Under the pieces are notes generated by a model that was given only the letters and a program-made list of their open reading frames with translations, searched no databases and had not been told where the DNA came from. A stretch of 64,000 nucleotides of DNA from Kordia aestuariivivens (GTDB taxonomy: Bacteria > Bacteroidota > Bacteroidia > Flavobacteriales > Flavobacteriaceae): contig NZ_JACGWS010000009.1 of NCBI RefSeq assembly GCF_014397005.1, forward strand, positions 62,001-126,000. Direction: 5' to 3'. The position numbers and the translations under genes are program-made. Positions 1-64,000 of this stretch are shown piece after piece. The stretch's first letter is position 1. Every line of letters starts with the position of its first letter.

Positions 1-2
1 AT

Positions 3-536
3 TTTTACATTACGGATAGTTTCTCTTCAATTATCTATAAAGTTACTAAAAGAGGTAAAGCTACTATATTAATAAATGATAAAAGGTTGGCTTCTCCCGC
101 TGGAACGTTTGGACTTAATGGGTTAGCTTATCATCCTGACGGGTTTTTAATCGTTGCATTATACAATGGCGGAAGATTATTTAAAATTCCATTAAAAAAG
201 CCTTCTAATTTTACAGAAATTAATCTGGGTAACAAACCATTTCCTACCATTGATGGCGTATTACTTTTAGATGATAATACTATTGCAGTGGCGTGTAACA
301 ATCTTACTGGAGCAAAATACCCAAGTGCGGTTTATAAAGTAAAGAGCACTAATAATTGGCAATCTGCTAATACTATTGGAGTTTTTGAAACAGGTGACAC
401 GTTTCCCACAACTTTAACTAAAGCAGATAATGATGTATTTGTAGTGTATGCTAAACTTCCAATGCTTTTTGGAGGTGTAAAACCAGTAGCTCAAGAATTT
501 GAAATTACAAAAGTTGAATTCCAAAAAAAAAAGTAA
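3..536 (+). CDS. SMP-30/gluconolactonase-like beta-propeller protein, 5' partial
   Basis: The reading frame is open from the first bases of the window, so the gene begins upstream and only its last 178 codons are seen. The protein has short beta-strand repeats of the kind seen in SMP-30/gluconolactonase/NHL propellers, including the stretches DSFSSIIYKV, NGLAYHPDGFLIVA and DDNTIAVACNN. In that family the propeller binds a metal ion and hydrolyses sugar lactones or acts as a scaffold; the substrate cannot be told here. The signal peptide, if any, lies outside the window. A TTG at 87 could be taken for a start, but the coding pattern continues in frame before it. The DUF1330-like gene follows 17 bases downstream, so the two are probably cotranscribed. 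Confidence 0.6.
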   Translation, partial: FYITDSFSSIIYKVTKRGKATILINDKRLASPAGTFGLNGLAYHPDGFLIVALYNGGRLFKIPLKKPSNFTEINLGNKPFPTIDGVLLLDDNTIAVACNNLTGAKYPSAVYKVKSTNNWQSANTIGVFETGDTFPTTLTKADNDVFVVYAKLPMLFGGVKPVAQEFEITKVEFQKKK

Positions 537-553
537 CTCAAAACAAGAATATT

Positions 554-853
554 ATGTTAGAAAAATCAATAATGATTGTTAATGCGGTGTTAGACCCAAA
601 TGAAAAAGAAGCATTTGCTTTATACTCTGAGCGTTCTGGACCCTTATTTAAAAATGTTGGAGCAAAACCTATTTCAAAATATAAGGTAGCGCAAAATATT
701 GTTGGTGATAAAAAACTTCAAGTAGTTGCGATTATGGAATTTCCAAGCAAGAAAGCTATTTTGGATGTTTTTGAATCAGAAGCATATAAAGAATTACTTC
801 CATTGAGAGCTAAGGCTTTTACTGAATTAGAAGTTTTTATAGGAAAGGAATAA
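554..853 (+). CDS. DUF1330-like small protein
   Basis: The 99-residue protein fits the size and alpha/beta pattern of the DUF1330 ferredoxin-like fold family. It has an N-terminal strand (IMIVNAVLDP), a helix with FALYSERSGPLF, and a central strand VVAIMEFPSKKAILDVFES in which the F-x-S-x-x-x-A pattern is typical. Members are small cytoplasmic dimers of uncertain function, often near oxidoreductases. The ATG at 554 follows the upstream propeller gene by 17 bases, suggesting one transcript. No catalytic residue can be assigned. An alternative start at residue 7 (MIVNAV) is possible and would match the usual family length better. Confidence 0.6.
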   Translation: MLEKSIMIVNAVLDPNEKEAFALYSERSGPLFKNVGAKPISKYKVAQNIVGDKKLQVVAIMEFPSKKAILDVFESEAYKELLPLRAKAFTELEVFIGKE

Positions 854-923
854 ATAAGAAATAATATGTTAATGTGTAGTCATCTTTTTGAAAAGGATTG
901 CTACACATTTTTTAATTGATGTC

Positions 924-1697
924 ATGGAATTATTAAAAGGAATTAAAGCGGTAATAACTGGAGGAAGTGAAGGAATCGGATTTGCTATAGCAATGGCATT
1001 TGTAAAGAATGGTGCAGATGTTATTATCATTTCAAGAAATAAAGATAAGCTTCAAAATGCCAAGGAAAAATTGTCTGTTAGTGGTCAAAATATCTATCCT
1101 ATTTGTTATGACTTATCAAACCTTTCAGAAATACCAAATCTAGTTAAGGAAATACATTTAATTTTTGAGGAAGTAGATGTTTTGGTGAACAATGCAGCCA
1201 TGACTTTATTTGATAAAGTAGAAAATATTAAGCCACAGGATTTAGCTAAAATTATTGAATTGAATGTACAATCTCCCTATGTATTAACTCAACAGTTACT
1301 TCCGTCTCTAGTTAATACAAAAGGAAATATTATTAATATATCATCCTACTTTTCTCATAGAATGATACCAGGAAGATACAGTACAGCTTATTCATTGACT
1401 AAAGGCGCCATAGATGCATTTACTAAGTCTTTAGCCTGTGAATTAGGTCCAAAAGGAGTACGAGTTAATGCAATTGCTCCGGGAAGCGTAAAAACGCCTC
1501 TTTTTAATGCAGCCATGAGAAAAATGAAAAAAGAGGAAAGGATAAAATTTGAGGAATCAGTAAAAACAATCTATCCTATTGGACATGTAGGAGAGCCGGA
1601 TGATTTAGGTGGAATAGCCGTGTTTTTGGCTTCTAATCAAGCTAAATGGGTAACTGGTTCGATAATGAGTATTGATGGCGGACTGACAACTAATTGA
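924..1697 (+). CDS. SDR-family oxidoreductase
   Basis: This is a short-chain dehydrogenase/reductase of about 257 residues. The nucleotide-binding motif TGGSEGIGFA lies near the N terminus, followed by the NNAA motif, a catalytic Ser in INISS, the Tyr-x-x-x-Lys pair in YSLTKGA, and the family C-terminal signature near WVTGSIMSIDGG. Family members use NAD(P)H to interconvert alcohols and ketones; the substrate is unknown. The open frame extends back to a TTG at 888, but the ATG at 924 gives MELLKGIKAVITGG, which places the Rossmann strand at the usual distance from the N terminus, so it was preferred. It lies 70 bases after the DUF1330-like gene on the same strand. Confidence 0.85.
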   Translation: MELLKGIKAVITGGSEGIGFAIAMAFVKNGADVIIISRNKDKLQNAKEKLSVSGQNIYPICYDLSNLSEIPNLVKEIHLIFEEVDVLVNNAAMTLFDKVENIKPQDLAKIIELNVQSPYVLTQQLLPSLVNTKGNIINISSYFSHRMIPGRYSTAYSLTKGAIDAFTKSLACELGPKGVRVNAIAPGSVKTPLFNAAMRKMKKEERIKFEESVKTIYPIGHVGEPDDLGGIAVFLASNQAKWVTGSIMSIDGGLTTN

Positions 1698-2038
1698 TTA
1701 ACGTATATATAAATCACTATTTCATCTAATATAACTTCTTTCTGATGGCGTGAGGTAAAAGGTTAAGGTTGAAAAAAATGAACTAAATAGAACATTATTT
1801 GAACTAATATCTATAAACTAATAAATCTGACTTTTTTACTTTTGAACAGTAGTTTTATTGTGTGTTAAAACACACTATTTCAGTGCGCTAATATAATATT
1901 TCTGCTCTTAGCTGAGTAAAATTAATATAGGTTTAGGTGTAATTGAATTATTGCAAATTTAGAATTCTTAGGTGCAAATTGATGGTGACTTGCCTAATGT
2001 TAATTCTTAAAAATATGTTTAAAATTGAAAATAGTAAT
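1698..2038. other. Intergenic stretch without recognised features
   Basis: About 340 bases separate the SDR gene from the DUF4386-like gene. The sequence is AT-rich. No tRNA, convincing hairpin terminator or conserved small reading frame was recognised. The open frame of the downstream gene extends back to a TTG at 1943, but the extension is Cys- and Lys-rich and does not look like a signal or conserved segment. Confidence 0.4.
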
Positions 2039-2746
2039 ATGAATAAAAATAGTGATATGAAACAAAAAAAATTAGCGAGGCTAGCAGGCTTTTATTATTT
2101 AATTAATGTGATTTTAAGTGTTTTTTATATGGAATACTTACCATCTCAAATTGTAGTTTGGGGAGATGCAGAGGCAACTATGAGCAACTTGTTAAATAAT
2201 GAAATGTTGTATAGATTTGGGGTTATAGCGGGTATTTTTGTCCATATAAGTTTTATTATGTTGCCCTTAACACTCTATAGGTTATTAAACCACATCAATA
2301 AGCAATATGCTATTGTAATGGTTCTATTTGCATTAATCAGTGTACCTATTTCCTTTACACTTTTAATTGATCAGATAGAATTGATTGGGATAGTAACCGA
2401 TTATAGTTCTTTGGATATTACCGGACAGACAGGTGCAAATTTAAAGGCGATAACATTTTTTGAAAGACTAACAAATGGTTTTTTTCTATGTCAAACGTTT
2501 TGGGGACTTTGGTTATTTCCTTTTGGTTATTTAGTATTTAAGTCTGGCTTTCTTCCAAAATTTTTGGGTGTTGCCTTAATGCTGGGTTGTATTACATATA
2601 TGATTGATGTTGTTGGAGGTGTTATGTTCTCAAACTATTATGAGTACTTCAATACAAGAATACTTATCATTCCGGCTGCAATAGGAGAAATTGGTATGTG
2701 TCTTTGGCTTTTAATTGTTGGCGTAAAGGCGAATATAAAATTTTAA
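2039..2746 (+). CDS. DUF4386-like membrane protein
   Basis: The protein has about 235 residues and six hydrophobic helices. It starts with a basic patch (KQKKLARLAGFYYLINV) that resembles the DUF4386 family, whose members are polytopic inner-membrane proteins of unknown function. Other family-like features are the RFGVIAGIF segment and the hydrophobic run around LFPFGYLVFKSGFLPKFLG. The start is chosen at the ATG at 2039 (MNKNSDMKQKK), because the longer frame from a TTG at 1943 adds a poor leader. An internal ATG at 2057 is also possible. The AraC-type regulator follows 58 bases downstream, so the two may form a small unit. Confidence 0.65.
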   Translation: MNKNSDMKQKKLARLAGFYYLINVILSVFYMEYLPSQIVVWGDAEATMSNLLNNEMLYRFGVIAGIFVHISFIMLPLTLYRLLNHINKQYAIVMVLFALISVPISFTLLIDQIELIGIVTDYSSLDITGQTGANLKAITFFERLTNGFFLCQTFWGLWLFPFGYLVFKSGFLPKFLGVALMLGCITYMIDVVGGVMFSNYYEYFNTRILIIPAAIGEIGMCLWLLIVGVKANIKF

Positions 2747-2804
2747 AAATTGTACTGCTCGATTTTTATAAAGCAGGTTTTTCGAGGATAACAAAATAAA
2801 AGTG

Positions 2805-3677
2805 ATGATAACAATTCCAAAATATTTTTCTGAATCGAATCTTAATAAAGATGTTGTACATAAAATGGGCGGTAATACTGTTGTTTTACTTAATAGACAA
2901 AACGAAACCGAAAGATCAAGAATTAACCTAACACAGCATTTGATAGCTTTTGGAATTGAAGGAAAAAAATACTTTCACTCTCTTTCGGATGATACGATAC
3001 TATATAGAAATGAAGCTATTTTTCTGAAAAAAGGATTGTTTTTAACGACCGAGAAAGTTCTGGAAAGTAATAATTATAAAAGTATTTTATTTTTTGTAGA
3101 TGATAATCTACTTCTTAATTTTTTCAACAAGAATGGTAAATATTTCCTACATCCAAGTTCTAATGAAGATTTACCCAATTATTTTAAATTTGAAAACACT
3201 CCAAATTTAAGCGCATATATAAATTCTTTATTACCTTATTTTGAAAATAGGAATGTCTTAAATGAACCGCTGTTTAAAGTGAAGTTTGAGGAGTTATTAT
3301 TGAATTTTATACTGAATGATAGACAGCACTTCTTCAAAAAATTTCTAGTAAATTTAAATAAAAAGAACAGCTATAATCTGCGTGAATTTATGTTTCAAAA
3401 TTATACAAGAAACTTAAGAATAGAAGATTTTGCTTATTTAAACGGAATGAGTCTCTCTTCTTTTAAAAGAAATTTTGAAAAAACTTTTGATTTGACTCCC
3501 GCAAAATGGTTAAAAGGAAAACGTTTAGAAAAAGCAGAATTTTTGCTTCAAACTTCTGATCATAATGTGGGTGAAATTGCATTGGAAGTAGGGTATGAAA
3601 ACCTGTCTCATTTCATTAGAGTGTTTAAATCTCATTTTAATATAACACCAAAGAAGTACCAAGAAAAATTCACTTGA
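2805..3677 (+). CDS. AraC-family transcriptional regulator
   Basis: The C-terminal 100 residues form the two helix-turn-helix units of AraC/XylS regulators: the first around IEDFAYLNGMSLSSFKRNFE, the second around VGEIALEVGYENLSHFIRVF, ending with FNITPKKYQ. The N-terminal 170 residues lack the usual cupin signature and resemble the ligand-sensing half of the AraC group common in Flavobacteria. The ATG at 2805 is preferred over the GTG immediately before it. The gene follows the DUF4386-like gene and could regulate nearby enzyme genes; no operator was identified. Confidence 0.85.
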   Translation: MITIPKYFSESNLNKDVVHKMGGNTVVLLNRQNETERSRINLTQHLIAFGIEGKKYFHSLSDDTILYRNEAIFLKKGLFLTTEKVLESNNYKSILFFVDDNLLLNFFNKNGKYFLHPSSNEDLPNYFKFENTPNLSAYINSLLPYFENRNVLNEPLFKVKFEELLLNFILNDRQHFFKKFLVNLNKKNSYNLREFMFQNYTRNLRIEDFAYLNGMSLSSFKRNFEKTFDLTPAKWLKGKRLEKAEFLLQTSDHNVGEIALEVGYENLSHFIRVFKSHFNITPKKYQEKFT

Positions 3678-3831
3678 TTGCTTTTGCCTTTTTTCGGAAG
3701 AAAATGTGTTTAAAACTTTAACTGACTCATAATAAATGTTAGTTGGTTTTTATCATAAATTAATTGGACTTTATTAAATATATAAATCTTAAAAAGATCT
3801 AGATATTAGAAATTAACAAAAAACGAACAGA

Positions 3832-4387
3832 ATGAGTAAATTAAAATTAGGGAATGCAGTAGATTCTGTGGTTGCTAAGAAAATATTAGATAAGGCCAAA
3901 AAATCACTTGGTTTTGTTCCTAATATGTATAATAACATGGCACACAGCCCTGCTTTATTAGATATATATATATAATTATGCTTATGATAGCTTTAGATCC
4001 AACTCAGGATTTTCTCCTATTGAGCAAGAAGTTGTATTTCTATCAATTGCCTATCAAAATAATTGTGAGTATTGTATGGCAGCCCACAGTTTTGTTGCAG
4101 ATGCTATGTCTAAAGTTCCAAAAGAGATTACACATTTAATTCGAATTGGAGGAACGATCCCTGTTTATAGACTTAATGAACTTTCAATACTAAGTCGATT
4201 GCTTACAGAAAACCGAGGTCATGCTACCCAAAAAGAAATAGATGATTTTTTATCAGCGGGATATGATGAATCTCATGTTTTAGATATAATAGCGGCGATT
4301 GGTGTTAAGACGATGAGTAACTATTCAAACCATTTAACACACCCAGAAGTTGACCCTGCTTTTGAAGGAAGAAGGTGGTCAAAATAA
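3832..4387 (+). pseudogene. AhpD/carboxymuconolactone decarboxylase-like gene, frameshifted
   Basis: Two frames together make one AhpD-like protein. The first begins at the ATG at 3832 (MSKLKLGNAVDSVVAKK) and includes GFVPNMYNNMAHSPALLD, typical of the family N terminus. It hits a stop at 3973-3975 right after an AT dinucleotide run. The second frame continues from that run with a helix, then NCEYCMAAH, the CxxC-x-x-x-H redox motif of AhpD-type hydroperoxide reductases, and on to the TAA ending at 4387. Adding one AT unit would restore a single protein of about 186 residues. The gene may be decayed, phase-variable or affected by a sequencing error. An internal ATG at 4076 cannot give a whole redox domain because it starts after both motif cysteines. 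Confidence 0.75.
3962..3974. repeat. AT dinucleotide run at the AhpD frameshift
   Basis: Thirteen bases of alternating A and T (6.5 units) lie exactly where the reading frame of the AhpD-like gene switches. Such runs are prone to slipped-strand mispairing. Gain of one unit would restore the frame. Confidence 0.8.
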
Positions 4388-4662
4388 GGAATAGATTTAA
4401 TTTAGTCCCGCACTAACCATAGTCGAGACTTTGTGCATAATTCTATTACAAAATCATATAATAAAACAACAAATTATGATTGGAATTAATCAATTAGTAA
4501 TGCCAGAAATGAAATTAGAAATTGAAATAACTGGAGCACGCTAAAGGAAAAAACTATGCTCAACAACGCATAACGATTATAATGGTAGAAAAATCACAAT
4601 GGAGCGGATTGTAAAATAAAAGACTTGGTAAAAAGTAAACTTTAAAAAAATAAGTTTTACGA
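4388..4662. other. Intergenic region with a possible small relic frame
   Basis: This 275-base stretch holds a 22-codon frame at 4476-4544 beginning MIGINQLVMPEMK, which looks like a leftover N terminus rather than a gene. Nothing else was recognised. Confidence 0.3.
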
Positions 4663-4989
4663 ATGAAAAATATAGTAAAAAAAGAAAATGCAACAAGAAG
4701 ACGATTTTCAGGGGTTGACTTTGTAGTGCTCTCTATAGGAAAGGACACTATGGTTACTAAAATGTTATATAAATTGACTGATTTTGTTCCTTTTCACAAA
4801 CATCCTAACGAACAAAGCGGTTATGTCATTTCAGGAAAATATAAATTGAAATTTGGTGGAAAAGAATATGACTTAAAGGAAGGAGATACCTATTCTATTC
4901 CAGCAGATATTAAACATTCAATAGAAATAATTGAGGCTGGAGAAGTTGTTGATGTGTTTTCACCAATTAGACAAGACTATCTACTATAA
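4663..4989 (+). CDS. Cupin-domain protein
   Basis: The 108-residue protein is a single small cupin barrel. Cupin motif 1 is visible as PFHKHPNEQSGYVISG (two His, a Glu and the G-x-x-x-x-G-like ending) and motif 2 as GDTYSIPADIKHSIE. These residues normally bind a metal ion. Small cupins act as sensors, epimerases or dioxygenases, and the role here is unknown. The ATG at 4663 is the first in frame. An internal ATG at 4750 would remove the first strands, so it is less likely. It lies 46 bases before the HD-domain gene on the same strand. Confidence 0.8.
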   Translation: MKNIVKKENATRRRFSGVDFVVLSIGKDTMVTKMLYKLTDFVPFHKHPNEQSGYVISGKYKLKFGGKEYDLKEGDTYSIPADIKHSIEIIEAGEVVDVFSPIRQDYLL

Positions 4990-5035
4990 GAAAATGTTCA
5001 GCAAATTTTAATAAAGAACTAATTGAAAAAATAGT

Positions 5036-5788
5036 ATGGAAAATAATAACATTCTGGGGAGTTACGCTTGGGGAATTAGAACCAAAGGAAATTTGAATAC
5101 CCTCAATAAATTAAATTTATCCTTGAAAGCAATAGCAATGAAAATCAAGGGAAGGAAATCAGATTTAAAAATTGACTTTGATGTTGACCATTTGAGATTA
5201 CCTGACAGTTCATTAGTTCAGCAGACGCTTGAATATATTAACGATGTTCATAAGGAACCTTTAAAAAATCATTGTTTGAGGTCCTTTGCATTCGGAGATA
5301 TTTTTGGAAATGCAGAAAAAATAAAATACGATAGAGAATTGTATGCTCTTTCAGCACTTCTGCACGATTTAGGATTAGAGGATTCCCACTGCTGCCTGCA
5401 CGATGATATTGATTGTTTTGCGATTGAAGGAGCGAAAGAAGCTGGATTTTTTCTAAGTAAGAATGGGTTGAACGAACAGAAAATTGCAATTGTACAAGAT
5501 TCAATCGCCTTTCATTTGAACCTAAACATTCCAAAACCAATTGGAGAAGCTTATTTACTTAATAAAGCATCTGCAACAGATACTATAGGTCTTTATAAGC
5601 ACGAATTATCTGAGAAAACAGTAAATCAAATTTTGGAAAAATACCCGAGGCTGAGCTTTAATTTAGATATTCATGAAATGTTAAAAAAACAATGCAAAAT
5701 TAGGCCCAAATCGAGAATTACATTTCTTTATAAAAATGGTTTTGGAGGAATGTTAAAAGAGAATAGATTTAGTGAAAATGTGCTGTAA
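5036..5788 (+). CDS. HD-domain metal-dependent phosphohydrolase-like protein
   Basis: The protein (250 residues) contains an HD-superfamily core: a conserved His in KNHCLRSF, the paired His-Asp in ALLHDLGLE, and a following His in DSIAFHLNLN. The arrangement resembles the cyanamide hydratase-like HD group, which in fungi hydrates cyanamide, although bacterial relatives have various unproven roles. There is no signal peptide, so a cytoplasmic enzyme is expected. It follows the cupin gene by 46 bases, and the two are probably cotranscribed. The reaction is not determined by the sequence. Confidence 0.7.
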   Translation: MENNNILGSYAWGIRTKGNLNTLNKLNLSLKAIAMKIKGRKSDLKIDFDVDHLRLPDSSLVQQTLEYINDVHKEPLKNHCLRSFAFGDIFGNAEKIKYDRELYALSALLHDLGLEDSHCCLHDDIDCFAIEGAKEAGFFLSKNGLNEQKIAIVQDSIAFHLNLNIPKPIGEAYLLNKASATDTIGLYKHELSEKTVNQILEKYPRLSFNLDIHEMLKKQCKIRPKSRITFLYKNGFGGMLKENRFSENVL

Positions 5789-5970
5789 TACTTTATATAA
5801 ATTACGACTAAGGTATATCTCATTTTGAGAGGTTTATGTCAAACTGAAAAGGATATAATCATTAACTATATACAACTTAAGTATTTAAAAAATAAAAACC
5901 ATTGTCATAAGACAATGATCATCTAACGTGATAATAATAACTTTGTGACTATCTCAATAAACTAATAAAT

Positions 5971-6540
5971 ATGTTTACCCAACTAGAAAATTACATTGAA
6001 AAACACGGAGAGATTGATCAAAAAGACTTGAAGAAAATCATTTCAAAATTCAAATCAAGAACTACGGTTAGAAAGGAAATGCTATGCAATATTGATCAGA
6101 CATGTAAGCACTTTTATTTCATAAATAAAGGATGTTTAAGACTCTATGAAATCGACGATAAAGGAAATGAGGTTACGGGCTTCTTTGCTTTAGAAGATAG
6201 TATTATTTCGGCCAACACTAGTTTCATACTACAAAAACCATCTAGAGACTGTTTGGTATCATTAGAACCTTCCGAATTATTAGTAATACATCATAGTGAT
6301 TTTTATGACTTGATTAAAACAGTTCCAGAGTTTGCGGCTGTTTTTCATAAATTTTTAGAATTTGCTTTCATTCACTCTCAAATGCGCATTTACAGCTTTT
6401 TGGGAATGGAAGGGATAGATAAATTGAGATGGGTTATGGAACATGAGCCTAAATTATTATCTCGTATTTCAAGTAAAGCTGTTGCTTCCTATTTAGGCAT
6501 GACAAATTCTACGCTTAGTAAATTAAGAGCAAAGTTGTAG
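5971..6540 (+). CDS. Crp/Fnr-like cyclic nucleotide-binding regulator
   Basis: The 189-residue protein has the cNMP-binding beta-roll fold (KHFYFINKGCLRLYEIDDKGNEV, then GFFALEDSI) and a C-terminal helix-turn-helix (SSKAVASYLGMTNSTLSKLR). This domain order and length are typical of Bacteroidota Crp/Fnr-like regulators that often sit beside a gene they control. The ligand is unknown; the Arg-Ser residues of classic cAMP binding are not clearly present. The DMT transporter starts 10 bases downstream, so it is probably cotranscribed and may be linked in function. Confidence 0.85.
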   Translation: MFTQLENYIEKHGEIDQKDLKKIISKFKSRTTVRKEMLCNIDQTCKHFYFINKGCLRLYEIDDKGNEVTGFFALEDSIISANTSFILQKPSRDCLVSLEPSELLVIHHSDFYDLIKTVPEFAAVFHKFLEFAFIHSQMRIYSFLGMEGIDKLRWVMEHEPKLLSRISSKAVASYLGMTNSTLSKLRAKL

Positions 6541-6550
6541 GCTAGTTTAT

Positions 6551-7438
6551 ATGAAAGCCACAAATTATTTGATAATTTCCGCCGTATTTTTGGGATTGAA
6601 CTTTCACTTAGCTAAAATAATATTAAAAGAAGTTGATTTTTTAGAAGCTGGCTTTTGGAGATTCTTGTTTGGAGTTTTAACGTTAATTGTTTTTGGTTTT
6701 AAGAACTTACCGAAATTTAAAATCATTAGACTTAATTTAAAAGGTATTTTACTAACTGGTTTTATTGGTCTTTTCGGGTTTAATTTCTTTTTCTTTTTAG
6801 GATTGCTACATACGTCCGCATTAAACGCAGCACTTATTGTTAGTCTTAACCCTGCACTAACAATTGTATTTTCAAAACTGATCTTAAAAACGTCAATAGA
6901 AAAGATTCAAATAATTGGTATAATCATAGCACTTTTTGGAGTTACTTATTTGATCTTAAAGGGCAATATTATCAATCTTATTGACATCCAATTTAATTCA
7001 GGAGACATTCTAATTCTTATAGCAAATGTCTTTTTTGCATTGCATCATGTTTGGGTGAGAAAATATAATTCAACTATTTCAAATTTAAATTTTACGTTTT
7101 TAACTAGTTTATGCTGCCTCATAGGTTTTATCTTTTTATTGCCAATAAATGGTGTTCCTAAGGTAACGGTATATACTTCTAATTTTTGGTTGGCCGCAAT
7201 TGGAATAGGAATTTTAGGGACAGCTTTAGCCTATTTTTTATGGCAAAAAGGAGTTCAGATTAAAGGTGCAGATAAAGCAGGTGTTTTTACAAATATTATT
7301 CCTTTATCTACAGCTTTATTTGCTGTTGTGTTTGGAGAGAATTTACATCAATTTCACTTAATAGGAGGTTTATGTATTGGATTTGGTTTACTTATTAGTA
7401 AAAAAACGTCTTCAAAATTATCTAAAGCGTTGTCATAG
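6551..7438 (+). CDS. EamA/DMT-family transporter
   Basis: The 295-residue membrane protein has ten hydrophobic helices in two repeats of five, the EamA pattern. It shows typical features: NFHLAKIILKEV near the start, ALNAALIVSLNPALTIVFSKLIL in helices 3-4 of the first half, and LGTALAYFLWQKGVQIKGADKAGVFTNIIPL in the second half. Members export metabolites or amino acids from the cytoplasm; the substrate is unknown. It lies 10 bases after the Crp-like regulator, suggesting an inducible efflux pair. Confidence 0.85.
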   Translation: MKATNYLIISAVFLGLNFHLAKIILKEVDFLEAGFWRFLFGVLTLIVFGFKNLPKFKIIRLNLKGILLTGFIGLFGFNFFFFLGLLHTSALNAALIVSLNPALTIVFSKLILKTSIEKIQIIGIIIALFGVTYLILKGNIINLIDIQFNSGDILILIANVFFALHHVWVRKYNSTISNLNFTFLTSLCCLIGFIFLLPINGVPKVTVYTSNFWLAAIGIGILGTALAYFLWQKGVQIKGADKAGVFTNIIPLSTALFAVVFGENLHQFHLIGGLCIGFGLLISKKTSSKLSKALS

Positions 7439-7520
7439 GACAACTTTTAAATCGTCTTCATATCTAATATTTGTGGTGTTGTATTGAACAATGATGTTCA
7501 CAACTTAAAACACATATATT

Positions 7521-7937
7521 ATGCCATTAACATTAACATTAACTGAGGGTGTTTTGCCTATCGGAAAGGAAAAAGATGCCGTTCAACAAATTACAGCATC
7601 ACTATTAAAAACGCATGGTTTAACTGGGAATTCAGTTATGACGCCAAACGTAACTGCAAATGTACATATCGTTCAAAAAGGTCATTCGTTTTCAGGAGGA
7701 GAAGACTTCTCAGGAGCCTGGGCAGAGTGGAAGGTACCATCATTTGCATTGTCTGACAAAACGGTTATCAAACAACATTTTGCTGAAGTAACCGAGATAA
7801 TTTATAAACTGTCTGGAGGTAAACAACCTAAAGATAACATTTACGTAAATGTATTGCACGCTGTAGATGGTGGATGGAATTTAGACGGAATTGCAATGAG
7901 CAACGACGAGTTACTAGATGCAATCTCAAAAGGGTAA
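7521..7937 (+). CDS. Tautomerase-superfamily-like protein
   Basis: The 138-residue protein starts Met-Pro-Leu-Thr, and in the tautomerase superfamily Pro after Met removal is the catalytic base. The remaining pattern is consistent with two beta-alpha-beta units: the helix DAVQQITASLLKTHG and the later helix DKTVIKQHFAEVTEIIYKLSG, followed by the strand NIYVNVLHAVDGGW. It resembles the longer tautomerase variants found near oxidoreductase genes. The assignment rests on the N-terminal proline and the secondary structure; the substrate is not known. It stands alone between the transporter and the hydrolase gene. Confidence 0.5.
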   Translation: MPLTLTLTEGVLPIGKEKDAVQQITASLLKTHGLTGNSVMTPNVTANVHIVQKGHSFSGGEDFSGAWAEWKVPSFALSDKTVIKQHFAEVTEIIYKLSGGKQPKDNIYVNVLHAVDGGWNLDGIAMSNDELLDAISKG

Positions 7938-8075
7938 TTAAAACTTAGCAAGTGCGAATATATAAATATGTTTGAGCTTGTTTCTGTCTATTAAAAAGGT
8001 TGTTATATGACAACGTTTACATTTCAAATGTTTCTGACTTTTGAAATAAATCAAATCACTATAAAAATAAATAAA

Positions 8076-8807
8076 ATGAAACATTCAAATAAAACTATAT
8101 TATTAGTTCATGGTGCTTGGGAAGGTGCATGGTCATGGGGAGAAACAGTCCCTTTTTTAGAAGCTGAAGGGCATAAGGTAATTACCTTTGATTTACCTGG
8201 ACACGGCGAAGATAAAACACCAATTTCAGAGATTTCACTTCAGCTATATGCGGATTCGGTTAGAGAGGAACTTGATAAAATTGCCGAGCCAGTTATAGTA
8301 GTGGGGCACAGTTTTGCAGGATATATAATTTCTCAAACTGCAGAAGATTCACCAGAGTATATAGAAAAACTTGTTTTTGTTGCATCAGCCGTGCCTTACG
8401 ATGGAAAACCTGCGGTCCAAATTTTTAAGGAGGACCAAGGAAGTGAGTTATTGGCTAGTATGATAATGTCTGAAGATGAGAGTTATGCTACCTTGGGTAG
8501 ACAAGCTATTAAAGACGTCATAATGACTGGAGCGACTGATGAGCAGGTAGATTATGCATTGCCAAAGTTTGTGAGGCAAGCTACCAAACCATTCTTTGAA
8601 GTCATCAATACTGGTGACAACTTCGAAGGAGTTCCTAAATCTTATGTTGAGACGACTAAAGATAGAGTTATTTCATTAACGGCTCAAAGACTTGTTCAAA
8701 ATGAAACAGGTATTAGTGAAGTTGTTACTCTAGAAGATGGTCATGTCCCTCTGGTTACTGGTCCTGAAAACTTAGGAAAAGCACTCAATAAAATCGCTAT
8801 AAGTTAA
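8076..8807 (+). CDS. Alpha/beta hydrolase, plant esterase/hydroxynitrile lyase-like group
   Basis: The protein (243 residues) has the alpha/beta-hydrolase hallmarks. The oxyanion strand is LLVHGAWEGAWSW, the nucleophile elbow is GHSFAG with Ser as nucleophile, and the catalytic His is near the end in LEDGHVPLV. The lid and overall size match the methylesterase/salicylic-acid-binding-protein-2-like group. The substrate is unknown. The frame opens at 8007, but the ATG at 8076 (MKHSNKTILLVHG) was chosen because it puts the first strand at the usual position and the preceding 23 codons look unconserved. The two DJ-1-like genes follow on the same strand. Confidence 0.85.
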   Translation: MKHSNKTILLVHGAWEGAWSWGETVPFLEAEGHKVITFDLPGHGEDKTPISEISLQLYADSVREELDKIAEPVIVVGHSFAGYIISQTAEDSPEYIEKLVFVASAVPYDGKPAVQIFKEDQGSELLASMIMSEDESYATLGRQAIKDVIMTGATDEQVDYALPKFVRQATKPFFEVINTGDNFEGVPKSYVETTKDRVISLTAQRLVQNETGISEVVTLEDGHVPLVTGPENLGKALNKIAIS

Positions 8808-8908
8808 ATCAAATTTGAGATATAAAAATTAATTGTAAATACAAAACATGAAAATTGATTTTCTGGTTAAATTTCATGTTTTGTGTTTTAAAAAAGAATA
8901 TAATAATT

Positions 8909-9592
8909 ATGAAACACATACTTTTTATTATTACAAGTACCAATGTGATTGGCAACAGTAACCGAAGTACAGGATATGAATTTTCTGAAGTGGCAGATCC
9001 ATATTTTGAGTTTATTAACAAAGGCTATACCGTTGACTTCGCAAGTATATTAGGAGGGATTCCTCCAGAGACTGGTTATGATTCTGGAAATGAGAACAGC
9101 AAGGAGTTTAGAAATAGCAACGGTTTTAAGCGACTTAATTTTAGTCATAAACTTAGTGATATTACTATTGAAGCTTACGATGCCATTTTCTTTCCAGGTG
9201 GACTAGGTCCAATGGTAGATATGGTTAATAATTCTTTAGTAAAAAAAGTAATAAGAGATGTTTATGAAAGTGGTAGAGTTGTCGGTGCAGTATGCCACGG
9301 ACCAGTTGCTTTTTTAAATGTTAATTTGTCTGATGGCAGTAACTTATTAAGTGGTAAAAAAGTTAACTCATTTACAAAGGCAGAGGAAGACAAAGATGGC
9401 CACACTTTAGTGGATGTCATTCCTTTCATGTTGGATGCAGAATTGAAGAATCAAGGGGCATTATTCTCAAGTACGACTCCATTTGAACCTTATGTAGTAG
9501 TTGATGATAATTTAATTACGGGACAAAATCCAGCATCAGCATCCGGAGTTGCTATCGAAATGATGAAATTAATTAATACAAAGTATAATTAA
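8909..9592 (+). CDS. DJ-1/PfpI-family protein (first of a pair)
   Basis: This 227-residue class I glutamine amidotransferase-like protein carries the nucleophile elbow AVCHGP, with the conserved Cys, and the upstream acid in the strand FPGGLGPMVDM. The C-terminal strand LITGQNPAS is also typical. Family members act as glyoxalase III/deglycase-like enzymes, chaperones or hydrolases under carbonyl stress. The start at 8909 (MKHILFIITSTN) fits the first strand; a longer frame from 8855 adds an unlikely leader. The next gene is a paralogue 3 bases downstream, so they form one operon. Confidence 0.85.
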   Translation: MKHILFIITSTNVIGNSNRSTGYEFSEVADPYFEFINKGYTVDFASILGGIPPETGYDSGNENSKEFRNSNGFKRLNFSHKLSDITIEAYDAIFFPGGLGPMVDMVNNSLVKKVIRDVYESGRVVGAVCHGPVAFLNVNLSDGSNLLSGKKVNSFTKAEEDKDGHTLVDVIPFMLDAELKNQGALFSSTTPFEPYVVVDDNLITGQNPASASGVAIEMMKLINTKYN

Positions 9593-9595
9593 GAA

Positions 9596-10288
9596 ATGAA
9601 GAAAGTCATATTTATTACTACGTCACACAATAAATTAGGGGAGTCAGGATTGCAAACTGGAGTTTGGTTAGAAGAAGTAGCTACTCCTTATTTTGAATTA
9701 ATGAATGAGAATATTCATGTAGAAATTGCCTCTATTAAGGGTGGCGTTATTCCCATTGACCCAACAAGTGAATTAAAGGATTGGGAAACAGAAGACACTA
9801 TTAAATTTAAAAATGATTCAACAGCAATTAGCCTTATGGAAAATAGCTTAAAGCTGAGTGATTTAATTGGGTCCGATTATGATTTGGTTTATTTTCCTGG
9901 TGGGCATGGTCCTATGTGGGATTTTGTAAACAATCAAATATTAAACCGATTTTTACAAGAAGTGATTGTTCTAGACAAGCCAATTGCGGCCATGTGTCAT
10001 GGCGTTGCAGTTCTTATTGATGCTATAGATTTAGAGGGTAATGCTTTTGTAAAAGGAAAGAAACTTACCTCTTTTGCAGATTCTGAAGAAGTTGCTGTTA
10101 GAGCAGAAAATGTGGTTCCCTTTTCTTTAGAATCTAAGTTGAAAGAATTGGAGAGTATCTACAGTAAAGGAGATGATTTCACCCCTTATGTTGTAGTCGA
10201 AAAAAACCTTATTACAGGACAGAACCCCGCGTCTTCATATAGCGTTGCTCAAGAAATAATAAAATTATTATCTAATAAGAGAGACTGA
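9596..10288 (+). CDS. DJ-1/PfpI-family protein (second of a pair)
   Basis: The 230-residue protein is a clear paralogue of the preceding gene product, sharing the N-terminal strand, the FPGGHGPMWDF segment, the nucleophile elbow AAMCHGVAV and the C-terminal LITGQNPAS. The residue after the nucleophile His-Gly is Val instead of Pro, which may alter specificity. The pair probably arose by tandem duplication and is translated from one message. A role in detoxifying reactive carbonyl compounds is a family-level inference only. Confidence 0.85.
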   Translation: MKKVIFITTSHNKLGESGLQTGVWLEEVATPYFELMNENIHVEIASIKGGVIPIDPTSELKDWETEDTIKFKNDSTAISLMENSLKLSDLIGSDYDLVYFPGGHGPMWDFVNNQILNRFLQEVIVLDKPIAAMCHGVAVLIDAIDLEGNAFVKGKKLTSFADSEEVAVRAENVVPFSLESKLKELESIYSKGDDFTPYVVVEKNLITGQNPASSYSVAQEIIKLLSNKRD

Positions 10289-10502
10289 ACTTTATAAAAT
10301 AATTTTTGAACTTCTTTAGCATATAAAGGTTAGTGTTTAAACCTAGTTTTACAAAATGTAATAGGTTTTAAAAATAAAAGAACAAGCAACTTATTCAACT
10401 TAGTAATTTTGATTGATAGTAGAGAATTATTTTTTTTATTAATTGATAAGTTGGTTTCTTTTTCGAATATGTTATTCTTAATAACTTAAAATCCCCAAAA
10501 AA

Positions 10503-11246
10503 ATGAATAAATTAAACAATAAAGTAGCTTTAGTTACTGGTGCTTCAAAAGGTATAGGTGCTGAAATAGCCAAATCAATAGCTGCAGAAGGCGCTAAAGT
10601 TATAGTTAATTATTTTTTCGATGACATTGGGGCAAATAAAACTGTAAAGTATATAACCGAAAATGGAGGAAATGCAATTGCTGTAAAGGCAAATATTACT
10701 AAGCTTTCAGACATCAAAAATCTCTTTAATAAATCCATCGAATCATATGGAAAGATAGATTTACTTATAAATAATGCTGGTGTATACAGTTTTGAGCCTG
10801 TCGAGTCGGTAACCGAAGAAGAATATCATCGCCAATTTGATCACAATGTCTTGAGTGTAATTTTGACAATTCAGGAAGCTCTGAAATATTTTGATAGTAG
10901 GGTAGGCGGTAATATTATAAATATTAGTTCTGTGGCAAGTGTAAAAGCCACTCCAATGTCAATTGTATATTCTGCTACTAAAAGTGCAGTAGATTCAATA
11001 ACAAAAACACTAGCAAAAGAGCTTGGTTCAAGGAACATAAGGATTAACTCAATTCTACCTGGTCCTACACAAACAGAAGGTAATCAAATTATTGGTACAG
11101 AAATGGAAGATTACATTATATCTAATACCTCTTTTGGGAGAATAGGCCAACCAAAGGACATTGCATCATTGGCTGTGTTTTTAGCTTCTGAGGAATCATC
11201 ATGGATTACGGGACAACAAATTGTAGTTTCAGGTGGATTTGATTAA
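10503..11246 (+). CDS. SDR-family oxidoreductase (FabG-like)
   Basis: The 247-residue protein has the full classical SDR set: cofactor motif TGASKGIGAE, the NNAG motif, catalytic Ser in INISSVASV, YSATKSAVD with Tyr and Lys, and the C-terminal ITGQQIVVSGGFD. A residue pattern after strand 2 (NYFFDD) lacks the basic residue typical of strong NADPH preference, but this is weak evidence. The substrate is not known; the overall sequence is closest to the glucose 1-dehydrogenase/3-oxoacyl reductase type of general SDRs. It stands alone, preceded by a 214-base gap in which no feature was recognised. Confidence 0.9.
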   Translation: MNKLNNKVALVTGASKGIGAEIAKSIAAEGAKVIVNYFFDDIGANKTVKYITENGGNAIAVKANITKLSDIKNLFNKSIESYGKIDLLINNAGVYSFEPVESVTEEEYHRQFDHNVLSVILTIQEALKYFDSRVGGNIINISSVASVKATPMSIVYSATKSAVDSITKTLAKELGSRNIRINSILPGPTQTEGNQIIGTEMEDYIISNTSFGRIGQPKDIASLAVFLASEESSWITGQQIVVSGGFD

Positions 11247-11431
11247 TTGTTATAGGTCTTATTCAACTCAATAACATGGATAATGATACTTAATTTATAA
11301 ACCCTGACGGTAGGTAGTAGTGGTGAGTTTGGTATTACATATTAATTTTCGAAAAGACTATTCTGATTTTTTTACCTAATTGAGAATGTTGATCTAATAC
11401 AAATTATTTTATCTTTAAATGAAATGTGAAA

Positions 11432-12274
11432 TTAATTAGGAATAGACAAGGTTGGTAGCCACATTCCAAATAGAGTTGCATAAATTCCAATCAGTGTTGC
11501 AAGTGTCAATAAAACTAAAAGGCTTGCCATAACAATTTTTCCATAAACTTTGGAGCTATTTTGAGCTAGGAAATATAACTCAAGTATACTAAGAGGAAAT
11601 ATCCCTAAAAAAGAAGCATAGCCAAGAATCGTCAGGAAAGGACCTTGAAATGTTTCCATATCAAAACCAACAGGACCCCCCATTAACATTAACCATAAAT
11701 TTAGGCCAATTCGAAAAAACCAAACACCGTTCACGATTAGAAAAAGTCTAAGAGCCCAGCGCCGGTGAGCTTTGAAATTACGCTTTAAAGCAGTATATAA
11801 CGTAAAGAAACCAAAAATTAAAATAAGAAATCCACTTAATAAAAAAGGGAGCTGTTGAGAAGGGTCTCCAGCAAGTTTCCTTCCTGACATGCTTAAATAA
11901 AGCCCGGTTGCACCCATAATTAAAGTCGTAAAAAGATAAATACGACCGTTTATTCTGTGAAAAGAGGGAAAGCGCCCTCTAATTGATGACATAAACTGCA
12001 AAGGACCAGCTACTGTTATAATAAAGGCAAAAAGAATATGGAGTATTAGAAAAAAATTACCAATGTCTTCACCAACAACAAAACCATGAGTCAGTGCTCT
12101 GTTCCAAGCTTTAAAATCTGTATTCAAAGCATGACCTCCATAAAAAGCAGCAATGTAATAGGCAAAGATAAATTGTCCTAAAACTGCAGAGATGAACCAA
12201 GATTTTGCCGATAAAACTAAAATGTTATTAGCCTTCGGGTAACTCATTTTCGATAAATTTACTTTGTCTTTCAT
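11432..12274 (-). CDS. DUF2306 membrane protein
   Basis: The 280-residue protein has seven or eight hydrophobic helices and a typical DUF2306 core: a conserved His near FSSIRGRFPSFHRINGRIYL-like sequence (RFPSFHRINGRIY) and the later AHRRWALRLFLIVNGVWFFRIG. The family is found in the bacterial inner membrane and its function is unknown, though the His-rich loops suggest a cofactor or metal. The gene is transcribed with the AraC regulator upstream on the same strand (45 bases between), so regulation by that protein is plausible. Confidence 0.8.
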   Translation of the reverse strand: MKDKVNLSKMSYPKANNILVLSAKSWFISAVLGQFIFAYYIAAFYGGHALNTDFKAWNRALTHGFVVGEDIGNFFLILHILFAFIITVAGPLQFMSSIRGRFPSFHRINGRIYLFTTLIMGATGLYLSMSGRKLAGDPSQQLPFLLSGFLILIFGFFTLYTALKRNFKAHRRWALRLFLIVNGVWFFRIGLNLWLMLMGGPVGFDMETFQGPFLTILGYASFLGIFPLSILELYFLAQNSSKVYGKIVMASLLVLLTLATLIGIYATLFGMWLPTLSIPN

Positions 12275-12318
12275 TACATGTGTTAAATAGATACTGCATT
12301 AAGGTTTTCTTGAAATTT

Positions 12319-13179
12319 TTAATTTGAAGTTTCTAATAAGCATTCCAAGCGATATTGCGAGGGAGTTTTGTTATATTTTATTTTAAAAAGTCTTGATAAT
12401 TGAGTTGGAGTGCTAAAACCACAGTCATAGGCAATAGAACCTATTGCATCATCAGATACTCTCAAAATGGAAGCTACTTTTTCAATTCTCCTATTAAGAA
12501 TATATCGATGCGGTGTGTCCTTATAAATTTTAGTGAATTTTCTTTTAAAGGTTGATATACTTGTATTTGTTAAACTGGCCAAATCAGGTATTGAAGTATG
12601 TTCATATAGGTGTGCCTCCACAGTTTCTTTAAAGTCAAATGTTCTTTCTGAGAAAAGGCTTCTTATAATTTGAGTAACTTCAGGAAGGTTGTCTGTTTGC
12701 AATAATAAAAGAATAATTTCCTTTAATTTTAAAATAAGGATACCCTCTGTTAAAACTTGTCTATTATCAAATAACTGCTTTATGCCTTCAATATAGTGTT
12801 GAATTAAATTAGAGGCAGCCAATTGAATAATGTTTTGGGAAACTGGTCGTGATAACTCTTTCCAAAAGGGAGGCTTTGTTTCTTTATAAACTTTTTTTAG
12901 AGTTTCTGGGTGAAGATGGACTATAATTGATTTTACAATACCTTTTTTTTGATTCGCTAATTTGTTACTTAATAAATCACCAGATACTGATAGAACAATA
13001 TGTTTAGATTTTACTGATACACAATATTGTTTTGATATAACTTTAACATTCTCTTGCATAAAATAACTAAAGCATGCTTCAGATGGAATAGATAAACTAC
13101 CAGACATTGGAGTGTAAATGTCAATCCAAGAAAACAAAGGTCTCCCAAATAATTCTATTGACTTATGTTTGTTAATCAT
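12319..13179 (-). CDS. AraC-family transcriptional regulator
   Basis: The C-terminal part has two helix-turn-helix units: IPDLASLTNTSISTFKRKF and IGSIAYDCGFSTPTQLSRLF, ending KYNKTPSQYRLECL. This is the AraC/XylS DNA-binding domain. The N-terminal part (about 170 residues) resembles the sensing domain of flavobacterial AraC proteins such as the one at 2805. It lies directly upstream of the DUF2306 gene on the minus strand, so it probably controls that gene. Overlapping sequences further upstream are not recognised as operators. Confidence 0.85.
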   Translation of the reverse strand: MINKHKSIELFGRPLFSWIDIYTPMSGSLSIPSEACFSYFMQENVKVISKQYCVSVKSKHIVLSVSGDLLSNKLANQKKGIVKSIIVHLHPETLKKVYKETKPPFWKELSRPVSQNIIQLAASNLIQHYIEGIKQLFDNRQVLTEGILILKLKEIILLLLQTDNLPEVTQIIRSLFSERTFDFKETVEAHLYEHTSIPDLASLTNTSISTFKRKFTKIYKDTPHRYILNRRIEKVASILRVSDDAIGSIAYDCGFSTPTQLSRLFKIKYNKTPSQYRLECLLETSN

Positions 13180-13232
13180 GACTAATAAATTTTATTTAAA
13201 AATTGTGAAACTAATTTTAAGAGTTATATGCG

Positions 13233-13724
13233 TTATACTAATTTTGTGTTTTTGATTATTTGGTAACACCTTTCTTCAAACGTCTGATTTTCAATTGGAT
13301 TAACTATTTTTGTGAATAAATTTATCAATTCGCCATTATGTTCTGCCTTTCTCTTGTTTTGGATATCTATATATGTAAATTTGCTCCATAATAGAGATTT
13401 TAAGACTGTTTTAGTTTTATCATACATCCTCATTTCAACTCTTAAATCACTGCTTGAAAAATGAAGTAATTGAGATATAATCACAATTTCTTCATTAAGC
13501 ATTGCTGGTTTTAAATAAGCAATTTGATGACCTGTTACCACCCAACTTTTTCTGTAAGAATTAGCATGACCGAATGCATCTAAATTGTAATGCTTTAATA
13601 TTTTATCTTCCCTTGCATTAACAAAATAGTCAATGTACTTTGAATTGTTAAGATGATTAAAAGGGTTACAATCTTGAAACCTGACTTTTGTTTTAATTTC
13701 TAATATTTTTTTCATTTGTGACAT
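13233..13724 (-). CDS. Acyl-CoA thioesterase, 4HBT hotdog fold
   Basis: The 163-residue protein fits the 4-hydroxybenzoyl-CoA thioesterase family. The signature is KVRFQDCNPFNHLNNSKYIDYF, where the Asp and the HLNN region form the active-site strand and hotdog helix, followed by a beta-rich C-terminal half. Such enzymes cleave acyl-CoA thioesters in the cytoplasm; the acyl group is not known. The gene is followed by the AraC gene and preceded by the metallo-hydrolase gene on the same strand (15 bases between), so the three may be cotranscribed. The start could also be the Met at residue 4. Confidence 0.8.
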   Translation of the reverse strand: MSQMKKILEIKTKVRFQDCNPFNHLNNSKYIDYFVNAREDKILKHYNLDAFGHANSYRKSWVVTGHQIAYLKPAMLNEEIVIISQLLHFSSSDLRVEMRMYDKTKTVLKSLLWSKFTYIDIQNKRKAEHNGELINLFTKIVNPIENQTFEERCYQIIKNTKLV

Positions 13725-13739
13725 TGTTTAACATGAGAT

Positions 13740-14519
13740 TTATTTGACTTCCAAAGTATCTCCTTCGTCAAATTTCAATACCCTATTATCATTATATGCA
13801 TAGAGCTTTTCAATAGGCTCTTTGTAAAGTGAAAATGTTTTATGATGTACTGGCAATATAATTTTTGGATTTACTGTTTTCTCAAAATCCATAAATTGGT
13901 TTGCTGTAAATGTATATGGTCCTCCAAATTTATCTAGCCCGCCAGCACCAATATTTGGAATCATTATATCGGCATTTCTACCTTTTAAAAAAGTTTTTAC
14001 TTTTTGATGATTAACTGTATCACCTGTAACATATATCTGAATTTTTGATTTATTTTTTTCTACAGTTAGCCAATAACCATTTACACTACCAGCGAGTTTA
14101 GCTGCTATATAGTTACTAGCATGAACACATGGAATTGCTTCAATAGTTATTTTTAAATTTTCTTTCTCGAATATTTTTTTCTCTCCCCATTTCAAATAAT
14201 CTACATTGGTTGCATAAATTAATTTGAGCCATTTTTTTAGATTGGAATTGGCATAAACTTTAGACTCAGGCTCAATTTTTGTTACGCCATAAGCATCAAT
14301 ATGATCTTCATGTTCGTGTGTCAATAACCAAAAATCTATATTTTCAAAATCTTTTGATTCATAGTTTGGTTCTGTACGTCTTTTAGTTTTAAAAAACCTG
14401 TAATGTTGTAAAGTATCTTTTTGGCAAAGAACAGGATCACTACCTATTTTTAGGTTGTCTATACTTAATATCCAAGTAGAAGCACCAATCCATTTAAATT
14501 TTATATCAAAATCTTTCAT
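13740..14519 (-). CDS. MBL-fold metallo-hydrolase, UlaG-like
   Basis: The protein (259 residues) carries the metallo-beta-lactamase motif THEHEDHIDAYG (HxHxDH), a second metal His in IPCVHASN, the metal Asp in TGDTVN and the last His in LPVHHKTF. This fits the UlaG/RNaseZ-like group of small cytoplasmic hydrolases. The function in this organism is unknown. It is divergently placed from the HxlR regulator, with a palindrome in the intergenic region, so it is the obvious candidate target of that regulator. Confidence 0.85.
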   Translation of the reverse strand: MKDFDIKFKWIGASTWILSIDNLKIGSDPVLCQKDTLQHYRFFKTKRRTEPNYESKDFENIDFWLLTHEHEDHIDAYGVTKIEPESKVYANSNLKKWLKLIYATNVDYLKWGEKKIFEKENLKITIEAIPCVHASNYIAAKLAGSVNGYWLTVEKNKSKIQIYVTGDTVNHQKVKTFLKGRNADIMIPNIGAGGLDKFGGPYTFTANQFMDFEKTVNPKIILPVHHKTFSLYKEPIEKLYAYNDNRVLKFDEGDTLEVK

Positions 14520-14534
14520 ATATTTGTTTTTTTA

Positions 14535-14549
14535 GTTACTTTAAGTAAC
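14535..14549. promoter_or_regulatory. Palindromic operator candidate for the HxlR regulator
   Basis: A 15-base near-perfect palindrome GTTACTT-T-AAGTAAC lies between the divergent metallo-hydrolase and HxlR genes, 16 bases before the hydrolase start. Related half-sites (AAGTAAC, GGTAAC) recur at 14600-14620 around the HxlR start. HxlR-type proteins are known to bind such symmetric sites beside divergent enzyme genes; the assignment here is inference. Confidence 0.6.
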
Positions 14550-14610
14550 CAAAAGTATACCTTTATACACAGATAAACAATAACTTACAAATAGATAACT
14601 AAGTAACAAA

Positions 14611-15006
14611 ATGGTAACTAAAACTGATTTACAGCAAGTTAGGCTCAAGAAAAAAATAGAAAAATTTTATATTTCAACTCAGCCATATTTAAAACAAGGG
14701 TTTTGCCCAACCAAAAAACTATTATCAGCTTCTTTTGATAAATGGGGATTATTTTGCATTTTCAATTTAGGTTATCACGAAGTTTTACGATTTTCTGAGC
14801 TTAAAAAGAGTATAGACGGTATTTCGGCAAGAATGTTAACCGTAACTTTGAAAAAGTTAGAAGCGCATGACATAGTTAAAAGAAGTGTATTCTCAGAAGT
14901 GCCTCCCAAAGTTGAATATTCCCTCACCGAATTTGGTTTTGCGTTGTCTAATAAATTAATAGATATTAGTTCTTGGTTTGTTGAAAACTCTAAAGTGTTG
15001 AAGTGA
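14611..15006 (+). CDS. HxlR-family winged-helix regulator
   Basis: The 131-residue protein shows the HxlR signature: a Cys in the N-terminal region (QGFCPTKKLLSAS), then a winged helix with DKWGLFCIFNLGYHEVLRFSELKKSIDGISARMLTVTLKKLEAHDIVKRSVFSEVPPKVEYSLTEFG-like pattern (key parts: FSELKK, ISARMLT, LTEFG). The family Cys often senses reactive electrophiles. The gene is divergent from the metallo-hydrolase/thioesterase operon, which it probably regulates. The 3' end is followed by the relic and att region. Confidence 0.85.
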   Translation: MVTKTDLQQVRLKKKIEKFYISTQPYLKQGFCPTKKLLSASFDKWGLFCIFNLGYHEVLRFSELKKSIDGISARMLTVTLKKLEAHDIVKRSVFSEVPPKVEYSLTEFGFALSNKLIDISSWFVENSKVLK

Positions 15007-15143
15007 AATCGTCAAATAAGAGATTAATTAAATTTTTAATAAAGTACTAAGGTGAAAATTTTGAGTTATTTGTGTGATATGAATAAAATCAGAATCCTTA
15101 CAGATGAGTTCTATTAAGGAAACAGTTACCACTTTTTTAAAAT
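15007..15143. other. Spacer leading to the rep relic
   Basis: Nothing recognisable as a gene is present between the HxlR gene and the rep relic. The sequence from here to the att site at 15457 is best read as a decayed remnant of an earlier insertion. Confidence 0.4.
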
Positions 15144-15296
15144 ACATTAGCACAAAGCAGGACAAACTTTGAGGCTAAAAAACCTCACCGAGTAGCAATA
15201 ACAAGCTATGAGGTAGAAATTATAGGCAACGAAATACTACACAATATAACAAAGCGAATAATGATCAAAAAGAAGACTACTAGATCAAATTGTTAG
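15144..15296 (+). pseudogene. Relic of a rolling-circle rep gene
   Basis: An ungapped stretch of about 90 bases here matches the 5' part of the rep gene at 18295. The peptide TLAQSRTNFEAKKP aligns with TLAQSVTANESKKP, and EVEIIGNE with GTEIIGNE. The frame stays open to a TAG at 15294, but the match fades after the IIGNE region and no catalytic motif remains. It lies outside the left att core of element A, so it appears to belong to an older, mostly deleted relative of that element. Confidence 0.75.
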
Positions 15297-15417
15297 ATTA
15301 TTTGATCGATAATTTAAAATGGAAATTGGAAAAAGAATATTTAGAGAAAAATAGTCATATAAAGTTACATTGAAAACAAAGCTTAGAAACACAACTTCTG
15401 TCAACGATACTGATACT

Positions 15418-15453
15418 AAAAAAAAACGCCCTAAAATCAATGCTTTAGAGCGT
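15418..15453 (-). terminator. Probable ancestral ssrA terminator, displaced
   Basis: Read on the minus strand, arms at 15453-15444 and 15435-15426 pair over ten positions, one of them a U-G wobble, and are followed by a run of nine U (15426-15418). The wobble pairs only in minus-strand RNA; on the plus strand it would be C against A. It begins 4 bases beyond the att core that matches the tmRNA 3' end, so before integration it would have stood right after ssrA. Confidence 0.7.
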
Positions 15454-15456
15454 TTA

Positions 15457-15472
15457 TTGTGGAGCCGGGGAG
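15457..15472. repeat. att core, left end of element A
   Basis: The core TTGTGGAGCCGGGGAG equals the last bases of the tmRNA 3' end on the minus strand at 46783. It marks the outer left junction of the tandem insertion and is followed by element-specific sequence ahead of the integrase. Confidence 0.8.
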
Positions 15473-15588
15473 TATTGAACCTTTATATTTCGATATATTC
15501 TAAAAATGTTAAAAGTACTGATAATTAGTGTTTTAGTGAAAAGTTCATGTTTTGTTATTGGTTTAGAATAGTATTTAATCGTATATTT

Positions 15589-15610
15589 ACTTACACCTAA
15601 ACTTACACCC
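15589..15610. repeat. Direct repeats, possible integrase arm sites (left)
   Basis: ACTTACACCTAA is followed at once by ACTTACACCC just before the integrase start. The same double motif occurs near the right ends of both elements (about 23396-23417 and 46719-46740). Paired short repeats near both ends are typical of tyrosine recombinase arm-binding sites; this role is inferred. Confidence 0.5.
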
Positions 15611-15617
15611 GTTAAAA

Positions 15618-16883
15618 ATGCGTAGCACATTAAATTTAAAGGATAAAAAGAAAAACGGCGAAACATTAATTTATCTAATAGCCTTTTTTAAGGATGAAGA
15701 TAAAAAGTTTGTTTATTCGACAGGCGAAACGATTCACCCAAATGAATGGGATTTTAAAAATCGACAGCCAAAAAGTCTAACTGGACGATCTCAAAAAACG
15801 GATAGACATAGAGCCATAAAATTACAGTTAGATAGATATTCTAACTTTTTCCTTAAAATTACTGAATTATACAAGAATACAAATCAAGAAATTACGATTG
15901 AGAATATAAGAGCTGAATTTGATATTGAATTCAAAAAAGTAACCGTAGGAAAGGATATATTCTATGAAGCTTATGACGAATTTATGTCAAGAAAAATAAA
16001 AAATCAAGAGTGGGCGGATGCTACAATAAAGCGATACAAAAATATTAAGAACATACTGCAAGAGTTTGAAATTGTCCGAAACTATAAAATCACATTTAGT
16101 AAAATAAATGATAAATTTTATTCTGAGTTTACGGACTTCTGCATGACAGACAAACAGCATATAAATAATACATATTCACGTAATCTAGGTTTATTCAAAA
16201 CGTTTATGTTGTGGGCGTTAAATAACGGATATACTTATAATGCAAAATTCAGAAATTTTAAGAAAAAGAAACGTGTTATTACAAATCAAATAGCACTCAA
16301 AATTGAAGATTTACAGAAACTAATTGCACAAGATTTTGACACAGCAAGATTGGAAGGAATACGCGATGTATTCGTGTTTTCATGCGTTACAGGGATGAGG
16401 TTTGGAGAATTAAAGCTTATATCTAAAAATAATATAATTAACGGTTCTGTACAGCTAAAAGAAGAAAAAGGAGCAGAAAAAGAAATGCGTGAAGTTCCGC
16501 TAAATGAAATAGCTTTGTATATTTTGCGTAAGTATGATTATAAATTGCCATTGAAAGCAAACCAAAAACATAACGATTATATAAAAGAGGTTTTCAAGAT
16601 CGCAGGATATACGGAAAACGTTGAAAAGACCACAACCAAAGGAAAAGAAGTCATAAGAGAAACAATGCCGTTTTATGAGCGTGTAAGTACACATACAGCG
16701 CGACGTACTTTCATAACAATGATGAAGCAAAAAGGTAAAAGTGATAAACTTATTTCTAAAATCACAGGACATAAAGACATGAAAACTTTGAATCAATATT
16801 ATCAAGTTAATGACGAAGCCAAAAAAGATGCGGTAAATGATACTTTTGATATTGAATTACCATCATTAAAAAAAGTGAATTAA
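15618..16883 (+). CDS. int: Tyrosine recombinase/integrase
   Basis: The 421-residue protein has the Bacteroidota integrase layout. An N-terminal arm-binding domain (residues 1-100) is followed by a SAM-like core-binding domain (KNQEWADATIKRYKNI, YSRNLGLFKTFMLWALNNG) and a catalytic domain. The catalytic residues are Arg261 in TGMRFGEL, the His359-x-x-Arg362 box in HTARRTF, and the nucleophile Tyr394 or Tyr395 in LNQYYQV. It is the only integrase in the window and probably recombines the att core in the 3' end of ssrA, possibly also mobilising element B in trans. It is followed without a gap by the next gene (stop and start adjacent). Confidence 0.95.
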   Translation: MRSTLNLKDKKKNGETLIYLIAFFKDEDKKFVYSTGETIHPNEWDFKNRQPKSLTGRSQKTDRHRAIKLQLDRYSNFFLKITELYKNTNQEITIENIRAEFDIEFKKVTVGKDIFYEAYDEFMSRKIKNQEWADATIKRYKNIKNILQEFEIVRNYKITFSKINDKFYSEFTDFCMTDKQHINNTYSRNLGLFKTFMLWALNNGYTYNAKFRNFKKKKRVITNQIALKIEDLQKLIAQDFDTARLEGIRDVFVFSCVTGMRFGELKLISKNNIINGSVQLKEEKGAEKEMREVPLNEIALYILRKYDYKLPLKANQKHNDYIKEVFKIAGYTENVEKTTTKGKEVIRETMPFYERVSTHTARRTFITMMKQKGKSDKLISKITGHKDMKTLNQYYQVNDEAKKDAVNDTFDIELPSLKKVN

Positions 16884-17915
16884 ATGAATAAAAAGTTAGT
16901 AGGTTTTGAGTTGCCAAATAAAATGGCATATATCAAAACGGATGTTGGAGAAGAATTATTCAAACCGTATAAAAAAGCGAATCAAAAAGGTGTTAATGAA
17001 TGGCTCAAGGAATTTTTATTAACTGAGCAAAACTATAAAGATTTCAAGAAAGAATTTGAGGAATTAAAAATAAAATCTTTCCCCGAAAACATAGAAAAAG
17101 GATGTGCTTTTTGTAGAGGAGAGAAAAAAGGAGAAGGAGAAAAAAATTGTGAAAACCATCATGTTCAGATAGATACAACATTCAGTTTTTTTGCATATAA
17201 ATTTGTAAATATAGTTCTTTCAAATACACATATATATAATTCAAAAAAGGAGTTATATAAGTTAACTAAAAAATTTTACGAATGTTTTTACTTTTTCAAA
17301 GGGAAAGGAGTTGTCTACTTTGATTTAGATTCTTTGATAAAACATTGTTTAAATGCTGGGTTTTTATCAATATCTGAACACCTCAAAAGTATTGAGTTAA
17401 TTGAAGGTATTGAAATAATTAATTATACTTTAGATACGTTAGATCAAGAAGAAATAGAAAACGATATATATGAGCGTGAAGACTATAATTTCGTTATGCT
17501 TCAAAAAAAGTTTTTATTGAATAAGCATAATTCTATAATGCGAGATATTGAATATAAAAAAATAGAAAAAGAAGTTTTAAAGAGTAAAAAAACAGATGAT
17601 TCAAAAATAACGATACCACACTATGCACTTTATTATTATTATCTACAAGAAAGTGATTACATAGATTATTTTGAGAATCACCCGCAAGGAAAATTATATG
17701 CGATTGAAGAACTAATTGAGAATGATAGTATCAAAACTACAAAAAATTATTTTCAGAAAGTTTACAACAAATTCCGTCACTACAAAACAAATAGAATTGC
17801 ACACAATCAAGTTGCTAATATTAGTTTCGTTGTAAATACAATGCTTTCCGACTATCCAAAAGCCAAAGAATTAGCACTATTAGAACTAAAAGAAGCTAAA
17901 ACAAAGAATAGGTAA
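16884..17915 (+). CDS. Hypothetical protein of element A
   Basis: The 343-residue protein was not recognised. It has a Cys/His cluster near residue 75 (CAFCRGEKKGEGEKNCENHH) that could bind zinc, and an alpha-helical C-terminal part with FYFFKGKGVVYFDLDSL and an acidic stretch. Its start abuts the integrase stop, so it is translated from the same message. Genes of this kind often follow integrases in Bacteroidota integrative elements, which suggests a role in recombination or element maintenance, but this is inference from position only. Confidence 0.7.
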   Translation: MNKKLVGFELPNKMAYIKTDVGEELFKPYKKANQKGVNEWLKEFLLTEQNYKDFKKEFEELKIKSFPENIEKGCAFCRGEKKGEGEKNCENHHVQIDTTFSFFAYKFVNIVLSNTHIYNSKKELYKLTKKFYECFYFFKGKGVVYFDLDSLIKHCLNAGFLSISEHLKSIELIEGIEIINYTLDTLDQEEIENDIYEREDYNFVMLQKKFLLNKHNSIMRDIEYKKIEKEVLKSKKTDDSKITIPHYALYYYYLQESDYIDYFENHPQGKLYAIEELIENDSIKTTKNYFQKVYNKFRHYKTNRIAHNQVANISFVVNTMLSDYPKAKELALLELKEAKTKNR

Positions 17916-17948
17916 CCATAAGATGTAACCGTTACTTTATGGTTACCT
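17910..17948. repeat. Perfect inverted repeat with nested smaller palindrome, before the HTH/Rep genes
   Basis: Arms of 12 bases (AGGTAACCATAA and its complement, 17910-17921 and 17937-17948) enclose a 15-base loop that itself contains GTAAC-C-GTTAC. No U-tract follows, so it is not a typical terminator. It covers the stop codon of the preceding gene and could be an operator, a Rep double-strand origin or an excision site. Confidence 0.65.
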
Positions 17949-17994
17949 CATCAATTTCAAAATAAGTTTGTAACAGATTATAAAACAATTTGTT

Positions 17995-18273
17995 ATGAAC
18001 AACAATCCATTCGAGATAATCAACGAACGATTATCAAGCATTGAAAACCTTCTTTTGGACATTAAGCAAAAGCCAGTAGAAGAAGAAAAAAGCGAAAACC
18101 TCACCGTAAAAGAAACGGCGGAATTTCTAAAAATTTCTACACAATCCGTATACGCCTACATCAAAAGAGGATTGTTTACAGCGCAAAAAGTTGGACGTCT
18201 ATTACTTATAAATCGTGCAGACTTGGAAGCGTCTTTGAAAGATGTAAAATCACTCAAATACAAACGAAGCTAA
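17995..18273 (+). CDS. Excisionase-like helix-turn-helix protein
   Basis: The 92-residue protein ends with the MerR-like excisionase fold: LTVKETAEFLKISTQSVYAYIKRGLFTAQKVGRLLLINRADLEASL-type pattern (core parts: TVKETAEFLKI, SVYAYIKRG, RLLINRADLE). An N-terminal coiled-coil (ERLSSIENLLLDIKQ) may allow dimerisation. Such proteins direct excision of integrative elements or act as element regulators. It lies just after the inverted repeat and 21 bases before rep, which agrees with a role in element control. Confidence 0.8.
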   Translation: MNNNPFEIINERLSSIENLLLDIKQKPVEEEKSENLTVKETAEFLKISTQSVYAYIKRGLFTAQKVGRLLLINRADLEASLKDVKSLKYKRS

Positions 18274-18294
18274 CCGCTAATAATACGACAAATT

Positions 18295-19347
18295 ATGAAG
18301 CAGTTAGCGAAGCAAATCTATACATTAGCACAAAGCGTGACAGCTAATGAAAGTAAAAAACCTCAACATGTAGCAATAGCGGGTGATGGAACGGAAATAA
18401 TAGGCAATGAATCTCTAATCAATAGAGCGCAAAGAAAAACCATTTCACGCGCAATGATTTTGAGCCTTTTAGATGTAGCAAAAGGAAAAGGACACATGGA
18501 GCGCGTGCAATCATATTGGAACGCATACCATTGTTATACACGTCTTATTGATTCGAATAATAGAATCCATGCAAATTATTGTAAAACTAGATTTTGTACA
18601 GTGTGCAATTCCATACGCAAAGCGGATATTATAAATAGATATTATCCTGTATTGAAAAATTGGGAAAATCCGTATTTCGTGACTTTAACCGTAAAATCTG
18701 TAAAAGCGGATAAACTCAATAAGTGGATTTTTGGAATGAAAAAAGCCTTTAAAAAAATAAACGACCGATGCAGGCAAAGACATGCAAGAGGGAACGGAAT
18801 GAAAATCATAGGTGTTAAGTCGTTAGAATGTAATTTCAATCCTAAAAATAAAACATACAATCCGCATTATCATTTAATTGTACCAAACAGACAAACCGCA
18901 ATTTTACTAAAACAGGAATGGCTTAAACAATGGAACAGAAACGGAAAATTTCATTGCTCCAACAAAGCACAACATTTTAGAGAAATAGAAAACTTAGAGC
19001 GCGATTTGATTGAAACCATTAAATATGGAAGTAAAGTTTTTACAGAGCCGAACCCAAACGATAAAAAGCAATTAAAAAAAGATGTGAAAATATATGCGTA
19101 CGCCTTAGACAATATATACGCCGCTATGAAAGGAATTCGTCTGTTCGATCGCTTCGGGTTTGACTTACCGTCAAAGGAAACCAAAGAAGCCAATATAAGA
19201 CTGGTTGAAGATTACAAACTTTGGGAGTTCGCACCAAGCGCAACCGATTGGATAAACACCGATACAGGCGAATGCTTAACAGGCTATTCAATGCCTATTG
19301 ATCTAAAATATTTATTAAAGGAATGCATCGACAAAGAACTCCATTAA
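18295..19347 (+). CDS. rep: Rolling-circle replication initiator (HUH, Rep_1-like)
   Basis: The 350-residue protein fits the Rep_1/pUB110 family. A zinc-like motif KTRFCTVCNSIRKAD stands near residue 100, the HUH metal motif is PHYHLI with His191 and His193, and the candidate nucleophile is Tyr244 in IKYGSK. Rep nicks the double-strand origin and attaches covalently through Tyr. In an integrative element this allows circular-intermediate replication after excision. The start at 18295 follows the HTH gene by 21 bases. A relic of a related gene lies at 15144. Confidence 0.85.
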   Translation: MKQLAKQIYTLAQSVTANESKKPQHVAIAGDGTEIIGNESLINRAQRKTISRAMILSLLDVAKGKGHMERVQSYWNAYHCYTRLIDSNNRIHANYCKTRFCTVCNSIRKADIINRYYPVLKNWENPYFVTLTVKSVKADKLNKWIFGMKKAFKKINDRCRQRHARGNGMKIIGVKSLECNFNPKNKTYNPHYHLIVPNRQTAILLKQEWLKQWNRNGKFHCSNKAQHFREIENLERDLIETIKYGSKVFTEPNPNDKKQLKKDVKIYAYALDNIYAAMKGIRLFDRFGFDLPSKETKEANIRLVEDYKLWEFAPSATDWINTDTGECLTGYSMPIDLKYLLKECIDKELH

Positions 19348-19424
19348 AAAAAATACGTATTTCCGTAAGCTAGTTATAAAAGAAGTTACTATTTTTAAAA
19401 TTCTTACAAACTTAGCAGCGTAGC

Positions 19425-22400
19425 ATGGCATTATATCAAAGATCAGTATTAAGTAAGTACCTCAATCAACAAGACAAAGAACAGCTTCACAAAGCGTATA
19501 AGAAGTATACAAAATACTTTTTATCGCCTGCTATACAGGAAAATATACGCAATACAAAAGAAGAACAATATCAAGGTTTATTCCTTACGGAACTGTTTGT
19601 AAAAGTGTTGGGATATACCCTAAAACCGAATACAGATTTTAACCTCGTTGCTGAATATAAAAACCAAAATAACGCACGCAAAGCGGATGGAGCGATCCTA
19701 AAAGAAGATAATGCCATTGGTGTTATAGAACTCAAAGGAACAAAAACCAAAGATTTAGAAAGCATACGCCGACAAGCTTTTGACTATAAAGCAAACCAAA
19801 AAGGATGCGTATATGTCATAACGTCCAACTTTGAAAAGTTGAGGTTTTATATAAATGATGCAACGGAATTTGAAGAATTCAATTTATTTGAATTGACTGA
19901 AGAACGTTTTGCTTTATTGTATTTATGCCTGCAAAAAGATAACATACTCACAAATGTACCGCTTCAAATCAAAGAAGCTTCGATCATAGAAGAAGATCAA
20001 ATTACAAAGAATTTTTACAAAGATTATTCATTATTCAAACGTGAGTTGTATCGCGATTTGGTAAAGCGTAACGGTAAGCGACTCAAAAATGTATCATACG
20101 CGGAATTTACAGCGACAACGAACGCAACCGAAGAAGATACCGCCGCCGAATACATACGACTGGAAAAGAATGTAAAACTTACATTATTCAAAAAGTCACA
20201 AAAATTAATAGATCGGTTTCTGTTTATATTCTTTGCAGAAGATAGAGACCTCTTACCTGCAAATAGCACAATTCAAATACTAAACAAATGGAAGGCGGAT
20301 ATTGATTTTGGCGACGAACGACCTTTATTCGACCTATTTAAGCAATACTTTCGTTTTTTAGATAAAGGAAGACAAGGCACAACGAGTAGAGCCGAAATAT
20401 ACGCTTACAATGGCGGATTATTCAAAGAAGATACCATCATTGATAGTTTAGAAATTGATAACGATTTACTATATACGTACGCCTACAAATTAGCGAAGTA
20501 CGATTTTGAAAGTCAAGTTGATGTCAACATACTAGGACACATATTTGAAAACTCATTAAATGAGATAGAAAGTGTCAATGCCGAAATACAAGGCGCGGAC
20601 TTTGACAAGCAAACAAGCAAGCGTAAAAAAGATGGTGTATTTTATACGCCCAAATACATTACAAAATACATTGTAGAAAACACTATTGGGAAACTATGCG
20701 AGGAACAAAAAGCGGCGTTAGGACTCAAAGAGGAAGAATATTACAAAGGACGTAAAAACCGCCAAAAAAGCACGATTAAAAACCTCATCGCTATTTTAGA
20801 TGAATATCGTGAATGGCTATTGCAACTCACTATCTGTGATCCTGCCTGCGGAAGTGGCGCATTCTTAAACCAAGCCTTAGATTTCTTAATTAGTGAACAC
20901 AACTATATAGACGAACTCAAAGCTAAAATATTGGGCGGTGCTATTGTATTTAGTGACATTGAAAATACGGTACTAGAAAACAATATTTACGGTGTAGACC
21001 TCAACGAAGAATCCGTAGAAATTGCAAAGTTGTCTTTATGGCTTCGTACGGCACAACCACGACGTAAACTAAACGATTTAAGTAGTAATATAAAATGCGG
21101 TAACAGTCTTATTGATAGTAAAACCGTAGCAGGCGATAAAGCGTTTCATTGGGAAACTGAGTTTCCGCACATATTTGAAAAAGGCGGTTTTGATGTTGTG
21201 ATTGGGAATCCACCTTATGTAAACATAAATACCTTATCGAAAGATGTTCATCAGTACTTTAAAAAAGAATACAAAACAATACATACAGGATACAATGACC
21301 TAATGTATTATTTTATGTATAGAGGTATTGATATGTTAAAAAAAGAAGGGGTTTTTGGAGTAATAACCTCTAATTATTTCATTGGTAATGAATATGCAAA
21401 AACATTAAGAGAGTTTTTATCTGTTTATGTTTCTGAGATATTAAATTTTGGGGACTATCTCGTTTTTGAAGATGCTAATGTTCATACAGCAATAGTTTTT
21501 GCAGAAAAAGATCAAAAGAAAAAGTCCATAAAATACAGTACTTTAAAAAATACTAAGGAAAGTTTATTAAGTATTGAATCTAATAGGTTTGACAAAATAA
21601 CTAAAGATAGAGAAGCATTAAATCAGTACTGGATTTTTGCTTCAAATGATAAGAATGAAATAATTAAAAAAATTACTTCTAAAGGTAAACTTCTCGGTGA
21701 AATAGCAGAGATTGAAAAAGGATCTACTTCAGGTAAGAATGATGTTTTTACAGTTTCTAAAGAAATCATTTCTAAGTATAATTTAGAAAAAGAAGTTTTG
21801 CGGAAAAATGTAAAAAATGGTGATATATCAAAATATAGCATACACGATAGAGAAACATTTTTGATATATACTGATAATGACACCATTATTGAAAAATATC
21901 CTAATATCCTTAATTATTTCAATCTGCATAAGGAAGTATTATCTAATAGAAATGAGGTTAAAAAAGGTAGTTATGATTGGTGGAGAATGGAGAGACCAAG
22001 AAGAAAAGAAGTGTATGATGCAAATGAAAAAATAATTGTTCCATACAGAGCTACTAATAATCGTTTTGCATACGATAATGAAAGGCGATTTAATGATGGT
22101 GGAGATATAAGAGTCCTTCTAATTAACTATGAAAAGCTTCAAGTTAAATATGTTCTAGGTGTCCTGAATTCTAATTTAATTGATTGGTATTATGGGTTTA
22201 TTGGTAAGCCAAAAGGGAATGCAAGGGAATACTTTAATGAACCATTATCTAAAATCCCTATTTTTTTAGCTAATGATGAAATACAAGTTTCAATTGTTCA
22301 ATTTGTTGATTCCATTTCTGGAAAATTAGAGAAGCAACAAAGTTTAAGTATTAAATTTTCAGGTTATTTGAAATTAAAATTTTCATTAGAAAAACTACCT

Positions 22401-22685
22401 AAAAAACTTCAAAACTGGTATGAGTTATCTTTTGGTGAATTCATCAAAGAACTCAATAAAGCCATCAAGGAAACCAATAAAGTACATGTAATCGAAGAAA
22501 AAGAACTTGTTGAGGTACTAACCAAAAAAGATGAATTTGAATGGTTAGAACTCTTTGAGGAAAAGAAAAAAGAAGCACAAGAACTACAAACACAAATAAA
22601 CGCCACCGACAAACAAATAGATACAATGGTATATGAACTCTACGGACTTACCGAAGATGAAATTGCTATTGTTGAAGCTTCTTAA
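19425..22685 (+). CDS. Type IIG restriction-modification enzyme
   Basis: The 1,086-residue protein combines both activities in one chain. An N-terminal PD-(D/E)xK-type nuclease domain is suggested by ADGAILKEDNAIGVIELKG (residues about 85-105). The methyltransferase core has motif I DPACGSGAFLN at Asp472 and motif IV NPPY at 595-598, followed by a target-recognition and helical C-terminal region. The length and order match Eco57I/MmeI-like enzymes, which methylate adenine with SAM and cut at a distance. The gene is cargo of element A and may protect it by addiction. It shows no frameshift. Confidence 0.9.
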   Translation: MALYQRSVLSKYLNQQDKEQLHKAYKKYTKYFLSPAIQENIRNTKEEQYQGLFLTELFVKVLGYTLKPNTDFNLVAEYKNQNNARKADGAILKEDNAIGVIELKGTKTKDLESIRRQAFDYKANQKGCVYVITSNFEKLRFYINDATEFEEFNLFELTEERFALLYLCLQKDNILTNVPLQIKEASIIEEDQITKNFYKDYSLFKRELYRDLVKRNGKRLKNVSYAEFTATTNATEEDTAAEYIRLEKNVKLTLFKKSQKLIDRFLFIFFAEDRDLLPANSTIQILNKWKADIDFGDERPLFDLFKQYFRFLDKGRQGTTSRAEIYAYNGGLFKEDTIIDSLEIDNDLLYTYAYKLAKYDFESQVDVNILGHIFENSLNEIESVNAEIQGADFDKQTSKRKKDGVFYTPKYITKYIVENTIGKLCEEQKAALGLKEEEYYKGRKNRQKSTIKNLIAILDEYREWLLQLTICDPACGSGAFLNQALDFLISEHNYIDELKAKILGGAIVFSDIENTVLENNIYGVDLNEESVEIAKLSLWLRTAQPRRKLNDLSSNIKCGNSLIDSKTVAGDKAFHWETEFPHIFEKGGFDVVIGNPPYVNINTLSKDVHQYFKKEYKTIHTGYNDLMYYFMYRGIDMLKKEGVFGVITSNYFIGNEYAKTLREFLSVYVSEILNFGDYLVFEDANVHTAIVFAEKDQKKKSIKYSTLKNTKESLLSIESNRFDKITKDREALNQYWIFASNDKNEIIKKITSKGKLLGEIAEIEKGSTSGKNDVFTVSKEIISKYNLEKEVLRKNVKNGDISKYSIHDRETFLIYTDNDTIIEKYPNILNYFNLHKEVLSNRNEVKKGSYDWWRMERPRRKEVYDANEKIIVPYRATNNRFAYDNERRFNDGGDIRVLLINYEKLQVKYVLGVLNSNLIDWYYGFIGKPKGNAREYFNEPLSKIPIFLANDEIQVSIVQFVDSISGKLEKQQSLSIKFSGYLKLKFSLEKLPKKLQNWYELSFGEFIKELNKAIKETNKVHVIEEKELVEVLTKKDEFEWLELFEEKKKEAQELQTQINATDKQIDTMVYELYGLTEDEIAIVEAS

Positions 22686-22699
22686 ATGAAAGTAAAAAA

Positions 22700-23320
22700 T
22701 TAAGCTTTATCAATCTCACGTTTATTCAATCCAGTAAGTTTTTTTATAGTGTCAACGTCGTAACCAACGTTTTTCATACGGCGTGCAATATCAATTGAAT
22801 TTTCTTTTTTGGCTTTGTCTTTTTCAATCTGAAGTTTAAAAGCTTTCATTTCTTCTGATTCCTGTTCTACCAATTCGTAAAAGCCACTTTTGCGGAGTTC
22901 TTCCATAATGTCTTTATCTCTAAAACTGGTAAAGCCGCTTTCAGTTATAATCAAATGATCTATAACATCAATATTAATTATTTGACCAACTTTCAAAAGT
23001 CTATCCGTAATGTTTTTGTCTGCTTGCGAAACTTTGAGGTTTCCGCTTGGGTGGTTATGCACTAAGATAATGCGCACCGCAAGCTTATAAATTGCCATAC
23101 GGAAAACATCGGGCGGCGATACATTCACTCTATTTTGCGCACCAATGGCAACAAGTTCAATAAAAAGTATAGTATTATCCGCTTTTAGTCCAACAATCCA
23201 AAAATGTTCCTGCGCTCTACGTATTTTGTTTTGACGCAAAAGAATTTGTTGCATCACGCTATACACGTCATGCGCATTAAGAATTGTTATTTTTTGTTCT
23301 TCGGTAAGTCTTACATTCAT
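22700..23320 (-). CDS. radC: RadC/JAB-domain protein, element A copy
   Basis: The 206-residue protein carries the JAMM metal motif (HNHPSGNLKVSQADKNITD) and the upstream Glu in FIELVAIG, the RadC/MPN+ fold. RadC-family genes are frequent in integrative elements near att sites, but their activity is not established. It is near-identical to the copy at 46023, differing in a few residues around 170 and in Val/Ile swaps. It lies on the minus strand just inside the right att site of element A. Confidence 0.9.
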   Translation of the reverse strand: MNVRLTEEQKITILNAHDVYSVMQQILLRQNKIRRAQEHFWIVGLKADNTILFIELVAIGAQNRVNVSPPDVFRMAIYKLAVRIILVHNHPSGNLKVSQADKNITDRLLKVGQIINIDVIDHLIITESGFTSFRDKDIMEELRKSGFYELVEQESEEMKAFKLQIEKDKAKKENSIDIARRMKNVGYDVDTIKKLTGLNKREIDKA

Positions 23321-23417
23321 ACAGTAAATATAAAAGATAAAATTAAAATGTAAGTTAATGAATTAAGAATAATAAAAGGAGTTTAAAAGGGAGCTACTTA
23401 CACCTAATCTTACACCT

Positions 23418-23456
23418 AAAAAAATAAACCCTTGTAAATCAATGAATTACAAGGGT
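23418..23456 (-). terminator. Element-supplied terminator next to att, copy 1
   Basis: Read on the minus strand, perfect 10-base arms (23456-23447 and 23437-23428, ACCCTTGTAA type) with a 9-base loop are followed by a U-rich tract (about 23424-23417). It sits 2 bases from the att core, in the position where the ssrA terminator belongs. Confidence 0.75.
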
Positions 23457-23458
23457 AT

Positions 23459-23474
23459 TTGTGGAGTCGGAGAG
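23459..23474. repeat. att core between elements A and B, diverged
   Basis: TTGTGGAGTCGGAGAG matches the core at 15457 and 46782 with two changes. It is followed by ATTCGAAC, a diverged echo of the TCGAAC in the tmRNA T-arm. It separates the integrase-bearing element A from the integrase-less element B. Confidence 0.75.
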
Positions 23475-23592
23475 AAGGAATTCGAACTTTTTGGAGGCAG
23501 ATATTGAGTTGATTAATACCTTATGTTTATAAGTTATCAATAGGAATTGCTAATTTGATTATGGATATGACTTTTTTAAATAGGAAAGTATA

Positions 23593-24267
23593 TTATATGA
23601 GTCCGAAATCTTTAAGAATTGCTACAAGATGAGGAATGCTTTTTGCTTCGAAATCGAGTTTTAATTTTTCTAATCTCTTTTCAATAATGCTTTTACTATA
23701 AGGTTTAATATTATGTTTTACAAAATATTCTCGTATCTCTTTTTGCGTATAACCTTCAACTAATTTATCAATAAGTAGTTGATGATAATCATCTAATTGA
23801 ATTGAATTTTTTTTATTCATACTTTTCAATAACTGAGTTGATCTGTATTTGTTTCCTTGATAAATCTCTTTTATTGCAGCAATTAATTCTTTTGCATCGT
23901 ATCCATCTTTTACAATATACCCATTGATTTTTTGTTTTTCAAACAATGTATTTATTTTCAAGGGTATATCCTCAATGGAGTAAACTATTATTTTTGTATT
24001 GGGTTCAATCTTTCTAAGCTCTTTAATCAATTCAATTCCTGAAATTATTTTTTCGTCTTTATAATTTTTTTCAAAAGATAAGTCTGTAATTACTAAGTCA
24101 AAAGGATTTTTTTCCTGAATAGCTTTCTTAAATAATAGCAATGCTTTATCACAAGATTGTGTTTGATAAATATCTTCTTCAATAATTATTTGCTTGTCAG
24201 TTAGTGTTTTTATAATGCCATAATTTGCAATTTCCATATCTTCAACAACTAGAATTTTTTTAAACAT
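23593..24267 (-). CDS. Response regulator (REC plus LuxR-like HTH)
   Basis: The 224-residue protein has a receiver domain with acidic pair Glu9-Asp10 and phosphoacceptor Asp62 in LVITDLSF, then the conserved Ser and Lys near IIVYSIED and GYIVKDGYD. The C-terminal region (QLLIDKLVEGYTQKEIREYF...SKSIIEKRLEKLK) resembles a diverged LuxR-type helix-turn-helix. It is translated 33 bases after the kinase gene, so the two form a pair. It is the best candidate to bind the palindromes upstream of the two TPR genes. Confidence 0.8.
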   Translation of the reverse strand: MFKKILVVEDMEIANYGIIKTLTDKQIIIEEDIYQTQSCDKALLLFKKAIQEKNPFDLVITDLSFEKNYKDEKIISGIELIKELRKIEPNTKIIVYSIEDIPLKINTLFEKQKINGYIVKDGYDAKELIAAIKEIYQGNKYRSTQLLKSMNKKNSIQLDDYHQLLIDKLVEGYTQKEIREYFVKHNIKPYSKSIIEKRLEKLKLDFEAKSIPHLVAILKDFGLI

Positions 24268-24300
24268 AATAAAAAGTATTTGAAATTTTGTAATTATTAA

Positions 24301-26250
24301 TTAACAGGGAATCTTTATGCTTACTTTGATCCCATAATCTCTATTTAAGTCAAAATTAATAGTTCCGTTACAACTTTCAGTAAGGTTTTCCATAATTGAA
24401 ATACCATTTCTACTCTTTATGTTATTTGAAGAAAAGCCAATGCCATTATCAGTATACGTGATTAGAACTTTCTTTTTTTCTACTTTAAAAATCACACTTA
24501 CAATACTCGCATTACTATGTTTATACATATTTACCATGAGTTCTTTGATGACTTGGTAGATAACCGATTTCTTGTATTCATTTATTTTATCCCATCTAAT
24601 ATCATCAATACCTTTTTCAAAGATATTTACATTTTGAGAAATATAGCTGTTGATTATTTCTTTCAAATATTCTTTATATTTTTGAAAATCAATATCATTG
24701 TTTTCTCTTGATATATTTCTCGCTTTATCGTAAACGATATTCAATTTTTGAATAATTTTAGCATCTTCAGCATTTCTATTGATAAGAATTTTGATAAAAT
24801 ATAAATCGTTTGCAATACTATCATGAACCTTTTTAGATAGCTTTTTTTCAGTATCAATTCGGGCTTTTAGTTTTTCGGCTTTGGTTCGTTCTTTCTGAAT
24901 TTTTTGACGCTGTACATAATAGAGGATGATTAAAGAGAAAATTGATAAAGCAATAGCAGTCATCCAAAAAATTGTTTTTCTTTTTTCCTCTTTCTCAATT
25001 TTTAGTTGCTTTTCTTTTTTTGTAGTTTCAGCAGTTAATCGTTCATTTTCAAAACGAGTTGGTGCATAAATTTGACGTATTTTTTTTCGTGTTTCTTCAA
25101 GCGATTTGCTAATCGTTTTATATTCCTGTAATTTTTCAATTGTAGTTGAGTCAATGGAAGTAATCAAATCCAATGCAGCAAGAATTTCTACTTTATTATT
25201 AATTTTTTTTGCATTTTTATAAGCTTGATTTGCGTGAAAAACTGCTTTTTGACTATCAATTTTTATATAGTAGTTTGCTAAATGAATATTACTAGCTATG
25301 AGTCCTAAATAATTTTTCTTTGACTCTCTTATAGAAAGTGCTGTTAATAATAGTTTTTCACTTTCAGAATTATCTTGATTTTCTACCCATTTACAGTAAG
25401 CATAATTACTCAATATCTGTGCATATTTCAATGGATTATTGATAACTAAGGTATCCTTTAATAAATTTTTGAATATATCAGTACTTTGTTTATATTTTTT
25501 TAAGTCTTTAAAAATATTAGCTCTTGTGTTTTTATATACAATCACATTTCCTGAATCAGTATACTTATCAATTGTTGAAATAATTTTGTTACTCCATAAT
25601 AATGCTTCTTTATAATTACCTTGTTCTCTGAAAGAAATAGAAATTTCTTGATACAATCCAAGTTTTGTGTTTGATGTAACAAGATTATTTATGTATTTTA
25701 ATCCATCTGTAGCAGTAATTGAGTTACCAATGTAATCACCAAAGTTTCTTTGCATCTTTGACATGGATAACAATCTTTTAGGGGCTAATAAACTATCTTT
25801 TAAATCTCGATGAATGGCAAAAGATCTATTATAATAATCGAATGCTTCTTGATAGTTGAATAGTTTTTCATTGTACAACGCAATTTTATAGTTAGCTTTT
25901 CCAATATATACACTATCATTTTTCTCTGTCGATAGTCTTAATAATTCTTTGGAATCAGATAATGCCTCGAGCTGTTTTCCTAAGTTAGATAGTAACCTGG
26001 TTTTAACCATGTAGCTTTTAAAGGTTAAGCGGTCTAGTTTATTTTTACTTGTTACTTTTATAAAACTATCAATATGTTTTATTGCTACTGGATTTGTACT
26101 CAAGATTCTAATTGTATTTACATAATAATTATGTAAACTATCCGCTTTTGAAGAAGTATTAACAGATTTTTTTTCTTTGTTATTTAATAAGCTAAAACCT
26201 ATTAAAATAAAAAGGAAGAGGAATGATAAAATGTAATAATATTTTTTCAT
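24301..26250 (-). CDS. TPR histidine kinase
   Basis: The 649-residue protein has an N-terminal signal or membrane anchor (YYYILSFLFLFILIGFSLL), then TPR-like helical repeats over about residues 70-390 in the periplasm. A transmembrane helix near residue 430 (FWMTAIALSIFSLIILYYV) and a coiled coil lead to a dimerisation box with His476 in KKVHDSIAND. The HATPase domain follows, with N box LMVNMYKHSNAS and G boxes TDNGIGFSS and GISIMENLT. This layout is common in Bacteroidota. It probably senses an envelope or cell signal and phosphorylates the adjacent response regulator. Confidence 0.85.
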   Translation of the reverse strand: MKKYYYILSFLFLFILIGFSLLNNKEKKSVNTSSKADSLHNYYVNTIRILSTNPVAIKHIDSFIKVTSKNKLDRLTFKSYMVKTRLLSNLGKQLEALSDSKELLRLSTEKNDSVYIGKANYKIALYNEKLFNYQEAFDYYNRSFAIHRDLKDSLLAPKRLLSMSKMQRNFGDYIGNSITATDGLKYINNLVTSNTKLGLYQEISISFREQGNYKEALLWSNKIISTIDKYTDSGNVIVYKNTRANIFKDLKKYKQSTDIFKNLLKDTLVINNPLKYAQILSNYAYCKWVENQDNSESEKLLLTALSIRESKKNYLGLIASNIHLANYYIKIDSQKAVFHANQAYKNAKKINNKVEILAALDLITSIDSTTIEKLQEYKTISKSLEETRKKIRQIYAPTRFENERLTAETTKKEKQLKIEKEEKRKTIFWMTAIALSIFSLIILYYVQRQKIQKERTKAEKLKARIDTEKKLSKKVHDSIANDLYFIKILINRNAEDAKIIQKLNIVYDKARNISRENNDIDFQKYKEYLKEIINSYISQNVNIFEKGIDDIRWDKINEYKKSVIYQVIKELMVNMYKHSNASIVSVIFKVEKKKVLITYTDNGIGFSSNNIKSRNGISIMENLTESCNGTINFDLNRDYGIKVSIKIPC

Positions 26251-26336
26251 TCCTCTAAGATACAGTTTTTTGTAAAATGTAAGGTTTTGTTTTAAATTTA
26301 GAATAGTAAATACTACAAACTCAACCTTGCTGAGAT

Positions 26337-26525
26337 CTACTCTTCTGTATCTGTGTCTTTATTCCCAGAATCTTCTCCCGTAGTTTTTGTTGTTTCATTT
26401 TCAACTTTTACGTTACCCTCATCTTCAATTGGATAAGGAGTACATGAAAATATCATTAATACTATAAAAGTGATTAATACTTTAACTACAACTCTAATGC
26501 TACGTGTTCTTTTTAAATTTTTCAT
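26337..26525 (-). CDS. Small lipoprotein
   Basis: The 62-residue protein has a basic start, a hydrophobic segment (VLITFIVLMIFS) and a lipobox Cys in FSCTPYP. The remainder is acidic and Thr-rich without a fold. It should be lipidated and anchored in the envelope. It lies upstream of the TPR histidine kinase gene on the same strand (86 bases between) and could be a partner or a decoy for it. No family was recognised. Confidence 0.6.
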   Translation of the reverse strand: MKNLKRTRSIRVVVKVLITFIVLMIFSCTPYPIEDEGNVKVENETTKTTGEDSGNKDTDTEE

Positions 26526-26606
26526 TTTTTTGAAATTTTAAAGTTTGCGTAGGCATTGTTTTCGGTAACCGGTATTCGTTTTTTAACACCTACTTAAATT
26601 TGTTAT

Positions 26607-26632
26607 TGTAGATTTCTCGAGTTCTACAATGC
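26607..26632. repeat. Inverted repeat in the divergent promoter region
   Basis: ATTGTAGA and its complement TCTACAAT flank a 10-base spacer between the lipoprotein/kinase operon and the TPR gene. It is a possible operator for the divergent transcripts. Confidence 0.5.
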
Positions 26633-26683
26633 AAATGTTAGAAGAGTGCGTCAATGTCAAAAAACGCCTGATAACACCTGTTT

Positions 26684-26710
26684 AAAAATCAATTTAAGTT
26701 ATTGATTTTT
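26684..26710. repeat. Inverted repeat, AT-rich
   Basis: AAAAATCAAT, a 7-base loop and ATTGATTTTT form a perfect 10-base hairpin in the 317-base divergent region. It could act as an operator or a weak terminator; no coding feature overlaps. Confidence 0.5.
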
Positions 26711-26778
26711 AACATTTTATGTTTTTTAAAAAATTAAATACAAAGCGATATTATTTGAAATAAATAGGTGAAATGTGT

Positions 26779-26822
26779 TATGGAAACTCATAAAATAGAT
26801 GAATCAAAGTGAAATACATTTG
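26779..26822 (+). promoter_or_regulatory. Promoter of TPR gene 1 with operator-like half-palindrome
   Basis: A -7 element TACATTTG (26815-26822) fits the Bacteroidota consensus TAnnTTTG. Thirty-six bases upstream of it begins TATGGAAACTCATAAAATA, a close match to the palindromic element upstream of TPR gene 2 at the same spacing. The start codon is 28 bases after the -7 start in both. Confidence 0.7.
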
Positions 26823-26842
26823 TATTGTAATAAGCAAACAAT

Positions 26843-27784
26843 ATGGAGTATTCAAACTCAGACATAAGCGAAAAGCAGCGATTAGTATTTATATCTTTTA
26901 TGGAAGAAATTGCGAAAACTTATGGGAAACGTAAGATTATGGATTACAGTCCAAAGGATATAAAAAATCTTTGTTCAGGAATAAATAATTTCTTAGAGAA
27001 AAATAAAAACGTCGATGAAAATAAAGCAAAGACTATAGGTTTTACAACATTAAAGGGATATGTTGAAATATGTCAGGATGAAAATAAAGAATTAAAGTAT
27101 CGAGAATATATTCTCAATATATGCTCAAAGTATATAGGTGTTTTTCCAAAATATAAAGATTTTAGAAATTATATTGAGAGATCTAAGAATGTTTTAAAAT
27201 TATCGAATTATAAAACTAATCATTTAATCTACCCTTACCAAAATCATAATGAGAGTAAAAGTATAGAGATAAAAGTATTCGATTTCAATGAGATTTCTTA
27301 CGAATTGATTGAGAATTTAAATGAAAATGGTATAAAAGCACATATTAAATATTACTTAAAGAAAGTAGATGAAAAAGAGTTTGATGATAAAGTGAATTTT
27401 TGGCTTGGTGTACTTTTACTTCATAATAAACAATACAGACGTGCTATAAAACATTTAGAAGAAAGTATTGACTTAAATCCTGACAATGAAGAGTATCATT
27501 ACAATCTAGCTTTAGCTAAATTTAAAGGGAAGAGACCTTCTAATTTAAATAAAGAGACAGCAAATAGTGTTGAGAATGATATAAAGAATGCGATTAATTT
27601 AAATCCCCACAAAAGAAAGTTTCAAATACTTGCAGCAATTATTCGAGAGGACTATCATAATAGACGACTGTATTATTACCAGTGGAAGGAGGTAAGATTA
27701 GAAGATTTAGATTATTTAGAGAAAGATGAAATAGAGTTTAACAGGCTTTTACGCTTAATTAATCTTCCAGATTACTACAAGTAA
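26843..27784 (+). CDS. TPR protein 1 with unknown N-terminal domain
   Basis: The 313-residue protein has a conserved N-terminal domain (FISFMEEI, TTLKGYVEICQDENKELKYREYIL, FPKYKDFRNYI) shared with the paralogue at 28395, and a C-terminal TPR pair (residues about 175-240, including WLGVLLLHNKQYRRAIKHLE and YHYNLALAKFKGKRPSN). Such adaptors often link a sensor to an effector through protein contacts. It has no signal peptide. Its promoter matches that of TPR 2, so both seem co-regulated. The function is unknown. Confidence 0.7.
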   Translation: MEYSNSDISEKQRLVFISFMEEIAKTYGKRKIMDYSPKDIKNLCSGINNFLEKNKNVDENKAKTIGFTTLKGYVEICQDENKELKYREYILNICSKYIGVFPKYKDFRNYIERSKNVLKLSNYKTNHLIYPYQNHNESKSIEIKVFDFNEISYELIENLNENGIKAHIKYYLKKVDEKEFDDKVNFWLGVLLLHNKQYRRAIKHLEESIDLNPDNEEYHYNLALAKFKGKRPSNLNKETANSVENDIKNAINLNPHKRKFQILAAIIREDYHNRRLYYYQWKEVRLEDLDYLEKDEIEFNRLLRLINLPDYYK

Positions 27785-28394
27785 GAGTATATGGTATACA
27801 ATTAATAAAAAAGTCTTTTTTCAAAATTGTTGCTTTATTTATTGAATCTACACATTGATAAGTTAATGAATAAATATTTTGATGATTAAATATATATTAA
27901 AACAATATCATATGTAAAGAAGAATGCTAATTTAAATTAGAAGGATTTTGTCTTTGTGTTTTACAAAACAACAGAAACCTTATAGAATTAAAGTTTATGG
28001 GGTGTATTTCAATAAAGAAATGACATCAATAAAAATTAAAGAAGAAGTAAAGTGCAGGAAAATTTCTAAATCCTATGAAATATACCTTACCCAAAGTTTC
28101 CATTATATAATTACTAGTAAAAGGAAAGTAAAAATATATAAGTGTATACAAAAGTTCATCTTAGCAACCCTTAACTCTTGGAAGTTCGGCTTACAGCGTA
28201 AAATTATCAGGTTGTGAAATGTTAGAGGGAAATTTTAAGTTACAAAAAATACAATCAAGAAAATTTTAAGTGTACTATACAATAATCTATTAAAAAATCA
28301 ACGAACTGTAATTGTGTTTTCTTATCGGTTTATGGAAATCCATAAAATACTTATGTGATTACAAAATATATTCGTAGTGCAAAATGGATAGTAC
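27785..28394. other. 610-base region between the TPR paralogues
   Basis: The stretch is AT-rich and carries the promoter of TPR gene 2 near its right end. An 89-codon frame at 27948 with TTG start is not convincing as a gene. Around 28155-28205 a less AT-rich patch could be the remnant of a deleted gene. No tRNA or CRISPR repeat is present. Confidence 0.4.
28331..28374 (+). promoter_or_regulatory. Promoter of TPR gene 2 with palindromic operator
   Basis: A TATGGA-AA-TCCATA palindrome (28331-28344) followed by AAATA lies 36 bases upstream of a -7-like TATATTCG (28367-28374). The ATG is 28 bases after the -7 start. Spacing and sequence equal those of TPR gene 1. The palindrome centre is near -42, where class II activators bind. 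The adjacent response regulator is a candidate activator. Confidence 0.7.
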
Positions 28395-29360
28395 ATGAGG
28401 TATTCAGATTTAGAAATAGGGAAAGCGCAGAGGGATGTTTTTATATCTTTTATGCAAGAAATCGTAAGAACACATGCGAAGCGTAAGAAAGTTACAGATT
28501 ACACGGAAGACGATATAAAAGATCTTCATAAGGAATTAAATAAGTTTCTTAAGGATAATAAAGTTCCAGAGATAGATCGACCAAAAACTGTAGGTTTTAC
28601 AACCTTAAAAGGTTATGTAGATATTTGTAAAGACGAAAATAAAATACTTAAATACAGAGAGTATGTTTTAAACCTATGTTCAAAATACATTGACAATTTT
28701 CCAAAATACAAGGATTTTAGAAATTATATAGCTAGAAGAAAGGATAGTTTAGGTTTCTCCAAATATGAGATTAGAGAGTTAACATATCCTTATAAACCTC
28801 CAATTAATGAATCTAAACAATTTATTTCAGCTTCATCATCTAGTTATGAGGAGCTATCCCTTGAATTGCGTTCAAAATTGAATGAAAATGAAATCAGTAT
28901 ACATATTCAATATCATTCTAATGAAATTAAAAAAAATCCTAATGATGATATTCATCATTACTGGCTAGGCGTATTGTTATTACAAATTAAACAATATGAT
29001 GCAGCTATAAATCATTTAAATAAAAGTATTGAAATCAATTCTACAAATGAAGAATATTATTACAATCTAGCTTTGGCAAAGTTTAAAGGAAAAAGACCTT
29101 CTCGTTTAAAGATGGACGAAATTATGGACATACTACAAAGCTTGAATACAGCAATACGTATGAATAATAAAAAAGCAAAATTTTATCGATTGAAACAAAT
29201 CATTAACAAAGATTATTTTGAAAAAAAAGGGCTTAAAGTACCAGCAAAAGTTATTGAACTCAAAGCTATTAAAAGATTAGATCAAGATCCTTTTGAATTA
29301 AAAAGACTAATGGTCTTGCTAAACTTACCGTATAAAAAATTTACGGACTCAAAGTACTAA
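28395..29360 (+). CDS. TPR protein 2, paralogue of TPR protein 1
   Basis: The 321-residue protein repeats the layout of the protein at 26843: the N-terminal domain with FISFMQEI, TTLKGYVDICKDENKILKYREYVL and FPKYKDFRNYI, and the TPR units with YWLGVLLLQIKQYDAAINHLN and YYYNLALAKFKGKRPSR. It is followed 21 bases later by the first gene of the large operon, so it may be the operon's lead gene. It probably adapts the two-component or TPR signal to the downstream machinery, which is inferred from order only. Confidence 0.7.
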   Translation: MRYSDLEIGKAQRDVFISFMQEIVRTHAKRKKVTDYTEDDIKDLHKELNKFLKDNKVPEIDRPKTVGFTTLKGYVDICKDENKILKYREYVLNLCSKYIDNFPKYKDFRNYIARRKDSLGFSKYEIRELTYPYKPPINESKQFISASSSSYEELSLELRSKLNENEISIHIQYHSNEIKKNPNDDIHHYWLGVLLLQIKQYDAAINHLNKSIEINSTNEEYYYNLALAKFKGKRPSRLKMDEIMDILQSLNTAIRMNNKKAKFYRLKQIINKDYFEKKGLKVPAKVIELKAIKRLDQDPFELKRLMVLLNLPYKKFTDSKY

Positions 29361-29381
29361 TTTATTTATAACAATATCACG

Positions 29382-30053
29382 ATGACAACAAACGGTAAAA
29401 AAATTGAAAACTATTTTTCAAAATCTATTTTTTCAAAAAGTATAACTGATACGGAATTTGATGATTTGATCTGGAAGTCTATTCAGCCATTATATAGAAG
29501 AGCATTAGAAAAAACATCATTAGATGAGAGTGACTGTATACGAGAGTCAAAACTTATTATTGGGATAAAAGGAGCTGGTAAATATGAAGATATAGAGTTT
29601 AATTTCAAGAAAGGGAAAGATGGCTTTATAAGATATATTCCAAAAGTAATTACCATTATAAATTTTACCCAACATGAATTAGTAATTTATCAATGTGTAT
29701 TTGATCCAACTACGGGTCAACCATTAAATGAATCCACCAAGACTTATTTTTATGATGATATAGTTTCTATAGAAACAGAGACAAAATCAAAGTCCAAACA
29801 AATATTTTCACCCACAGAAAAAGTGTTCAAAAAAATACCCATTGCCAAACTATTTGTTGAAGGAGAAAAGAAAACGTATAACGTATCAGAAACATTTACT
29901 CTTACAACAAGAGGAACTTCCAGGGTTGAAGTCACACTATCTGATTATAAAATTGTAGAACAGGTAGGAGGAGAGTTTAATACTACAGAGGCTCAAAATA
30001 TTATTAGATCGGTAGATGCAATGGTAAAAGAAAAGAAAAGAAATAAATATTGA
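29382..30053 (+). CDS. Operon protein 1, possible PH-like domain
   Basis: The 223-residue protein has a beta-rich C-terminal half (VITIINFTQHELVIYQCVFD, YFYDDIVSIETETKSK, ETFTLTTRGTSRVEVTL) that suggests a bacterial PH-like or similar beta barrel, preceded by a helical N-terminal 60 residues. The family was not identified. It opens the compact 13.6-kb operon after TPR 2, and its product probably belongs to the complex of the downstream ATPase and GTPase. Confidence 0.5.
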   Translation: MTTNGKKIENYFSKSIFSKSITDTEFDDLIWKSIQPLYRRALEKTSLDESDCIRESKLIIGIKGAGKYEDIEFNFKKGKDGFIRYIPKVITIINFTQHELVIYQCVFDPTTGQPLNESTKTYFYDDIVSIETETKSKSKQIFSPTEKVFKKIPIAKLFVEGEKKTYNVSETFTLTTRGTSRVEVTLSDYKIVEQVGGEFNTTEAQNIIRSVDAMVKEKKRNKY

Positions 30054-30071
30054 TTATTGAATTTAATAACT

Positions 30072-31124
30072 ATGAACATACTAATCAATAACGATCATAT
30101 CATTTATTTATCAGAAAACAGGATTGTTGCTAAGAGTATCTCGTCTATCTGTTCGATCGATTGTTCTAACTATAATTCTCAAGATGTATATAAAAATTTA
30201 GTTACTGGTATTTCAAAATTCATGAAGAATATACCTGATATCTCATCAATAATTATAGGAAATGATTACTTAAACCATTTCTGTTTAATGGATAATTTTT
30301 CTGCTAAATATGCTATTACTTCAACGCTAGAGTTATTAGATTCAGATAATAAGAGTTATGTATTCCTTGATTTTTCTTTTAGGACTTTAAATATATTTTA
30401 CAACAAGGTAGATTCTATAACAGATAAAAAATCGCTTAATATATCTTTTAAATCAATCCTTAATGAAAGGTTTAAGGGTTTCACTCAGAAACAGGCAACG
30501 GAAGATTTTGTTGAACAACTATTTAAGTATACTACAAATATTGAAATATATAATTGGATGCTTTCAGATCAACTTAATACAGTTGATTTTGAAGAATTGG
30601 AATATTATAATATTAATGTAGGGATCAATAATGTCTTAAAAATCAGTTTGTATGATTACTTTGAAACAATAGTTAGTGTAGTAAATCAGTTTGTTAAAAA
30701 ACATTTTAAAGATCAAAAAATATTTTTTAAATCACCGTTTACTAATTTTCAACATATTTCTGCTTTTAATAAAAATACAGATATAACGTTTTTGAATGAA
30801 TTTGAATTTTTATCTCAAAAAGTTTCTAAAAGTAACTCACACCTTTTAAAAGTTTCCGATTACAATCTAAATCTAAACCAAAAAACACTTTCCAAGTCTT
30901 GGGTTTTGTTGAATCAAATTCAAAATAGAATTTCTTTGACAGGAAAAAAAGATGTTGTAGAAATACCTTTTTTAAACATTTTTGAGGAGTTGAAAGATTC
31001 ATATTTCCAAATTAAACAGAGCACTTATTTAAAATTGTTTATAGAAACCCAAACAAATTTTCTAAATCAGTCATGCTTAAAAATAACAACAATCAATAAC
31101 AAAATCTTTTACAAAGTTATATAA
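30072..31124 (+). CDS. Operon protein 2, unknown
   Basis: The protein has about 350 residues. The N-terminal half alternates short strands and helices (MNILINNDHIIYLSE, SSIIIGNDYLN, SYVFLDFSFRTLNIFYN), which loosely recalls the actin/Hsp70 ATPase fold, but no phosphate motif can be confirmed. The start is placed at the ATG at 30072 rather than the TTG at 30057. Its stop codon overlaps the next start (TAATG), indicating translational coupling. No family was recognised. Confidence 0.5.
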   Translation: MNILINNDHIIYLSENRIVAKSISSICSIDCSNYNSQDVYKNLVTGISKFMKNIPDISSIIIGNDYLNHFCLMDNFSAKYAITSTLELLDSDNKSYVFLDFSFRTLNIFYNKVDSITDKKSLNISFKSILNERFKGFTQKQATEDFVEQLFKYTTNIEIYNWMLSDQLNTVDFEELEYYNINVGINNVLKISLYDYFETIVSVVNQFVKKHFKDQKIFFKSPFTNFQHISAFNKNTDITFLNEFEFLSQKVSKSNSHLLKVSDYNLNLNQKTLSKSWVLLNQIQNRISLTGKKDVVEIPFLNIFEELKDSYFQIKQSTYLKLFIETQTNFLNQSCLKITTINNKIFYKVI

Positions 31125-32011
31125 TGAAAAATATAGAAAATGAAATAAAAGATATTCTTGAAAGTAATTATACTCCTCAAAAAAAAGCAATCCAATTGCA
31201 AAAAGGAATACGATTACTATTTGATTGTTTTGAAAACAAAGAAATTAAAGATGAATTCAATTCTTTTTCAGAAAAACTAATACAAGAAATAACATCTTTA
31301 AAGCAAAGAACTGAGGAAGTACATAATTGTATAAAAAGGAATGAAAACCTCTTAGAAGAAAAAGAATCTACTGAATCAAAATTTGTAGTCCTCGAAGAAA
31401 AATATGAAGAATTAAATATACTTAAAAAGAAGCAAGCATTTTTAAATCAGCATAATCTTCAAAGTATTAATTCCGAGTGTATCAACATTTCTAAGGACAT
31501 TCATAAAACAAAAGAGCAGTACATCAATACTCTAGAAGAGTTAAATAAATTTCTTTTAGATGAGAAAGAAGAACAAAGTGAATGCTTAAAAGAAAATATT
31601 AATAAAACAATTAAAAATATTGAGCTACTTGCTAGCCAACAAAATGATCAATTAGAAGAATTAAGTTCAATATTCCTAAACACCAAGTATGATCAATTTA
31701 AGAATGAAGTTGAAACGCTAACAGCTGATTACAATCAACGAGTTGAGAAAATTAATTCTATAAAGCTTGATTTGAATGAAATTAAAGAAAAGCATGCTGA
31801 GATAATGCAAGTTTTCAATCTTCATCATTTAGAAAACAATGCTATTTATGGAGTATTATCCAGTAGAGAAGGAGTATTAGAATATGTGAAGAAAATCAGA
31901 GATGATATTGAACATAAATTGAATGCTTATGATAAAGAAATAAAATCAATAATGGAAAACAGAGAACAACTTCCCTTGTTTGAATTAGCAGAAATTAAAA
32001 CATATAACTAA
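31124..32011 (+). CDS. Operon protein 3, coiled-coil
   Basis: The 295-residue protein is mostly long heptad-rich helices (roughly residues 40-230), charged and without transmembrane segments. It overlaps both neighbours by one base (TAATG), so its level is tied to them. It is likely a structural or adaptor part of the complex. No enzymatic motif is visible. Confidence 0.6.
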   Translation: MKNIENEIKDILESNYTPQKKAIQLQKGIRLLFDCFENKEIKDEFNSFSEKLIQEITSLKQRTEEVHNCIKRNENLLEEKESTESKFVVLEEKYEELNILKKKQAFLNQHNLQSINSECINISKDIHKTKEQYINTLEELNKFLLDEKEEQSECLKENINKTIKNIELLASQQNDQLEELSSIFLNTKYDQFKNEVETLTADYNQRVEKINSIKLDLNEIKEKHAEIMQVFNLHHLENNAIYGVLSSREGVLEYVKKIRDDIEHKLNAYDKEIKSIMENREQLPLFELAEIKTYN

Positions 32012-32586
32012 TGAAAGACACCATCAATATTTTAGATTTATGTGAATCTGGCACTAATGTTTTAGGACCAGGTAAGAGATATGTTATTTGGGTTCAAGGA
32101 TGTCCTTTTAATTGTGAAAAATGTACTACTCCAGAAGGGATTCCTATAAGATTAAACAAACTAACACCTATTAAGTCGATTGTTGAATCTATACTCAATA
32201 ATCATGAGATTGAAGGTATAACAATTTCGGGAGGAGAGCCATTCTTACAAGCGAGTAAATTATCAAAATTATTAGCGGATGTATTACAAATAAAACCAGA
32301 ACTGAGTGTGTTGGTGTTTACGGGCTATACATATAAACGTTTAGACTGGGCTAAAGCAAAAGACTTTCTACGGTATATAGATGTTCTTATTGATGGTCAA
32401 TACATAGACAAGTTAAATAATGGGAAAGAACTTAAAGGATCCTCAAATCAAAAAATTATTTTTCTAACAGATAAGTTAAGAGATGAAGAAGATTATTTCT
32501 ACACAAAAGGTCGAAACTTAGAAGTCATCGTAGAAGCTTCTTCTCAAACTATTATTGGAATCCCAAGTCGACAACTAAATCATTAA
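32011..32586 (+). CDS. Radical SAM activase-like protein
   Basis: The 191-residue protein has the radical SAM CxxxCxxC motif as C31-PFN-C35-EK-C38, preceded by GKRYVIWVQG, and the SAM-binding motif SGGEP at 73-77. The length and these features put it with 4Fe-4S single-cluster activases of the NrdG/PflA type. Usually these install a glycyl radical in a partner, but no such partner is seen in the window. Here it sits inside a GTPase/AAA+ operon, which suggests a different substrate, perhaps a peptide or nucleotide. It is a strong family call with an unknown role. Confidence 0.85.
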   Translation: MKDTINILDLCESGTNVLGPGKRYVIWVQGCPFNCEKCTTPEGIPIRLNKLTPIKSIVESILNNHEIEGITISGGEPFLQASKLSKLLADVLQIKPELSVLVFTGYTYKRLDWAKAKDFLRYIDVLIDGQYIDKLNNGKELKGSSNQKIIFLTDKLRDEEDYFYTKGRNLEVIVEASSQTIIGIPSRQLNH

Positions 32587-32596
32587 AAAAATCATT

Positions 32597-34021
32597 ATGA
32601 GCAGAACATTTAAAGTAGCATCTTTTGATCAGACAGAGCGCTATATCAATGAGTTGAAAACACAACAGCGCAATTTACAATCTCAAATGAATTCGGTTGA
32701 GAAAAACGCAAAAAATGCAGCAAGAAAAGAAGCGGAAAAAAGAGCTCAAGAATTACGTCACGAAATTGATTTAATGGAACGCAATTTAGAGAATCAATTA
32801 GGAAATCTTAGTGCCGAAATGAAATCTAATTACTTAGAACATAAGCGTGATTTAAATACTAAAACAAAAGAATTTCAAAGAAACATTTCTGATCTTAAAA
32901 ATTGGACAAAGCAATCACTTCATATACTTAAAACAGAAGTAGATAGTAAATTTCAAGAACAACAATCTCAAATAAATCATAACAGAGGTAAACTAAATGA
33001 AATTTTTCAGAAAGAAGCAAATGCAAAAGAGCAAGCAGAAAAAAACCTTAAAGATTTAGTAGCATTAGTTAAAATAATTGAAGGAAATACAAATCATCAA
33101 AAATTTGCTGAGGGAGAATTACATAAAATCAATAGTAGAATAAAACATCTTTTTGAATCAGATATACCTTCTGAGTCAGTCATCAGTAATGCATTTTCAA
33201 TTACAAATGATTTATACGATTTAGAGACAGATATTATTAAAAAAGAGAACCTTTTCAATGTTAGACATACTATGATTCTTAATCAGGCTCAAGAATTATT
33301 AAAGATAATGAATCATAATCGGAATGAATTATACTTTAAAGATGAAGAAGGTAATGAATTGAGAGACGATAATGATGAGAAGATTCAGGTTGAAGTTAAT
33401 TTTTGGACAGAAAATGAATATCAAAAAACCGAAGATTTAGTAAAGGAATTAGAAACTGAGTTGATCGAAAAAAAGAAGGCTCCTGAGTTAGATAATGCTA
33501 GATTAGATGAAATTACTGATACACTTGAAATATTTAAAAAAAAGCAAGAAACATTAGTTATTACAGCATGTGAAAGAGGATTAGCTTCTGAAGAACGCAT
33601 TGTGATAAGTGATGATTTAATACAGGCATTTCTAGAACAAGGTTTTGAACTGAAAGATGGAATAGCATCACATAATTTTATGGGAAATGAAGAAAATAAT
33701 ACCGAAACGGATCAACGTGAAGGTGTGGTTGCTGTATTAAAAAATGGAGTAGGAACGGAGATCACATTAATTATTCAACCTGATCGAACTAAGAAAAAAA
33801 ATAAGATCATTTTTCATAGGAATGATGAACATGATTTAAGTGAAAGAGAATATACTGAATACTTACAAAAAATCAATGATTATATAGAAAGTAAAGGATA
33901 TGATATGGGAGAACTTAGTGCTCCAAAAGGTATAGGAGATGTTCGACTAGAAGCATTAGCTGATGTCAATGCACTAAAAAAAGTTGGATTGGGTAAAAAA
34001 TTAAAGGAACAACTAAGTTAA
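32597..34021 (+). CDS. Operon protein 4, long coiled-coil
   Basis: The 474-residue protein starts with a long coiled coil (residues about 10-165, rich in Lys, Glu, Gln and Asn) and has a globular C-terminal part (about 350-474). The latter includes EGVVAVLKNGVGTEITLIIQ and ends with an alpha/beta segment. No motif points to enzyme activity. It lies between the radical SAM and the AAA+ genes with short spacers, and may carry one to the other. Confidence 0.55.
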   Translation: MSRTFKVASFDQTERYINELKTQQRNLQSQMNSVEKNAKNAARKEAEKRAQELRHEIDLMERNLENQLGNLSAEMKSNYLEHKRDLNTKTKEFQRNISDLKNWTKQSLHILKTEVDSKFQEQQSQINHNRGKLNEIFQKEANAKEQAEKNLKDLVALVKIIEGNTNHQKFAEGELHKINSRIKHLFESDIPSESVISNAFSITNDLYDLETDIIKKENLFNVRHTMILNQAQELLKIMNHNRNELYFKDEEGNELRDDNDEKIQVEVNFWTENEYQKTEDLVKELETELIEKKKAPELDNARLDEITDTLEIFKKKQETLVITACERGLASEERIVISDDLIQAFLEQGFELKDGIASHNFMGNEENNTETDQREGVVAVLKNGVGTEITLIIQPDRTKKKNKIIFHRNDEHDLSEREYTEYLQKINDYIESKGYDMGELSAPKGIGDVRLEALADVNALKKVGLGKKLKEQLS

Positions 34022-34032
34022 ATCATTATTCA

Positions 34033-37000
34033 ATGGCAGTTAAAAGAATTTCGGAGATAGATATTGAAAATAGGGGATTGTTTACAGCAATATATGGTAA
34101 TACTACAGGAAGTGAATTTTTTGTAGATGCTGATCTGAAAAAATATAATCTATGGCAACAGTTATTTATATTTTTTAAAGAATTAAAATATGATCTTGTC
34201 ATGTTTTATGATACAACACATTATTTTCATTCGTATTCACAACATGATTTAAACAGGCTTTTAAACCTCAAGAATACTGATAAAAAACAACAACTGAATG
34301 AAGAATATCTTTCAAAACATATAAAATCTACGTTAGGTTCTAATAGGTTCAAAAAATCGATGGAAAAATCTCAAAAAACTAATTCAACTCCAAGTCCTGC
34401 CCTAAAATTATCGAAATCTGATGGTCATAAACATAGTTTTTATAAAACACAAACAACACTAGATTTTAAAGAGTACTTACGACAAAATCTCACAAAAAAA
34501 AATCAAAAAACAGCTATTATTATAAAAACACCAGAAAATGCACATTTTGAAAAAGTTGATGATTACATCACTCTTTTTAAAGCGTTAGATAATAATTACG
34601 ATATAGATAAATCTCAAAACAAAGTAATTATTGCGTATGAAAGTAGTTCATCAAGATCTTTTGTTAACAACTTAACCGATGCAAGTAAAAAAGGATATCT
34701 TTTTCTAAATAGTTATTTCGAAAGTCTTTTCCTTAAATCTGATGGAGAAAGTCATACCATGAATAAAGACAATGTTTTTAACATAATGAGTCCTGATGAA
34801 AATGAAATCAGAAATGTGATAAACCTAAAAAGGCTTGAAGAAAATTTCATTGATTTTTTTCAAAAAATTGATTTACCAAAGACAACAGCTTCTCTATACC
34901 TTGATCAATTTAATATATCAGAAATATATAAACAGGATTTAAACCAATTAGCATCAAAAGCAATAAATGGCAAGTCAGGGATGTCACAACTCCAGAATTT
35001 GATTGGATTAAAAAAAGTTAAAGAGAGTGTCAATACATTTATAGAAAGATCACAATTTAATAAGGGAAATCAACTAGATGATGATTCTAGGTATCATTTA
35101 ATGTTTACTGGAAATCCTGGAACAGGAAAAACTATAGTTGCTAAAATTGTAGCTAAAATATTTAAAGAAAACCAAATCATAAAAGGCGGAAAGTTTACAG
35201 AAACAAAAGCTTCCGATTTAATCGCAGGTTATGTTGGACAAACTGCAATTAAAACTAGAGAAGTTTGTGAACAAGCACTCGGAGGTGTTCTATTTATTGA
35301 TGAAGCTTATGAACTTGCTTCTAATCAATTTGGCAAAGAATGTGTAGGAGAACTTATCCAATTCATGGAGAATGAAAGAGACCAGTTTGCAGTGATCTTT
35401 GCGGGATATGAAGATGATATGCAAGAGTTACTAGCATTAAATGAAGGACTCAATAGTCGAATCGGTGAGGTTATTCATTTCCTTGATTATAGCCCAGAGG
35501 AACTAATAGACATATTGAAATTGAAAATTAAAAAACTTCCATTAAAAATTGAAGAAGGCGCACTAGCACATATAAAAGATTGGATAACACAAAAGATAGC
35601 AGAAGATGCTAAAAAATTTGGAAATGGAAGAGGAATCGATAAGCTAAAAACTAGTTTGTTAGACATAAGGATTAAGAAAAAAAACGAAACTATTTCAAAA
35701 GAAGATTTAGACACAATTCATAAAATAGAAAAATCTAATGTGGAATCACAACTTCAAGAGTTAATAGGACTGAAAGATGTGAAACATAACATTAAAAAGT
35801 TTATAAAAAGAGGCAAATTCTTAAAAGATAATGAACTAAGTGGAAAAAGAGTTCCTAGATACCACTTAATGTTTACGGGGAACCCTGGGACTGGGAAAAC
35901 TATAGTTGCTAGGATCGTAGCACAAATATTTAAAGAAAATCAAATTATAAAAGGAGGGAAGTTTACGGAAGTTAAGGCTTCTGATTTGATCAGTAAATTT
36001 AGAGGCGATACTGCTGATAAAACCAAAAAAATATGTAAAGATGCTTTGGGAGGAATTCTCTTTATAGATGAAGCTTATGCTCTAGCTTCAGATAAAGAAT
36101 TGGGACAACAAAGTATGGGAGAACTTATTCAGTTTATGGAAAACGAACGTGACAAATTAGTTGTCATATTCGCTGGATATAAAAAAGATATGGAAGCACT
36201 TTACAAATTAAACATAGGACTAAAAAGGAGAATTGGAAAAGTGATACACTTTCCAGATTATTCAAGTCAAGAGCTGATTGAAATTTTTAATTTAAAAACA
36301 AAAGACTTGCCTTTTACATTAGAAGATGATGGACTTGATTTCTTCCAGGACTTAGTAGAACAAAGAATAGCTGAAGATTCCGTAGGGTTTGGAAATGCTG
36401 GAGGTATTGATAAGCTTATAGATGATATTATAGATATCGTAGCAGAAAATGAAAAACAAACTATTTCAAAAGAAGATTTAAGCAATGCATTCGGAATAGA
36501 AACAATCAATAGTACTGATGAACTTACCAAATTAATTGGTCTAAAAGAAGTTAAAGATAAGATTAAGACATTTATAATGAGGTCAAAATTTAGCAAAGAG
36601 AATCAATTAGAAGATAATTCCAGATATCATTTAATGTTTACTGGAAACCCAGGAACTGGGAAAACCATAGTAGCTAAAATTGTAGCTAAAATATTTAAGG
36701 AAAATCAAATCATAAAAGGTGGAAAATTTACAGAAGTAAAGGCTTCAGACTTAATTGCAGGTTATCTTGGACAAACAGCAATTAAGACGAGAGAAGTTTG
36801 CGAAAAAGCACTTGGAGGTGTCTTGTTTATTGATGAAGCCTATACACTTGCATCCAATAAATACGGAAATGAATATGGAAAAGAATGTATAGGAGAGCTT
36901 ATTCAGTTTATGGAAAATGAAAGAGATCGATTAGTAGTAATATTTGCAGGATATGAAGAAGATATGCAAGAGTTATTAAAATTAAATGAAGGATTGGATA

Positions 37001-37272
37001 GTAGAATTAGTGAAATCATACATTTTCCTGATTATAGTCCAGAGGAACTGATAGCCATATTGAAATTGAAAATTAAAAAACTTGCATTAAAAATTGAAGA
37101 AACTACATTAATGTACATAAAAGATTGGATAACACAAAAGACAGCAGAAGATGCTAAAAAATTTGGAAACGGAAGAGGAATTGATAAACTAAAAACTAGT
37201 TTATTGGACATAAGGATTAAGAAAAAAAATGAAATTATTACCACAGATGACTTAAAAAATATATTCAAATGA
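34033..37272 (+). CDS. Triple AAA+ ATPase, CbbX/SpoVK-like, degenerate middle domain
   Basis: The 1,079-residue protein has an N-terminal region of about 325 residues without a recognised domain and three AAA+ modules. Walker A (GNPGTGKT) occurs at about 360, 616 and 871, and Walker B (FIDEAY) at 421, 677 and 932. Modules 1 and 3 are close in sequence, including pore-loop GYVG/GYLG near 400 and 911 and sensor-2 Arg at 533 and 1048 in GNGRG. Module 2 has FRG at 656 in place of the pore-loop aromatic and Gly790 instead of the sensor-2 Arg (GNAGG). CbbX-type ATPases remodel partner proteins, and one degenerate ring position is a common asymmetry. It overlaps the next start (ATGA). Confidence 0.85.
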   Translation: MAVKRISEIDIENRGLFTAIYGNTTGSEFFVDADLKKYNLWQQLFIFFKELKYDLVMFYDTTHYFHSYSQHDLNRLLNLKNTDKKQQLNEEYLSKHIKSTLGSNRFKKSMEKSQKTNSTPSPALKLSKSDGHKHSFYKTQTTLDFKEYLRQNLTKKNQKTAIIIKTPENAHFEKVDDYITLFKALDNNYDIDKSQNKVIIAYESSSSRSFVNNLTDASKKGYLFLNSYFESLFLKSDGESHTMNKDNVFNIMSPDENEIRNVINLKRLEENFIDFFQKIDLPKTTASLYLDQFNISEIYKQDLNQLASKAINGKSGMSQLQNLIGLKKVKESVNTFIERSQFNKGNQLDDDSRYHLMFTGNPGTGKTIVAKIVAKIFKENQIIKGGKFTETKASDLIAGYVGQTAIKTREVCEQALGGVLFIDEAYELASNQFGKECVGELIQFMENERDQFAVIFAGYEDDMQELLALNEGLNSRIGEVIHFLDYSPEELIDILKLKIKKLPLKIEEGALAHIKDWITQKIAEDAKKFGNGRGIDKLKTSLLDIRIKKKNETISKEDLDTIHKIEKSNVESQLQELIGLKDVKHNIKKFIKRGKFLKDNELSGKRVPRYHLMFTGNPGTGKTIVARIVAQIFKENQIIKGGKFTEVKASDLISKFRGDTADKTKKICKDALGGILFIDEAYALASDKELGQQSMGELIQFMENERDKLVVIFAGYKKDMEALYKLNIGLKRRIGKVIHFPDYSSQELIEIFNLKTKDLPFTLEDDGLDFFQDLVEQRIAEDSVGFGNAGGIDKLIDDIIDIVAENEKQTISKEDLSNAFGIETINSTDELTKLIGLKEVKDKIKTFIMRSKFSKENQLEDNSRYHLMFTGNPGTGKTIVAKIVAKIFKENQIIKGGKFTEVKASDLIAGYLGQTAIKTREVCEKALGGVLFIDEAYTLASNKYGNEYGKECIGELIQFMENERDRLVVIFAGYEEDMQELLKLNEGLDSRISEIIHFPDYSPEELIAILKLKIKKLALKIEETTLMYIKDWITQKTAEDAKKFGNGRGIDKLKTSLLDIRIKKKNEIITTDDLKNIFK

Positions 37273-37622
37273 TAAAGCTTCCATACTTACTTACGGGATA
37301 TTTAAAGCCTATACGATTAAGACTGTTAAATTCTAAAAATGTAATCAAAATAGATTTTAAAAAGACATTGAATCTAAACTTTACTACGCATAAAAACGCA
37401 GTACAAATTCTTATGGATCTTCCTACTATAAAGATGAAAAGAAATCATCTTCATACAAAACCTCATTTAAATATTAGGTTATCCACAAAGTTAGAAGTGT
37501 TTTCTGTGAATCAAGTATTGAAAAATCAATCATCGCGCTTATTAGAATTTCTAGAAGAGCACAAAGAAGTAACTAAACAACAAACCATTAATAATTATAA
37601 AAACTACCGAAATAATGTATAA
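37269..37622 (+). CDS. Operon protein 5, small basic protein
   Basis: The 117-residue protein is rich in Lys, Asn and His and has no clear motif. Its ATG overlaps the stop of the AAA+ gene and its stop overlaps the next start, so it is translationally coupled on both sides. No family recognised. Confidence 0.5.
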   Translation: MIKLPYLLTGYLKPIRLRLLNSKNVIKIDFKKTLNLNFTTHKNAVQILMDLPTIKMKRNHLHTKPHLNIRLSTKLEVFSVNQVLKNQSSRLLEFLEEHKEVTKQQTINNYKNYRNNV

Positions 37623-38838
37623 ACTACTACGAAATTTCTTTTGGTTTTGCTCTGGAGCAAACAAACGGTTATTAGAAGAAAATGATATTGATCATAATAA
37701 ATACTTTGCTATAGGAGCTACCATATTCTTTACTGCAATATTTGCTGGGTTTTCAGGAGGTTATGCTATGTATTTTGTGTTTTCAGGATCTGAATATGCA
37801 GTAAGTTTGGCTATAGCATTAGGTGTACTTTGGGGATTGACTATCTTTAATATAGATCGCTTTTTAGTGATGAGTATTAAAAAAGAAAACAACTTTTTTA
37901 AAGAATTCTTTTTTGCATTGCCTAGAATTGTTTTAGCGATTATGATAGGTGTTGTTATTGCAAGACCTCTAGAGCTAAGAATATTTGAAAAGGAAATCAA
38001 TGAAGGATTGAAACAATTCTATTTAGAAAATCAACAAGAAATTATTGGAACCAAGTTAACTAATTTTCAAGCTGAAATTAAAGAAGATGTGGATAAGTTA
38101 AATAGGAAAAGAATAGAGAGAGATAATGCTGATACTGATTATAGAAATCATATTAAACTAAGAGACACAGAGTATTATGGAGATAAAACTGGAAGTACTA
38201 CAGGAATACCTGGTTGGGGACCACATGCTAAAAAAAGACAGGAAGAAGTTGATGCTAAAAAAGTAGTTTTAGATAATCTAACAAAAAAGATAGAAGAACT
38301 TGAAAATGAAATCAACACTAAACGTGCAAATGCAGGGTTAGACAATGTAGCCAATTATGATAATAAAACATTAGATTCTTTAGTGTCAAAATCGGGATTT
38401 TATGATAGAAATAAGATACTTGGGCAAATATCTTCATGGACGCCTTTTAGCTCAAGCGATACTAAAGTAAATACAGAAAACATATCTCAGGGATCTTCTC
38501 TTGAAGTCAGAAAAACAAAAAACAGGTTTAGTGGTGAAGATGATCCCACGGTGTTTTTTATTTCACTCTTATTTATCATTATAGAAACACTTCCAATACT
38601 CGTTAAGTTATTGACTAAAAGAAGTACTTACGATATGGTATTAGAACATGAAGAAGAAAGAATTGATTTTACAAAAAGGCACGAAACAACATCTCATAAA
38701 CAATTGATACGCAATATGTCAGTTTCTCAACGAGCTGTACTTAATGAAGCAATAAATAAATGGGAAGCGAATGAATTGGAAAGTGATACGCTTAATGAAA
38801 GATATATAAACACTGATAACGAAGATCATTATGCTTAG
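37615..38838 (+). CDS. DUF4407 membrane protein
   Basis: The 407-residue protein fits DUF4407. It begins with FFWFCSGANKRLLEENDIDHNKYFAIGATIFFTAIFAGFSG and has three N-terminal helices (about 30-120) with the conserved NIDRFLV, then a coiled-coil periplasmic or cytoplasmic stretch, and a final helix near residue 310 (VFFISLLFIIIETLPILVKL). Its role is unknown, but it is often found with conflict or surface systems. It should anchor this operon's complex to the inner membrane. Confidence 0.85.
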   Translation: MYKLLRNFFWFCSGANKRLLEENDIDHNKYFAIGATIFFTAIFAGFSGGYAMYFVFSGSEYAVSLAIALGVLWGLTIFNIDRFLVMSIKKENNFFKEFFFALPRIVLAIMIGVVIARPLELRIFEKEINEGLKQFYLENQQEIIGTKLTNFQAEIKEDVDKLNRKRIERDNADTDYRNHIKLRDTEYYGDKTGSTTGIPGWGPHAKKRQEEVDAKKVVLDNLTKKIEELENEINTKRANAGLDNVANYDNKTLDSLVSKSGFYDRNKILGQISSWTPFSSSDTKVNTENISQGSSLEVRKTKNRFSGEDDPTVFFISLLFIIIETLPILVKLLTKRSTYDMVLEHEEERIDFTKRHETTSHKQLIRNMSVSQRAVLNEAINKWEANELESDTLNERYINTDNEDHYA

Positions 38839-39544
38839 TTGTCCAATATGTAGTGAATCAAATAGTGTAGAAGATGTTTTTTGTAAAAAATGTTCATGGG
38901 AATTAATGGACATTCCTAAAAATGCAAACGATGAATTGAATAATTATTTTACAAAAAAAATAAATATTCATACTTCACTTTATCTTACCAAGAGAGAGCA
39001 AAAAAGAACGATAGAAAAACTCAATCAAGAAGCTTCTCAAAACCAAACAACATTAAAGATTCAAAATGAAAAAATAAAGAATCTAGATGAAAAGTTACGA
39101 AAAACATCATCTGAATTGAAAAATAAAATTGAGTTAGAAAATCAATTAAAAATATATAAGGAACGCTACGGAGATTCTTTTACATTCTCGGATCATTCTA
39201 AAAAAGAGAGTTTTATTGTGTATTGGCAAATTGAAAATAACATTATTAAATTACATTCTAAAGAAAAGGAATTTGAGAAATATTTACCTAAAAAGATTGC
39301 TTTGCTATTAAAATCTCAAGGAAGACCACAAGTAGGTAATTTTGAATTGGCAATACTAGTGAATCGGGTAAAAATAAAAGATACTTATGGATTAAAAATC
39401 GATACAACCAATATAACGAGCGGTTCTTACTTTATAAAACCAATAGTCTTAGCGAATAAAACTAAGAATATACATTTTTTTCATCATCAGCAATCATTGT
39501 CTTCTGAAGATTTTGATTGGAATCAAACTAAAATCAATATATAA
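38831..39544 (+). CDS. Zinc-ribbon coiled-coil protein
   Basis: The 237-residue protein starts with a zinc ribbon (CPICSESNSVEDVFCKKCSWEL, two CxxC pairs), followed by a coiled coil around 50-105 and a C-terminal beta-rich part (SFIVYWQIENNIIKLHS, NFELAILVNRVKIKDTYGL). It overlaps the DUF4407 gene by 8 bases and the GTPase gene by 1 base. It probably bridges the membrane protein and the GTPase. Confidence 0.6.
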   Translation: MLSCPICSESNSVEDVFCKKCSWELMDIPKNANDELNNYFTKKINIHTSLYLTKREQKRTIEKLNQEASQNQTTLKIQNEKIKNLDEKLRKTSSELKNKIELENQLKIYKERYGDSFTFSDHSKKESFIVYWQIENNIIKLHSKEKEFEKYLPKKIALLLKSQGRPQVGNFELAILVNRVKIKDTYGLKIDTTNITSGSYFIKPIVLANKTKNIHFFHHQQSLSSEDFDWNQTKINI

Positions 39545-40653
39545 TGTCATATAAATGTCCACGCTGTTTACATACTTTTCAGAAAAGGGAAGCCAATGTA
39601 GAAATAATTAATACGACAAATTATTATTCATGCCCTAACCCTGAAGAAGAAGACAACGGTAGAAAAATATGTGGTAAGCGATTGCCTCTTAAATTCTTTA
39701 ATGCCGACGCTACAACAATTGCAATTGTTGGTGGTACTGGAGTAGGAAAAACTTATTATTTTTTAGCATTGATTTATGAGTTAGTGTTTAAAAAATCTTT
39801 AAAACGTTTTGGTATTCAAGGAGATGTTTTAGGAGGTAGAAAAGAAAATACACTTCTGTATCAGTTTTTAGATGATATATATAAAGGGAGAAAATTACAA
39901 TCTACTGTAGGAATGAAAGAAGCAATAAATGTAGTTTTAGACATCGTCATAACAAGCAATAATAAGACTAGAACTATTTACTTATCATTTTTTGACAATC
40001 CAGGAGAAAAATTTTCAGATGAAGAATATATGATAAGAAACTTCACAAATGTTTTTAAAGCCGACGGATTAATTTTTTTAGTTGAGCCAAAACAAATAAG
40101 TTCCTTTCAAGAAATTATTTTCGAAAATTATGAGTATGAAAGATTACGTCAATCTACAGAATTTTATACAGTTGTAAATAACACGATCAATCTATTAAAT
40201 TATATAAGAACCAATACTAATTCAAACAATCTTTTTCCAGAAAGTTCTTGGGATAGATATGTGCAAAGTATAAAAAAAATATCAACTACATTTTCTAATA
40301 AGCATCCGATTCCTATAGCTTTTACCATATCTAAATATGATCAACTGGCTAATTATCTTCATGTTGATATTCCGTTAGACGAAACAGAAATGGAAGATTT
40401 GATCATGAAAAACAGAAAAATAGACATAGAAGCTCTTAATGCGATTTCTAATGAGTTAAAAGATTTAATCTTAAATGAAGAAAATGGTGAAATTGGAGTG
40501 GAGAATTTGTTGAAATCAAATTTGAAAAGTCATGCTTATTTTGGAGCAAAATCAATAAGCGTAGATAGTGAAGGAGCTCCAGAGCGACTTGATCCGAAAG
40601 GTGTTAGTTTGCCATTATTATGGTTGTTAATAAAATTAAAAAAAATCTTATGA
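39544..40653 (+). CDS. Zinc-ribbon GTPase (double-GTPase-like)
   Basis: The 369-residue protein has an N-terminal zinc ribbon (CPRCLHTF ... CPNPEEEDNGRKICGKRL). The GTPase part has P-loop GGTGVGKT at 63-70, a Walker B/G3-like DNPGE at 151-155 and a G4-like SKYD at 263-266, the NKxD position. This combination resembles the DO-GTPase group predicted for GTPase-centred prokaryotic conflict systems. The next gene encodes a GAP1-N2-like partner, exactly the pairing described for those systems. It is likely the regulated switch of the operon; the exact role is inference. Confidence 0.75.
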   Translation: MSYKCPRCLHTFQKREANVEIINTTNYYSCPNPEEEDNGRKICGKRLPLKFFNADATTIAIVGGTGVGKTYYFLALIYELVFKKSLKRFGIQGDVLGGRKENTLLYQFLDDIYKGRKLQSTVGMKEAINVVLDIVITSNNKTRTIYLSFFDNPGEKFSDEEYMIRNFTNVFKADGLIFLVEPKQISSFQEIIFENYEYERLRQSTEFYTVVNNTINLLNYIRTNTNSNNLFPESSWDRYVQSIKKISTTFSNKHPIPIAFTISKYDQLANYLHVDIPLDETEMEDLIMKNRKIDIEALNAISNELKDLILNEENGEIGVENLLKSNLKSHAYFGAKSISVDSEGAPERLDPKGVSLPLLWLLIKLKKIL

Positions 40654-42590
40654 ATTACTTTGAAACTTACCATACAGCCTCAAAACACAAAAATGGCTTC
40701 TTTGTATTTGATGCTTCACCTGAACTTAGCAGAGATGAAATAGATGAGATTGAAAAACTTGGAACATATCATACTATTTCAAATATTGATAATTCAAGTA
40801 TTGAACATACACAGAACAACTATCCTGAAAACATTAGCTACTATAAATTAAAAACGAAGCCTTGCAGAAAAATTTTTATTTGTTCAAATTATACAGGGCG
40901 AACTAATCATACACCAGACAGATTTGGAAATTTTTTTTCGCATGGTATCATTTTTGAAGCATCGGAACTTCACTTTTCATTCAGAAATTTTTTCAATCAT
41001 TTTAATTTTAAAAAAGAATTCTCTTTAGAGGAAGATATTAATTATTCACCTAAGTTAAGTGTCGGTAATTATTTTCATAATAGTGATGTTATAGTAGCTA
41101 AAGAAGATTTTAATCATTTTTGTGATTTTTTAAATACTGACTTAAATCGAAAACGGCATTTTAGTGCAATTATAGATGAAATATTTACTTTTAAAATATT
41201 AGAGAAAGGGAAAAATATCTCTATAATAGCTGACAAAGAACAATTACAAGACTGGATATTGTCCATTAATTTCTTTCTTCCGAAGGATCTTTCTGATCAA
41301 ATAACGTTTGCAACTTATGTTAATACACCTAAGAACTACCCTTTTAAACTAACGGGAATTCTGCCAGAAAGTAATACTTCTATACTTGAAGAATTATATT
41401 TTCACATCTTCGATACAAGAGTAAATAAGGAGTATTCATTATGTTTTAATTATACAGAGTTAATATCAAAAATAATACAAGAGAGTAATTATGATGAATG
41501 GAAGTCATTAAATGAGGAGTTAAGAAATGTAAAATTCTCATTAGTAAATTCTCATTTGAAGAAATATAAGTTTATTCAAAATGCTCATTTAGAACCGGAT
41601 CTTGAAAATTATAAAGAATTAAAGGATTCTTTTACGGAAATTGACACTACAAAATATTATCAAAACTTATATAATAAACAACTTGATATTTATTTAAAAT
41701 CTTCAAATTTTGATTTAGAAAAACAACTAAATACTGCCAGAAATTATAAAGAAGCTCTTTCTATTTTTTTTAGTCATTTTACCTTCTTTTACGAAGAGAA
41801 AATAAAAGTTTCCAACGATGTCATTCCACTTATTGATTTCTTTATTAAAACACTTCCAAAACATGATAAAATTAAAGCCCTTAAAGAAATTCTTCTAAGT
41901 GATCAAATAAAAATAGAAGATCAGGTATGGCTTCATAAAACATTTAAAGTTGTAGATATTGGTTTAGAAAATTTTATCGAAAATAATGATGAAAATATAT
42001 TACTAATACCAGAGTTGGTAGAGAAATATGATTTAAAAAATCCCAAAATTGAAAATGAAAATATAAAAAGGTTTATGACATTCAAAACATTAATCAAAGC
42101 AGCTCAAGAGAATGATTTGTTATCGCAAATAAAAAAAGTTGAAAAAGAACTTGATAGTCTAAAGGATAAAGAAAAGATTAGGTTATTTATGGTAGCATTC
42201 AATCATGATACTTCTTTTTTAAAATCAAATTTCAAAAATTTCAAAGAGCAACGTAAACTTATATCACAATATTTACATAAGGAAGAAGGCATGTTTTGGA
42301 GTGCTTTTTTTGAAAAAAATGAAGAGTTTAATGCCAAAGGTGATTATAATTATCATAGTCTGTCTTATTTGAAAAAAATATTCATTTCTGAATTTTTCTT
42401 ACTACAACTTAAAGACTATGATTTGATTAAAAACTTGGATATAAGTGATGAATATTTTTTTAGATGGATTAGGGAAAGAATCAATGAATTTACTAACAAT
42501 AAAATTATTTTGACCAATTATATCGATTATTACCAACAAAAAAAGAAGGAGAAAAGATCTTTTTTTGGCAACTTAAACCCATTTAAATAG
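40650..42590 (+). CDS. GAP1-N2-like GTPase-associated protein
   Basis: The protein has about 646 residues. The N-terminal region bears the GAP1-N2 pattern: NYFETYHTASKHKNGFFVFDAS, then SNYTGRTNHTPDRFGNFFSHGIIF, where the TGR-x-GNFFxH core is characteristic. The rest is largely helical, as expected for the middle and C-terminal helical parts. The start at 40650 (ATGA overlap with the GTPase stop) is preferred over the internal ATG at 40620. GAP1 proteins are proposed partners of the DO-GTPases in predicted conflict systems. Function in this operon is inferred. Confidence 0.65.
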   Translation: MNYFETYHTASKHKNGFFVFDASPELSRDEIDEIEKLGTYHTISNIDNSSIEHTQNNYPENISYYKLKTKPCRKIFICSNYTGRTNHTPDRFGNFFSHGIIFEASELHFSFRNFFNHFNFKKEFSLEEDINYSPKLSVGNYFHNSDVIVAKEDFNHFCDFLNTDLNRKRHFSAIIDEIFTFKILEKGKNISIIADKEQLQDWILSINFFLPKDLSDQITFATYVNTPKNYPFKLTGILPESNTSILEELYFHIFDTRVNKEYSLCFNYTELISKIIQESNYDEWKSLNEELRNVKFSLVNSHLKKYKFIQNAHLEPDLENYKELKDSFTEIDTTKYYQNLYNKQLDIYLKSSNFDLEKQLNTARNYKEALSIFFSHFTFFYEEKIKVSNDVIPLIDFFIKTLPKHDKIKALKEILLSDQIKIEDQVWLHKTFKVVDIGLENFIENNDENILLIPELVEKYDLKNPKIENENIKRFMTFKTLIKAAQENDLLSQIKKVEKELDSLKDKEKIRLFMVAFNHDTSFLKSNFKNFKEQRKLISQYLHKEEGMFWSAFFEKNEEFNAKGDYNYHSLSYLKKIFISEFFLLQLKDYDLIKNLDISDEYFFRWIRERINEFTNNKIILTNYIDYYQQKKKEKRSFFGNLNPFK

Positions 42591-42607
42591 TCTTTAATTT
42601 ATTCTTT

Positions 42608-42937
42608 ATGAAAAATATTAAAAACAGTTTACGAAAGTTAGGATCTGCAACAAATATTATTACGCTCATATGTGTAATTTTGATTTTTACCCGTTTGGTA
42701 GATTACAATTTAATACCACTAAAGTATGCTGTTTTTATTATAATAGGGATAGCAATTTTGATAGCTTCAGGGAATCATATTTCCAAGTTTGGACTAAGTA
42801 TTATAGTACTAGTTTCTGGTATTCTATATTACCCTGATTTCCTTAATGGTAATCTTAAGGGTTTGTTAACTAGTACTATAGCGTTAATTATAGTTCTGGC
42901 AGTTATATATTTTATGATTAAGTCAATATTTAAATAA
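42608..42937 (+). CDS. Small membrane protein of the operon
   Basis: The 109-residue protein has three or four transmembrane helices (from about residue 18) and short loops, with a basic N-terminal stretch. It ends the operon. No family was recognised; a membrane anchor or pore role is possible. Confidence 0.6.
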   Translation: MKNIKNSLRKLGSATNIITLICVILIFTRLVDYNLIPLKYAVFIIIGIAILIASGNHISKFGLSIIVLVSGILYYPDFLNGNLKGLLTSTIALIIVLAVIYFMIKSIFK

Positions 42938-42960
42938 TAACTGAATAAACCTTCAAACTA

Positions 42961-43068
42961 CTAATTTAGAAAAAATTCATAATTAAGTAAATCTAAAAAA
43001 TCAGCTTTGCCATTCATTTGTTTGAATAGTTTAATAATTTCTTTTTGTTGACTTTTAGTAGTTTTCAT
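42961..43068 (-). pseudogene. Truncated 35-codon frame, possible retron RT N terminus
   Basis: An ATG at 43068 (minus strand) opens MKTTKSQQKEIIKLFKQM then ADFLDLLNY and ends at a TAG at 42961. The helical start with an FLDLLNY-like segment recalls N termini of retron-type reverse transcriptases, but the catalytic core is absent. It follows the inverted-repeat RNA by 12 bases, the normal position of the RT gene. The cut end lies 24 bases from the end of the large operon, suggesting a deletion. Confidence 0.45.
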
Positions 43069-43080
43069 ATGTAATAGAAG

Positions 43081-43330
43081 TCTTGAAAGCAACCGAAATT
43101 TTATATTCTTTCTTTATGTATAGATTGAATTTATACTAATAAAAATTAATAATAATATCTAATAAATATGTTAATGATATCTTACAATACCAATTTATGT
43201 GCTTTTATAAGGCTTACAAATAACATACTAAACATTTTGTTGTAGCGAACTACAACTATCTGCCGAATACAGCAGACCGACTATCCAAAGGATAGACAAA
43301 TCAATATTTTAATTTCGGTTGTTTCAAAGA
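43081..43330 (-). ncRNA. Retron msr-msd-like RNA relic
   Basis: On the minus strand the RNA is bounded by a long inverted repeat, with a1 at 43330-43311 and a2 at 43100-43081 (17 of 20 positions complementary, including CAACCGAAATT). After a1 come three short hairpins: CTATCC-TTT-GGATAG (43295-43281), TCTGC/GCAGA (43276-43259) and GTTGTAG-TTCG-CTACAAC (43256-43239). They are followed by an AT-rich msd-like stretch, where no single long stem could be fixed. A hairpin with a UUU loop and a1/a2 repeats are features of retrons. The downstream reading frame is truncated. The branch G could not be located with confidence. Confidence 0.6.
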
Positions 43331-43354
43331 ACTGTGCAAATATGTATAGTATTT

Positions 43355-43371
43355 GTGCATCCTATCTGCAC
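43355..43371. promoter_or_regulatory. Operator GTGCA-N7-TGCAC, site 1 (retron promoter)
   Basis: An exact GTGCA, 7-base spacer, TGCAC inverted repeat lies just upstream of the retron-like RNA on its minus strand. A TAnnTTTG-like CATATTTG is found around 43338-43345 (minus), and another GTGCA half-site at 43334. It is one of three identical-symmetry sites around the WYL gene. Confidence 0.75.
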
Positions 43372-43467
43372 GCATAAATATAAACTTCTAAAATGAGATA
43401 ACGAAATCGTTTCTTACATAAATAACATTCTTTTCTTTTTCTTTTTAGAAATCGTTTAAAATAACAA

Positions 43468-43484
43468 GTGCACACCTACTGCAC
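43468..43484. promoter_or_regulatory. Operator GTGCA-N7-TGCAC, site 2 (WYL promoter)
   Basis: The same spaced inverted repeat lies 42 bases before the WYL regulator start. This is the usual autoregulatory position for defence-linked WYL repressors (BrxR/CapW type); binding is inferred. Confidence 0.75.
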
Positions 43485-43525
43485 ACATTTTATGTATCTT
43501 TAGCATTCCATTAAAAATCAAAAGT

Positions 43526-44536
43526 ATGGCAACAAATAAACACGCTATTATAAGATATAATACATTAGATCGATGTTTTAGTAACTCAGGGAAACGATAT
43601 TACATAGAAGATCTATTAAAAGCTTGTAATGACGCTTTATTTGAATTTGATCCAAAATCAGATGGAATAAAAAAGAGGCAACTATACGATGACATTCGCT
43701 TTATGGAATCTCCGCAAGGATTTTCTGCGCCAATAGAAAAAATAAAAGTTGGTAGACGTACCTATCATAGATATCAAGATCAATCATTTTCTATAAAAAA
43801 ACAACCGTTAAATGATAGTGAAGCTGATCAAATAAAATCTGCGATGTTGGTATTGAGTAGATTCAAGGGATTACCACAATTTGAATGGGTAAACGAGTTG
43901 ATTCCAAAGCTAGATCAAACATTCAAACTTTCAAATGAAAGTCAGGAAATCATAGGTTTTGATACCAATGAATATTTAGTTGGGACAGAACATATTTCAC
44001 CTTTATTCAAGGCAATTCAACACAAACAAGCGTTAACTATAATGTATCAATCGTTTAAAGCTAAAGAATCACAAATACTACAATTTCATCCGTATTATTT
44101 AAAACAATACAACAATCGCTGGTTTCTATTTGGAAAGAATACTGAATATAATAATATAACAAACCTAGCTTTAGACAGAATAAAAAATATAGAGCATGCT
44201 TCCATTCCGTATGATGTAAGTGAAATGATCAATTTTGAAGAATATTTCGATGATATTATAGGAGTGACGATGCCTAAAGATCAGCCGCTGGAAAAAGTAG
44301 TTTTAAAAGTATCTTCAGGTTTAGCTCCTTATATTAAAACAAAACCGTTGCACGGTTCGCAAAAAAAAATAGAAGAAACTAATGACAGTTTTACATTCTC
44401 AATCGAAGTCATTCCAAACTTTGAATTAAACAAAAAAATACTTGCGTTTGGGAAAGACATAGAAGTAAAAGAACCTATTTTTTTGCGAAAACAAATACAG
44501 ACAATTCTAAACAACTGTGCTGAAAATTATAACTAG
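43526..44536 (+). CDS. WYL-domain transcriptional regulator (BrxR/CapW-like)
   Basis: The 336-residue protein has an N-terminal winged-helix (residues 1-90, with TLDRCFSNSGKRYYIEDLLKACNDAL) and a WYL domain (about 160-235, with ALTIMYQSFKAKESQILQFHPYYLKQYNNRWFLFG and ITNLALDRIKNIEHA), then a C-terminal WCX-like dimerisation part. WYL repressors of this layout control defence genes such as BREX and CBASS. Three matching operators (GTGCA-N7-TGCAC) surround it, supporting autoregulation and control of the methyltransferase and retron-like promoter. The ligand is unknown. Confidence 0.85.
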   Translation: MATNKHAIIRYNTLDRCFSNSGKRYYIEDLLKACNDALFEFDPKSDGIKKRQLYDDIRFMESPQGFSAPIEKIKVGRRTYHRYQDQSFSIKKQPLNDSEADQIKSAMLVLSRFKGLPQFEWVNELIPKLDQTFKLSNESQEIIGFDTNEYLVGTEHISPLFKAIQHKQALTIMYQSFKAKESQILQFHPYYLKQYNNRWFLFGKNTEYNNITNLALDRIKNIEHASIPYDVSEMINFEEYFDDIIGVTMPKDQPLEKVVLKVSSGLAPYIKTKPLHGSQKKIEETNDSFTFSIEVIPNFELNKKILAFGKDIEVKEPIFLRKQIQTILNNCAENYN

Positions 44537-44552
44537 TGCAGAATCATTGCAC
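44536..44552. promoter_or_regulatory. Operator GTGCA-N7-TGCAC, site 3 (methyltransferase promoter)
   Basis: The third copy of the spaced inverted repeat begins at the last base of the WYL gene, 57 bases before the methyltransferase start. It would let the WYL protein control that gene. Confidence 0.75.
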
Positions 44553-44609
44553 GCATTGAGCTTATATTTGTTGTATAATTATAAGAAAAAGAATTAATAT
44601 AAAATTTGA

Positions 44610-45809
44610 ATGAAAGATAACAGATTTTTACAAATAATAGCAACACTGCGAACGCTTAAAAATACCTCAGTTAGTAATCTCTCGGAGAAAGATTTACTAA
44701 TGCTAGAATGTTTTCTTTTACTACTTAGAAAAGAAAATATCATAAATAGGGATAATATCAATTTGAACATTAACAATAGTAAGATAGAGATTAAAAATTC
44801 TATAATGATGCTGTTAAAGGATTCTTATCATTTAGAACTTGAGGAGTTGTTTGAGCGTCATCTTTATAGCTCAATAGAGACGGTTAAGAAGCATTATTTG
44901 AATCATCTAATTCAAGTATTTGTAGACATTAATAATGATTTCATAGAAGAAAAAGGAATTGAGTTATTCGAATACATATTAGCAGAAAATTTTAATTACA
45001 GAGATCAATATGCAGATGCTTTACAACCTGACGCAATTACCAAAATCATGAATCATTTCGTGCCAAAAACTGAAAAATACAGTTTTTACAACCCGTTCGC
45101 AGGATTGGCCTCTTTAGCTATTGATTTGCCAAAGAATGTTGAATATGTTGGTGAAGAAAAAAATTCAGTAATTCAAGTATTGGGAAAAATGCGTTTGTTG
45201 ATGTATAATCGTCCTGCAAATTTCATATTTGAACAGAAGGATAGTTTGCAAAGTTTTTATGATGATAAAAAATATGATTTTGTAGCGTTTAATCCGCCGT
45301 TTCATTTCAGAGTAAAAAGTGATCATCATGAAAATAAATATTTTTCAAGAAGTAATGCAAATGCATTCATTATTTCAGAATGTTTTAAAAAGTTGAAAGA
45401 AGGAGGTAAAATGGTGTTTTTAACGCCTAATGGATTTCTCTTTAGAAGAAATCAAAAAGAAGTAGCACTAAAAAAATTTCTAGTAGACAATCAGTATTTA
45501 GAATCTATTATTGCGCTTCCTTCAAGTATTTTAAACTTTTCATCTATTCCTGTAAATATCATTACACTCAGCAAAGAGAAATCTCCAAGAAGTAGCGTTC
45601 GGTTTATTGATGCAACTGATATGTTTACAACGTCAAAAATGAAAAGAAATATAGTTGACGCAGAAAAGGTAATAACACTAATAGATGAGTATGCAAAAAA
45701 TGAATTTGTTCAAGACGTATCATTTAAAGAAATCGCTAAAAATGATTATAACTTATCGGTAAACAGATATGTCTTTGAAGAGCTACAAATACCCGAAGTA
45801 TCAAATTGA
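44610..45809 (+). CDS. Orphan N6-adenine methyltransferase-like protein
   Basis: The 399-residue protein resembles the HsdM-type class I methyltransferases. A diverged motif I region is NPFAGLASLAIDLPKNVEYVGEE, and motif IV is NPPF at 228-231 in YDFVAFNPPFHFRVK. The region GGKMVFLTPNGFLFRR corresponds to motif V-VI. No specificity or restriction partner is present in the window, so it may be an orphan or moonlighting methylase. It ends overlapping the small 76-residue frame by 41 bases and is preceded by operator site 3. Confidence 0.75.
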   Translation: MKDNRFLQIIATLRTLKNTSVSNLSEKDLLMLECFLLLLRKENIINRDNINLNINNSKIEIKNSIMMLLKDSYHLELEELFERHLYSSIETVKKHYLNHLIQVFVDINNDFIEEKGIELFEYILAENFNYRDQYADALQPDAITKIMNHFVPKTEKYSFYNPFAGLASLAIDLPKNVEYVGEEKNSVIQVLGKMRLLMYNRPANFIFEQKDSLQSFYDDKKYDFVAFNPPFHFRVKSDHHENKYFSRSNANAFIISECFKKLKEGGKMVFLTPNGFLFRRNQKEVALKKFLVDNQYLESIIALPSSILNFSSIPVNIITLSKEKSPRSSVRFIDATDMFTTSKMKRNIVDAEKVITLIDEYAKNEFVQDVSFKEIAKNDYNLSVNRYVFEELQIPEVSN

Positions 45810-45999
45810 AGAAACCGAATATGAAAAAGTGGATGTAATGACATTCAGAGTTTTATACATGTATAAATTATTTAGATTACTTTTCAATCCGAAATTAAAA
45901 AAACACCTTTCAGAAGAACATATACAAAGTATTAAACAAAAAGTAAAAGAACAAATAGATGAAAGTTTAGATAGTCTTTCCTTTGATGATATAAAGTAA
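45769..45999 (+). CDS. Small protein following the methyltransferase
   Basis: The 76-residue protein is charged and helical (YEKVDVMTFRVLYMYKLFRLLF, then KQKVKEQIDESLDSLSFDD). Its start lies inside the methyltransferase gene in another frame, with an overlap of 41 bases, which suggests coupled translation. No family recognised. It ends 23 bases before the radC stop on the opposite strand. Confidence 0.6.
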   Translation: MSLKSYKYPKYQIEETEYEKVDVMTFRVLYMYKLFRLLFNPKLKKHLSEEHIQSIKQKVKEQIDESLDSLSFDDIK

Positions 46000-46022
46000 C
46001 TATATATAACTTTAGTTAGGAA

Positions 46023-46643
46023 CTAAGCCTTATCAATCTCACGTTTATTCAATCCAGTAAGTTTTTTTATAGTGTCAATGTCATAACCAACGTTTTTCAT
46101 ACGGCGTGCAATATCGAAACGTTCCTCTTTTTTGGCTTTATCTTTTTCAATTTGAAGTTTAAAAGCTTTCATTTCTTCTGATTCCTGTTCTACCAATTCG
46201 TAAAAGCCACTTTTGCGGAGTTCTTCCATAATGTCTTTATCTCTAAAACTCGTAAAACCACTTTCAGTTATAATCAAATGATCTATAACATCGATATTAA
46301 TTATTTGACCAACTTTCAAAAGTCTATCCGTAATGTTTTTGTCTGCTTGCGAAATTTTGAGGTTTCCGCTTGGGTGGTTATGCACTAAGATAATGCGCAC
46401 CGCAAGCTTATAAATTGCCATACGGAAAACATCGGGCGGTGATACATTCACTCTATTTTGCGCACCAATGGCAACCAGTTCAATAAAAAGTATCGTATTA
46501 TCCGCTTTTAGTCCAACAATCCAAAAATGTTCCTGCGCTCTACGTATTTTGTTTTGACGCAAAAGAATTTGTTGCATAATACTATACACATCATGCGCAT
46601 TAAGAATTGTTATTTTTTGTTCTTCGGTAAGTCTTACATTCAT
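46023..46643 (-). CDS. radC: RadC/JAB-domain protein, element B copy
   Basis: The 206-residue protein is nearly identical to the element A copy at 22700. It has the JAMM motif HNHPSGNLKISQADKNITD and FIELVAIG. The few differences lie around residue 172 (EERFD in place of ENSID) and in Val/Ile changes. It stands on the minus strand next to the tmRNA att junction. Confidence 0.9.
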   Translation of the reverse strand: MNVRLTEEQKITILNAHDVYSIMQQILLRQNKIRRAQEHFWIVGLKADNTILFIELVAIGAQNRVNVSPPDVFRMAIYKLAVRIILVHNHPSGNLKISQADKNITDRLLKVGQIINIDVIDHLIITESGFTSFRDKDIMEELRKSGFYELVEQESEEMKAFKLQIEKDKAKKEERFDIARRMKNVGYDIDTIKKLTGLNKREIDKA

Positions 46644-46740
46644 ACAGTAAATATAAAAGATAAAATTAAAATGTAAGTTAATGAATTAAGAATAATAAAA
46701 GGAGTTTAAAAGGGAGCTACTTACACCTAATCTTACACCT

Positions 46741-46779
46741 AAAAAAATAAACCCTTGTAAATCAATGAATTACAAGGGT
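46741..46779 (-). terminator. ssrA: Terminator of ssrA supplied by element B
   Basis: Read on the minus strand, perfect 10-base arms (46779-46770 and 46760-46751) with a 9-base loop are followed by a U-rich tract (46747-46741). It starts 6 bases after the tmRNA 3' end, so it is the working terminator of ssrA in this arrangement, replacing the one at 15418. Confidence 0.8.
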
Positions 46780-46781
46780 AT

Positions 46782-46797
46782 TTGTGGAGCCGGGGAG
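46782..46797. repeat. att core in the ssrA 3' end
   Basis: TTGTGGAGCCGGGGAG includes the acceptor-stem end of the tmRNA and matches the core at 15457 exactly. The intact T-arm follows, so this side retains the functional tmRNA. Confidence 0.85.
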
Positions 46798-47179
46798 AAT
46801 CGAACTCCCGTCCAAACAAGCAATTAAAATGCTTTCTACACGTTTAGTTTTTGTTTAGTTTTCGACAAATAGCTGACCAAAAACCGCCCACTATATGCTT
46901 ATCTTCTTAGTTGTAAAAACTACGGCGAAGTTACGTAGTCTCGATGTTGACTTTTATGGTGTCTCAGATATGATCGCCATCAACAAGGGCTATCAGGAGA
47001 CATTCAGCTTTCCCGTCTAACGGGAACTGAGGCTTATCCTACTATAATTCGGATTAGGCAGCTAAAGCGTAGTTATTCTCGCCATTTAAAAAATGTGAAA
47101 TATGAGATTTACGAGCTATTTCTCAGCGCTCGACGTGCTTACACTCCAATTCGACTCGCTGTCAAAACCAGGCGACCCC
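46785..47179 (-). tRNA. ssrA: tmRNA (ssrA), tag GENNYALAA
   Basis: Transfer-messenger RNA for rescue of stalled ribosomes. The 5' end GGGGTCGCC (47179) pairs with CGGCTCC at the 3' end (46792-46786) to form the acceptor stem, and TTCGAnTC of the T-arm is seen near 46800. The tag frame runs on the minus strand from 47083 (resume codon GGC) to the stop at 47054 and encodes GENNYALAA, ending in the protease signal ALAA. CCA is not fully encoded after the discriminator. The length is about 395 bases. Elements A and B integrated at its 3' end. It is classed here under tRNA because of its acceptor and T-arm domain. Confidence 0.95.
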
Positions 47180-47519
47180 AATGTATTTAATAACTTTTCC
47201 TTTAAATAGAAAAGGATTGCGAAATTACTAATTCTTTTCTATTTACATACAAAATAAGTATCAAAAAGTATACCGAGTACACTTTTTAATACGTATGATG
47301 TCATTCTGGCACTCATTGTATTGGTGAAATGCTATAAATTCAAATTTAAGAAACTACCATATTTAGATACGAAATTCTACAAGTTTCTCCTTTTTCAAAA
47401 TACATATTTCATGAAATATAAGTGTACTAGAAAATAAAGTTTTAATCATATTAAAAATCAGTTGTAAAAACTTTCAAAATCTAATATCTTCGGAGAAAAA
47501 TAAATAAGGCACAAAACCT
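47180..47519. other. Region between ssrA and the dehydrogenase gene
   Basis: The 340-base region should hold the ssrA promoter on the minus strand and the dehydrogenase promoter on the plus strand. A TAATTTCG at about 47221-47228 (minus) is a partial -7 match but lies about 40 bases from the RNA start, so it is uncertain. No other feature was recognised. Confidence 0.4.
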
Positions 47520-48722
47520 ATGAAATTCGCTATCATAAAAGAACGTAAAAATCCGCCAGACAGACGTGTGGTATTCTCTCCAAAAAAATTAGCCGAAGCC
47601 AAAACACAATTTCCAGCAGCAACTTTCAAAGTGGAAGCTTCAGATATTCGTGTGTTTTCTGATGAAGCGTACGCGAAAGAAGGACTTGAAGTTGCTGCCG
47701 ATATCTCAGATTGTGATGTGATGATAGGCGTAAAAGAAGTGCCACTTGATTATTTAATACCAAATAAAAAATACTTTTTCTTTTCACATACAATCAAAAA
47801 GCAACCGTACAATCGTAAATTACTACAAGCAATACTCGCTAAAAATATCGAAATGTACGATCATGAAGTCATTACAAAAGCAAATGGCGGACGCTTAATT
47901 GGTTTTGGACGTTACGCTGGTTTAGTTGGTGCATACAATGGTTTTAGAGCGTTAGGTTTGCGTGATGGTTTATTCAACTTGCCAAAAGTGGAAAACCTTC
48001 CAGACTTAGATGCTGTCAAAAAAGAATTAGACAAAATAAAACTACCAAACATTAAAATTCTACTCTCTGGAACAGGAAAAGTAGCGTATGGAGCCAAAGA
48101 AATCTTAGATCATCTAGGCATCAAAGAAGTTTCGGATGCTTTATATCTTACATCTGACTTTACAGAACCTGTATATTGTATGGTAGATGTAATGGAATAT
48201 AGCAAACGCGTAGATGGAAAAGTAGGCGATAAGTATAAATTTTACGATGATCCTAGTGGATATGAAAGCAACTTTATGCCGTATGCAAAAATGACAGATT
48301 TCTTTATTGCTGGACATTTTTATGGCGATGGCGCCCCTTATTTATTCACACGAGAAGATGCCAAACATCCCGATTTTAAAATCAATCTAGTTGCTGATAT
48401 TTCTTGTGATATTGATGGACCAGTTGCAAGTACCATTCGTCCTTCTACCATTGCTGATCCTTTCTACGGCTATGACCCGAAAACGGAAAAAGAAGTCGCT
48501 TTTGATGCAGAAGGCGCAATTACAGTCATGGCAGTAGATAACTTACCATGCGAATTGCCAAAAGATGCTAGTGAAGGTTTTGGAGAAATGTTTTTAGAAC
48601 ATGTAATTCCAGCTTTTTACAATGGTGACAAAGATGGTGTATTAGCCAGAGCTAAAATGACAGAAAACGGAAAGCTTACGGAGCGTTACGTGTATCTTCA
48701 AGAGTATGTAGACGGTAACTAA
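47520..48722 (+). CDS. Lys1-like NAD-dependent dehydrogenase (saccharopine/alanine dehydrogenase family)
   Basis: The 400-residue protein belongs to the alanine dehydrogenase/transhydrogenase N-terminal fold shared with Lys1 saccharopine dehydrogenase. Features are an N-terminal IKERKNPPDRRVVFSP, substrate-domain GVKEVP and FFSHTIKKQPYNRKLL, and a Rossmann strand ILLSGTGKVAYGAKEIL that binds NAD. The exact reaction is not certain: Bacteroidota homologues are annotated as either alanine or saccharopine dehydrogenases, and the SHTIKKQ region resembles the Lys1 catalytic segment. It stands as a single gene just beyond ssrA. Confidence 0.8.
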   Translation: MKFAIIKERKNPPDRRVVFSPKKLAEAKTQFPAATFKVEASDIRVFSDEAYAKEGLEVAADISDCDVMIGVKEVPLDYLIPNKKYFFFSHTIKKQPYNRKLLQAILAKNIEMYDHEVITKANGGRLIGFGRYAGLVGAYNGFRALGLRDGLFNLPKVENLPDLDAVKKELDKIKLPNIKILLSGTGKVAYGAKEILDHLGIKEVSDALYLTSDFTEPVYCMVDVMEYSKRVDGKVGDKYKFYDDPSGYESNFMPYAKMTDFFIAGHFYGDGAPYLFTREDAKHPDFKINLVADISCDIDGPVASTIRPSTIADPFYGYDPKTEKEVAFDAEGAITVMAVDNLPCELPKDASEGFGEMFLEHVIPAFYNGDKDGVLARAKMTENGKLTERYVYLQEYVDGN

Positions 48723-48812
48723 TTTTAGTCATTTACTTACATTTTACAGATGTGCAGGTAGGAATATTGAAGCTTAGGTTGTTCTATTTATGAAACAATC
48801 AAATTAAAACCG

Positions 48813-51725
48813 ATGAAAAAAATACTACTATTTCTATCCTGCTTATTAGTGTTGAGTTTTTTCTCTTGCGAGAATGATGACAACTCCACAGTACCAGTAA
48901 ATGAAGAACCGCCAATAAATATCAACTTCGAAGAAAACTTCGGAACTACAATCTCAGCACGCTTTTTAGGACGTGTGGTAAACGAACAAAACGAACCAAT
49001 TCAAGGAGCAACTATTCGTATTGGAAATGCAGTCACTTCTACAGATATTTTCGGAATATTTTCTGTATCGGATGTTACTGCTTTTGAGAAATTCGCATAC
49101 ATCACCGCAGAAAAAGACGGATACATTATTGGTTCAAGAGCATTAGCTCCTTCTGCATCAGAAGTGAATCGTGTTGAAATTATGTTGCTGAAAGAAGATG
49201 TAATTGCAACGATTAATACAGGGCAACAAGCAACGGTAAACTTATCAAACGGAACAGAAGTTACATTTGATGGAAACTTCACAAAAGAAGATGGTTCCGC
49301 CTATAATGGTGATGTAAACGTAATTTTAAAACACCTAAGTCCAGATGATGAAAATATGGACACCATGATGCCAGGAATGTTATTTGCACAAGATGCAAGT
49401 GGTGGTGCTGTAGCATTAGAAACGTATGGAATGTTAGCAGTTGAACTTAGAAGTGGTTCAGGAGAAGAATTACAACTAGCAGACGGAAGTACATCACAAA
49501 TATCAATGCCGTTAGCTGCAAATGTTACCAATCCGCCAGCTACAATTCCACTTTGGCACTTTGATGAAGTTGCAGGATATTGGATTGAAGAAGGAGAAGC
49601 AACCTTACAAGGAAACATGTATGTTGGAGACGTAAGCCACTTTTCTTTTTGGAATTACGATTATCCGTATCCATCAGTCTACTTATGTATTGAATTACAA
49701 GACGAAAATGGAAACCCAATGTCGTATACACCTTTAGATTTATACTCTACCTTACTAAACTCAACAGGAACTTACGGATATACAAATGCTAACGGAGTTG
49801 AATGCGGATTAGTTCCGGCTGGAGAAGAACTTACAGTTATTGTTCCAGGAGTTTCTTGTAACAATGATCCATTTACTACAACGATTGGACCATTTACAAC
49901 GAGTACAACAACGACAGTAACGGTAGTTGCAAACAATCAAAATACATCAACGATCACAGGAACATTTGTTAGTTGTGACGGAAACAATGTAACTGACGGA
50001 TACATTCAACTATTCATAAACAATCAAACTCAAATAATTCCTGTAACAGACGGAACAATAAACTACACAATATCGTATTGTGGCACATTAGACTATTCTC
50101 TCAAAGGAATCGATGTTGCAAATAATCAAGTTACTGATGTTATATCGGGAACATTAAACGGAGCTGCTACCTTAGATTTAGCAACACTAAGTTCATGTAC
50201 AGGATTTGTAGACTCAGACGGCGATGGTATTTTTGATTCATTTGAAGATTTAAATGGAGATAATGACCTTACCAATGATGATACAGACCAAGATGGAGTT
50301 CCAAACTATTTAGATGCTGATGATGATGGCGATGGAATCGATACTGCTGATGAAGACTATGACGGTGATAACGACCCAACAAATGACGACAGTGACGGCG
50401 ATCAAATTCCTGATTACTTAGATGCACAAGATGTAGTAGTATTTACAGTAGAAGTACTTGGAACTGGGTGTGATCCTGTATCATTTGATTTAGATGCAAC
50501 TGTTACTCAATTTGGAAATAACTTACATACATACGCGTTCTATTTAACACAAGCAGATGCAGCAGCAGGTACAAGTCCATTAAGTTCACCTTTTGGAGTT
50601 CCAATTGTGGATTTAGTTGGAAATACGCAAATGATTTTTATAGTAGCAACCAATATCGCTTCGGGACAATCAGCTACTGGAATAATTTATTTATACTGGA
50701 GTTATGTAGATAGTGATGGTGATGGACTTACAGATTGTGAAGAAACTACAGGAATTGATAATCCAAGTACAGGTTTAACACCAAATGGAATAAGTGATCC
50801 AAACGATCCGAATGATCCTTACCAACAACCAATAGATATTACTTTAAGTGTTGATAATAATGTAACTGCTTCTGAAGGAGATGGTGCTGCTGTCATAAAT
50901 ATATATTTAAGCCAAACAAGTACTGTAGACACAACTATTGATGTAACTACAATTGACGGATCTGCAATAGATCCAGATGATTATGTATCAACTGTATCAG
51001 TAATTACAATTCCAGCTGGAGGAACACTAGTTACACTCTCAATTCCAATAGTTGATGACACTTTAGTTGAACCAAATGAAACCTTCACGTTTGTTGCAAC
51101 AGTCACCTCTGGAAATACGCTAAATAACGTCGCAGATAGTATTATAACAATTATTGATAATGATGGTACAGGAGGTAACTTTCCACAATCTGGCGATTTA
51201 GCAACTTGTGATGATAACGGAAATGGTGTAGGTGTTTTTGATTTAACTTCTATGGATGCTTATTATCTAAATGGAAATTCAGGAACAGTGACTTATCATC
51301 AAACACAAGCGGATGCTAATGCAAACATAGCTCCATTATCTTCACCAGCAACTGTTGGAAATGGCTTTACTCTTTTTGTTAGAATAGACAGTCTAGGAAT
51401 TGTGCAAATATCTATCTTAAATTTAGTAGTAAACTCAATCCCAACAGCTCCAACCGGATTGAGTTTAACAGCTTGTGACGGAAATGGAGATGGCATTGCA
51501 ACTTTTGATCTTTCGCAATTAAATGTGCAAATTGTACAAACACAACCAAGTTTGCAAGTTACATATCATGAAACGCAAGCGGATGCCGATAACAATATAA
51601 ATGCTATTCCGACAACATATACAAATACAACCTCACCACAAACAATCTTTTATAGAGTAGAAGACCCGCAAACGGGTTGTTTCAATACGGGAACAATTGA
51701 TCTTATTGTAGATCCTAGTTGTTAA
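48813..51725 (+). CDS. Large surface lipoprotein with CarboxypepD, TSP3 and Calx-beta domains
   Basis: The 970-residue protein has a lipobox at LSFFSCEND (mature Cys about 19). It contains a carboxypeptidase regulatory-like domain (GRVVNEQNEPIQGATIRIGN, residues 52-130), a long beta-rich stretch, TSP type-3 calcium-binding repeats (DSDGDGIFDSFED, DQDGVPNYLDADDDGDG; about 470-545), a further TSP3 near 640, a Calx-beta domain (about 675-785) and two repeats ending CFNTGTIDLIV. Such proteins sit on the outer surface and bind calcium or glycans. There is no C-terminal sorting domain. It is transcribed alone and closed by a strong terminator. Confidence 0.85.
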   Translation: MKKILLFLSCLLVLSFFSCENDDNSTVPVNEEPPININFEENFGTTISARFLGRVVNEQNEPIQGATIRIGNAVTSTDIFGIFSVSDVTAFEKFAYITAEKDGYIIGSRALAPSASEVNRVEIMLLKEDVIATINTGQQATVNLSNGTEVTFDGNFTKEDGSAYNGDVNVILKHLSPDDENMDTMMPGMLFAQDASGGAVALETYGMLAVELRSGSGEELQLADGSTSQISMPLAANVTNPPATIPLWHFDEVAGYWIEEGEATLQGNMYVGDVSHFSFWNYDYPYPSVYLCIELQDENGNPMSYTPLDLYSTLLNSTGTYGYTNANGVECGLVPAGEELTVIVPGVSCNNDPFTTTIGPFTTSTTTTVTVVANNQNTSTITGTFVSCDGNNVTDGYIQLFINNQTQIIPVTDGTINYTISYCGTLDYSLKGIDVANNQVTDVISGTLNGAATLDLATLSSCTGFVDSDGDGIFDSFEDLNGDNDLTNDDTDQDGVPNYLDADDDGDGIDTADEDYDGDNDPTNDDSDGDQIPDYLDAQDVVVFTVEVLGTGCDPVSFDLDATVTQFGNNLHTYAFYLTQADAAAGTSPLSSPFGVPIVDLVGNTQMIFIVATNIASGQSATGIIYLYWSYVDSDGDGLTDCEETTGIDNPSTGLTPNGISDPNDPNDPYQQPIDITLSVDNNVTASEGDGAAVINIYLSQTSTVDTTIDVTTIDGSAIDPDDYVSTVSVITIPAGGTLVTLSIPIVDDTLVEPNETFTFVATVTSGNTLNNVADSIITIIDNDGTGGNFPQSGDLATCDDNGNGVGVFDLTSMDAYYLNGNSGTVTYHQTQADANANIAPLSSPATVGNGFTLFVRIDSLGIVQISILNLVVNSIPTAPTGLSLTACDGNGDGIATFDLSQLNVQIVQTQPSLQVTYHETQADADNNINAIPTTYTNTTSPQTIFYRVEDPQTGCFNTGTIDLIVDPSC

Positions 51726-51747
51726 TATAAAAATCCGAAAAAATAAG

Positions 51748-51778
51748 AAAAGCATCTCAATTCCGAGATGCTTTTTTT
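51748..51778 (+). terminator. Terminator of the lipoprotein gene
   Basis: Arms AAAAGCATCTC and GAGATGCTTTT pair over 11 bases with a 6-base loop, followed by T residues. It overlaps the stop codon of the convergent DUF1361 gene and can serve both directions. Confidence 0.85.
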
Positions 51779-52419
51779 GTGGGTAAAAAGTTTTCTACTG
51801 TCAAAAATAAGATCCACAAGAAAAATCCAAAACTTAAGGTAATTCCTAAAGTGCGCGTTCTATACATTGGATTGGAAATACTATCTACACAATCTTTCAA
51901 TAAAATAATTGGATCACTAAACAATTCCCAAGAGTTCCAACGTTGAAATCTTCCTAGATAAATACCAAATCCGCATAAAAATACAGTGATAAACAATATT
52001 CGTTTGGCAATCGTTCTATTCCATTTTTCAGTCAAAATAAGATACACTTGATGCATTGATAACAACCCTAACACCAATCCATTCCAAGCAAAAGCAAACA
52101 ACATAAAAGGATCGAGCCAAGGAAGTGATGATAGCGAATGGCGTAAATGCATTAAATCTGTGATGAGGTATGGCGCATTTGGTAAAAATAGCAACCAAAT
52201 TCCTAAAATTAGCAACAACGGAAACGTTTGTTTCTTTAACCAAACAGTCTTAGAAAGTGATGAAGAAATTAAAAAAGGAAGCGTTGCTAAAAACAAATTC
52301 CAAACTAAAAAACCATAAAACAAACTTCCGGTAACGTATACGCGTAAAAGTAACAGCGCAATGCAAAACAAGCCGTTCAGTAGTAAAAACTGATATACTT
52401 TAAAAGTATTTGAATTCAT
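51757..52419 (-). CDS. DUF1361 membrane protein
   Basis: The protein has about 220 residues and six or seven transmembrane helices, with the DUF1361 signature LPNAPYLITDLMHLR and a nearby FGIYLGRFQRWNSWELF. Function unknown. The start at 52419 (MNSNTFKVYQ) was chosen over the upstream frame start at 52485, which lies inside the preceding gene. The start overlaps the stop of the XrtN-associated gene (52416), so they are translationally coupled. Confidence 0.8.
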   Translation of the reverse strand: MNSNTFKVYQFLLLNGLFCIALLLLRVYVTGSLFYGFLVWNLFLATLPFLISSSLSKTVWLKKQTFPLLLILGIWLLFLPNAPYLITDLMHLRHSLSSLPWLDPFMLFAFAWNGLVLGLLSMHQVYLILTEKWNRTIAKRILFITVFLCGFGIYLGRFQRWNSWELFSDPIILLKDCVDSISNPMYRTRTLGITLSFGFFLWILFLTVENFLPTKKASRN

Positions 52420-55085
52420 GATAGTTTCTGTTTTAAAAATTGTTGCCTCAAAACATACATCAAAAAGAAAAACAGCAATACCCAAAAATACGGTTCGCTC
52501 ATGCGGCGTGTCTCCAAACCTGCTTTTTCAGAATAATCGGCATTCATAATTTCTTCTTGTTTTCGCAACAAACGTTCTTCTTGTACTTTTGTTTCTAGTG
52601 AAATATATGTGGTGCTGTGCGTCAAGATATTTTGCGAAAAACTCTCACGTAAAGCACGCAACCAATGGTCTTTCTTTCGTGTCGGATTCAAATCGTTCAA
52701 ATCGTGAAATAATCGTAATTGCAAGGCATTCAAATACGGATTTCCTGAAAAATTGGGATTCAATGTTGCGGTGTCATCAAAACTTACCAATGAAGGTTGA
52801 TCGTTATTTTGGAGAAAACTCGATTGCCCATTTCTTGAGAATTCTACCAATTCTATCGTGGACGGAAGCTTCTTTTTCCAATGCGAATGTTCAATTAAAT
52901 TATGATACGGAAATGCTTTTTCTGTTTCCCATGAACTATACTTTCCCGTAAAACGATTGGCTAATGGCGCATACACAACGACATACGGAACGCGCCGTTG
53001 ATCGCGATGTGCATACTGAATTTGTGCAATTGCTTTTCGGTAATTAAACCCAGATTCTTTCGGGTTCGTTTTGGTACCCCAATTGACATCAGCATCAACA
53101 TACAAAATAGTTGCTTGCTGTTTAACATCAAATGATAATTGTGAAAAATCTTCTTCAAATTGCGCTCTGAACGGTTCGCCTATGGTTGTATTATCGACTA
53201 AAAAATAATACGTTACTGGAGCTTCTATTTTTGGCAACGTTTCCTTAATATTACTCGGAACATAAAACGTATTCGGACTCAATTCGGTTACGTTTTGCGC
53301 TAGCGGTTCTACATCAATTGCAATAGGCGTATGATTGATAGAAAAGTTGACAGGCGTTCTGTGATACAGCGTAAAACCTGATGTGCGCGTTTCATCTTTC
53401 TTAAAAGGAAAAATCTTCAAAGAAATCACATCATCATACAAATACTGCAAAATTCCAGGATCGCGCCGTTGATTGGTAATCTGTTCGTAAATCCAATTGG
53501 CAGCTTTCTTTTCGGCTAAAATCCCGAACGTTCTGCGACCTTCAATGTCCAAATAATAATCAGAAATAAACACATCTTTTGGCAAGGCAAATTCGCTTCT
53601 AAATTCGCGCATGCCTTTGCTATTCATGTTTGTAATGGCTAAATGCAATTGTGTTTTATAAAAATCGCCTTTAGCAACATATTCAGTTTCGTAGGTGTAT
53701 TTTACGGTTGCATTCAAACGTTCAGGCGGACGATAGCCCGACCAAGGAAATGTTTGTTGTCCTAAGAATAAACGTTGAATTTCTTTTGTTTTTTGGTGTG
53801 ATACTTGCAAATTATCAAACACATACCAATCGTAAAAAAGTGATAAAATAGGCAAACGTTGCTCTGGATTTTCAATAGAAAGTCTACGATTTCCTTTGTG
53901 CATTTCTCTAAAAATATATTCAATCTTTTTAACATCATAATCTGTATAGGTTGTATCTGAAGCGTCAAATTCATGCGTTTCCGCGATTAATTCGTTGAGG
54001 TAATCTCTATGATTTGCACAAAATCCAACATAGCTTACAGGAAGCAATAACAAGCAAGCGATACTTAAAATGATCACTTTATTTTTGCTGTATTCCTTTA
54101 AAATTAAAGGCAATTGTTTTGACATGATTTGATACTGTAATAACAGCAACACAATTGGCGTTAACATCAAAATTCCTGCACCAAAAACGATCAATGCTAC
54201 AAAAGAAAGTGGTACAAAAGGCAAGAAGATAACGAAGAAATACAACACAATCGGAATGCCAAAACTGGCGCATAAAAAACCGATAAATTTTGCTAAAACG
54301 GAATCCATCAACAGTAATGTGAGACCAATTACATTTATGGCAAATGCGATGTAAATTAAAGTATAATTAAAGTTTCCAAACAATTCAAAATTTACATTCA
54401 AAGCCAATCCGACATACGGAAAAATCAATCCGAAAAGCAACACCATAAACGGATGTTTTGCTTTCAGGTTTTTCCCAACCATATTTCCCAATACAAAACG
54501 CAAAAAGAAAAATAGAAAAGCCGTAATGGCAATGCATACAGTTATTTTGGTCACAAATATTTCTAAACCATGATATCCTATTGTACGATTTCCAAAAATT
54601 GGAATAATGGCAATTACAAAAATGTACATGACAAACGGAACAAGAATAGCTGAACCCAAATTTTTCAAGTTGGATGAAAGTGTTCCATCCGGGCGAAAAT
54701 ATTTATAAATAAGATCAAGAATTGCATGAAAAATAGCGGGAATCGTCAAATACAACGGAATAATTTCGTAATTAACGCTGCTCGATTTTATGCGTGGAAT
54801 GCCTCTAAAAAGATTCGATTCATACAACCAAAAAAGAAAAACTGCGTAACAAAGTATAATAGCGCAGGGCAAAATCCAATTTTTGATTTTTTGTGTTACT
54901 TCGAGAATAATTAATCCTGAAAATAACACAATTAAAATACCCCAACAAGTCGCTAAGCCTGAAAAATTAAACGTGTTTCCTTCGGGCGAATTGAATGCAT
55001 TGTATAGCAGCCAACCCAAAAATAATTGCGGTAAAAGTAAGGATATAACATATCCGAGTGTTTTATGTAGTTTGAGTGGTAACAT
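52416..55085 (-). CDS. XrtN-system VIT-domain protein
   Basis: The 889-residue membrane protein has about ten N-terminal helices (to about residue 360) and a large extracytoplasmic part with a VIT-like domain (about 440-610, including VKYTYETEYVAKGDFYKTQLHLAI and RTFGILAEKKAANWIYEQI). A vWA-like region follows (ILYVDADVNWG), and the C terminus has a final helix (FWVLLFFFLMYVL). This matches the VIT protein paired with exosortase N. It overlaps the xrtN gene by 23 bases. It probably acts as a partner in XrtN-dependent sorting or surface processing. Confidence 0.8.
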   Translation of the reverse strand: MLPLKLHKTLGYVISLLLPQLFLGWLLYNAFNSPEGNTFNFSGLATCWGILIVLFSGLIILEVTQKIKNWILPCAIILCYAVFLFWLYESNLFRGIPRIKSSSVNYEIIPLYLTIPAIFHAILDLIYKYFRPDGTLSSNLKNLGSAILVPFVMYIFVIAIIPIFGNRTIGYHGLEIFVTKITVCIAITAFLFFFLRFVLGNMVGKNLKAKHPFMVLLFGLIFPYVGLALNVNFELFGNFNYTLIYIAFAINVIGLTLLLMDSVLAKFIGFLCASFGIPIVLYFFVIFLPFVPLSFVALIVFGAGILMLTPIVLLLLQYQIMSKQLPLILKEYSKNKVIILSIACLLLLPVSYVGFCANHRDYLNELIAETHEFDASDTTYTDYDVKKIEYIFREMHKGNRRLSIENPEQRLPILSLFYDWYVFDNLQVSHQKTKEIQRLFLGQQTFPWSGYRPPERLNATVKYTYETEYVAKGDFYKTQLHLAITNMNSKGMREFRSEFALPKDVFISDYYLDIEGRRTFGILAEKKAANWIYEQITNQRRDPGILQYLYDDVISLKIFPFKKDETRTSGFTLYHRTPVNFSINHTPIAIDVEPLAQNVTELSPNTFYVPSNIKETLPKIEAPVTYYFLVDNTTIGEPFRAQFEEDFSQLSFDVKQQATILYVDADVNWGTKTNPKESGFNYRKAIAQIQYAHRDQRRVPYVVVYAPLANRFTGKYSSWETEKAFPYHNLIEHSHWKKKLPSTIELVEFSRNGQSSFLQNNDQPSLVSFDDTATLNPNFSGNPYLNALQLRLFHDLNDLNPTRKKDHWLRALRESFSQNILTHSTTYISLETKVQEERLLRKQEEIMNADYSEKAGLETRRMSEPYFWVLLFFFLMYVLRQQFLKQKLS

Positions 55086-55572
55086 GTTTTGGTGAGATAA
55101 AATGATTTATAATAAGTAAGATGAAAATGTATAAAATGCTTCCGAGTGCTAAATGCGCATCTTTTGGATCAATAAACTGGTTCGTCCATTCCCATTCGGC
55201 TAATTTCATAGCGCTGATAATTCGTGTGGTATTTGCTAAAATCATGATGAGATAACTGCAAATTCCTAAAAAAGTGACACGCAAAATTGTATTTCTAATG
55301 GATTGAAACGTGCACAGTTTGAAACATAAAAAAGCAACACAGATAATAAAAAAGTTTCCGCCTGCACATGATTTTTCAATCACAATTCCGATTGGTGAAC
55401 TAAAACCAATAGCATCAATCCACTCAAAAGAAGTCTTTGTAAATACTTCCACAAATGGAATCATTGGATACATAAACCATTTCAAAGCGTTTACGGTTGC
55501 AACGCTATACAAAGCTTTCAAGCATAAAATTAACCCGAGAATAAAGCCGATTTTTTGATATGTTTTGTTCAT
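55063..55572 (-). CDS. xrtN: Exosortase N
   Basis: The protein has about 169 residues and multiple helices, with the exosortase catalytic triad: Cys in IEKSCAGGNFFIICV, Arg in NTTRIISAMKLA and His in KDAHLALGSILYI. It belongs to the XrtN group, which processes C-terminal sorting signals at the inner membrane of Bacteroidota. The start is at 55572 (MNKTYQKIGF), since the upstream extension to 55638 is unlikely. The target proteins are not evident in this window. Confidence 0.85.
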   Translation of the reverse strand: MNKTYQKIGFILGLILCLKALYSVATVNALKWFMYPMIPFVEVFTKTSFEWIDAIGFSSPIGIVIEKSCAGGNFFIICVAFLCFKLCTFQSIRNTILRVTFLGICSYLIMILANTTRIISAMKLAEWEWTNQFIDPKDAHLALGSILYIFILLIINHFISPKHVTTQTT

Positions 55573-55642
55573 TTTGCAATAGTTTAAAAGCTTAATATTG
55601 AGATGTTTAATCATTATTTTACTTGAAATAATAAACAATCAT

Positions 55643-55954
55643 TTAAGGAACATTATAACTCACAATCACACAGGCGTAACACAAACCAATGGGCACGTTT
55701 ATAATCATGAGGAGCAATGATTTTAAGATTTTTTTGCGTTTCAGTTCGCTATGCATAAAAGTGATGAGCAGTGTAAAAAACAAGATGCTATTTACTAGTA
55801 TTGCCATCAACATATAATAAATGCCATAATCTAAAATGGTATGTGCGCCAGAAAAATATAAATAGGCAATTAGTAAAAAAGTTCCGCCTAAAAAGCTCAA
55901 AATCGCAGTGATTTTTGCAGCTTTCAATAATTGATATAAAAAGGTAATATTCAT
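55643..55954 (-). CDS. Small membrane protein upstream of xrtN
   Basis: The 103-residue protein has three hydrophobic helices and starts with MNITFLYQLLKAAKITAILSF. The open frame reaches back to 56050, but the extension is charged and unlikely. It is the first gene of the XrtN transcription unit. No family recognised. Confidence 0.6.
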   Translation of the reverse strand: MNITFLYQLLKAAKITAILSFLGGTFLLIAYLYFSGAHTILDYGIYYMLMAILVNSILFFTLLITFMHSELKRKKILKSLLLMIINVPIGLCYACVIVSYNVP

Positions 55955-56067
55955 TGTTATTTTTTTTGAAATTGAATTTGAAGGATGAAAACGAAACCCG
56001 AACTTTTCAGCACTCGAATCCCAAAAAGTCAGGAATCGTTTTCTCACCAAACTAACTGTTTTTTGAG

Positions 56068-57480
56068 TTATGAGTTATGAGTTGTCAGTTTTGAGTTTTG
56101 AGTGAAGTCGAAGCCCCAATCAATCTTTCGAGACACAAACATTACAATTCCGAGAATCAAGAACAATCCGATACTTCCAACAAGCAACGCGTAGTTTTCC
56201 ATTTGAATAATTACGAAAATAAAACCATACAAAGCTGTTAATGAAGTTCCAATGAATACTGGAAATTTCCAGTTTTTTAAGATCGATTTCGAATAGAGTG
56301 TAATCATCACAATGACGGCAGTTCCTGCAATGAGATATGCTTTTAAGAAACTACTATGTTCCGAAATGGAAATCAACAACGTATAAAACATCACGAGTGC
56401 AATTCCGATCATTAAATACTGAAACGGATGAATCGGAATTTTGCTTAATGTTTGAATGAGGAAGAAGACTAAAAACGTCAATCCAATCACTAAAAAACCA
56501 TATTTCGCCGAGCGTTCACTCTTTTGATATTCGTCCAACGGAATGATAAATTCGGTTCCAAACGCGTATTGATTCAAATTTGGTAGCACTTTAAAAAACT
56601 GTTGCGAAAATGAACGATTCGTATTCAAAAGTTTCCAATTCGCTTCAAATCCGCCATTTTCGGTTTCTCTTTCGCTTTGTGTGATAAAATTTCCAGCATG
56701 TTTGGGATCTTTCCAATCAGACTTCATCTGAACATTTGTTACTTTTCCAATTGGGATAAACTGAATACTTTTACTACCATTATACATGAGTTTAAAATTG
56801 AACGAGCGATCTGCTGTCTTTGGAATATCAGCCAATGCAATAAATGAACTTTCGAGTTCTTCCAACTTCGTATGCGATTTATTAATTGTATTAAAATTGG
56901 TTTCAAAACCATATTCGTTTCCGTTTAAGTTTAGTTTAACTTCACTTTTCAAACCTTTCAAATTGGTGGTTTTAATCAATAAGGTTGCTTTTTCCCAAAC
57001 AATGTCAGCGTCAGCAATTGATTTTGATGAAAAATCTGGTGTTTCAAAAGTTCCCGAAGCGGCAATATCAGAGGTGAAAACTGCGGTTTCAAAGTTGTTT
57101 CGCTTTTTTGAAGATGCTTTCACGTCAGCTGTAATGTCTAACTTCTTAGGGAAAAAATAGGCGTATTTTATAATCGTACGATTTTCTTTAAACGTTTCTT
57201 TCATTTCCTCATTATACTTCACGGTTTCTTCGTAGGTTTTGTACGGAACTTTTAAAATAGGTCCATAGAGTAGAATGGAATTTCCCCACTTGTCATTCAA
57301 TTCGCTCACAACACCTTGTTGTCTGATTTCACGTTCTTTAATCAATTTTTGAATCAGCGTAAGCGGAATCATAAGTAATAAAATTAATGCGCCCATCATC
57401 AGCATACGTGCTGTGATAGAGGTTTTGAACCAATTTGCAACTTTGGTGCCGTTGTTTTTTTCTGTTTGATGTGTTTCCAT
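56068..57480 (-). CDS. creD: CreD-family inner-membrane protein
   Basis: The 470-residue protein starts with a transmembrane helix (ARMLMMGALILLLMIPLTLI), then a long periplasmic domain with GNSILLYGPILKVPYKTYEE and ending in FGTEFIIPLDEYQKSERSAKYGFLVIGLTFL, and a cluster of C-terminal helices, the CreD/Cet family layout. CreD proteins are linked to envelope integrity and colicin or beta-lactam response. The downstream neighbours on this strand are the XrtN-cluster genes, and the regulator genes lie upstream, so the regulator at 57665 probably controls it. Confidence 0.9.
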   Translation of the reverse strand: METHQTEKNNGTKVANWFKTSITARMLMMGALILLLMIPLTLIQKLIKEREIRQQGVVSELNDKWGNSILLYGPILKVPYKTYEETVKYNEEMKETFKENRTIIKYAYFFPKKLDITADVKASSKKRNNFETAVFTSDIAASGTFETPDFSSKSIADADIVWEKATLLIKTTNLKGLKSEVKLNLNGNEYGFETNFNTINKSHTKLEELESSFIALADIPKTADRSFNFKLMYNGSKSIQFIPIGKVTNVQMKSDWKDPKHAGNFITQSERETENGGFEANWKLLNTNRSFSQQFFKVLPNLNQYAFGTEFIIPLDEYQKSERSAKYGFLVIGLTFLVFFLIQTLSKIPIHPFQYLMIGIALVMFYTLLISISEHSSFLKAYLIAGTAVIVMITLYSKSILKNWKFPVFIGTSLTALYGFIFVIIQMENYALLVGSIGLFLILGIVMFVSRKIDWGFDFTQNSKLTTHNS

Positions 57481-57664
57481 TTTTTTTGTTAGTTTTTAAA
57501 GTACTTTGAAATTCAAAGTTGATAGATAAAAAAAAGATTTTACTAAGTTGCTAGGAGTGAAGTCTAGCGTTTTTGTTTGTACAAAGTACCGTGTTTTTTT
57601 GTGTCTTATTCGTGATCATTTAGTAAGTGTTTGTATTGAATTAGTATGTGTTATGATTTTTATA

Positions 57665-57961
57665 TTATTCGCTCTTTCTAATCAATTGTTCCAACGCTTC
57701 AATATGTTTTTTAAATTCTAGTTTTCCCAAAGGTGTTGCGCTGTAACGTGTATTTGGCTTTCGCCCGATAAATTGTTTCTCAACCTTTATATATTCAACC
57801 TTTTCCAGGGCTTTCGCGTGGCTCGCCAAATTTCCATCTGTAATAGACAGTAATTCTTTGAGCATTTTAAAATCGGCAAACTCATTCACCATCAGAATGG
57901 ACATAATGCCCAAACGAATTCGGTGATCAAAAGCTTTATTAATATTTGTGATAATACTCAA
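57665..57961 (-). CDS. Winged-helix regulator of the CreD module
   Basis: The 98-residue protein has a winged-helix DNA-binding fold (FDHRIRLGIMSILMVNEFADFKMLKELLSITDGNLASHAKALE pattern; key parts LGIMSILM, LKELLSITDGNL, YIKVEKQFIGRKPNTRYSATPLG). It resembles the HTH_34/PadR-ArsR-like regulators found beside creD in Bacteroidota. Its gene is 5 bases from the membrane-protein gene upstream, forming a unit with it. Confidence 0.8.
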   Translation of the reverse strand: MSIITNINKAFDHRIRLGIMSILMVNEFADFKMLKELLSITDGNLASHAKALEKVEYIKVEKQFIGRKPNTRYSATPLGKLEFKKHIEALEQLIRKSE

Positions 57962-57966
57962 AATGA

Positions 57967-58605
57967 TTATTTAGTGGTTCGTTCAATTAAAATATACATC
58001 AATCCGCCGTAAACGATGTGAAATACACCAAAACCAACTGCCCAAAAATACAAACCGTATCCAATATATTGTGTGGCAATCAATCCTAAAATGATGTTGG
58101 CAATTCCTAAATATTTAACATGTCCGAGTGTAAATTTACTTGCGTTGACACAAGCCAATCCGTAAAAAATAAGTGTTACAGGCGCAATCAGTCCAACCAA
58201 TCCTTTTTGAAGAATAATTAAAGCGAAAACTCCTCCAGTTACTAACGGAATTAAAAAGTTGATCAATAGTTTGAAAGCTGCTTTATCAAACATTTTCTCG
58301 CCGTTTTTTCGTGCTTTTCGTTGTGTTAAAACGATTCCTGTAACAATTGCTAGTAGAATAACAATGGCGGCAATTACTAATAATTTTGTGGTAACATCAC
58401 TAGTTTCTGTATAGCGTCCGCCTTCAAGAAACCGATTGTTTACGTTGTATGCAGACATAATTTCTTGTCGTGCAAACCAGGCGCCAATTAAGGCATAAAT
58501 CCCAGCGAGAATTCCCGAAAGTCCACTCAAAGAAATGAACCGAGATGATTTATTCATGAGATTTTTAATCTCCTTAATATCGTTTAAATAGTCTGATGAT
58601 GTCAT
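57967..58605 (-). CDS. Membrane protein of the CreD module
   Basis: The 212-residue protein has five or six transmembrane helices with short loops and a cytosolic N terminus (DIKEIKNLMNKSSRFISLSGLSGILAG). The family is not named here but similar proteins precede the creD-linked winged-helix regulators in Flavobacteria. It lies 5 bases upstream of the regulator gene. Confidence 0.7.
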   Translation of the reverse strand: MTSSDYLNDIKEIKNLMNKSSRFISLSGLSGILAGIYALIGAWFARQEIMSAYNVNNRFLEGGRYTETSDVTTKLLVIAAIVILLAIVTGIVLTQRKARKNGEKMFDKAAFKLLINFLIPLVTGGVFALIILQKGLVGLIAPVTLIFYGLACVNASKFTLGHVKYLGIANIILGLIATQYIGYGLYFWAVGFGVFHIVYGGLMYILIERTTK

Positions 58606-58731
58606 AGTAAAGCACTTTGAAATACAAAGTAAAATAAAAAGTATGACATGTGCAAGAAAAAATAGTTTTTTAGATACTAATTAATTAGAATCATTTCCAT
58701 AACTTTAAAGACTTAACTTAAAACAAACTAC

Positions 58732-60015
58732 TTGAATAAAGTTTTAAAATATCTTAAAGATATTGGCCGATTAGAACCTTTTGAAATTAAGAACAGTAGC
58801 TTTACGTTCGCGCTTGCCGGTCCTAGTACATATATTTATGTAATGATCATGTTGTATTACAACCCTGATCTCATAATTCCATACCGCGGTGAAATTGTAT
58901 TTTCTGTATTGTTTGTAGTTGTAGGATTGATACCGTATTTGAAAAGCAAATTTTTAAATGAAAACTATGGCTGGGTTACGTTCATCAGTTTAATTATTTT
59001 TCAATATTATCTTACCTATACAACAGCACTCAACAATTTCTCTTTAGATTATTTGTTAGTGACGTATGTCTTTATTTTTGGATCTGTGTTGCTATTGAGC
59101 AATCGGTTACTTGTCATTATTTTCAGTGCTTCACAGCTGATTCATTTGGCGTATCGTGTGTATTATTCTGAGTTAGATCGGATGTCTGAAAGTGCAATTT
59201 TAGTATCGATGAGCACCATTTTTATATTTTCTTTTTTGGTGATGAATGGTTTAATTCGATATAGAAGAAACCTAGAAGCTGTCAATGTAGAATTGGAAAA
59301 TAGAATTCAAGAACGTACACTCGATTTGGAAAATAGAGCCAAAGAATTACTCCGAAAGAATAAAGATTTAGAAGAGTTTGCGTATGTAGTTTCACATGAT
59401 TTAAAACGTCCGTTGCGTAATATTTATACGTTAACAGATTGGTTGACCGATGATGATGAGTATGAATTTAACGAAGAAGCCAATCAAAGTTTGCGACTTA
59501 TTAAAGAGCAAGTGACACAAATGGACTTGTTGGTAGAAGGAATTTTGAATTATTCCTTGCAAATGGATAAAGAGCAAGTTGTAAATACCGTTGATGCGCA
59601 AGCGTTGATCAAACGTATTATTACGGTAAATTCTACTGAAACGATTGACATCACGCTTAAAGAACGCTTGCCAAAAGTATCATTTAATGAATCGCAATTG
59701 TTGCAAGTATTTCAAAATTTAATTCAGAATGCCATTAAACACAACGATAAAAAATTGGTAGAAATTCATATTGGGTATAAAAAAATGAAAGTTGGACATC
59801 AATTTTCAATACAAGATAATGGACCGGGAATCGAGAAGAAATATCACGGTAAAATCTTTGAATTATTCCAAAGACTTCAAATAAACACAGAAATAGATTC
59901 TATTGGAATCGGTTTGGCATTGGTAAAGAAAATCATTGAGCGAAACGGCGGAAATATTTATGTAGAAAGTGAACTAGGCAAAGGAACAACGTTTGTTTTT
60001 ACCATTCCAGCGTAA
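58732..60015 (+). CDS. Sensor histidine kinase 1 of a tandem pair, TTG start
   Basis: The 427-residue protein has six N-terminal transmembrane helices (about 20-185), a coiled coil, a dimerisation box with His222 in VVSHDLKRPLR, and a HATPase domain (QNLIQNAIKHND, DNGPGIEKKYH, GIGLALVKKIIE). The start is a TTG at 58732, and the N terminus MNKVLKYLKDIGRLEPFEIKNSS aligns with that of the ATG-started paralogue at 60043, which supports the call. The REC domain or partner is not seen nearby. TTG may reduce expression compared with its paralogue. Confidence 0.85.
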   Translation: MNKVLKYLKDIGRLEPFEIKNSSFTFALAGPSTYIYVMIMLYYNPDLIIPYRGEIVFSVLFVVVGLIPYLKSKFLNENYGWVTFISLIIFQYYLTYTTALNNFSLDYLLVTYVFIFGSVLLLSNRLLVIIFSASQLIHLAYRVYYSELDRMSESAILVSMSTIFIFSFLVMNGLIRYRRNLEAVNVELENRIQERTLDLENRAKELLRKNKDLEEFAYVVSHDLKRPLRNIYTLTDWLTDDDEYEFNEEANQSLRLIKEQVTQMDLLVEGILNYSLQMDKEQVVNTVDAQALIKRIITVNSTETIDITLKERLPKVSFNESQLLQVFQNLIQNAIKHNDKKLVEIHIGYKKMKVGHQFSIQDNGPGIEKKYHGKIFELFQRLQINTEIDSIGIGLALVKKIIERNGGNIYVESELGKGTTFVFTIPA

Positions 60016-60042
60016 GTTGTATAAAAGCTCCATAATTTCAAT

Positions 60043-61323
60043 ATGAACAGAAACGTATTTAAAAATCTTGGAAGGCTTGAGCCTTTTGAAATCAGGAATA
60101 GCAGCATTACGCTATGTCTTGGTGCGCCGAGTACGTTTATTTATCTGGAGATTATGAAATATTACAATCCAGATATTATCCTACCTTTTTATGGAAACAT
60201 CATCTTTGCAGTACTCTTTTTAATTGCGGGTATTTTGCCCAATTTAAAAAACAAATTCATCTTACAACACTACGGATGGTTTGTTTTTGCATCAACGATG
60301 GCATTTCAACATTACCTGACGTATGCAACCAATTTGAATAACTTTTCATTAGATTGTTTGCTCGTTTCTTATGTTTTCATATTTGGTTCTGTATTGTTAT
60401 TGAGCAATCGAATTTTAGTATTGATTTATAGTGCTTCAGAAGCATTGCATTTATCGTATTATGTATATTATTCCGATATAGATATTGCTGATAAAAGCAA
60501 TATTTTACTATCGCTATTCGTGATTTTTGTGTTTTCTTTTTTAGTTATGAACGGATTTATTCGGTATCGAAAAAAATTAGAAGGTATGAATATCAATCTG
60601 GAAGAAGTTGTGCAAAAACGTACGTTTGATCTTGAAATTAGAGCCAAAGAATTGCTTGAAAAGAATAAAGATTTAGAAGAGTTTGCCTATGTAGTTTCAC
60701 ACGATTTAAAACGTCCGTTGCGAAACATTTATACTTTAACAGATTGGCTTGGAGAAGATGAAGACGAACAATTTCATGGAAGTGCCGCCGAAAGTTTGCA
60801 ACAAATTAAACAGCAAGTAACACAAATGGATTTGTTGGTGGAAGGAATTCTGAATTATTCCTTGCAAATGGATGCGGAGCAAGAAGGAAAAGAAGTCAAT
60901 GTGCATACGTTAGTAAAGCGTATTATTAGCGCAAATACGTGCGAAGATGTGACCATTTCGATTGAAAAACGATTGCCTAGAGTCACCTTTAGCGAATCAA
61001 AATTGGTGCAGGTGTTTCAAAATTTAATTCAGAATGCTATCAAACATACAGATAAAAAACACGTAAAAATTTACATTGATTATAAAGCTACAAAGGCGGC
61101 ACATCTGTTTTCTGTGAGAGATAATGGTCCTGGAATTCATGAAAAATACCATAAAAAAATCTTTGAATTGTTTCAAAAACTACACGTTGATTCAGAAGTT
61201 GGAGCCATTGGAGTTGGCTTGGCATTGGTAAAGAAAATCATTGAGCGCAATGATGGTAAAATTTACGTAGAAAGTTCTGAAGGAAACGGCGCAGCATTTG
61301 TGTTTACTATTCCAAAACGATAG
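60043..61323 (+). CDS. Sensor histidine kinase 2 of a tandem pair
   Basis: The 426-residue paralogue starts with ATG at 60043 and has the same layout: N terminus MNRNVFKNLGRLEPFEIRNSS, six transmembrane helices, coiled coil, His220 in VVSHDLKRPLR, HATPase motifs QNLIQNAIKHTD, DNGPGIHEKYH and GVGLALVKKIIE. It lies 27 bases after the first gene, so both come from one message. The two may form heterodimers or sense related signals through the membrane domain. No response regulator is adjacent. Confidence 0.9.
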   Translation: MNRNVFKNLGRLEPFEIRNSSITLCLGAPSTFIYLEIMKYYNPDIILPFYGNIIFAVLFLIAGILPNLKNKFILQHYGWFVFASTMAFQHYLTYATNLNNFSLDCLLVSYVFIFGSVLLLSNRILVLIYSASEALHLSYYVYYSDIDIADKSNILLSLFVIFVFSFLVMNGFIRYRKKLEGMNINLEEVVQKRTFDLEIRAKELLEKNKDLEEFAYVVSHDLKRPLRNIYTLTDWLGEDEDEQFHGSAAESLQQIKQQVTQMDLLVEGILNYSLQMDAEQEGKEVNVHTLVKRIISANTCEDVTISIEKRLPRVTFSESKLVQVFQNLIQNAIKHTDKKHVKIYIDYKATKAAHLFSVRDNGPGIHEKYHKKIFELFQKLHVDSEVGAIGVGLALVKKIIERNDGKIYVESSEGNGAAFVFTIPKR

Positions 61324-61440
61324 TTTCGAGTTTGTGTAAAAAAAAATAAACATAAAAATCCTTTATACATTTACGCTCTCATGAAAGAATGTATTACACA
61401 ATTATAAAAATAAACATACGTTTATAAAATATAATTTTTC

Positions 61441-61448
61441 TATTTTTG
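61441..61448 (+). promoter_or_regulatory. Promoter -7 element of the TPR-AraC gene
   Basis: TATTTTTG fits TAnnTTTG exactly, 46 bases before the start codon. The same TATTTTTGAGTA is found upstream of the partial gene at 63902. Confidence 0.65.
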
Positions 61449-61486
61449 AGTATTCCCACAAAACTAAATTGCTATAAAACATATCT

Positions 61487-63310
61487 ATGTCAATTCATCT
61501 ATTTAAAAAAATTGGTGTGCAGTTCTTGTGCATGTCCATATATTGCTTTACAATTATTGTTGTTGCTCAAGATCAAGATGCTACTGTACAAGTAGATATT
61601 CCTGCTTTTGAAAAATCGTTAGAAGAGAAATCTTTTGATCAATTGCTTGATGCCTTTTATGCTAGTAAAGAGTTAGATTCTACAAAAGCAGCTACTATTA
61701 TTGGATATCTAAAAAGACATTTTTTAAATTCAAAAGATGAAAATGAAGTTGCTGGAACATACCTAACAATTGCGACTTGGCAACAAAAAAATGATAGTTT
61801 AAAATTAGCAATGGCTAATTTGGATATTGCAATAGCAAAAGCTACTAAATTAAATAATAAAAATTTATTGTATCAAGCTTATAATAAAAAAGCATCTTAC
61901 TGGTTCGTTAATGGAGAAAACGAAAAAGCGTTAGATAATTTTTTACCAGCCTTAGAATTTGCCGAGCAAACAAATAATTTAAATAGGCAGATTGCAACTT
62001 CTAATAATATTATTCTTATTAATATTCAAGCGAAGAATAATTTAGGAGCTGTAGCACTATATCTTGATAATTTAAAGAAAATTGAAAGTTCCAATAACCA
62101 GGCATTTAAAAACACGAAGCTTCGTATTTACCAAGGTTTGACCAAGGCGTACATCAATTTAGATAAATATGAAGATGCTGCTTTGTATTGTAATCTAGGC
62201 TTGGAAATGAGTAAGCAAATAAATTCTATAGCTTTTCAAGGATATTTCCGTGTTTTTTTAGGTGAAATTGCTTCCAATAATGGTCGTTATAAAGAAGCAC
62301 ATGATTTATTTAATAAAGCTGAAGAATTGATTAATAAAGCTGGTGGAGATAAAATTATGGATATTTTTTTAAAACTGTATGTTGGAAAAACGTATGCTTT
62401 AGAAAATAAACACAAAGAAGCAATTGACGAATTACTGAAAGGCGAACAGTTATTAGAAGGAAATGATGTTAGTTTTTTGAGTATTCAAGAACTGTATGTG
62501 AATTTGGCAAAATCATATTTAGCACTCGATAACATTCAAGAAAGTACTAAATATTTTGAAAAAGCACACGATATATATGCTAAGAATGAGAAAGCTAGAG
62601 CAATCATAAATTCTCGGATTACACAAGTCACCTATAGTAAGTTTAAAAAACAAATTGATGCTTTACAAAAAAAGTCTGAACAAACTAAATATATATATGC
62701 GATAGGAATAACGTTTTTGTTTTTTGTAATTATTGGTTTAATTCTTTACAATAAGAAACAACAGCGAAAAAATAAAAATCTTTTTAATGATTTGATGCTT
62801 CAATTAGAAGAAAAACGTCAACAAGAAAAGCTTCGTCAACAAAAGTTACAGCAAGAAAAAGAAACTTCAAACCTGAAAGAAACAATCTCAGAAAAACGAG
62901 AAGCTATTGAAGAAGATGTAGCACAAACCGAAACAAAAGTACAACTTACTGAAATTGACAGTAAAGATGCCGCGATTTTAAAAAAGCTAACCGAATTTGA
63001 ACAAAAAGAACAGTTTTTAAGTAAGGAAAGCACGTTGGTAGAAGTAGCTAAAAAAATACATACAAACACCACCTACTTATCCAAAGTAATCAATACACAC
63101 AAAGAAAAATCGTTTACAGCATACATTACCGACTTGCGTGTCGATTACGCCATAGAGCGATTGTCTCATGATCGTAAATTTAGATCGTTTACTATTGGTG
63201 CCATTGCGCAAGAAATTGGCTTCAAACGATCGGAATCATTCTCAAAAGCATTCAAGGTAAAAACTGGATTGTATCCTTCGTATTTTATAAAAGAGGTTGA
63301 GAAACAGTGA
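61487..63310 (+). CDS. TPR sensor with AraC DNA-binding domain
   Basis: The 607-residue protein has a signal or anchor at the start (FLCMSIYCFTIIVVAQDQ), TPR-like helices over about 75-390, a transmembrane helix at about 404-422 (YIYAIGITFLFFVIIGLILY), a coiled coil and an AraC-type domain at the end (residues 510-605, including TLVEVAKKIHTNTTYLSKVIN and IGAIAQEIGFKRSESFSKAFKVKTGLYPSYF). This fusion is a Bacteroidota-type membrane regulator that senses outside the cell and binds DNA directly. The gene may control the downstream small secreted-peptide gene. Confidence 0.9.
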   Translation: MSIHLFKKIGVQFLCMSIYCFTIIVVAQDQDATVQVDIPAFEKSLEEKSFDQLLDAFYASKELDSTKAATIIGYLKRHFLNSKDENEVAGTYLTIATWQQKNDSLKLAMANLDIAIAKATKLNNKNLLYQAYNKKASYWFVNGENEKALDNFLPALEFAEQTNNLNRQIATSNNIILINIQAKNNLGAVALYLDNLKKIESSNNQAFKNTKLRIYQGLTKAYINLDKYEDAALYCNLGLEMSKQINSIAFQGYFRVFLGEIASNNGRYKEAHDLFNKAEELINKAGGDKIMDIFLKLYVGKTYALENKHKEAIDELLKGEQLLEGNDVSFLSIQELYVNLAKSYLALDNIQESTKYFEKAHDIYAKNEKARAIINSRITQVTYSKFKKQIDALQKKSEQTKYIYAIGITFLFFVIIGLILYNKKQQRKNKNLFNDLMLQLEEKRQQEKLRQQKLQQEKETSNLKETISEKREAIEEDVAQTETKVQLTEIDSKDAAILKKLTEFEQKEQFLSKESTLVEVAKKIHTNTTYLSKVINTHKEKSFTAYITDLRVDYAIERLSHDRKFRSFTIGAIAQEIGFKRSESFSKAFKVKTGLYPSYFIKEVEKQ

Positions 63311-63381
63311 GTTGGTGATTTGTAATAGTCGTTATTTATAAATTACGACTAGCTATTTTAACACTCAACTTTATTTTCTAT

Positions 63382-63389
63382 TATATTTG
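63382..63389 (+). promoter_or_regulatory. Promoter -7 element of the small peptide gene
   Basis: TATATTTG fits TAnnTTTG exactly, followed by a leader of about 120 bases. The leader includes an ATGTAG-tttgtg-CTACAT hairpin (63424-63441). Confidence 0.6.
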
Positions 63390-63515
63390 AAACCACATTA
63401 AAACAAACAAAATTTAGGATGATGTAGTTTGTGCTACATTACTTAAATCGATACCAAGCGATGTGTTGTAAACCAAGTTACATCAACCCTAAATGTAACA
63501 ATTAAAAAAAACTGT

Positions 63516-63701
63516 ATGAAAAAAGAAAGAAAATTAAAATTAGAAGTGAGCAGAGTAAGTGTTTCAAAATTAAATCATATTATTGGATCAGGTCCAAAAA
63601 TATCAATAGAACTTTGTGCACTTACGACTCAATGTGATACAAATATTGACGGAGATTGTAAAACCTATATAACCGTTTTAGGTACAGTAGATGGATGTTA
63701 A
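63516..63701 (+). CDS. RiPP (class I lanthipeptide-like) precursor peptide
   Basis: The 61-residue peptide has a leader with the pattern KKERKLKLEVSRVSVSKLN, close to the LxLxxxxVSxL leader motif of Bacteroidota lanthipeptide precursors. Its core is rich in Cys and Thr (IELCALTTQCDTN then DCKTYITVLGTVDGC), with four Cys. No LanB, LanC or protease gene is seen in the window. It is followed by a strong terminator and is monocistronic with its own promoter. A role as bacteriocin or signal is inferred. Confidence 0.5.
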   Translation: MKKERKLKLEVSRVSVSKLNHIIGSGPKISIELCALTTQCDTNIDGDCKTYITVLGTVDGC

Positions 63702-63723
63702 TCTATTTCAAAATATATTTTAT

Positions 63724-63756
63724 AAAACTCCTAAGAACTTCTTAGGAGTTTTTTTG
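63724..63756 (+). terminator. Terminator of the small peptide gene
   Basis: Arms of 14 bases (AAAACTCCTAAGAA and complement, 63724-63737 and 63739-63752) fold into a stable hairpin followed by a run of T. It closes the peptide gene. Confidence 0.85.
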
Positions 63757-63849
63757 TGTATTATCTTTCGTGTTCTGTTATTTAAACTTATCTGTATTAC
63801 TTCTGAAAAATAGCGTTATAAACTATACCCAAATTACAAGTAAAACCCT

Positions 63850-63857
63850 TATTTTTG
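63850..63857 (+). promoter_or_regulatory. Promoter -7 element of the last gene
   Basis: TATTTTTG fits TAnnTTTG, 52 bases before the start at 63902, and is followed by GAGTA as at 61441. Confidence 0.6.
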
Positions 63858-63901
63858 AGTAAACACCTACCCAAAATATATTAATACAAAGAAAACTGTA
63901 T

Positions 63902-64000
63902 ATGTACCTCCAAAAATGTACAGCGTTATTGCTGCTTATTATTTCTTTCTGTTTTAGTCAACAATCTTTTGCAACTACTAGTTTTCAAGACACAATTCAA
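63902..64000 (+). CDS. Secreted or membrane protein, 3' partial
   Basis: Only 33 codons are in the window. They start MYLQKCTALLLLIISFCFSQQSFA, a clear signal peptide, and continue TTSFQDTIQ. The promoter resembles that of the TPR-AraC gene at 61487, and the start resembles such sensors, so another regulator of the same kind is possible. The remainder is beyond the window end. Confidence 0.6.
   Translation, partial: MYLQKCTALLLLIISFCFSQQSFATTSFQDTIQ

What the first reader, a model, noticed from the sequence alone, without database searches (positions are those of the whole stretch)
29382..42937. Candidate new conflict system: radical SAM, triple AAA+, DUF4407, GTPase and GAP1-like proteins in one operon
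A compact one-direction operon, many genes overlapping by 1-8 bases, joins a radical SAM activase, a three-module CbbX-type AAA+ protein, coiled-coil proteins, DUF4407, a zinc-ribbon GTPase and a GAP1-N2-like partner. The last two are known from predicted GTPase-centred conflict systems (comparative-genomics work of Aravind and colleagues). The addition of radical SAM, triple AAA+ and paired TPR adaptors is, as far as I can judge, not a standard combination. Presence on an ssrA island with RM, WYL and retron features supports a defence role.
Basis: partly seen in the sequence, partly recalled or inferred. Interest (0 to 1): 0.8.

Follow-up and report, generated by a model that had tools for sequence, protein, structure and literature searches.

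The report
Mobile radical-enzyme, chaperone and GTPase operon
On a mobile DNA island, a bacterium carries a tight 12-gene operon that joins a recurrent, apparently undescribed machine (a radical enzyme, a coiled-coil partner and a multi-part ATPase) to a known type of GTPase switch and a membrane protein; it looks like an immune-type alarm system, but that function is untested.

Summary
In detail: window 29382-42937 is a one-strand operon (radical SAM, three-module CbbX-type AAA+, coiled coils, DUF4407, zinc-ribbon DO-GTPase, GAP1-N2) inside a 31-kb element in ssrA. Its heart recurs widely: a coiled-coil protein ("P5") and the multi-CbbX AAA+ lie together in 46 of the 80 closest radical-SAM loci, in seven phyla, often with Hsp70. 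In Chitinophaga, Flavihumibacter and a Saprospiraceae MAG this core again sits with DUF4407, DO-GTPases and GAP1-N2, with the blocks in swapped order; the Saprospiraceae genome also has a CbbX-AAA/DO-GTPase fusion and, directly before the operon, a phosphorylase with an effector-associated domain (EAD11), a mark of conflict systems. The radical SAM protein resembles glycyl-radical activases, yet the window's genome and 8 of 13 others with it show no glycyl-radical enzyme, so its substrate is probably internal. P5 is the best candidate: its N-terminus (MS, mostly MSG) is conserved but predicted disordered; the window's copy reads MSR. No paper or profile library that I searched describes this core. 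Defence is inferred from company, not shown. I call it a new variant of NTP-switch conflict systems; the core itself may be a new kind.

The parts
29382..30053 (+). p1, 223 aa, unknown; first gene of the operon; no relative found
   Evidence: no Pfam or PADLOC hit; in 6 related genomes only one chance-level hit, E 0.476
30057..31124 (+). p2, 355 aa, unknown; lies where related loci have an Hsp70-like (c3) or c72 gene; homology to either not shown
   Evidence: profile comparison with Hsp70 (c3) and c72 negative; positions
31124..32011 (+). p3, 295 aa coiled coil; orthologues in L014, L016, L022
   Evidence: E 8e-14 to 2.4e-8 for the three; profile link to the coiled-coil c7/c25 families of other core loci, 68% and 83%
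32011..32586 (+). p4, 191 aa minimal radical SAM protein, CX3CX2C, activase-like (NrdG/PflA type)
   Evidence: Fer4_12 7.5e-33; NrdG 103.5 bits, cut-off 126.1; CX3CX2C in 79 of 80 aligned sequences, p4 included
32597..34021 (+). p5 (P5 family), 474 aa, long helices plus C-terminal alpha/beta part, conserved disordered N-terminus (here MSRTFK)
34033..37272 (+). p6, 1079 aa: N-terminal, probably degenerate AAA-like domain plus three CbbX-clade AAA+ modules (Walker A at residues 360, 616, 871; Walker B at 420, 676, 931)
37269..37622 (+). p6b, 117 aa; positional counterpart of c73, the small gene before DUF4407 in L014/L016/L022
   Evidence: weak sequence similarity E 0.0095-0.057, not confirmed by hhalign (1.4%)
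37615..38838 (+). p7, 407 aa DUF4407 membrane protein, about four predicted TM segments
   Evidence: PF14362 1.9e-71; hydropathy; orthologues in L014, L016, L022
38831..39544 (+). p8, 237 aa, N-terminal zinc ribbon (CPIC...CKKC) plus coiled coil; related to the ZnR proteins (c5) of other core loci
   Evidence: c5 profile E 8.9e-12, hhalign 97%; Calothrix homologue
39544..40653 (+). p9, 369 aa zinc-ribbon DO-GTPase (P-loop GGTGVGKT, DNPGE, SKYD)
   Evidence: PF19993 1.6e-8; motifs read
40620..42590 (+). p10, 656 aa GAP1 (GAP1-N2 plus weak GAP1-M); start probably 40650
   Evidence: PF20013 6.1e-7, PF20014 4e-4; GAP1 family of L014/L016/L022 E 1.6e-8
42608..42937 (+). p11, 109 aa, about four TM segments, unknown
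   Evidence: only a chance-level Pfam hit, E 0.035
15457..46806 (.). integrated element in ssrA: end repeats 15457-15481 and 46782-46806, tyrosine integrase 15618-16883; carries the operon, a type IIG RM gene, WYL, N6-MTase, two near-identical RadC genes

Best explanation
A mobile two-module sensing and response system. Module A (p4-p5-p6, in many relatives with an Hsp70-like ATPase, here perhaps with p2/p3) is a maturation/remodelling machine: the radical SAM protein modifies an internal protein, most likely P5; the multi-module CbbX-clade AAA+ protein remodels P5 or its complex. Module B (p7-p11) is a membrane-linked GTPase switch: the zinc-ribbon DO-GTPase with GAP1 sets the threshold, the zinc-ribbon coiled coil p8 bridges, and DUF4407/p11 act at the membrane as anchor or effector, so that a trigger (most likely infection) ends in a membrane response. 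Shown: the genes, their families, co-occurrence, modularity, location in an integrated element, and the absence of any detectable glycyl-radical enzyme for p4. Inferred: the P5-p4 substrate relation, which protein the AAA acts on, the trigger, and DUF4407 as effector.
For: P5-like gene and N-domain AAA in 46 of 80 radical-SAM loci, and in 35 of the 45 with at least 4 kb upstream and 6 kb downstream; P5 directly downstream of the radical SAM in 34 of 56. A full-length P5 occurs in only 1 of 395 sampled Bacteroidota genomes, the window's own, so chance co-occurrence is negligible. Whole set in L014, L016, L022 with block order swapped. CbbX-type AAA fused to a DO-GTPase in the L022 genome; in the same genome a PNP_UDP_1-EAD11 protein (EAD11 51.0 bits, cut-off 26) ends 45 bases before the operon's first gene. 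An actinobacterial GAP1-N2 locus with two DO-GTPase2 genes and Hsp70 also holds a radical SAM of this family (E 1.1e-56), a Clp-type AAA and a CHAT protein. No NRDD or Gly_radical match in the window's genome, 99.98% complete, controls ringing, nor in 8 of 13 other genomes with the radical SAM. P5 N-terminus: Ser2 in 53 of 64 P5-family starts as called, 59 of 64 after re-setting starts, against 115 and 134 of 1029 background genes; SG 35 and 42 of 64 against 1 and 5 of 1029; predicted disordered. CbbX-clade AAA+ are described as dedicated chaperones (passages of PMC10659427).
Against: The window's P5 has Arg, not Gly, at position 3, so a glycyl-radical site there is not general. The 64 starts are related sequences and leave out the P5 paralogue family c8 (15 members, none starting MS; with it 53 of 79). 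p2 could not be shown to be Hsp70-like. By profile, DUF4407 and GAP1 are with the core in only 3 of the 80 loci and the GTPase in 4, so module B is optional. Five of 13 other carriers do have a glycyl-radical enzyme. Defence rests on company alone; I did not test enrichment of defence genes around the core, and PADLOC has no match for the operon proteins beyond general AAA, coiled-coil and radical-SAM similarity.
Confidence: 0.48

Rival explanations
1. An ordinary GAP1-N2/DO-GTPase conflict system as described by Kaur et al. 2020, whose radical SAM, P5 and AAA genes are lineage-specific variable components of the kind the authors already describe in general terms.
For: DO-GTPase2 and GAP1-N2 over their Pfam cut-offs; the paper describes variable components and an HSP70 theme (passages); an actinobacterial Hsp70-bearing GAP1-N2 locus with this radical SAM exists; an EAD11 protein, a domain type of that network, heads the Saprospiraceae operon.
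Against: No FNIII component and none of the paper's three GAP1-N2 themes detected in the window; the core occurs without a DO-GTPase in 76 of 80 loci by my profile (more distant DO-GTPase-like genes lie near it in some cyanobacteria); GAP1+DO-GTPase occurs without the core on the 8.4-kb contig of G619, though a longer contig could show more.
Confidence: 0.25
2. A stress or protein-quality-control system (chaperone-type: Hsp70, CbbX-type AAA+, coiled-coil scaffold, membrane sensor) with no special role against phages.
For: CbbX/SpoVK/EccA relatives are chaperones with narrow cellular roles; Hsp70 (c3 profile) in 36 of 80 loci; TerD genes in a clostridial branch; DO-GTPases have been linked to membrane stress (one passage of PMC11237479).
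Against: Rare presence, location in an integrated element with a restriction gene, EAD11 and TIR genes next to the operon in relatives, CHAT in the actinobacterial locus.
Confidence: 0.22
3. p4 is an ordinary anaerobic-RNR or glycyl-radical activase that happens to lie in the operon.
For: Best curated profile is NrdG (103.5 bits); best solved relative is the pyruvate formate-lyase activating enzyme, E 8e-4.
Against: Below the NrdG cut-off; no NRDD or Gly_radical match in the window's genome or in 8 of 13 others, although 5 of the 13 have one; linked to P5 and AAA across phyla.
Confidence: 0.03
4. Unrelated island genes that merely sit together.
For: Islands accumulate unrelated cargo; p1, p2 and p11 had no relatives in the other loci that I compared.
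Against: Overlapping genes, and recurrence of the same sets in distant taxa in two internally conserved blocks.
Confidence: 0.02

Closest known systems
GAP1-N2-type GTPase-centric conflict systems (Kaur et al. 2020, PMC7159879; passages read)
   Same: Zinc-ribbon DO-GTPase followed by GAP1-N2, TM-containing partners, operon layout; the paper's HSP70 theme resembles core loci that carry Hsp70; an EAD protein heads the operon in one relative
   Different: No FNIII protein detected; adds DUF4407 and the radical SAM-P5-multi-CbbX core; 'DUF4407' and 'CbbX' do not occur in that text, and 'radical SAM' occurs once, for FtsH/vWA systems
CbbX / SpoVK / EccA clade of AAA+ chaperones (PMC10659427; passages read; its Figure 3A of operons could not be viewed)
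   Same: AAA modules over the curated cut-offs; first module matches CbbX 3syk, Z 25.4, rmsd 3.4, 251 residues, 35% identity; GY in sensor-1
   Different: Three modules in one chain behind a probably degenerate AAA-like N-domain; relatives show mostly one to four recognisable Walker A motifs per chain; own operon context
Glycyl-radical-enzyme activases (NrdG, PflA)
   Same: Minimal radical SAM protein, CX3CX2C, SGGEP
   Different: Below the NrdG cut-off; no partner glycyl-radical enzyme detected in the genome; lies in an operon with P5 and AAA
Radical SAM of the FtsH/vWA ternary systems (Kaur et al. 2020, passage)
   Same: A radical SAM enzyme proposed to modify a protein encoded in the same conflict operon
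   Different: That system has MoxR, vWA and FtsH components; none was detected in this operon
IetAS anti-phage system (PADLOC IetA)
   Same: p6 AAA modules score against IetA (96 bits)
   Different: General AAA+ similarity; no protease was detected in the operon (that the IetAS partner is a protease is recalled, not from a call)

Membership tests
GAP1-N2 DO-GTPase conflict system | DO-GTPase of TRAFAC type with conserved Glu at Walker B, zinc ribbon common | tested here: met
   PF19993 34.9 bits, cut-off 27; DNPGE and Cys pairs read from the sequence
GAP1-N2 DO-GTPase conflict system | GAP1 protein with GAP1-N2 domain next to the GTPase gene | tested here: met
   PF20013 30.0 bits, cut-off 24
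GAP1-N2 DO-GTPase conflict system | GAP1-M middle domain | tested here: inconclusive
   PF20014 21.0 bits, cut-off 24, E 4e-4
GAP1-N2 DO-GTPase conflict system | FNIII-repeat component | tested here: not met
   No FNIII match listed for the 12 operon proteins or the two upstream TPR proteins (the list for p6 was cut at 25 of 45 families); p1 and p2 remain unidentified, and the paper calls the FNIII part fast-evolving
GAP1-N2 DO-GTPase conflict system | One of the three published themes (tubulin/vWA, HSP70/GrpE, kinase/PP2C) | tested here: not met
   None by Pfam in the window operon; Hsp70 is present in other core loci
CbbX/SpoVK/EccA clade AAA+ | Family profile over cut-off and GY signature in sensor-1 | tested here: met
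   TIGR02880 508.7 vs 459.25, TIGR02881 578.9 vs 422.95, both summed over three modules; A457-G458-Y459 invariant in 31 sequences
NrdG-type glycyl-radical activase | Curated NrdG score | tested here: not met
   103.5 vs 126.1 bits
NrdG-type glycyl-radical activase | Cognate glycyl-radical enzyme in the genome | tested here: not met
   No PF13597 and no PF01228 match at E 0.001; controls ring
Radical SAM-P5-multi-CbbX core (proposed here) | Radical SAM, P5 with the conserved W270/R334/P395 and MS start, AAA with YG..D.F N-domain | tested here: met
Anti-phage defence system | Protection against phage | not testable with these tools
   no experiment possible; association only

The most novel reading that the evidence does not exclude
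The radical SAM-P5-multi-CbbX core is a categorically new, cross-phylum immune or stress machine in which an activase-type radical SAM enzyme without any glycyl-radical enzyme puts a radical-derived mark on the conserved disordered N-terminus (Met-Ser, often -Gly) of a coiled-coil protein, which licenses it for assembly or disassembly by a multi-module AAA+ machine and Hsp70; output modules (DO-GTPase/GAP1/DUF4407, kinase/PP2C/vWA, TerD, WD40 and similar) are exchanged around it.
Probability: 0.3. Interest if true: 0.92.

Novelty: new variant of a known kind. Interest (0 to 1): 0.74.

Why it matters
If true, it adds another constant core (radical SAM + P5 + CbbX-type AAA+) to the GTPase- and MoxR-centred conflict systems, suggests a role for activase-like radical SAM proteins in genomes that have no detectable glycyl-radical enzyme to activate, and offers a defined candidate substrate (the N-terminus of P5) that mass spectrometry can test at once. 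It also places DUF4407, a family with almost no literature (3 papers of the searched library hold the term), in a membrane response operon.

Tried and rejected
Rejected or led nowhere: (1) P5 C-terminus as DUF1257/DUF2997, suggested by a Paenibacillus neighbour locus: hhalign probability at most 0.7%. (2) p2 as an Hsp70: p2 vs Hsp70 profile 0.2%, vs c72 0.1%; c72 vs Hsp70 only E 0.0019 at 14%. (3) p1 relatives: none in 6 genomes. (4) P5 fold: no Foldseek match at E 0.001; VIA-align gave only middling KA1-like and helical rows, best Z 8.4, so inconclusive; in the PDB by sequence P5 hits helical proteins over its coiled-coil part. (5) A glycyl radical at Gly3 of P5 as a general rule: the window's lineage has Arg or His there. 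(6) Single origin of the module combination: radical SAM alone does not reject one clade of window+L014+L016+L022 (p-AU 0.218); the concatenated core does (p 3e-5); one gain with losses and repeated gain both remain open, and some rows are long-branched. (7) The genome search with PF20013 did not ring the window's own genome at E 0.001 although its protein scores 6.1e-7, so the counts of GAP1-N2 genomes (1 of 395 Bacteroidota; 3 of 296 Actinomycetota) are lower bounds; the single-sequence GAP1 search of 395 Flavobacteriales rang only the own genome and GAP1 and p9 found nothing in plasmids. (8) P5 profile in 395 Bacteroidota: 38 rang, but only the own hit spans the family; the other 37 match coiled-coil positions up to 176 of 477 and were not counted. 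(9) Literature: searches found no description of the core; the DefensePredictor text has no 'radical SAM', 'DUF4407' or 'GTPase' (find). The library is open-licence PMC only and figures are not held. PHROGs was not searched.

ORFs were called by script and some starts or clusters are rough (high-GC or frame-rich loci such as L043, L046, L048, L061, L081 badly so). One of the 80 radical SAM sequences aligned (L046:11083-12070) proved to be a stray next to a PFL-like glycyl-radical enzyme gene; I left it out of the tree. The P5, AAA and Hsp70 profiles were built from the same loci that they then counted. Alignment A2 holds 33 P5 proteins chosen by me, five with starts re-set to MS, and leaves out cluster members without an MS start, so its invariant M1-S2 is partly by choice; the less selected figures are S2 in 95% of 37 and the counts.

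Full report
1. The observation. The stretch 29382-42937 holds twelve + strand ORFs, several overlapping by 1-8 bases. Pfam names the radical SAM protein p4 (Fer4_12, 7.5e-33), the AAA protein p6 (three AAA stretches), DUF4407 p7 (1.9e-71), the DO-GTPase p9 (PF19993 34.9 bits, cut-off 27) and GAP1 p10 (PF20013 30.0 bits, cut-off 24). NCBIfam puts p6 over the cut-offs for SpoVK, EccA and CbbX (scores summed over three modules) and p4 nearest to NrdG but under its cut-off. PADLOC gives only general similarities for the operon proteins. The operon lies in an element bounded by a 25-base repeat of the ssrA end (15457-15481 and 46782-46806, 23 of 25 equal) with a tyrosine integrase at 15618-16883; a type IIG restriction enzyme, a WYL protein and an N6-methylase share the element. 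I found no retron among the genes scanned, and Rfam gave only the tmRNA; not all genes were scanned.

2. A wider core. tblastn of p4 against plasmids gave 151 records. I read the neighbourhoods of six: each has an AAA-family gene within about 10 kb, and the Calothrix one also Hsp70 and TPR genes. In Calothrix plasmid pCAL6303.02 the order radical SAM, p5 homologue, p6 homologue, p8 homologue is kept. Counting with profiles built from these loci, 56 of 80 hold a P5-family gene, 50 the AAA with the same N-domain, 46 both, 36 an Hsp70 of cluster c3; of the 45 loci with at least 4 kb upstream and 6 kb downstream, 35 hold both and 10 do not (L031, L047 and L051 have the AAA alone; L035, L044, L045, L050, L055, L057 and L064 neither); P5 follows the radical SAM directly in 34 of 56. 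The 46 are 23 Bacillota, 11 Bacteroidota, 6 Chloroflexota, 2 Actinomycetota, one each of Cyanobacteriota, Planctomycetota and Thermodesulfobacteriota, and one without phylum. Baseline: in 395 sampled Bacteroidota genomes a full-length P5 occurs only in the window's own genome, so the link is not chance.

3. The full window-like set. L014 (Flavihumibacter MAG), L016 (Chitinophaga sp. S165) and L022 (Saprospiraceae MAG) carry p3, DUF4407, DO-GTPases and GAP1-type genes with radical SAM, P5 and a roughly 2170-aa AAA protein (GAP1-N2 2.7e-10 for the L016 protein; DO-GTPase2 9.5e-6, just under its cut-off). Extending these loci shows c72 as the first gene of the block, with no p1 relative. The order there is c72-p3-small-DUF4407-(two genes)-GTPase-GTPase-GAP1-radical SAM-P5-AAA, while the window has p1-p2-p3-radical SAM-P5-AAA-small-DUF4407-ZnR-GTPase-GAP1-TM: blocks that are internally conserved, in swapped order. 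On a concatenated core tree of 23 loci the window groups with six Bacteroidales loci (100/99) in which my profiles find no DUF4407, GTPase or GAP1, and one clade of the four DUF4407/GTPase loci is rejected (p-AU 3e-5); radical SAM alone does not reject it (0.218). So the two modules have been combined or separated more than once. Of these relatives L013 (and by cluster L015, L017, L020) carries a vWA protein, PP2C and a kinase-like protein; a clostridial branch has TerD genes (12 loci in cluster c4), Chloroploca WD40 proteins.

4. Further links. In the L022 genome a 410-aa protein with a PNP_UDP_1 domain (3e-18) and an effector-associated domain EAD11 (51.0 bits, cut-off 26) ends 45 bases before c72, on the same strand; phosphorylase effectors and EADs are named in the passages I read of Kaur et al. 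and its sequel. The gene upstream of c72 in L016 is a GDSL-type lipase about 480 bases away, so the EAD protein is not a constant part. Beyond the other end, on the opposite strand, the L022 genome has a TIR protein, a MoxR-like AAA and a 1166-aa protein in which a CbbX-type AAA module is fused to a DO-GTPase. A TIR protein flanks the operon in L016 and L014, on the opposite strand (6.3e-9 and 2e-8). One of three Actinomycetota genomes with GAP1-N2 (of 296 searched) has within about 22 kb, on one strand, a CHAT protein, a radical SAM of this family (E 1.1e-56), a Clp-type AAA, Hsp70 and two DO-GTPase2 genes around GAP1-N2; the P5 and CbbX-AAA profiles did not ring there, and the radical SAM profile rang in neither of the other two. 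GAP1 and DO-GTPase also occur without the core on the 8.4-kb contig of G619. Thus the GTPase module and the radical SAM are separable but repeatedly found together.

5. The radical SAM protein has no evident glycyl-radical enzyme to serve. The window's genome (99.98% complete) has no match to NRDD (PF13597) or Gly_radical (PF01228), while E. coli and others ring as controls. Of 13 other genomes with the radical SAM, 8 have neither; Arthrospira and Laspinema have a Gly_radical match, Brocadia NRDD, Bacteroides caecigallinarum and Eubacterium ramulus both. The tool gave no completeness for these, and not all 13 have P5 beside the radical SAM (L044 has neither P5 nor the AAA in its locus; L047 and L051 no P5). 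In 80 aligned sequences the three cluster cysteines are kept (CX3CX2C spacing in 79), as are GGE and G-S-x-N-Q at 99-100%; one of the 80 is a stray activase.

6. P5. It is the least known and most system-specific part. In 37 aligned sequences S2 is kept in 95%, W270 in 100%, R334 in 95%, P395 in 97%, while mean column identity of a 33-sequence subset is 26%. Over the P5-related clusters 2, 9, 29, 153, 185 and 504 (64 proteins), Ser2 occurs in 53 and Ser-Gly in 35 at the first start codon, against 115 and 1 of 1029 other genes; if starts are re-set to an internal MS in the first 45 residues, 59 and 42, against 134 and 5 (MSG) of 1029. I left the paralogue family c8 (15 members, none with an MS start) out of that count; in clostridial loci it mostly accompanies c9, which has Ser2 in 13 of 13. 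The Ser2 codons are AGY 58, TCN 1 (after re-setting), against 60 and 51 in the background, which suits an uninterrupted constraint on serine but could also reflect a constraint on the start region of the mRNA. The AlphaFold2 model (pLDDT 78.6) leaves residues 1-8 under 50: conserved but disordered, as expected of a tail that a partner binds or modifies. The window's own P5 reads MSRTFK, so Ser2, not Gly3, is the common residue. No clear fold match was found.

7. The AAA protein. Three modules with intact Walker A and B. The first module matches CbbX (3syk, Z 25.4, rmsd 3.4, 251 residues, 35%) and residues 1-566 align to p97 D1-D2 (5c18, Z 17.8, rmsd 6.2, 415 residues), so the 310-residue N-domain is probably a degenerate AAA-like module without a P-loop; it was not folded alone. 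Its signature (YG..D.F ... GY..I.FY) recurs across the family. In the passages of PMC10659427 that I read this clade is described as dedicated chaperones that activate or assemble particular targets.

8. How it may work. p4 marks P5 (inferred); p6, with Hsp70 or other partners, remodels P5 assemblies (inferred from family); the DO-GTPase/GAP1 pair is the switch (as proposed by Kaur et al. 2020, passages); p8, a zinc-ribbon coiled coil shared with other core loci, is the adaptor (inferred); DUF4407 and p11 act at the membrane (hydropathy). I hold defence more likely than general stress response because of the integrated element, rarity, EAD11, TIR and CHAT neighbours in relatives and the GAP1 link; nothing here tests it.

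9. Known or new. The library of open PMC papers was searched; of the papers listed only Kaur et al. treats GAP1/DO-GTPase systems at length (PMC11237479 mentions a DO-GTPase once); its text does not contain DUF4407 or CbbX, and its single mention of radical SAM concerns another system. I saw passages, not whole texts, and no figures; Figure 3A of the SpoVK preprint shows operons that I could not view. I therefore file the operon as a new variant of NTP-switch conflict systems, whose core may prove a kind of its own.

Noticed in passing
window 22700-23320 and 46023-46643: Two RadC-like genes on the same strand inside the ssrA element, 201 of 207 translated positions identical (stop counted); the second lies about 140 bases from the right end of the element. 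A recent duplication or a nested boundary.
   Followed up: partly
window 18295-19347: Rep_1-type replication protein gene inside the ssrA element, suggesting a plasmid-like or replicating integrative element.
   Followed up: no
L009 and L011 (Moellerella and Acinetobacter plasmids), L008 (Aristaeella plasmid): Other operons with this radical SAM family: AAA-domain protein, PIN protein, hypothetical, AAA, radical SAM; DUF4011, kinases, FHA, PP2C and an MSG-starting protein around it in L008.
   Followed up: partly
L128 and L129 (Saprospiraceae MAG): A PNP_UDP_1-EAD11 gene directly before the operon, and beyond its other end a TIR protein, a MoxR-like AAA and a 1166-aa CbbX-AAA/DO-GTPase fusion on the opposite strand.
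   Followed up: partly
L134-L135 (unnamed Actinomycetota genome): CHAT protein, radical SAM, Clp-type AAA, Hsp70, DO-GTPase2 and GAP1-N2 on one strand.
   Followed up: partly
G000:C1:194006-194860: A second DUF4407 gene in the window's genome, outside any such operon as far as the 3.9-kb locus shows.
   Followed up: no
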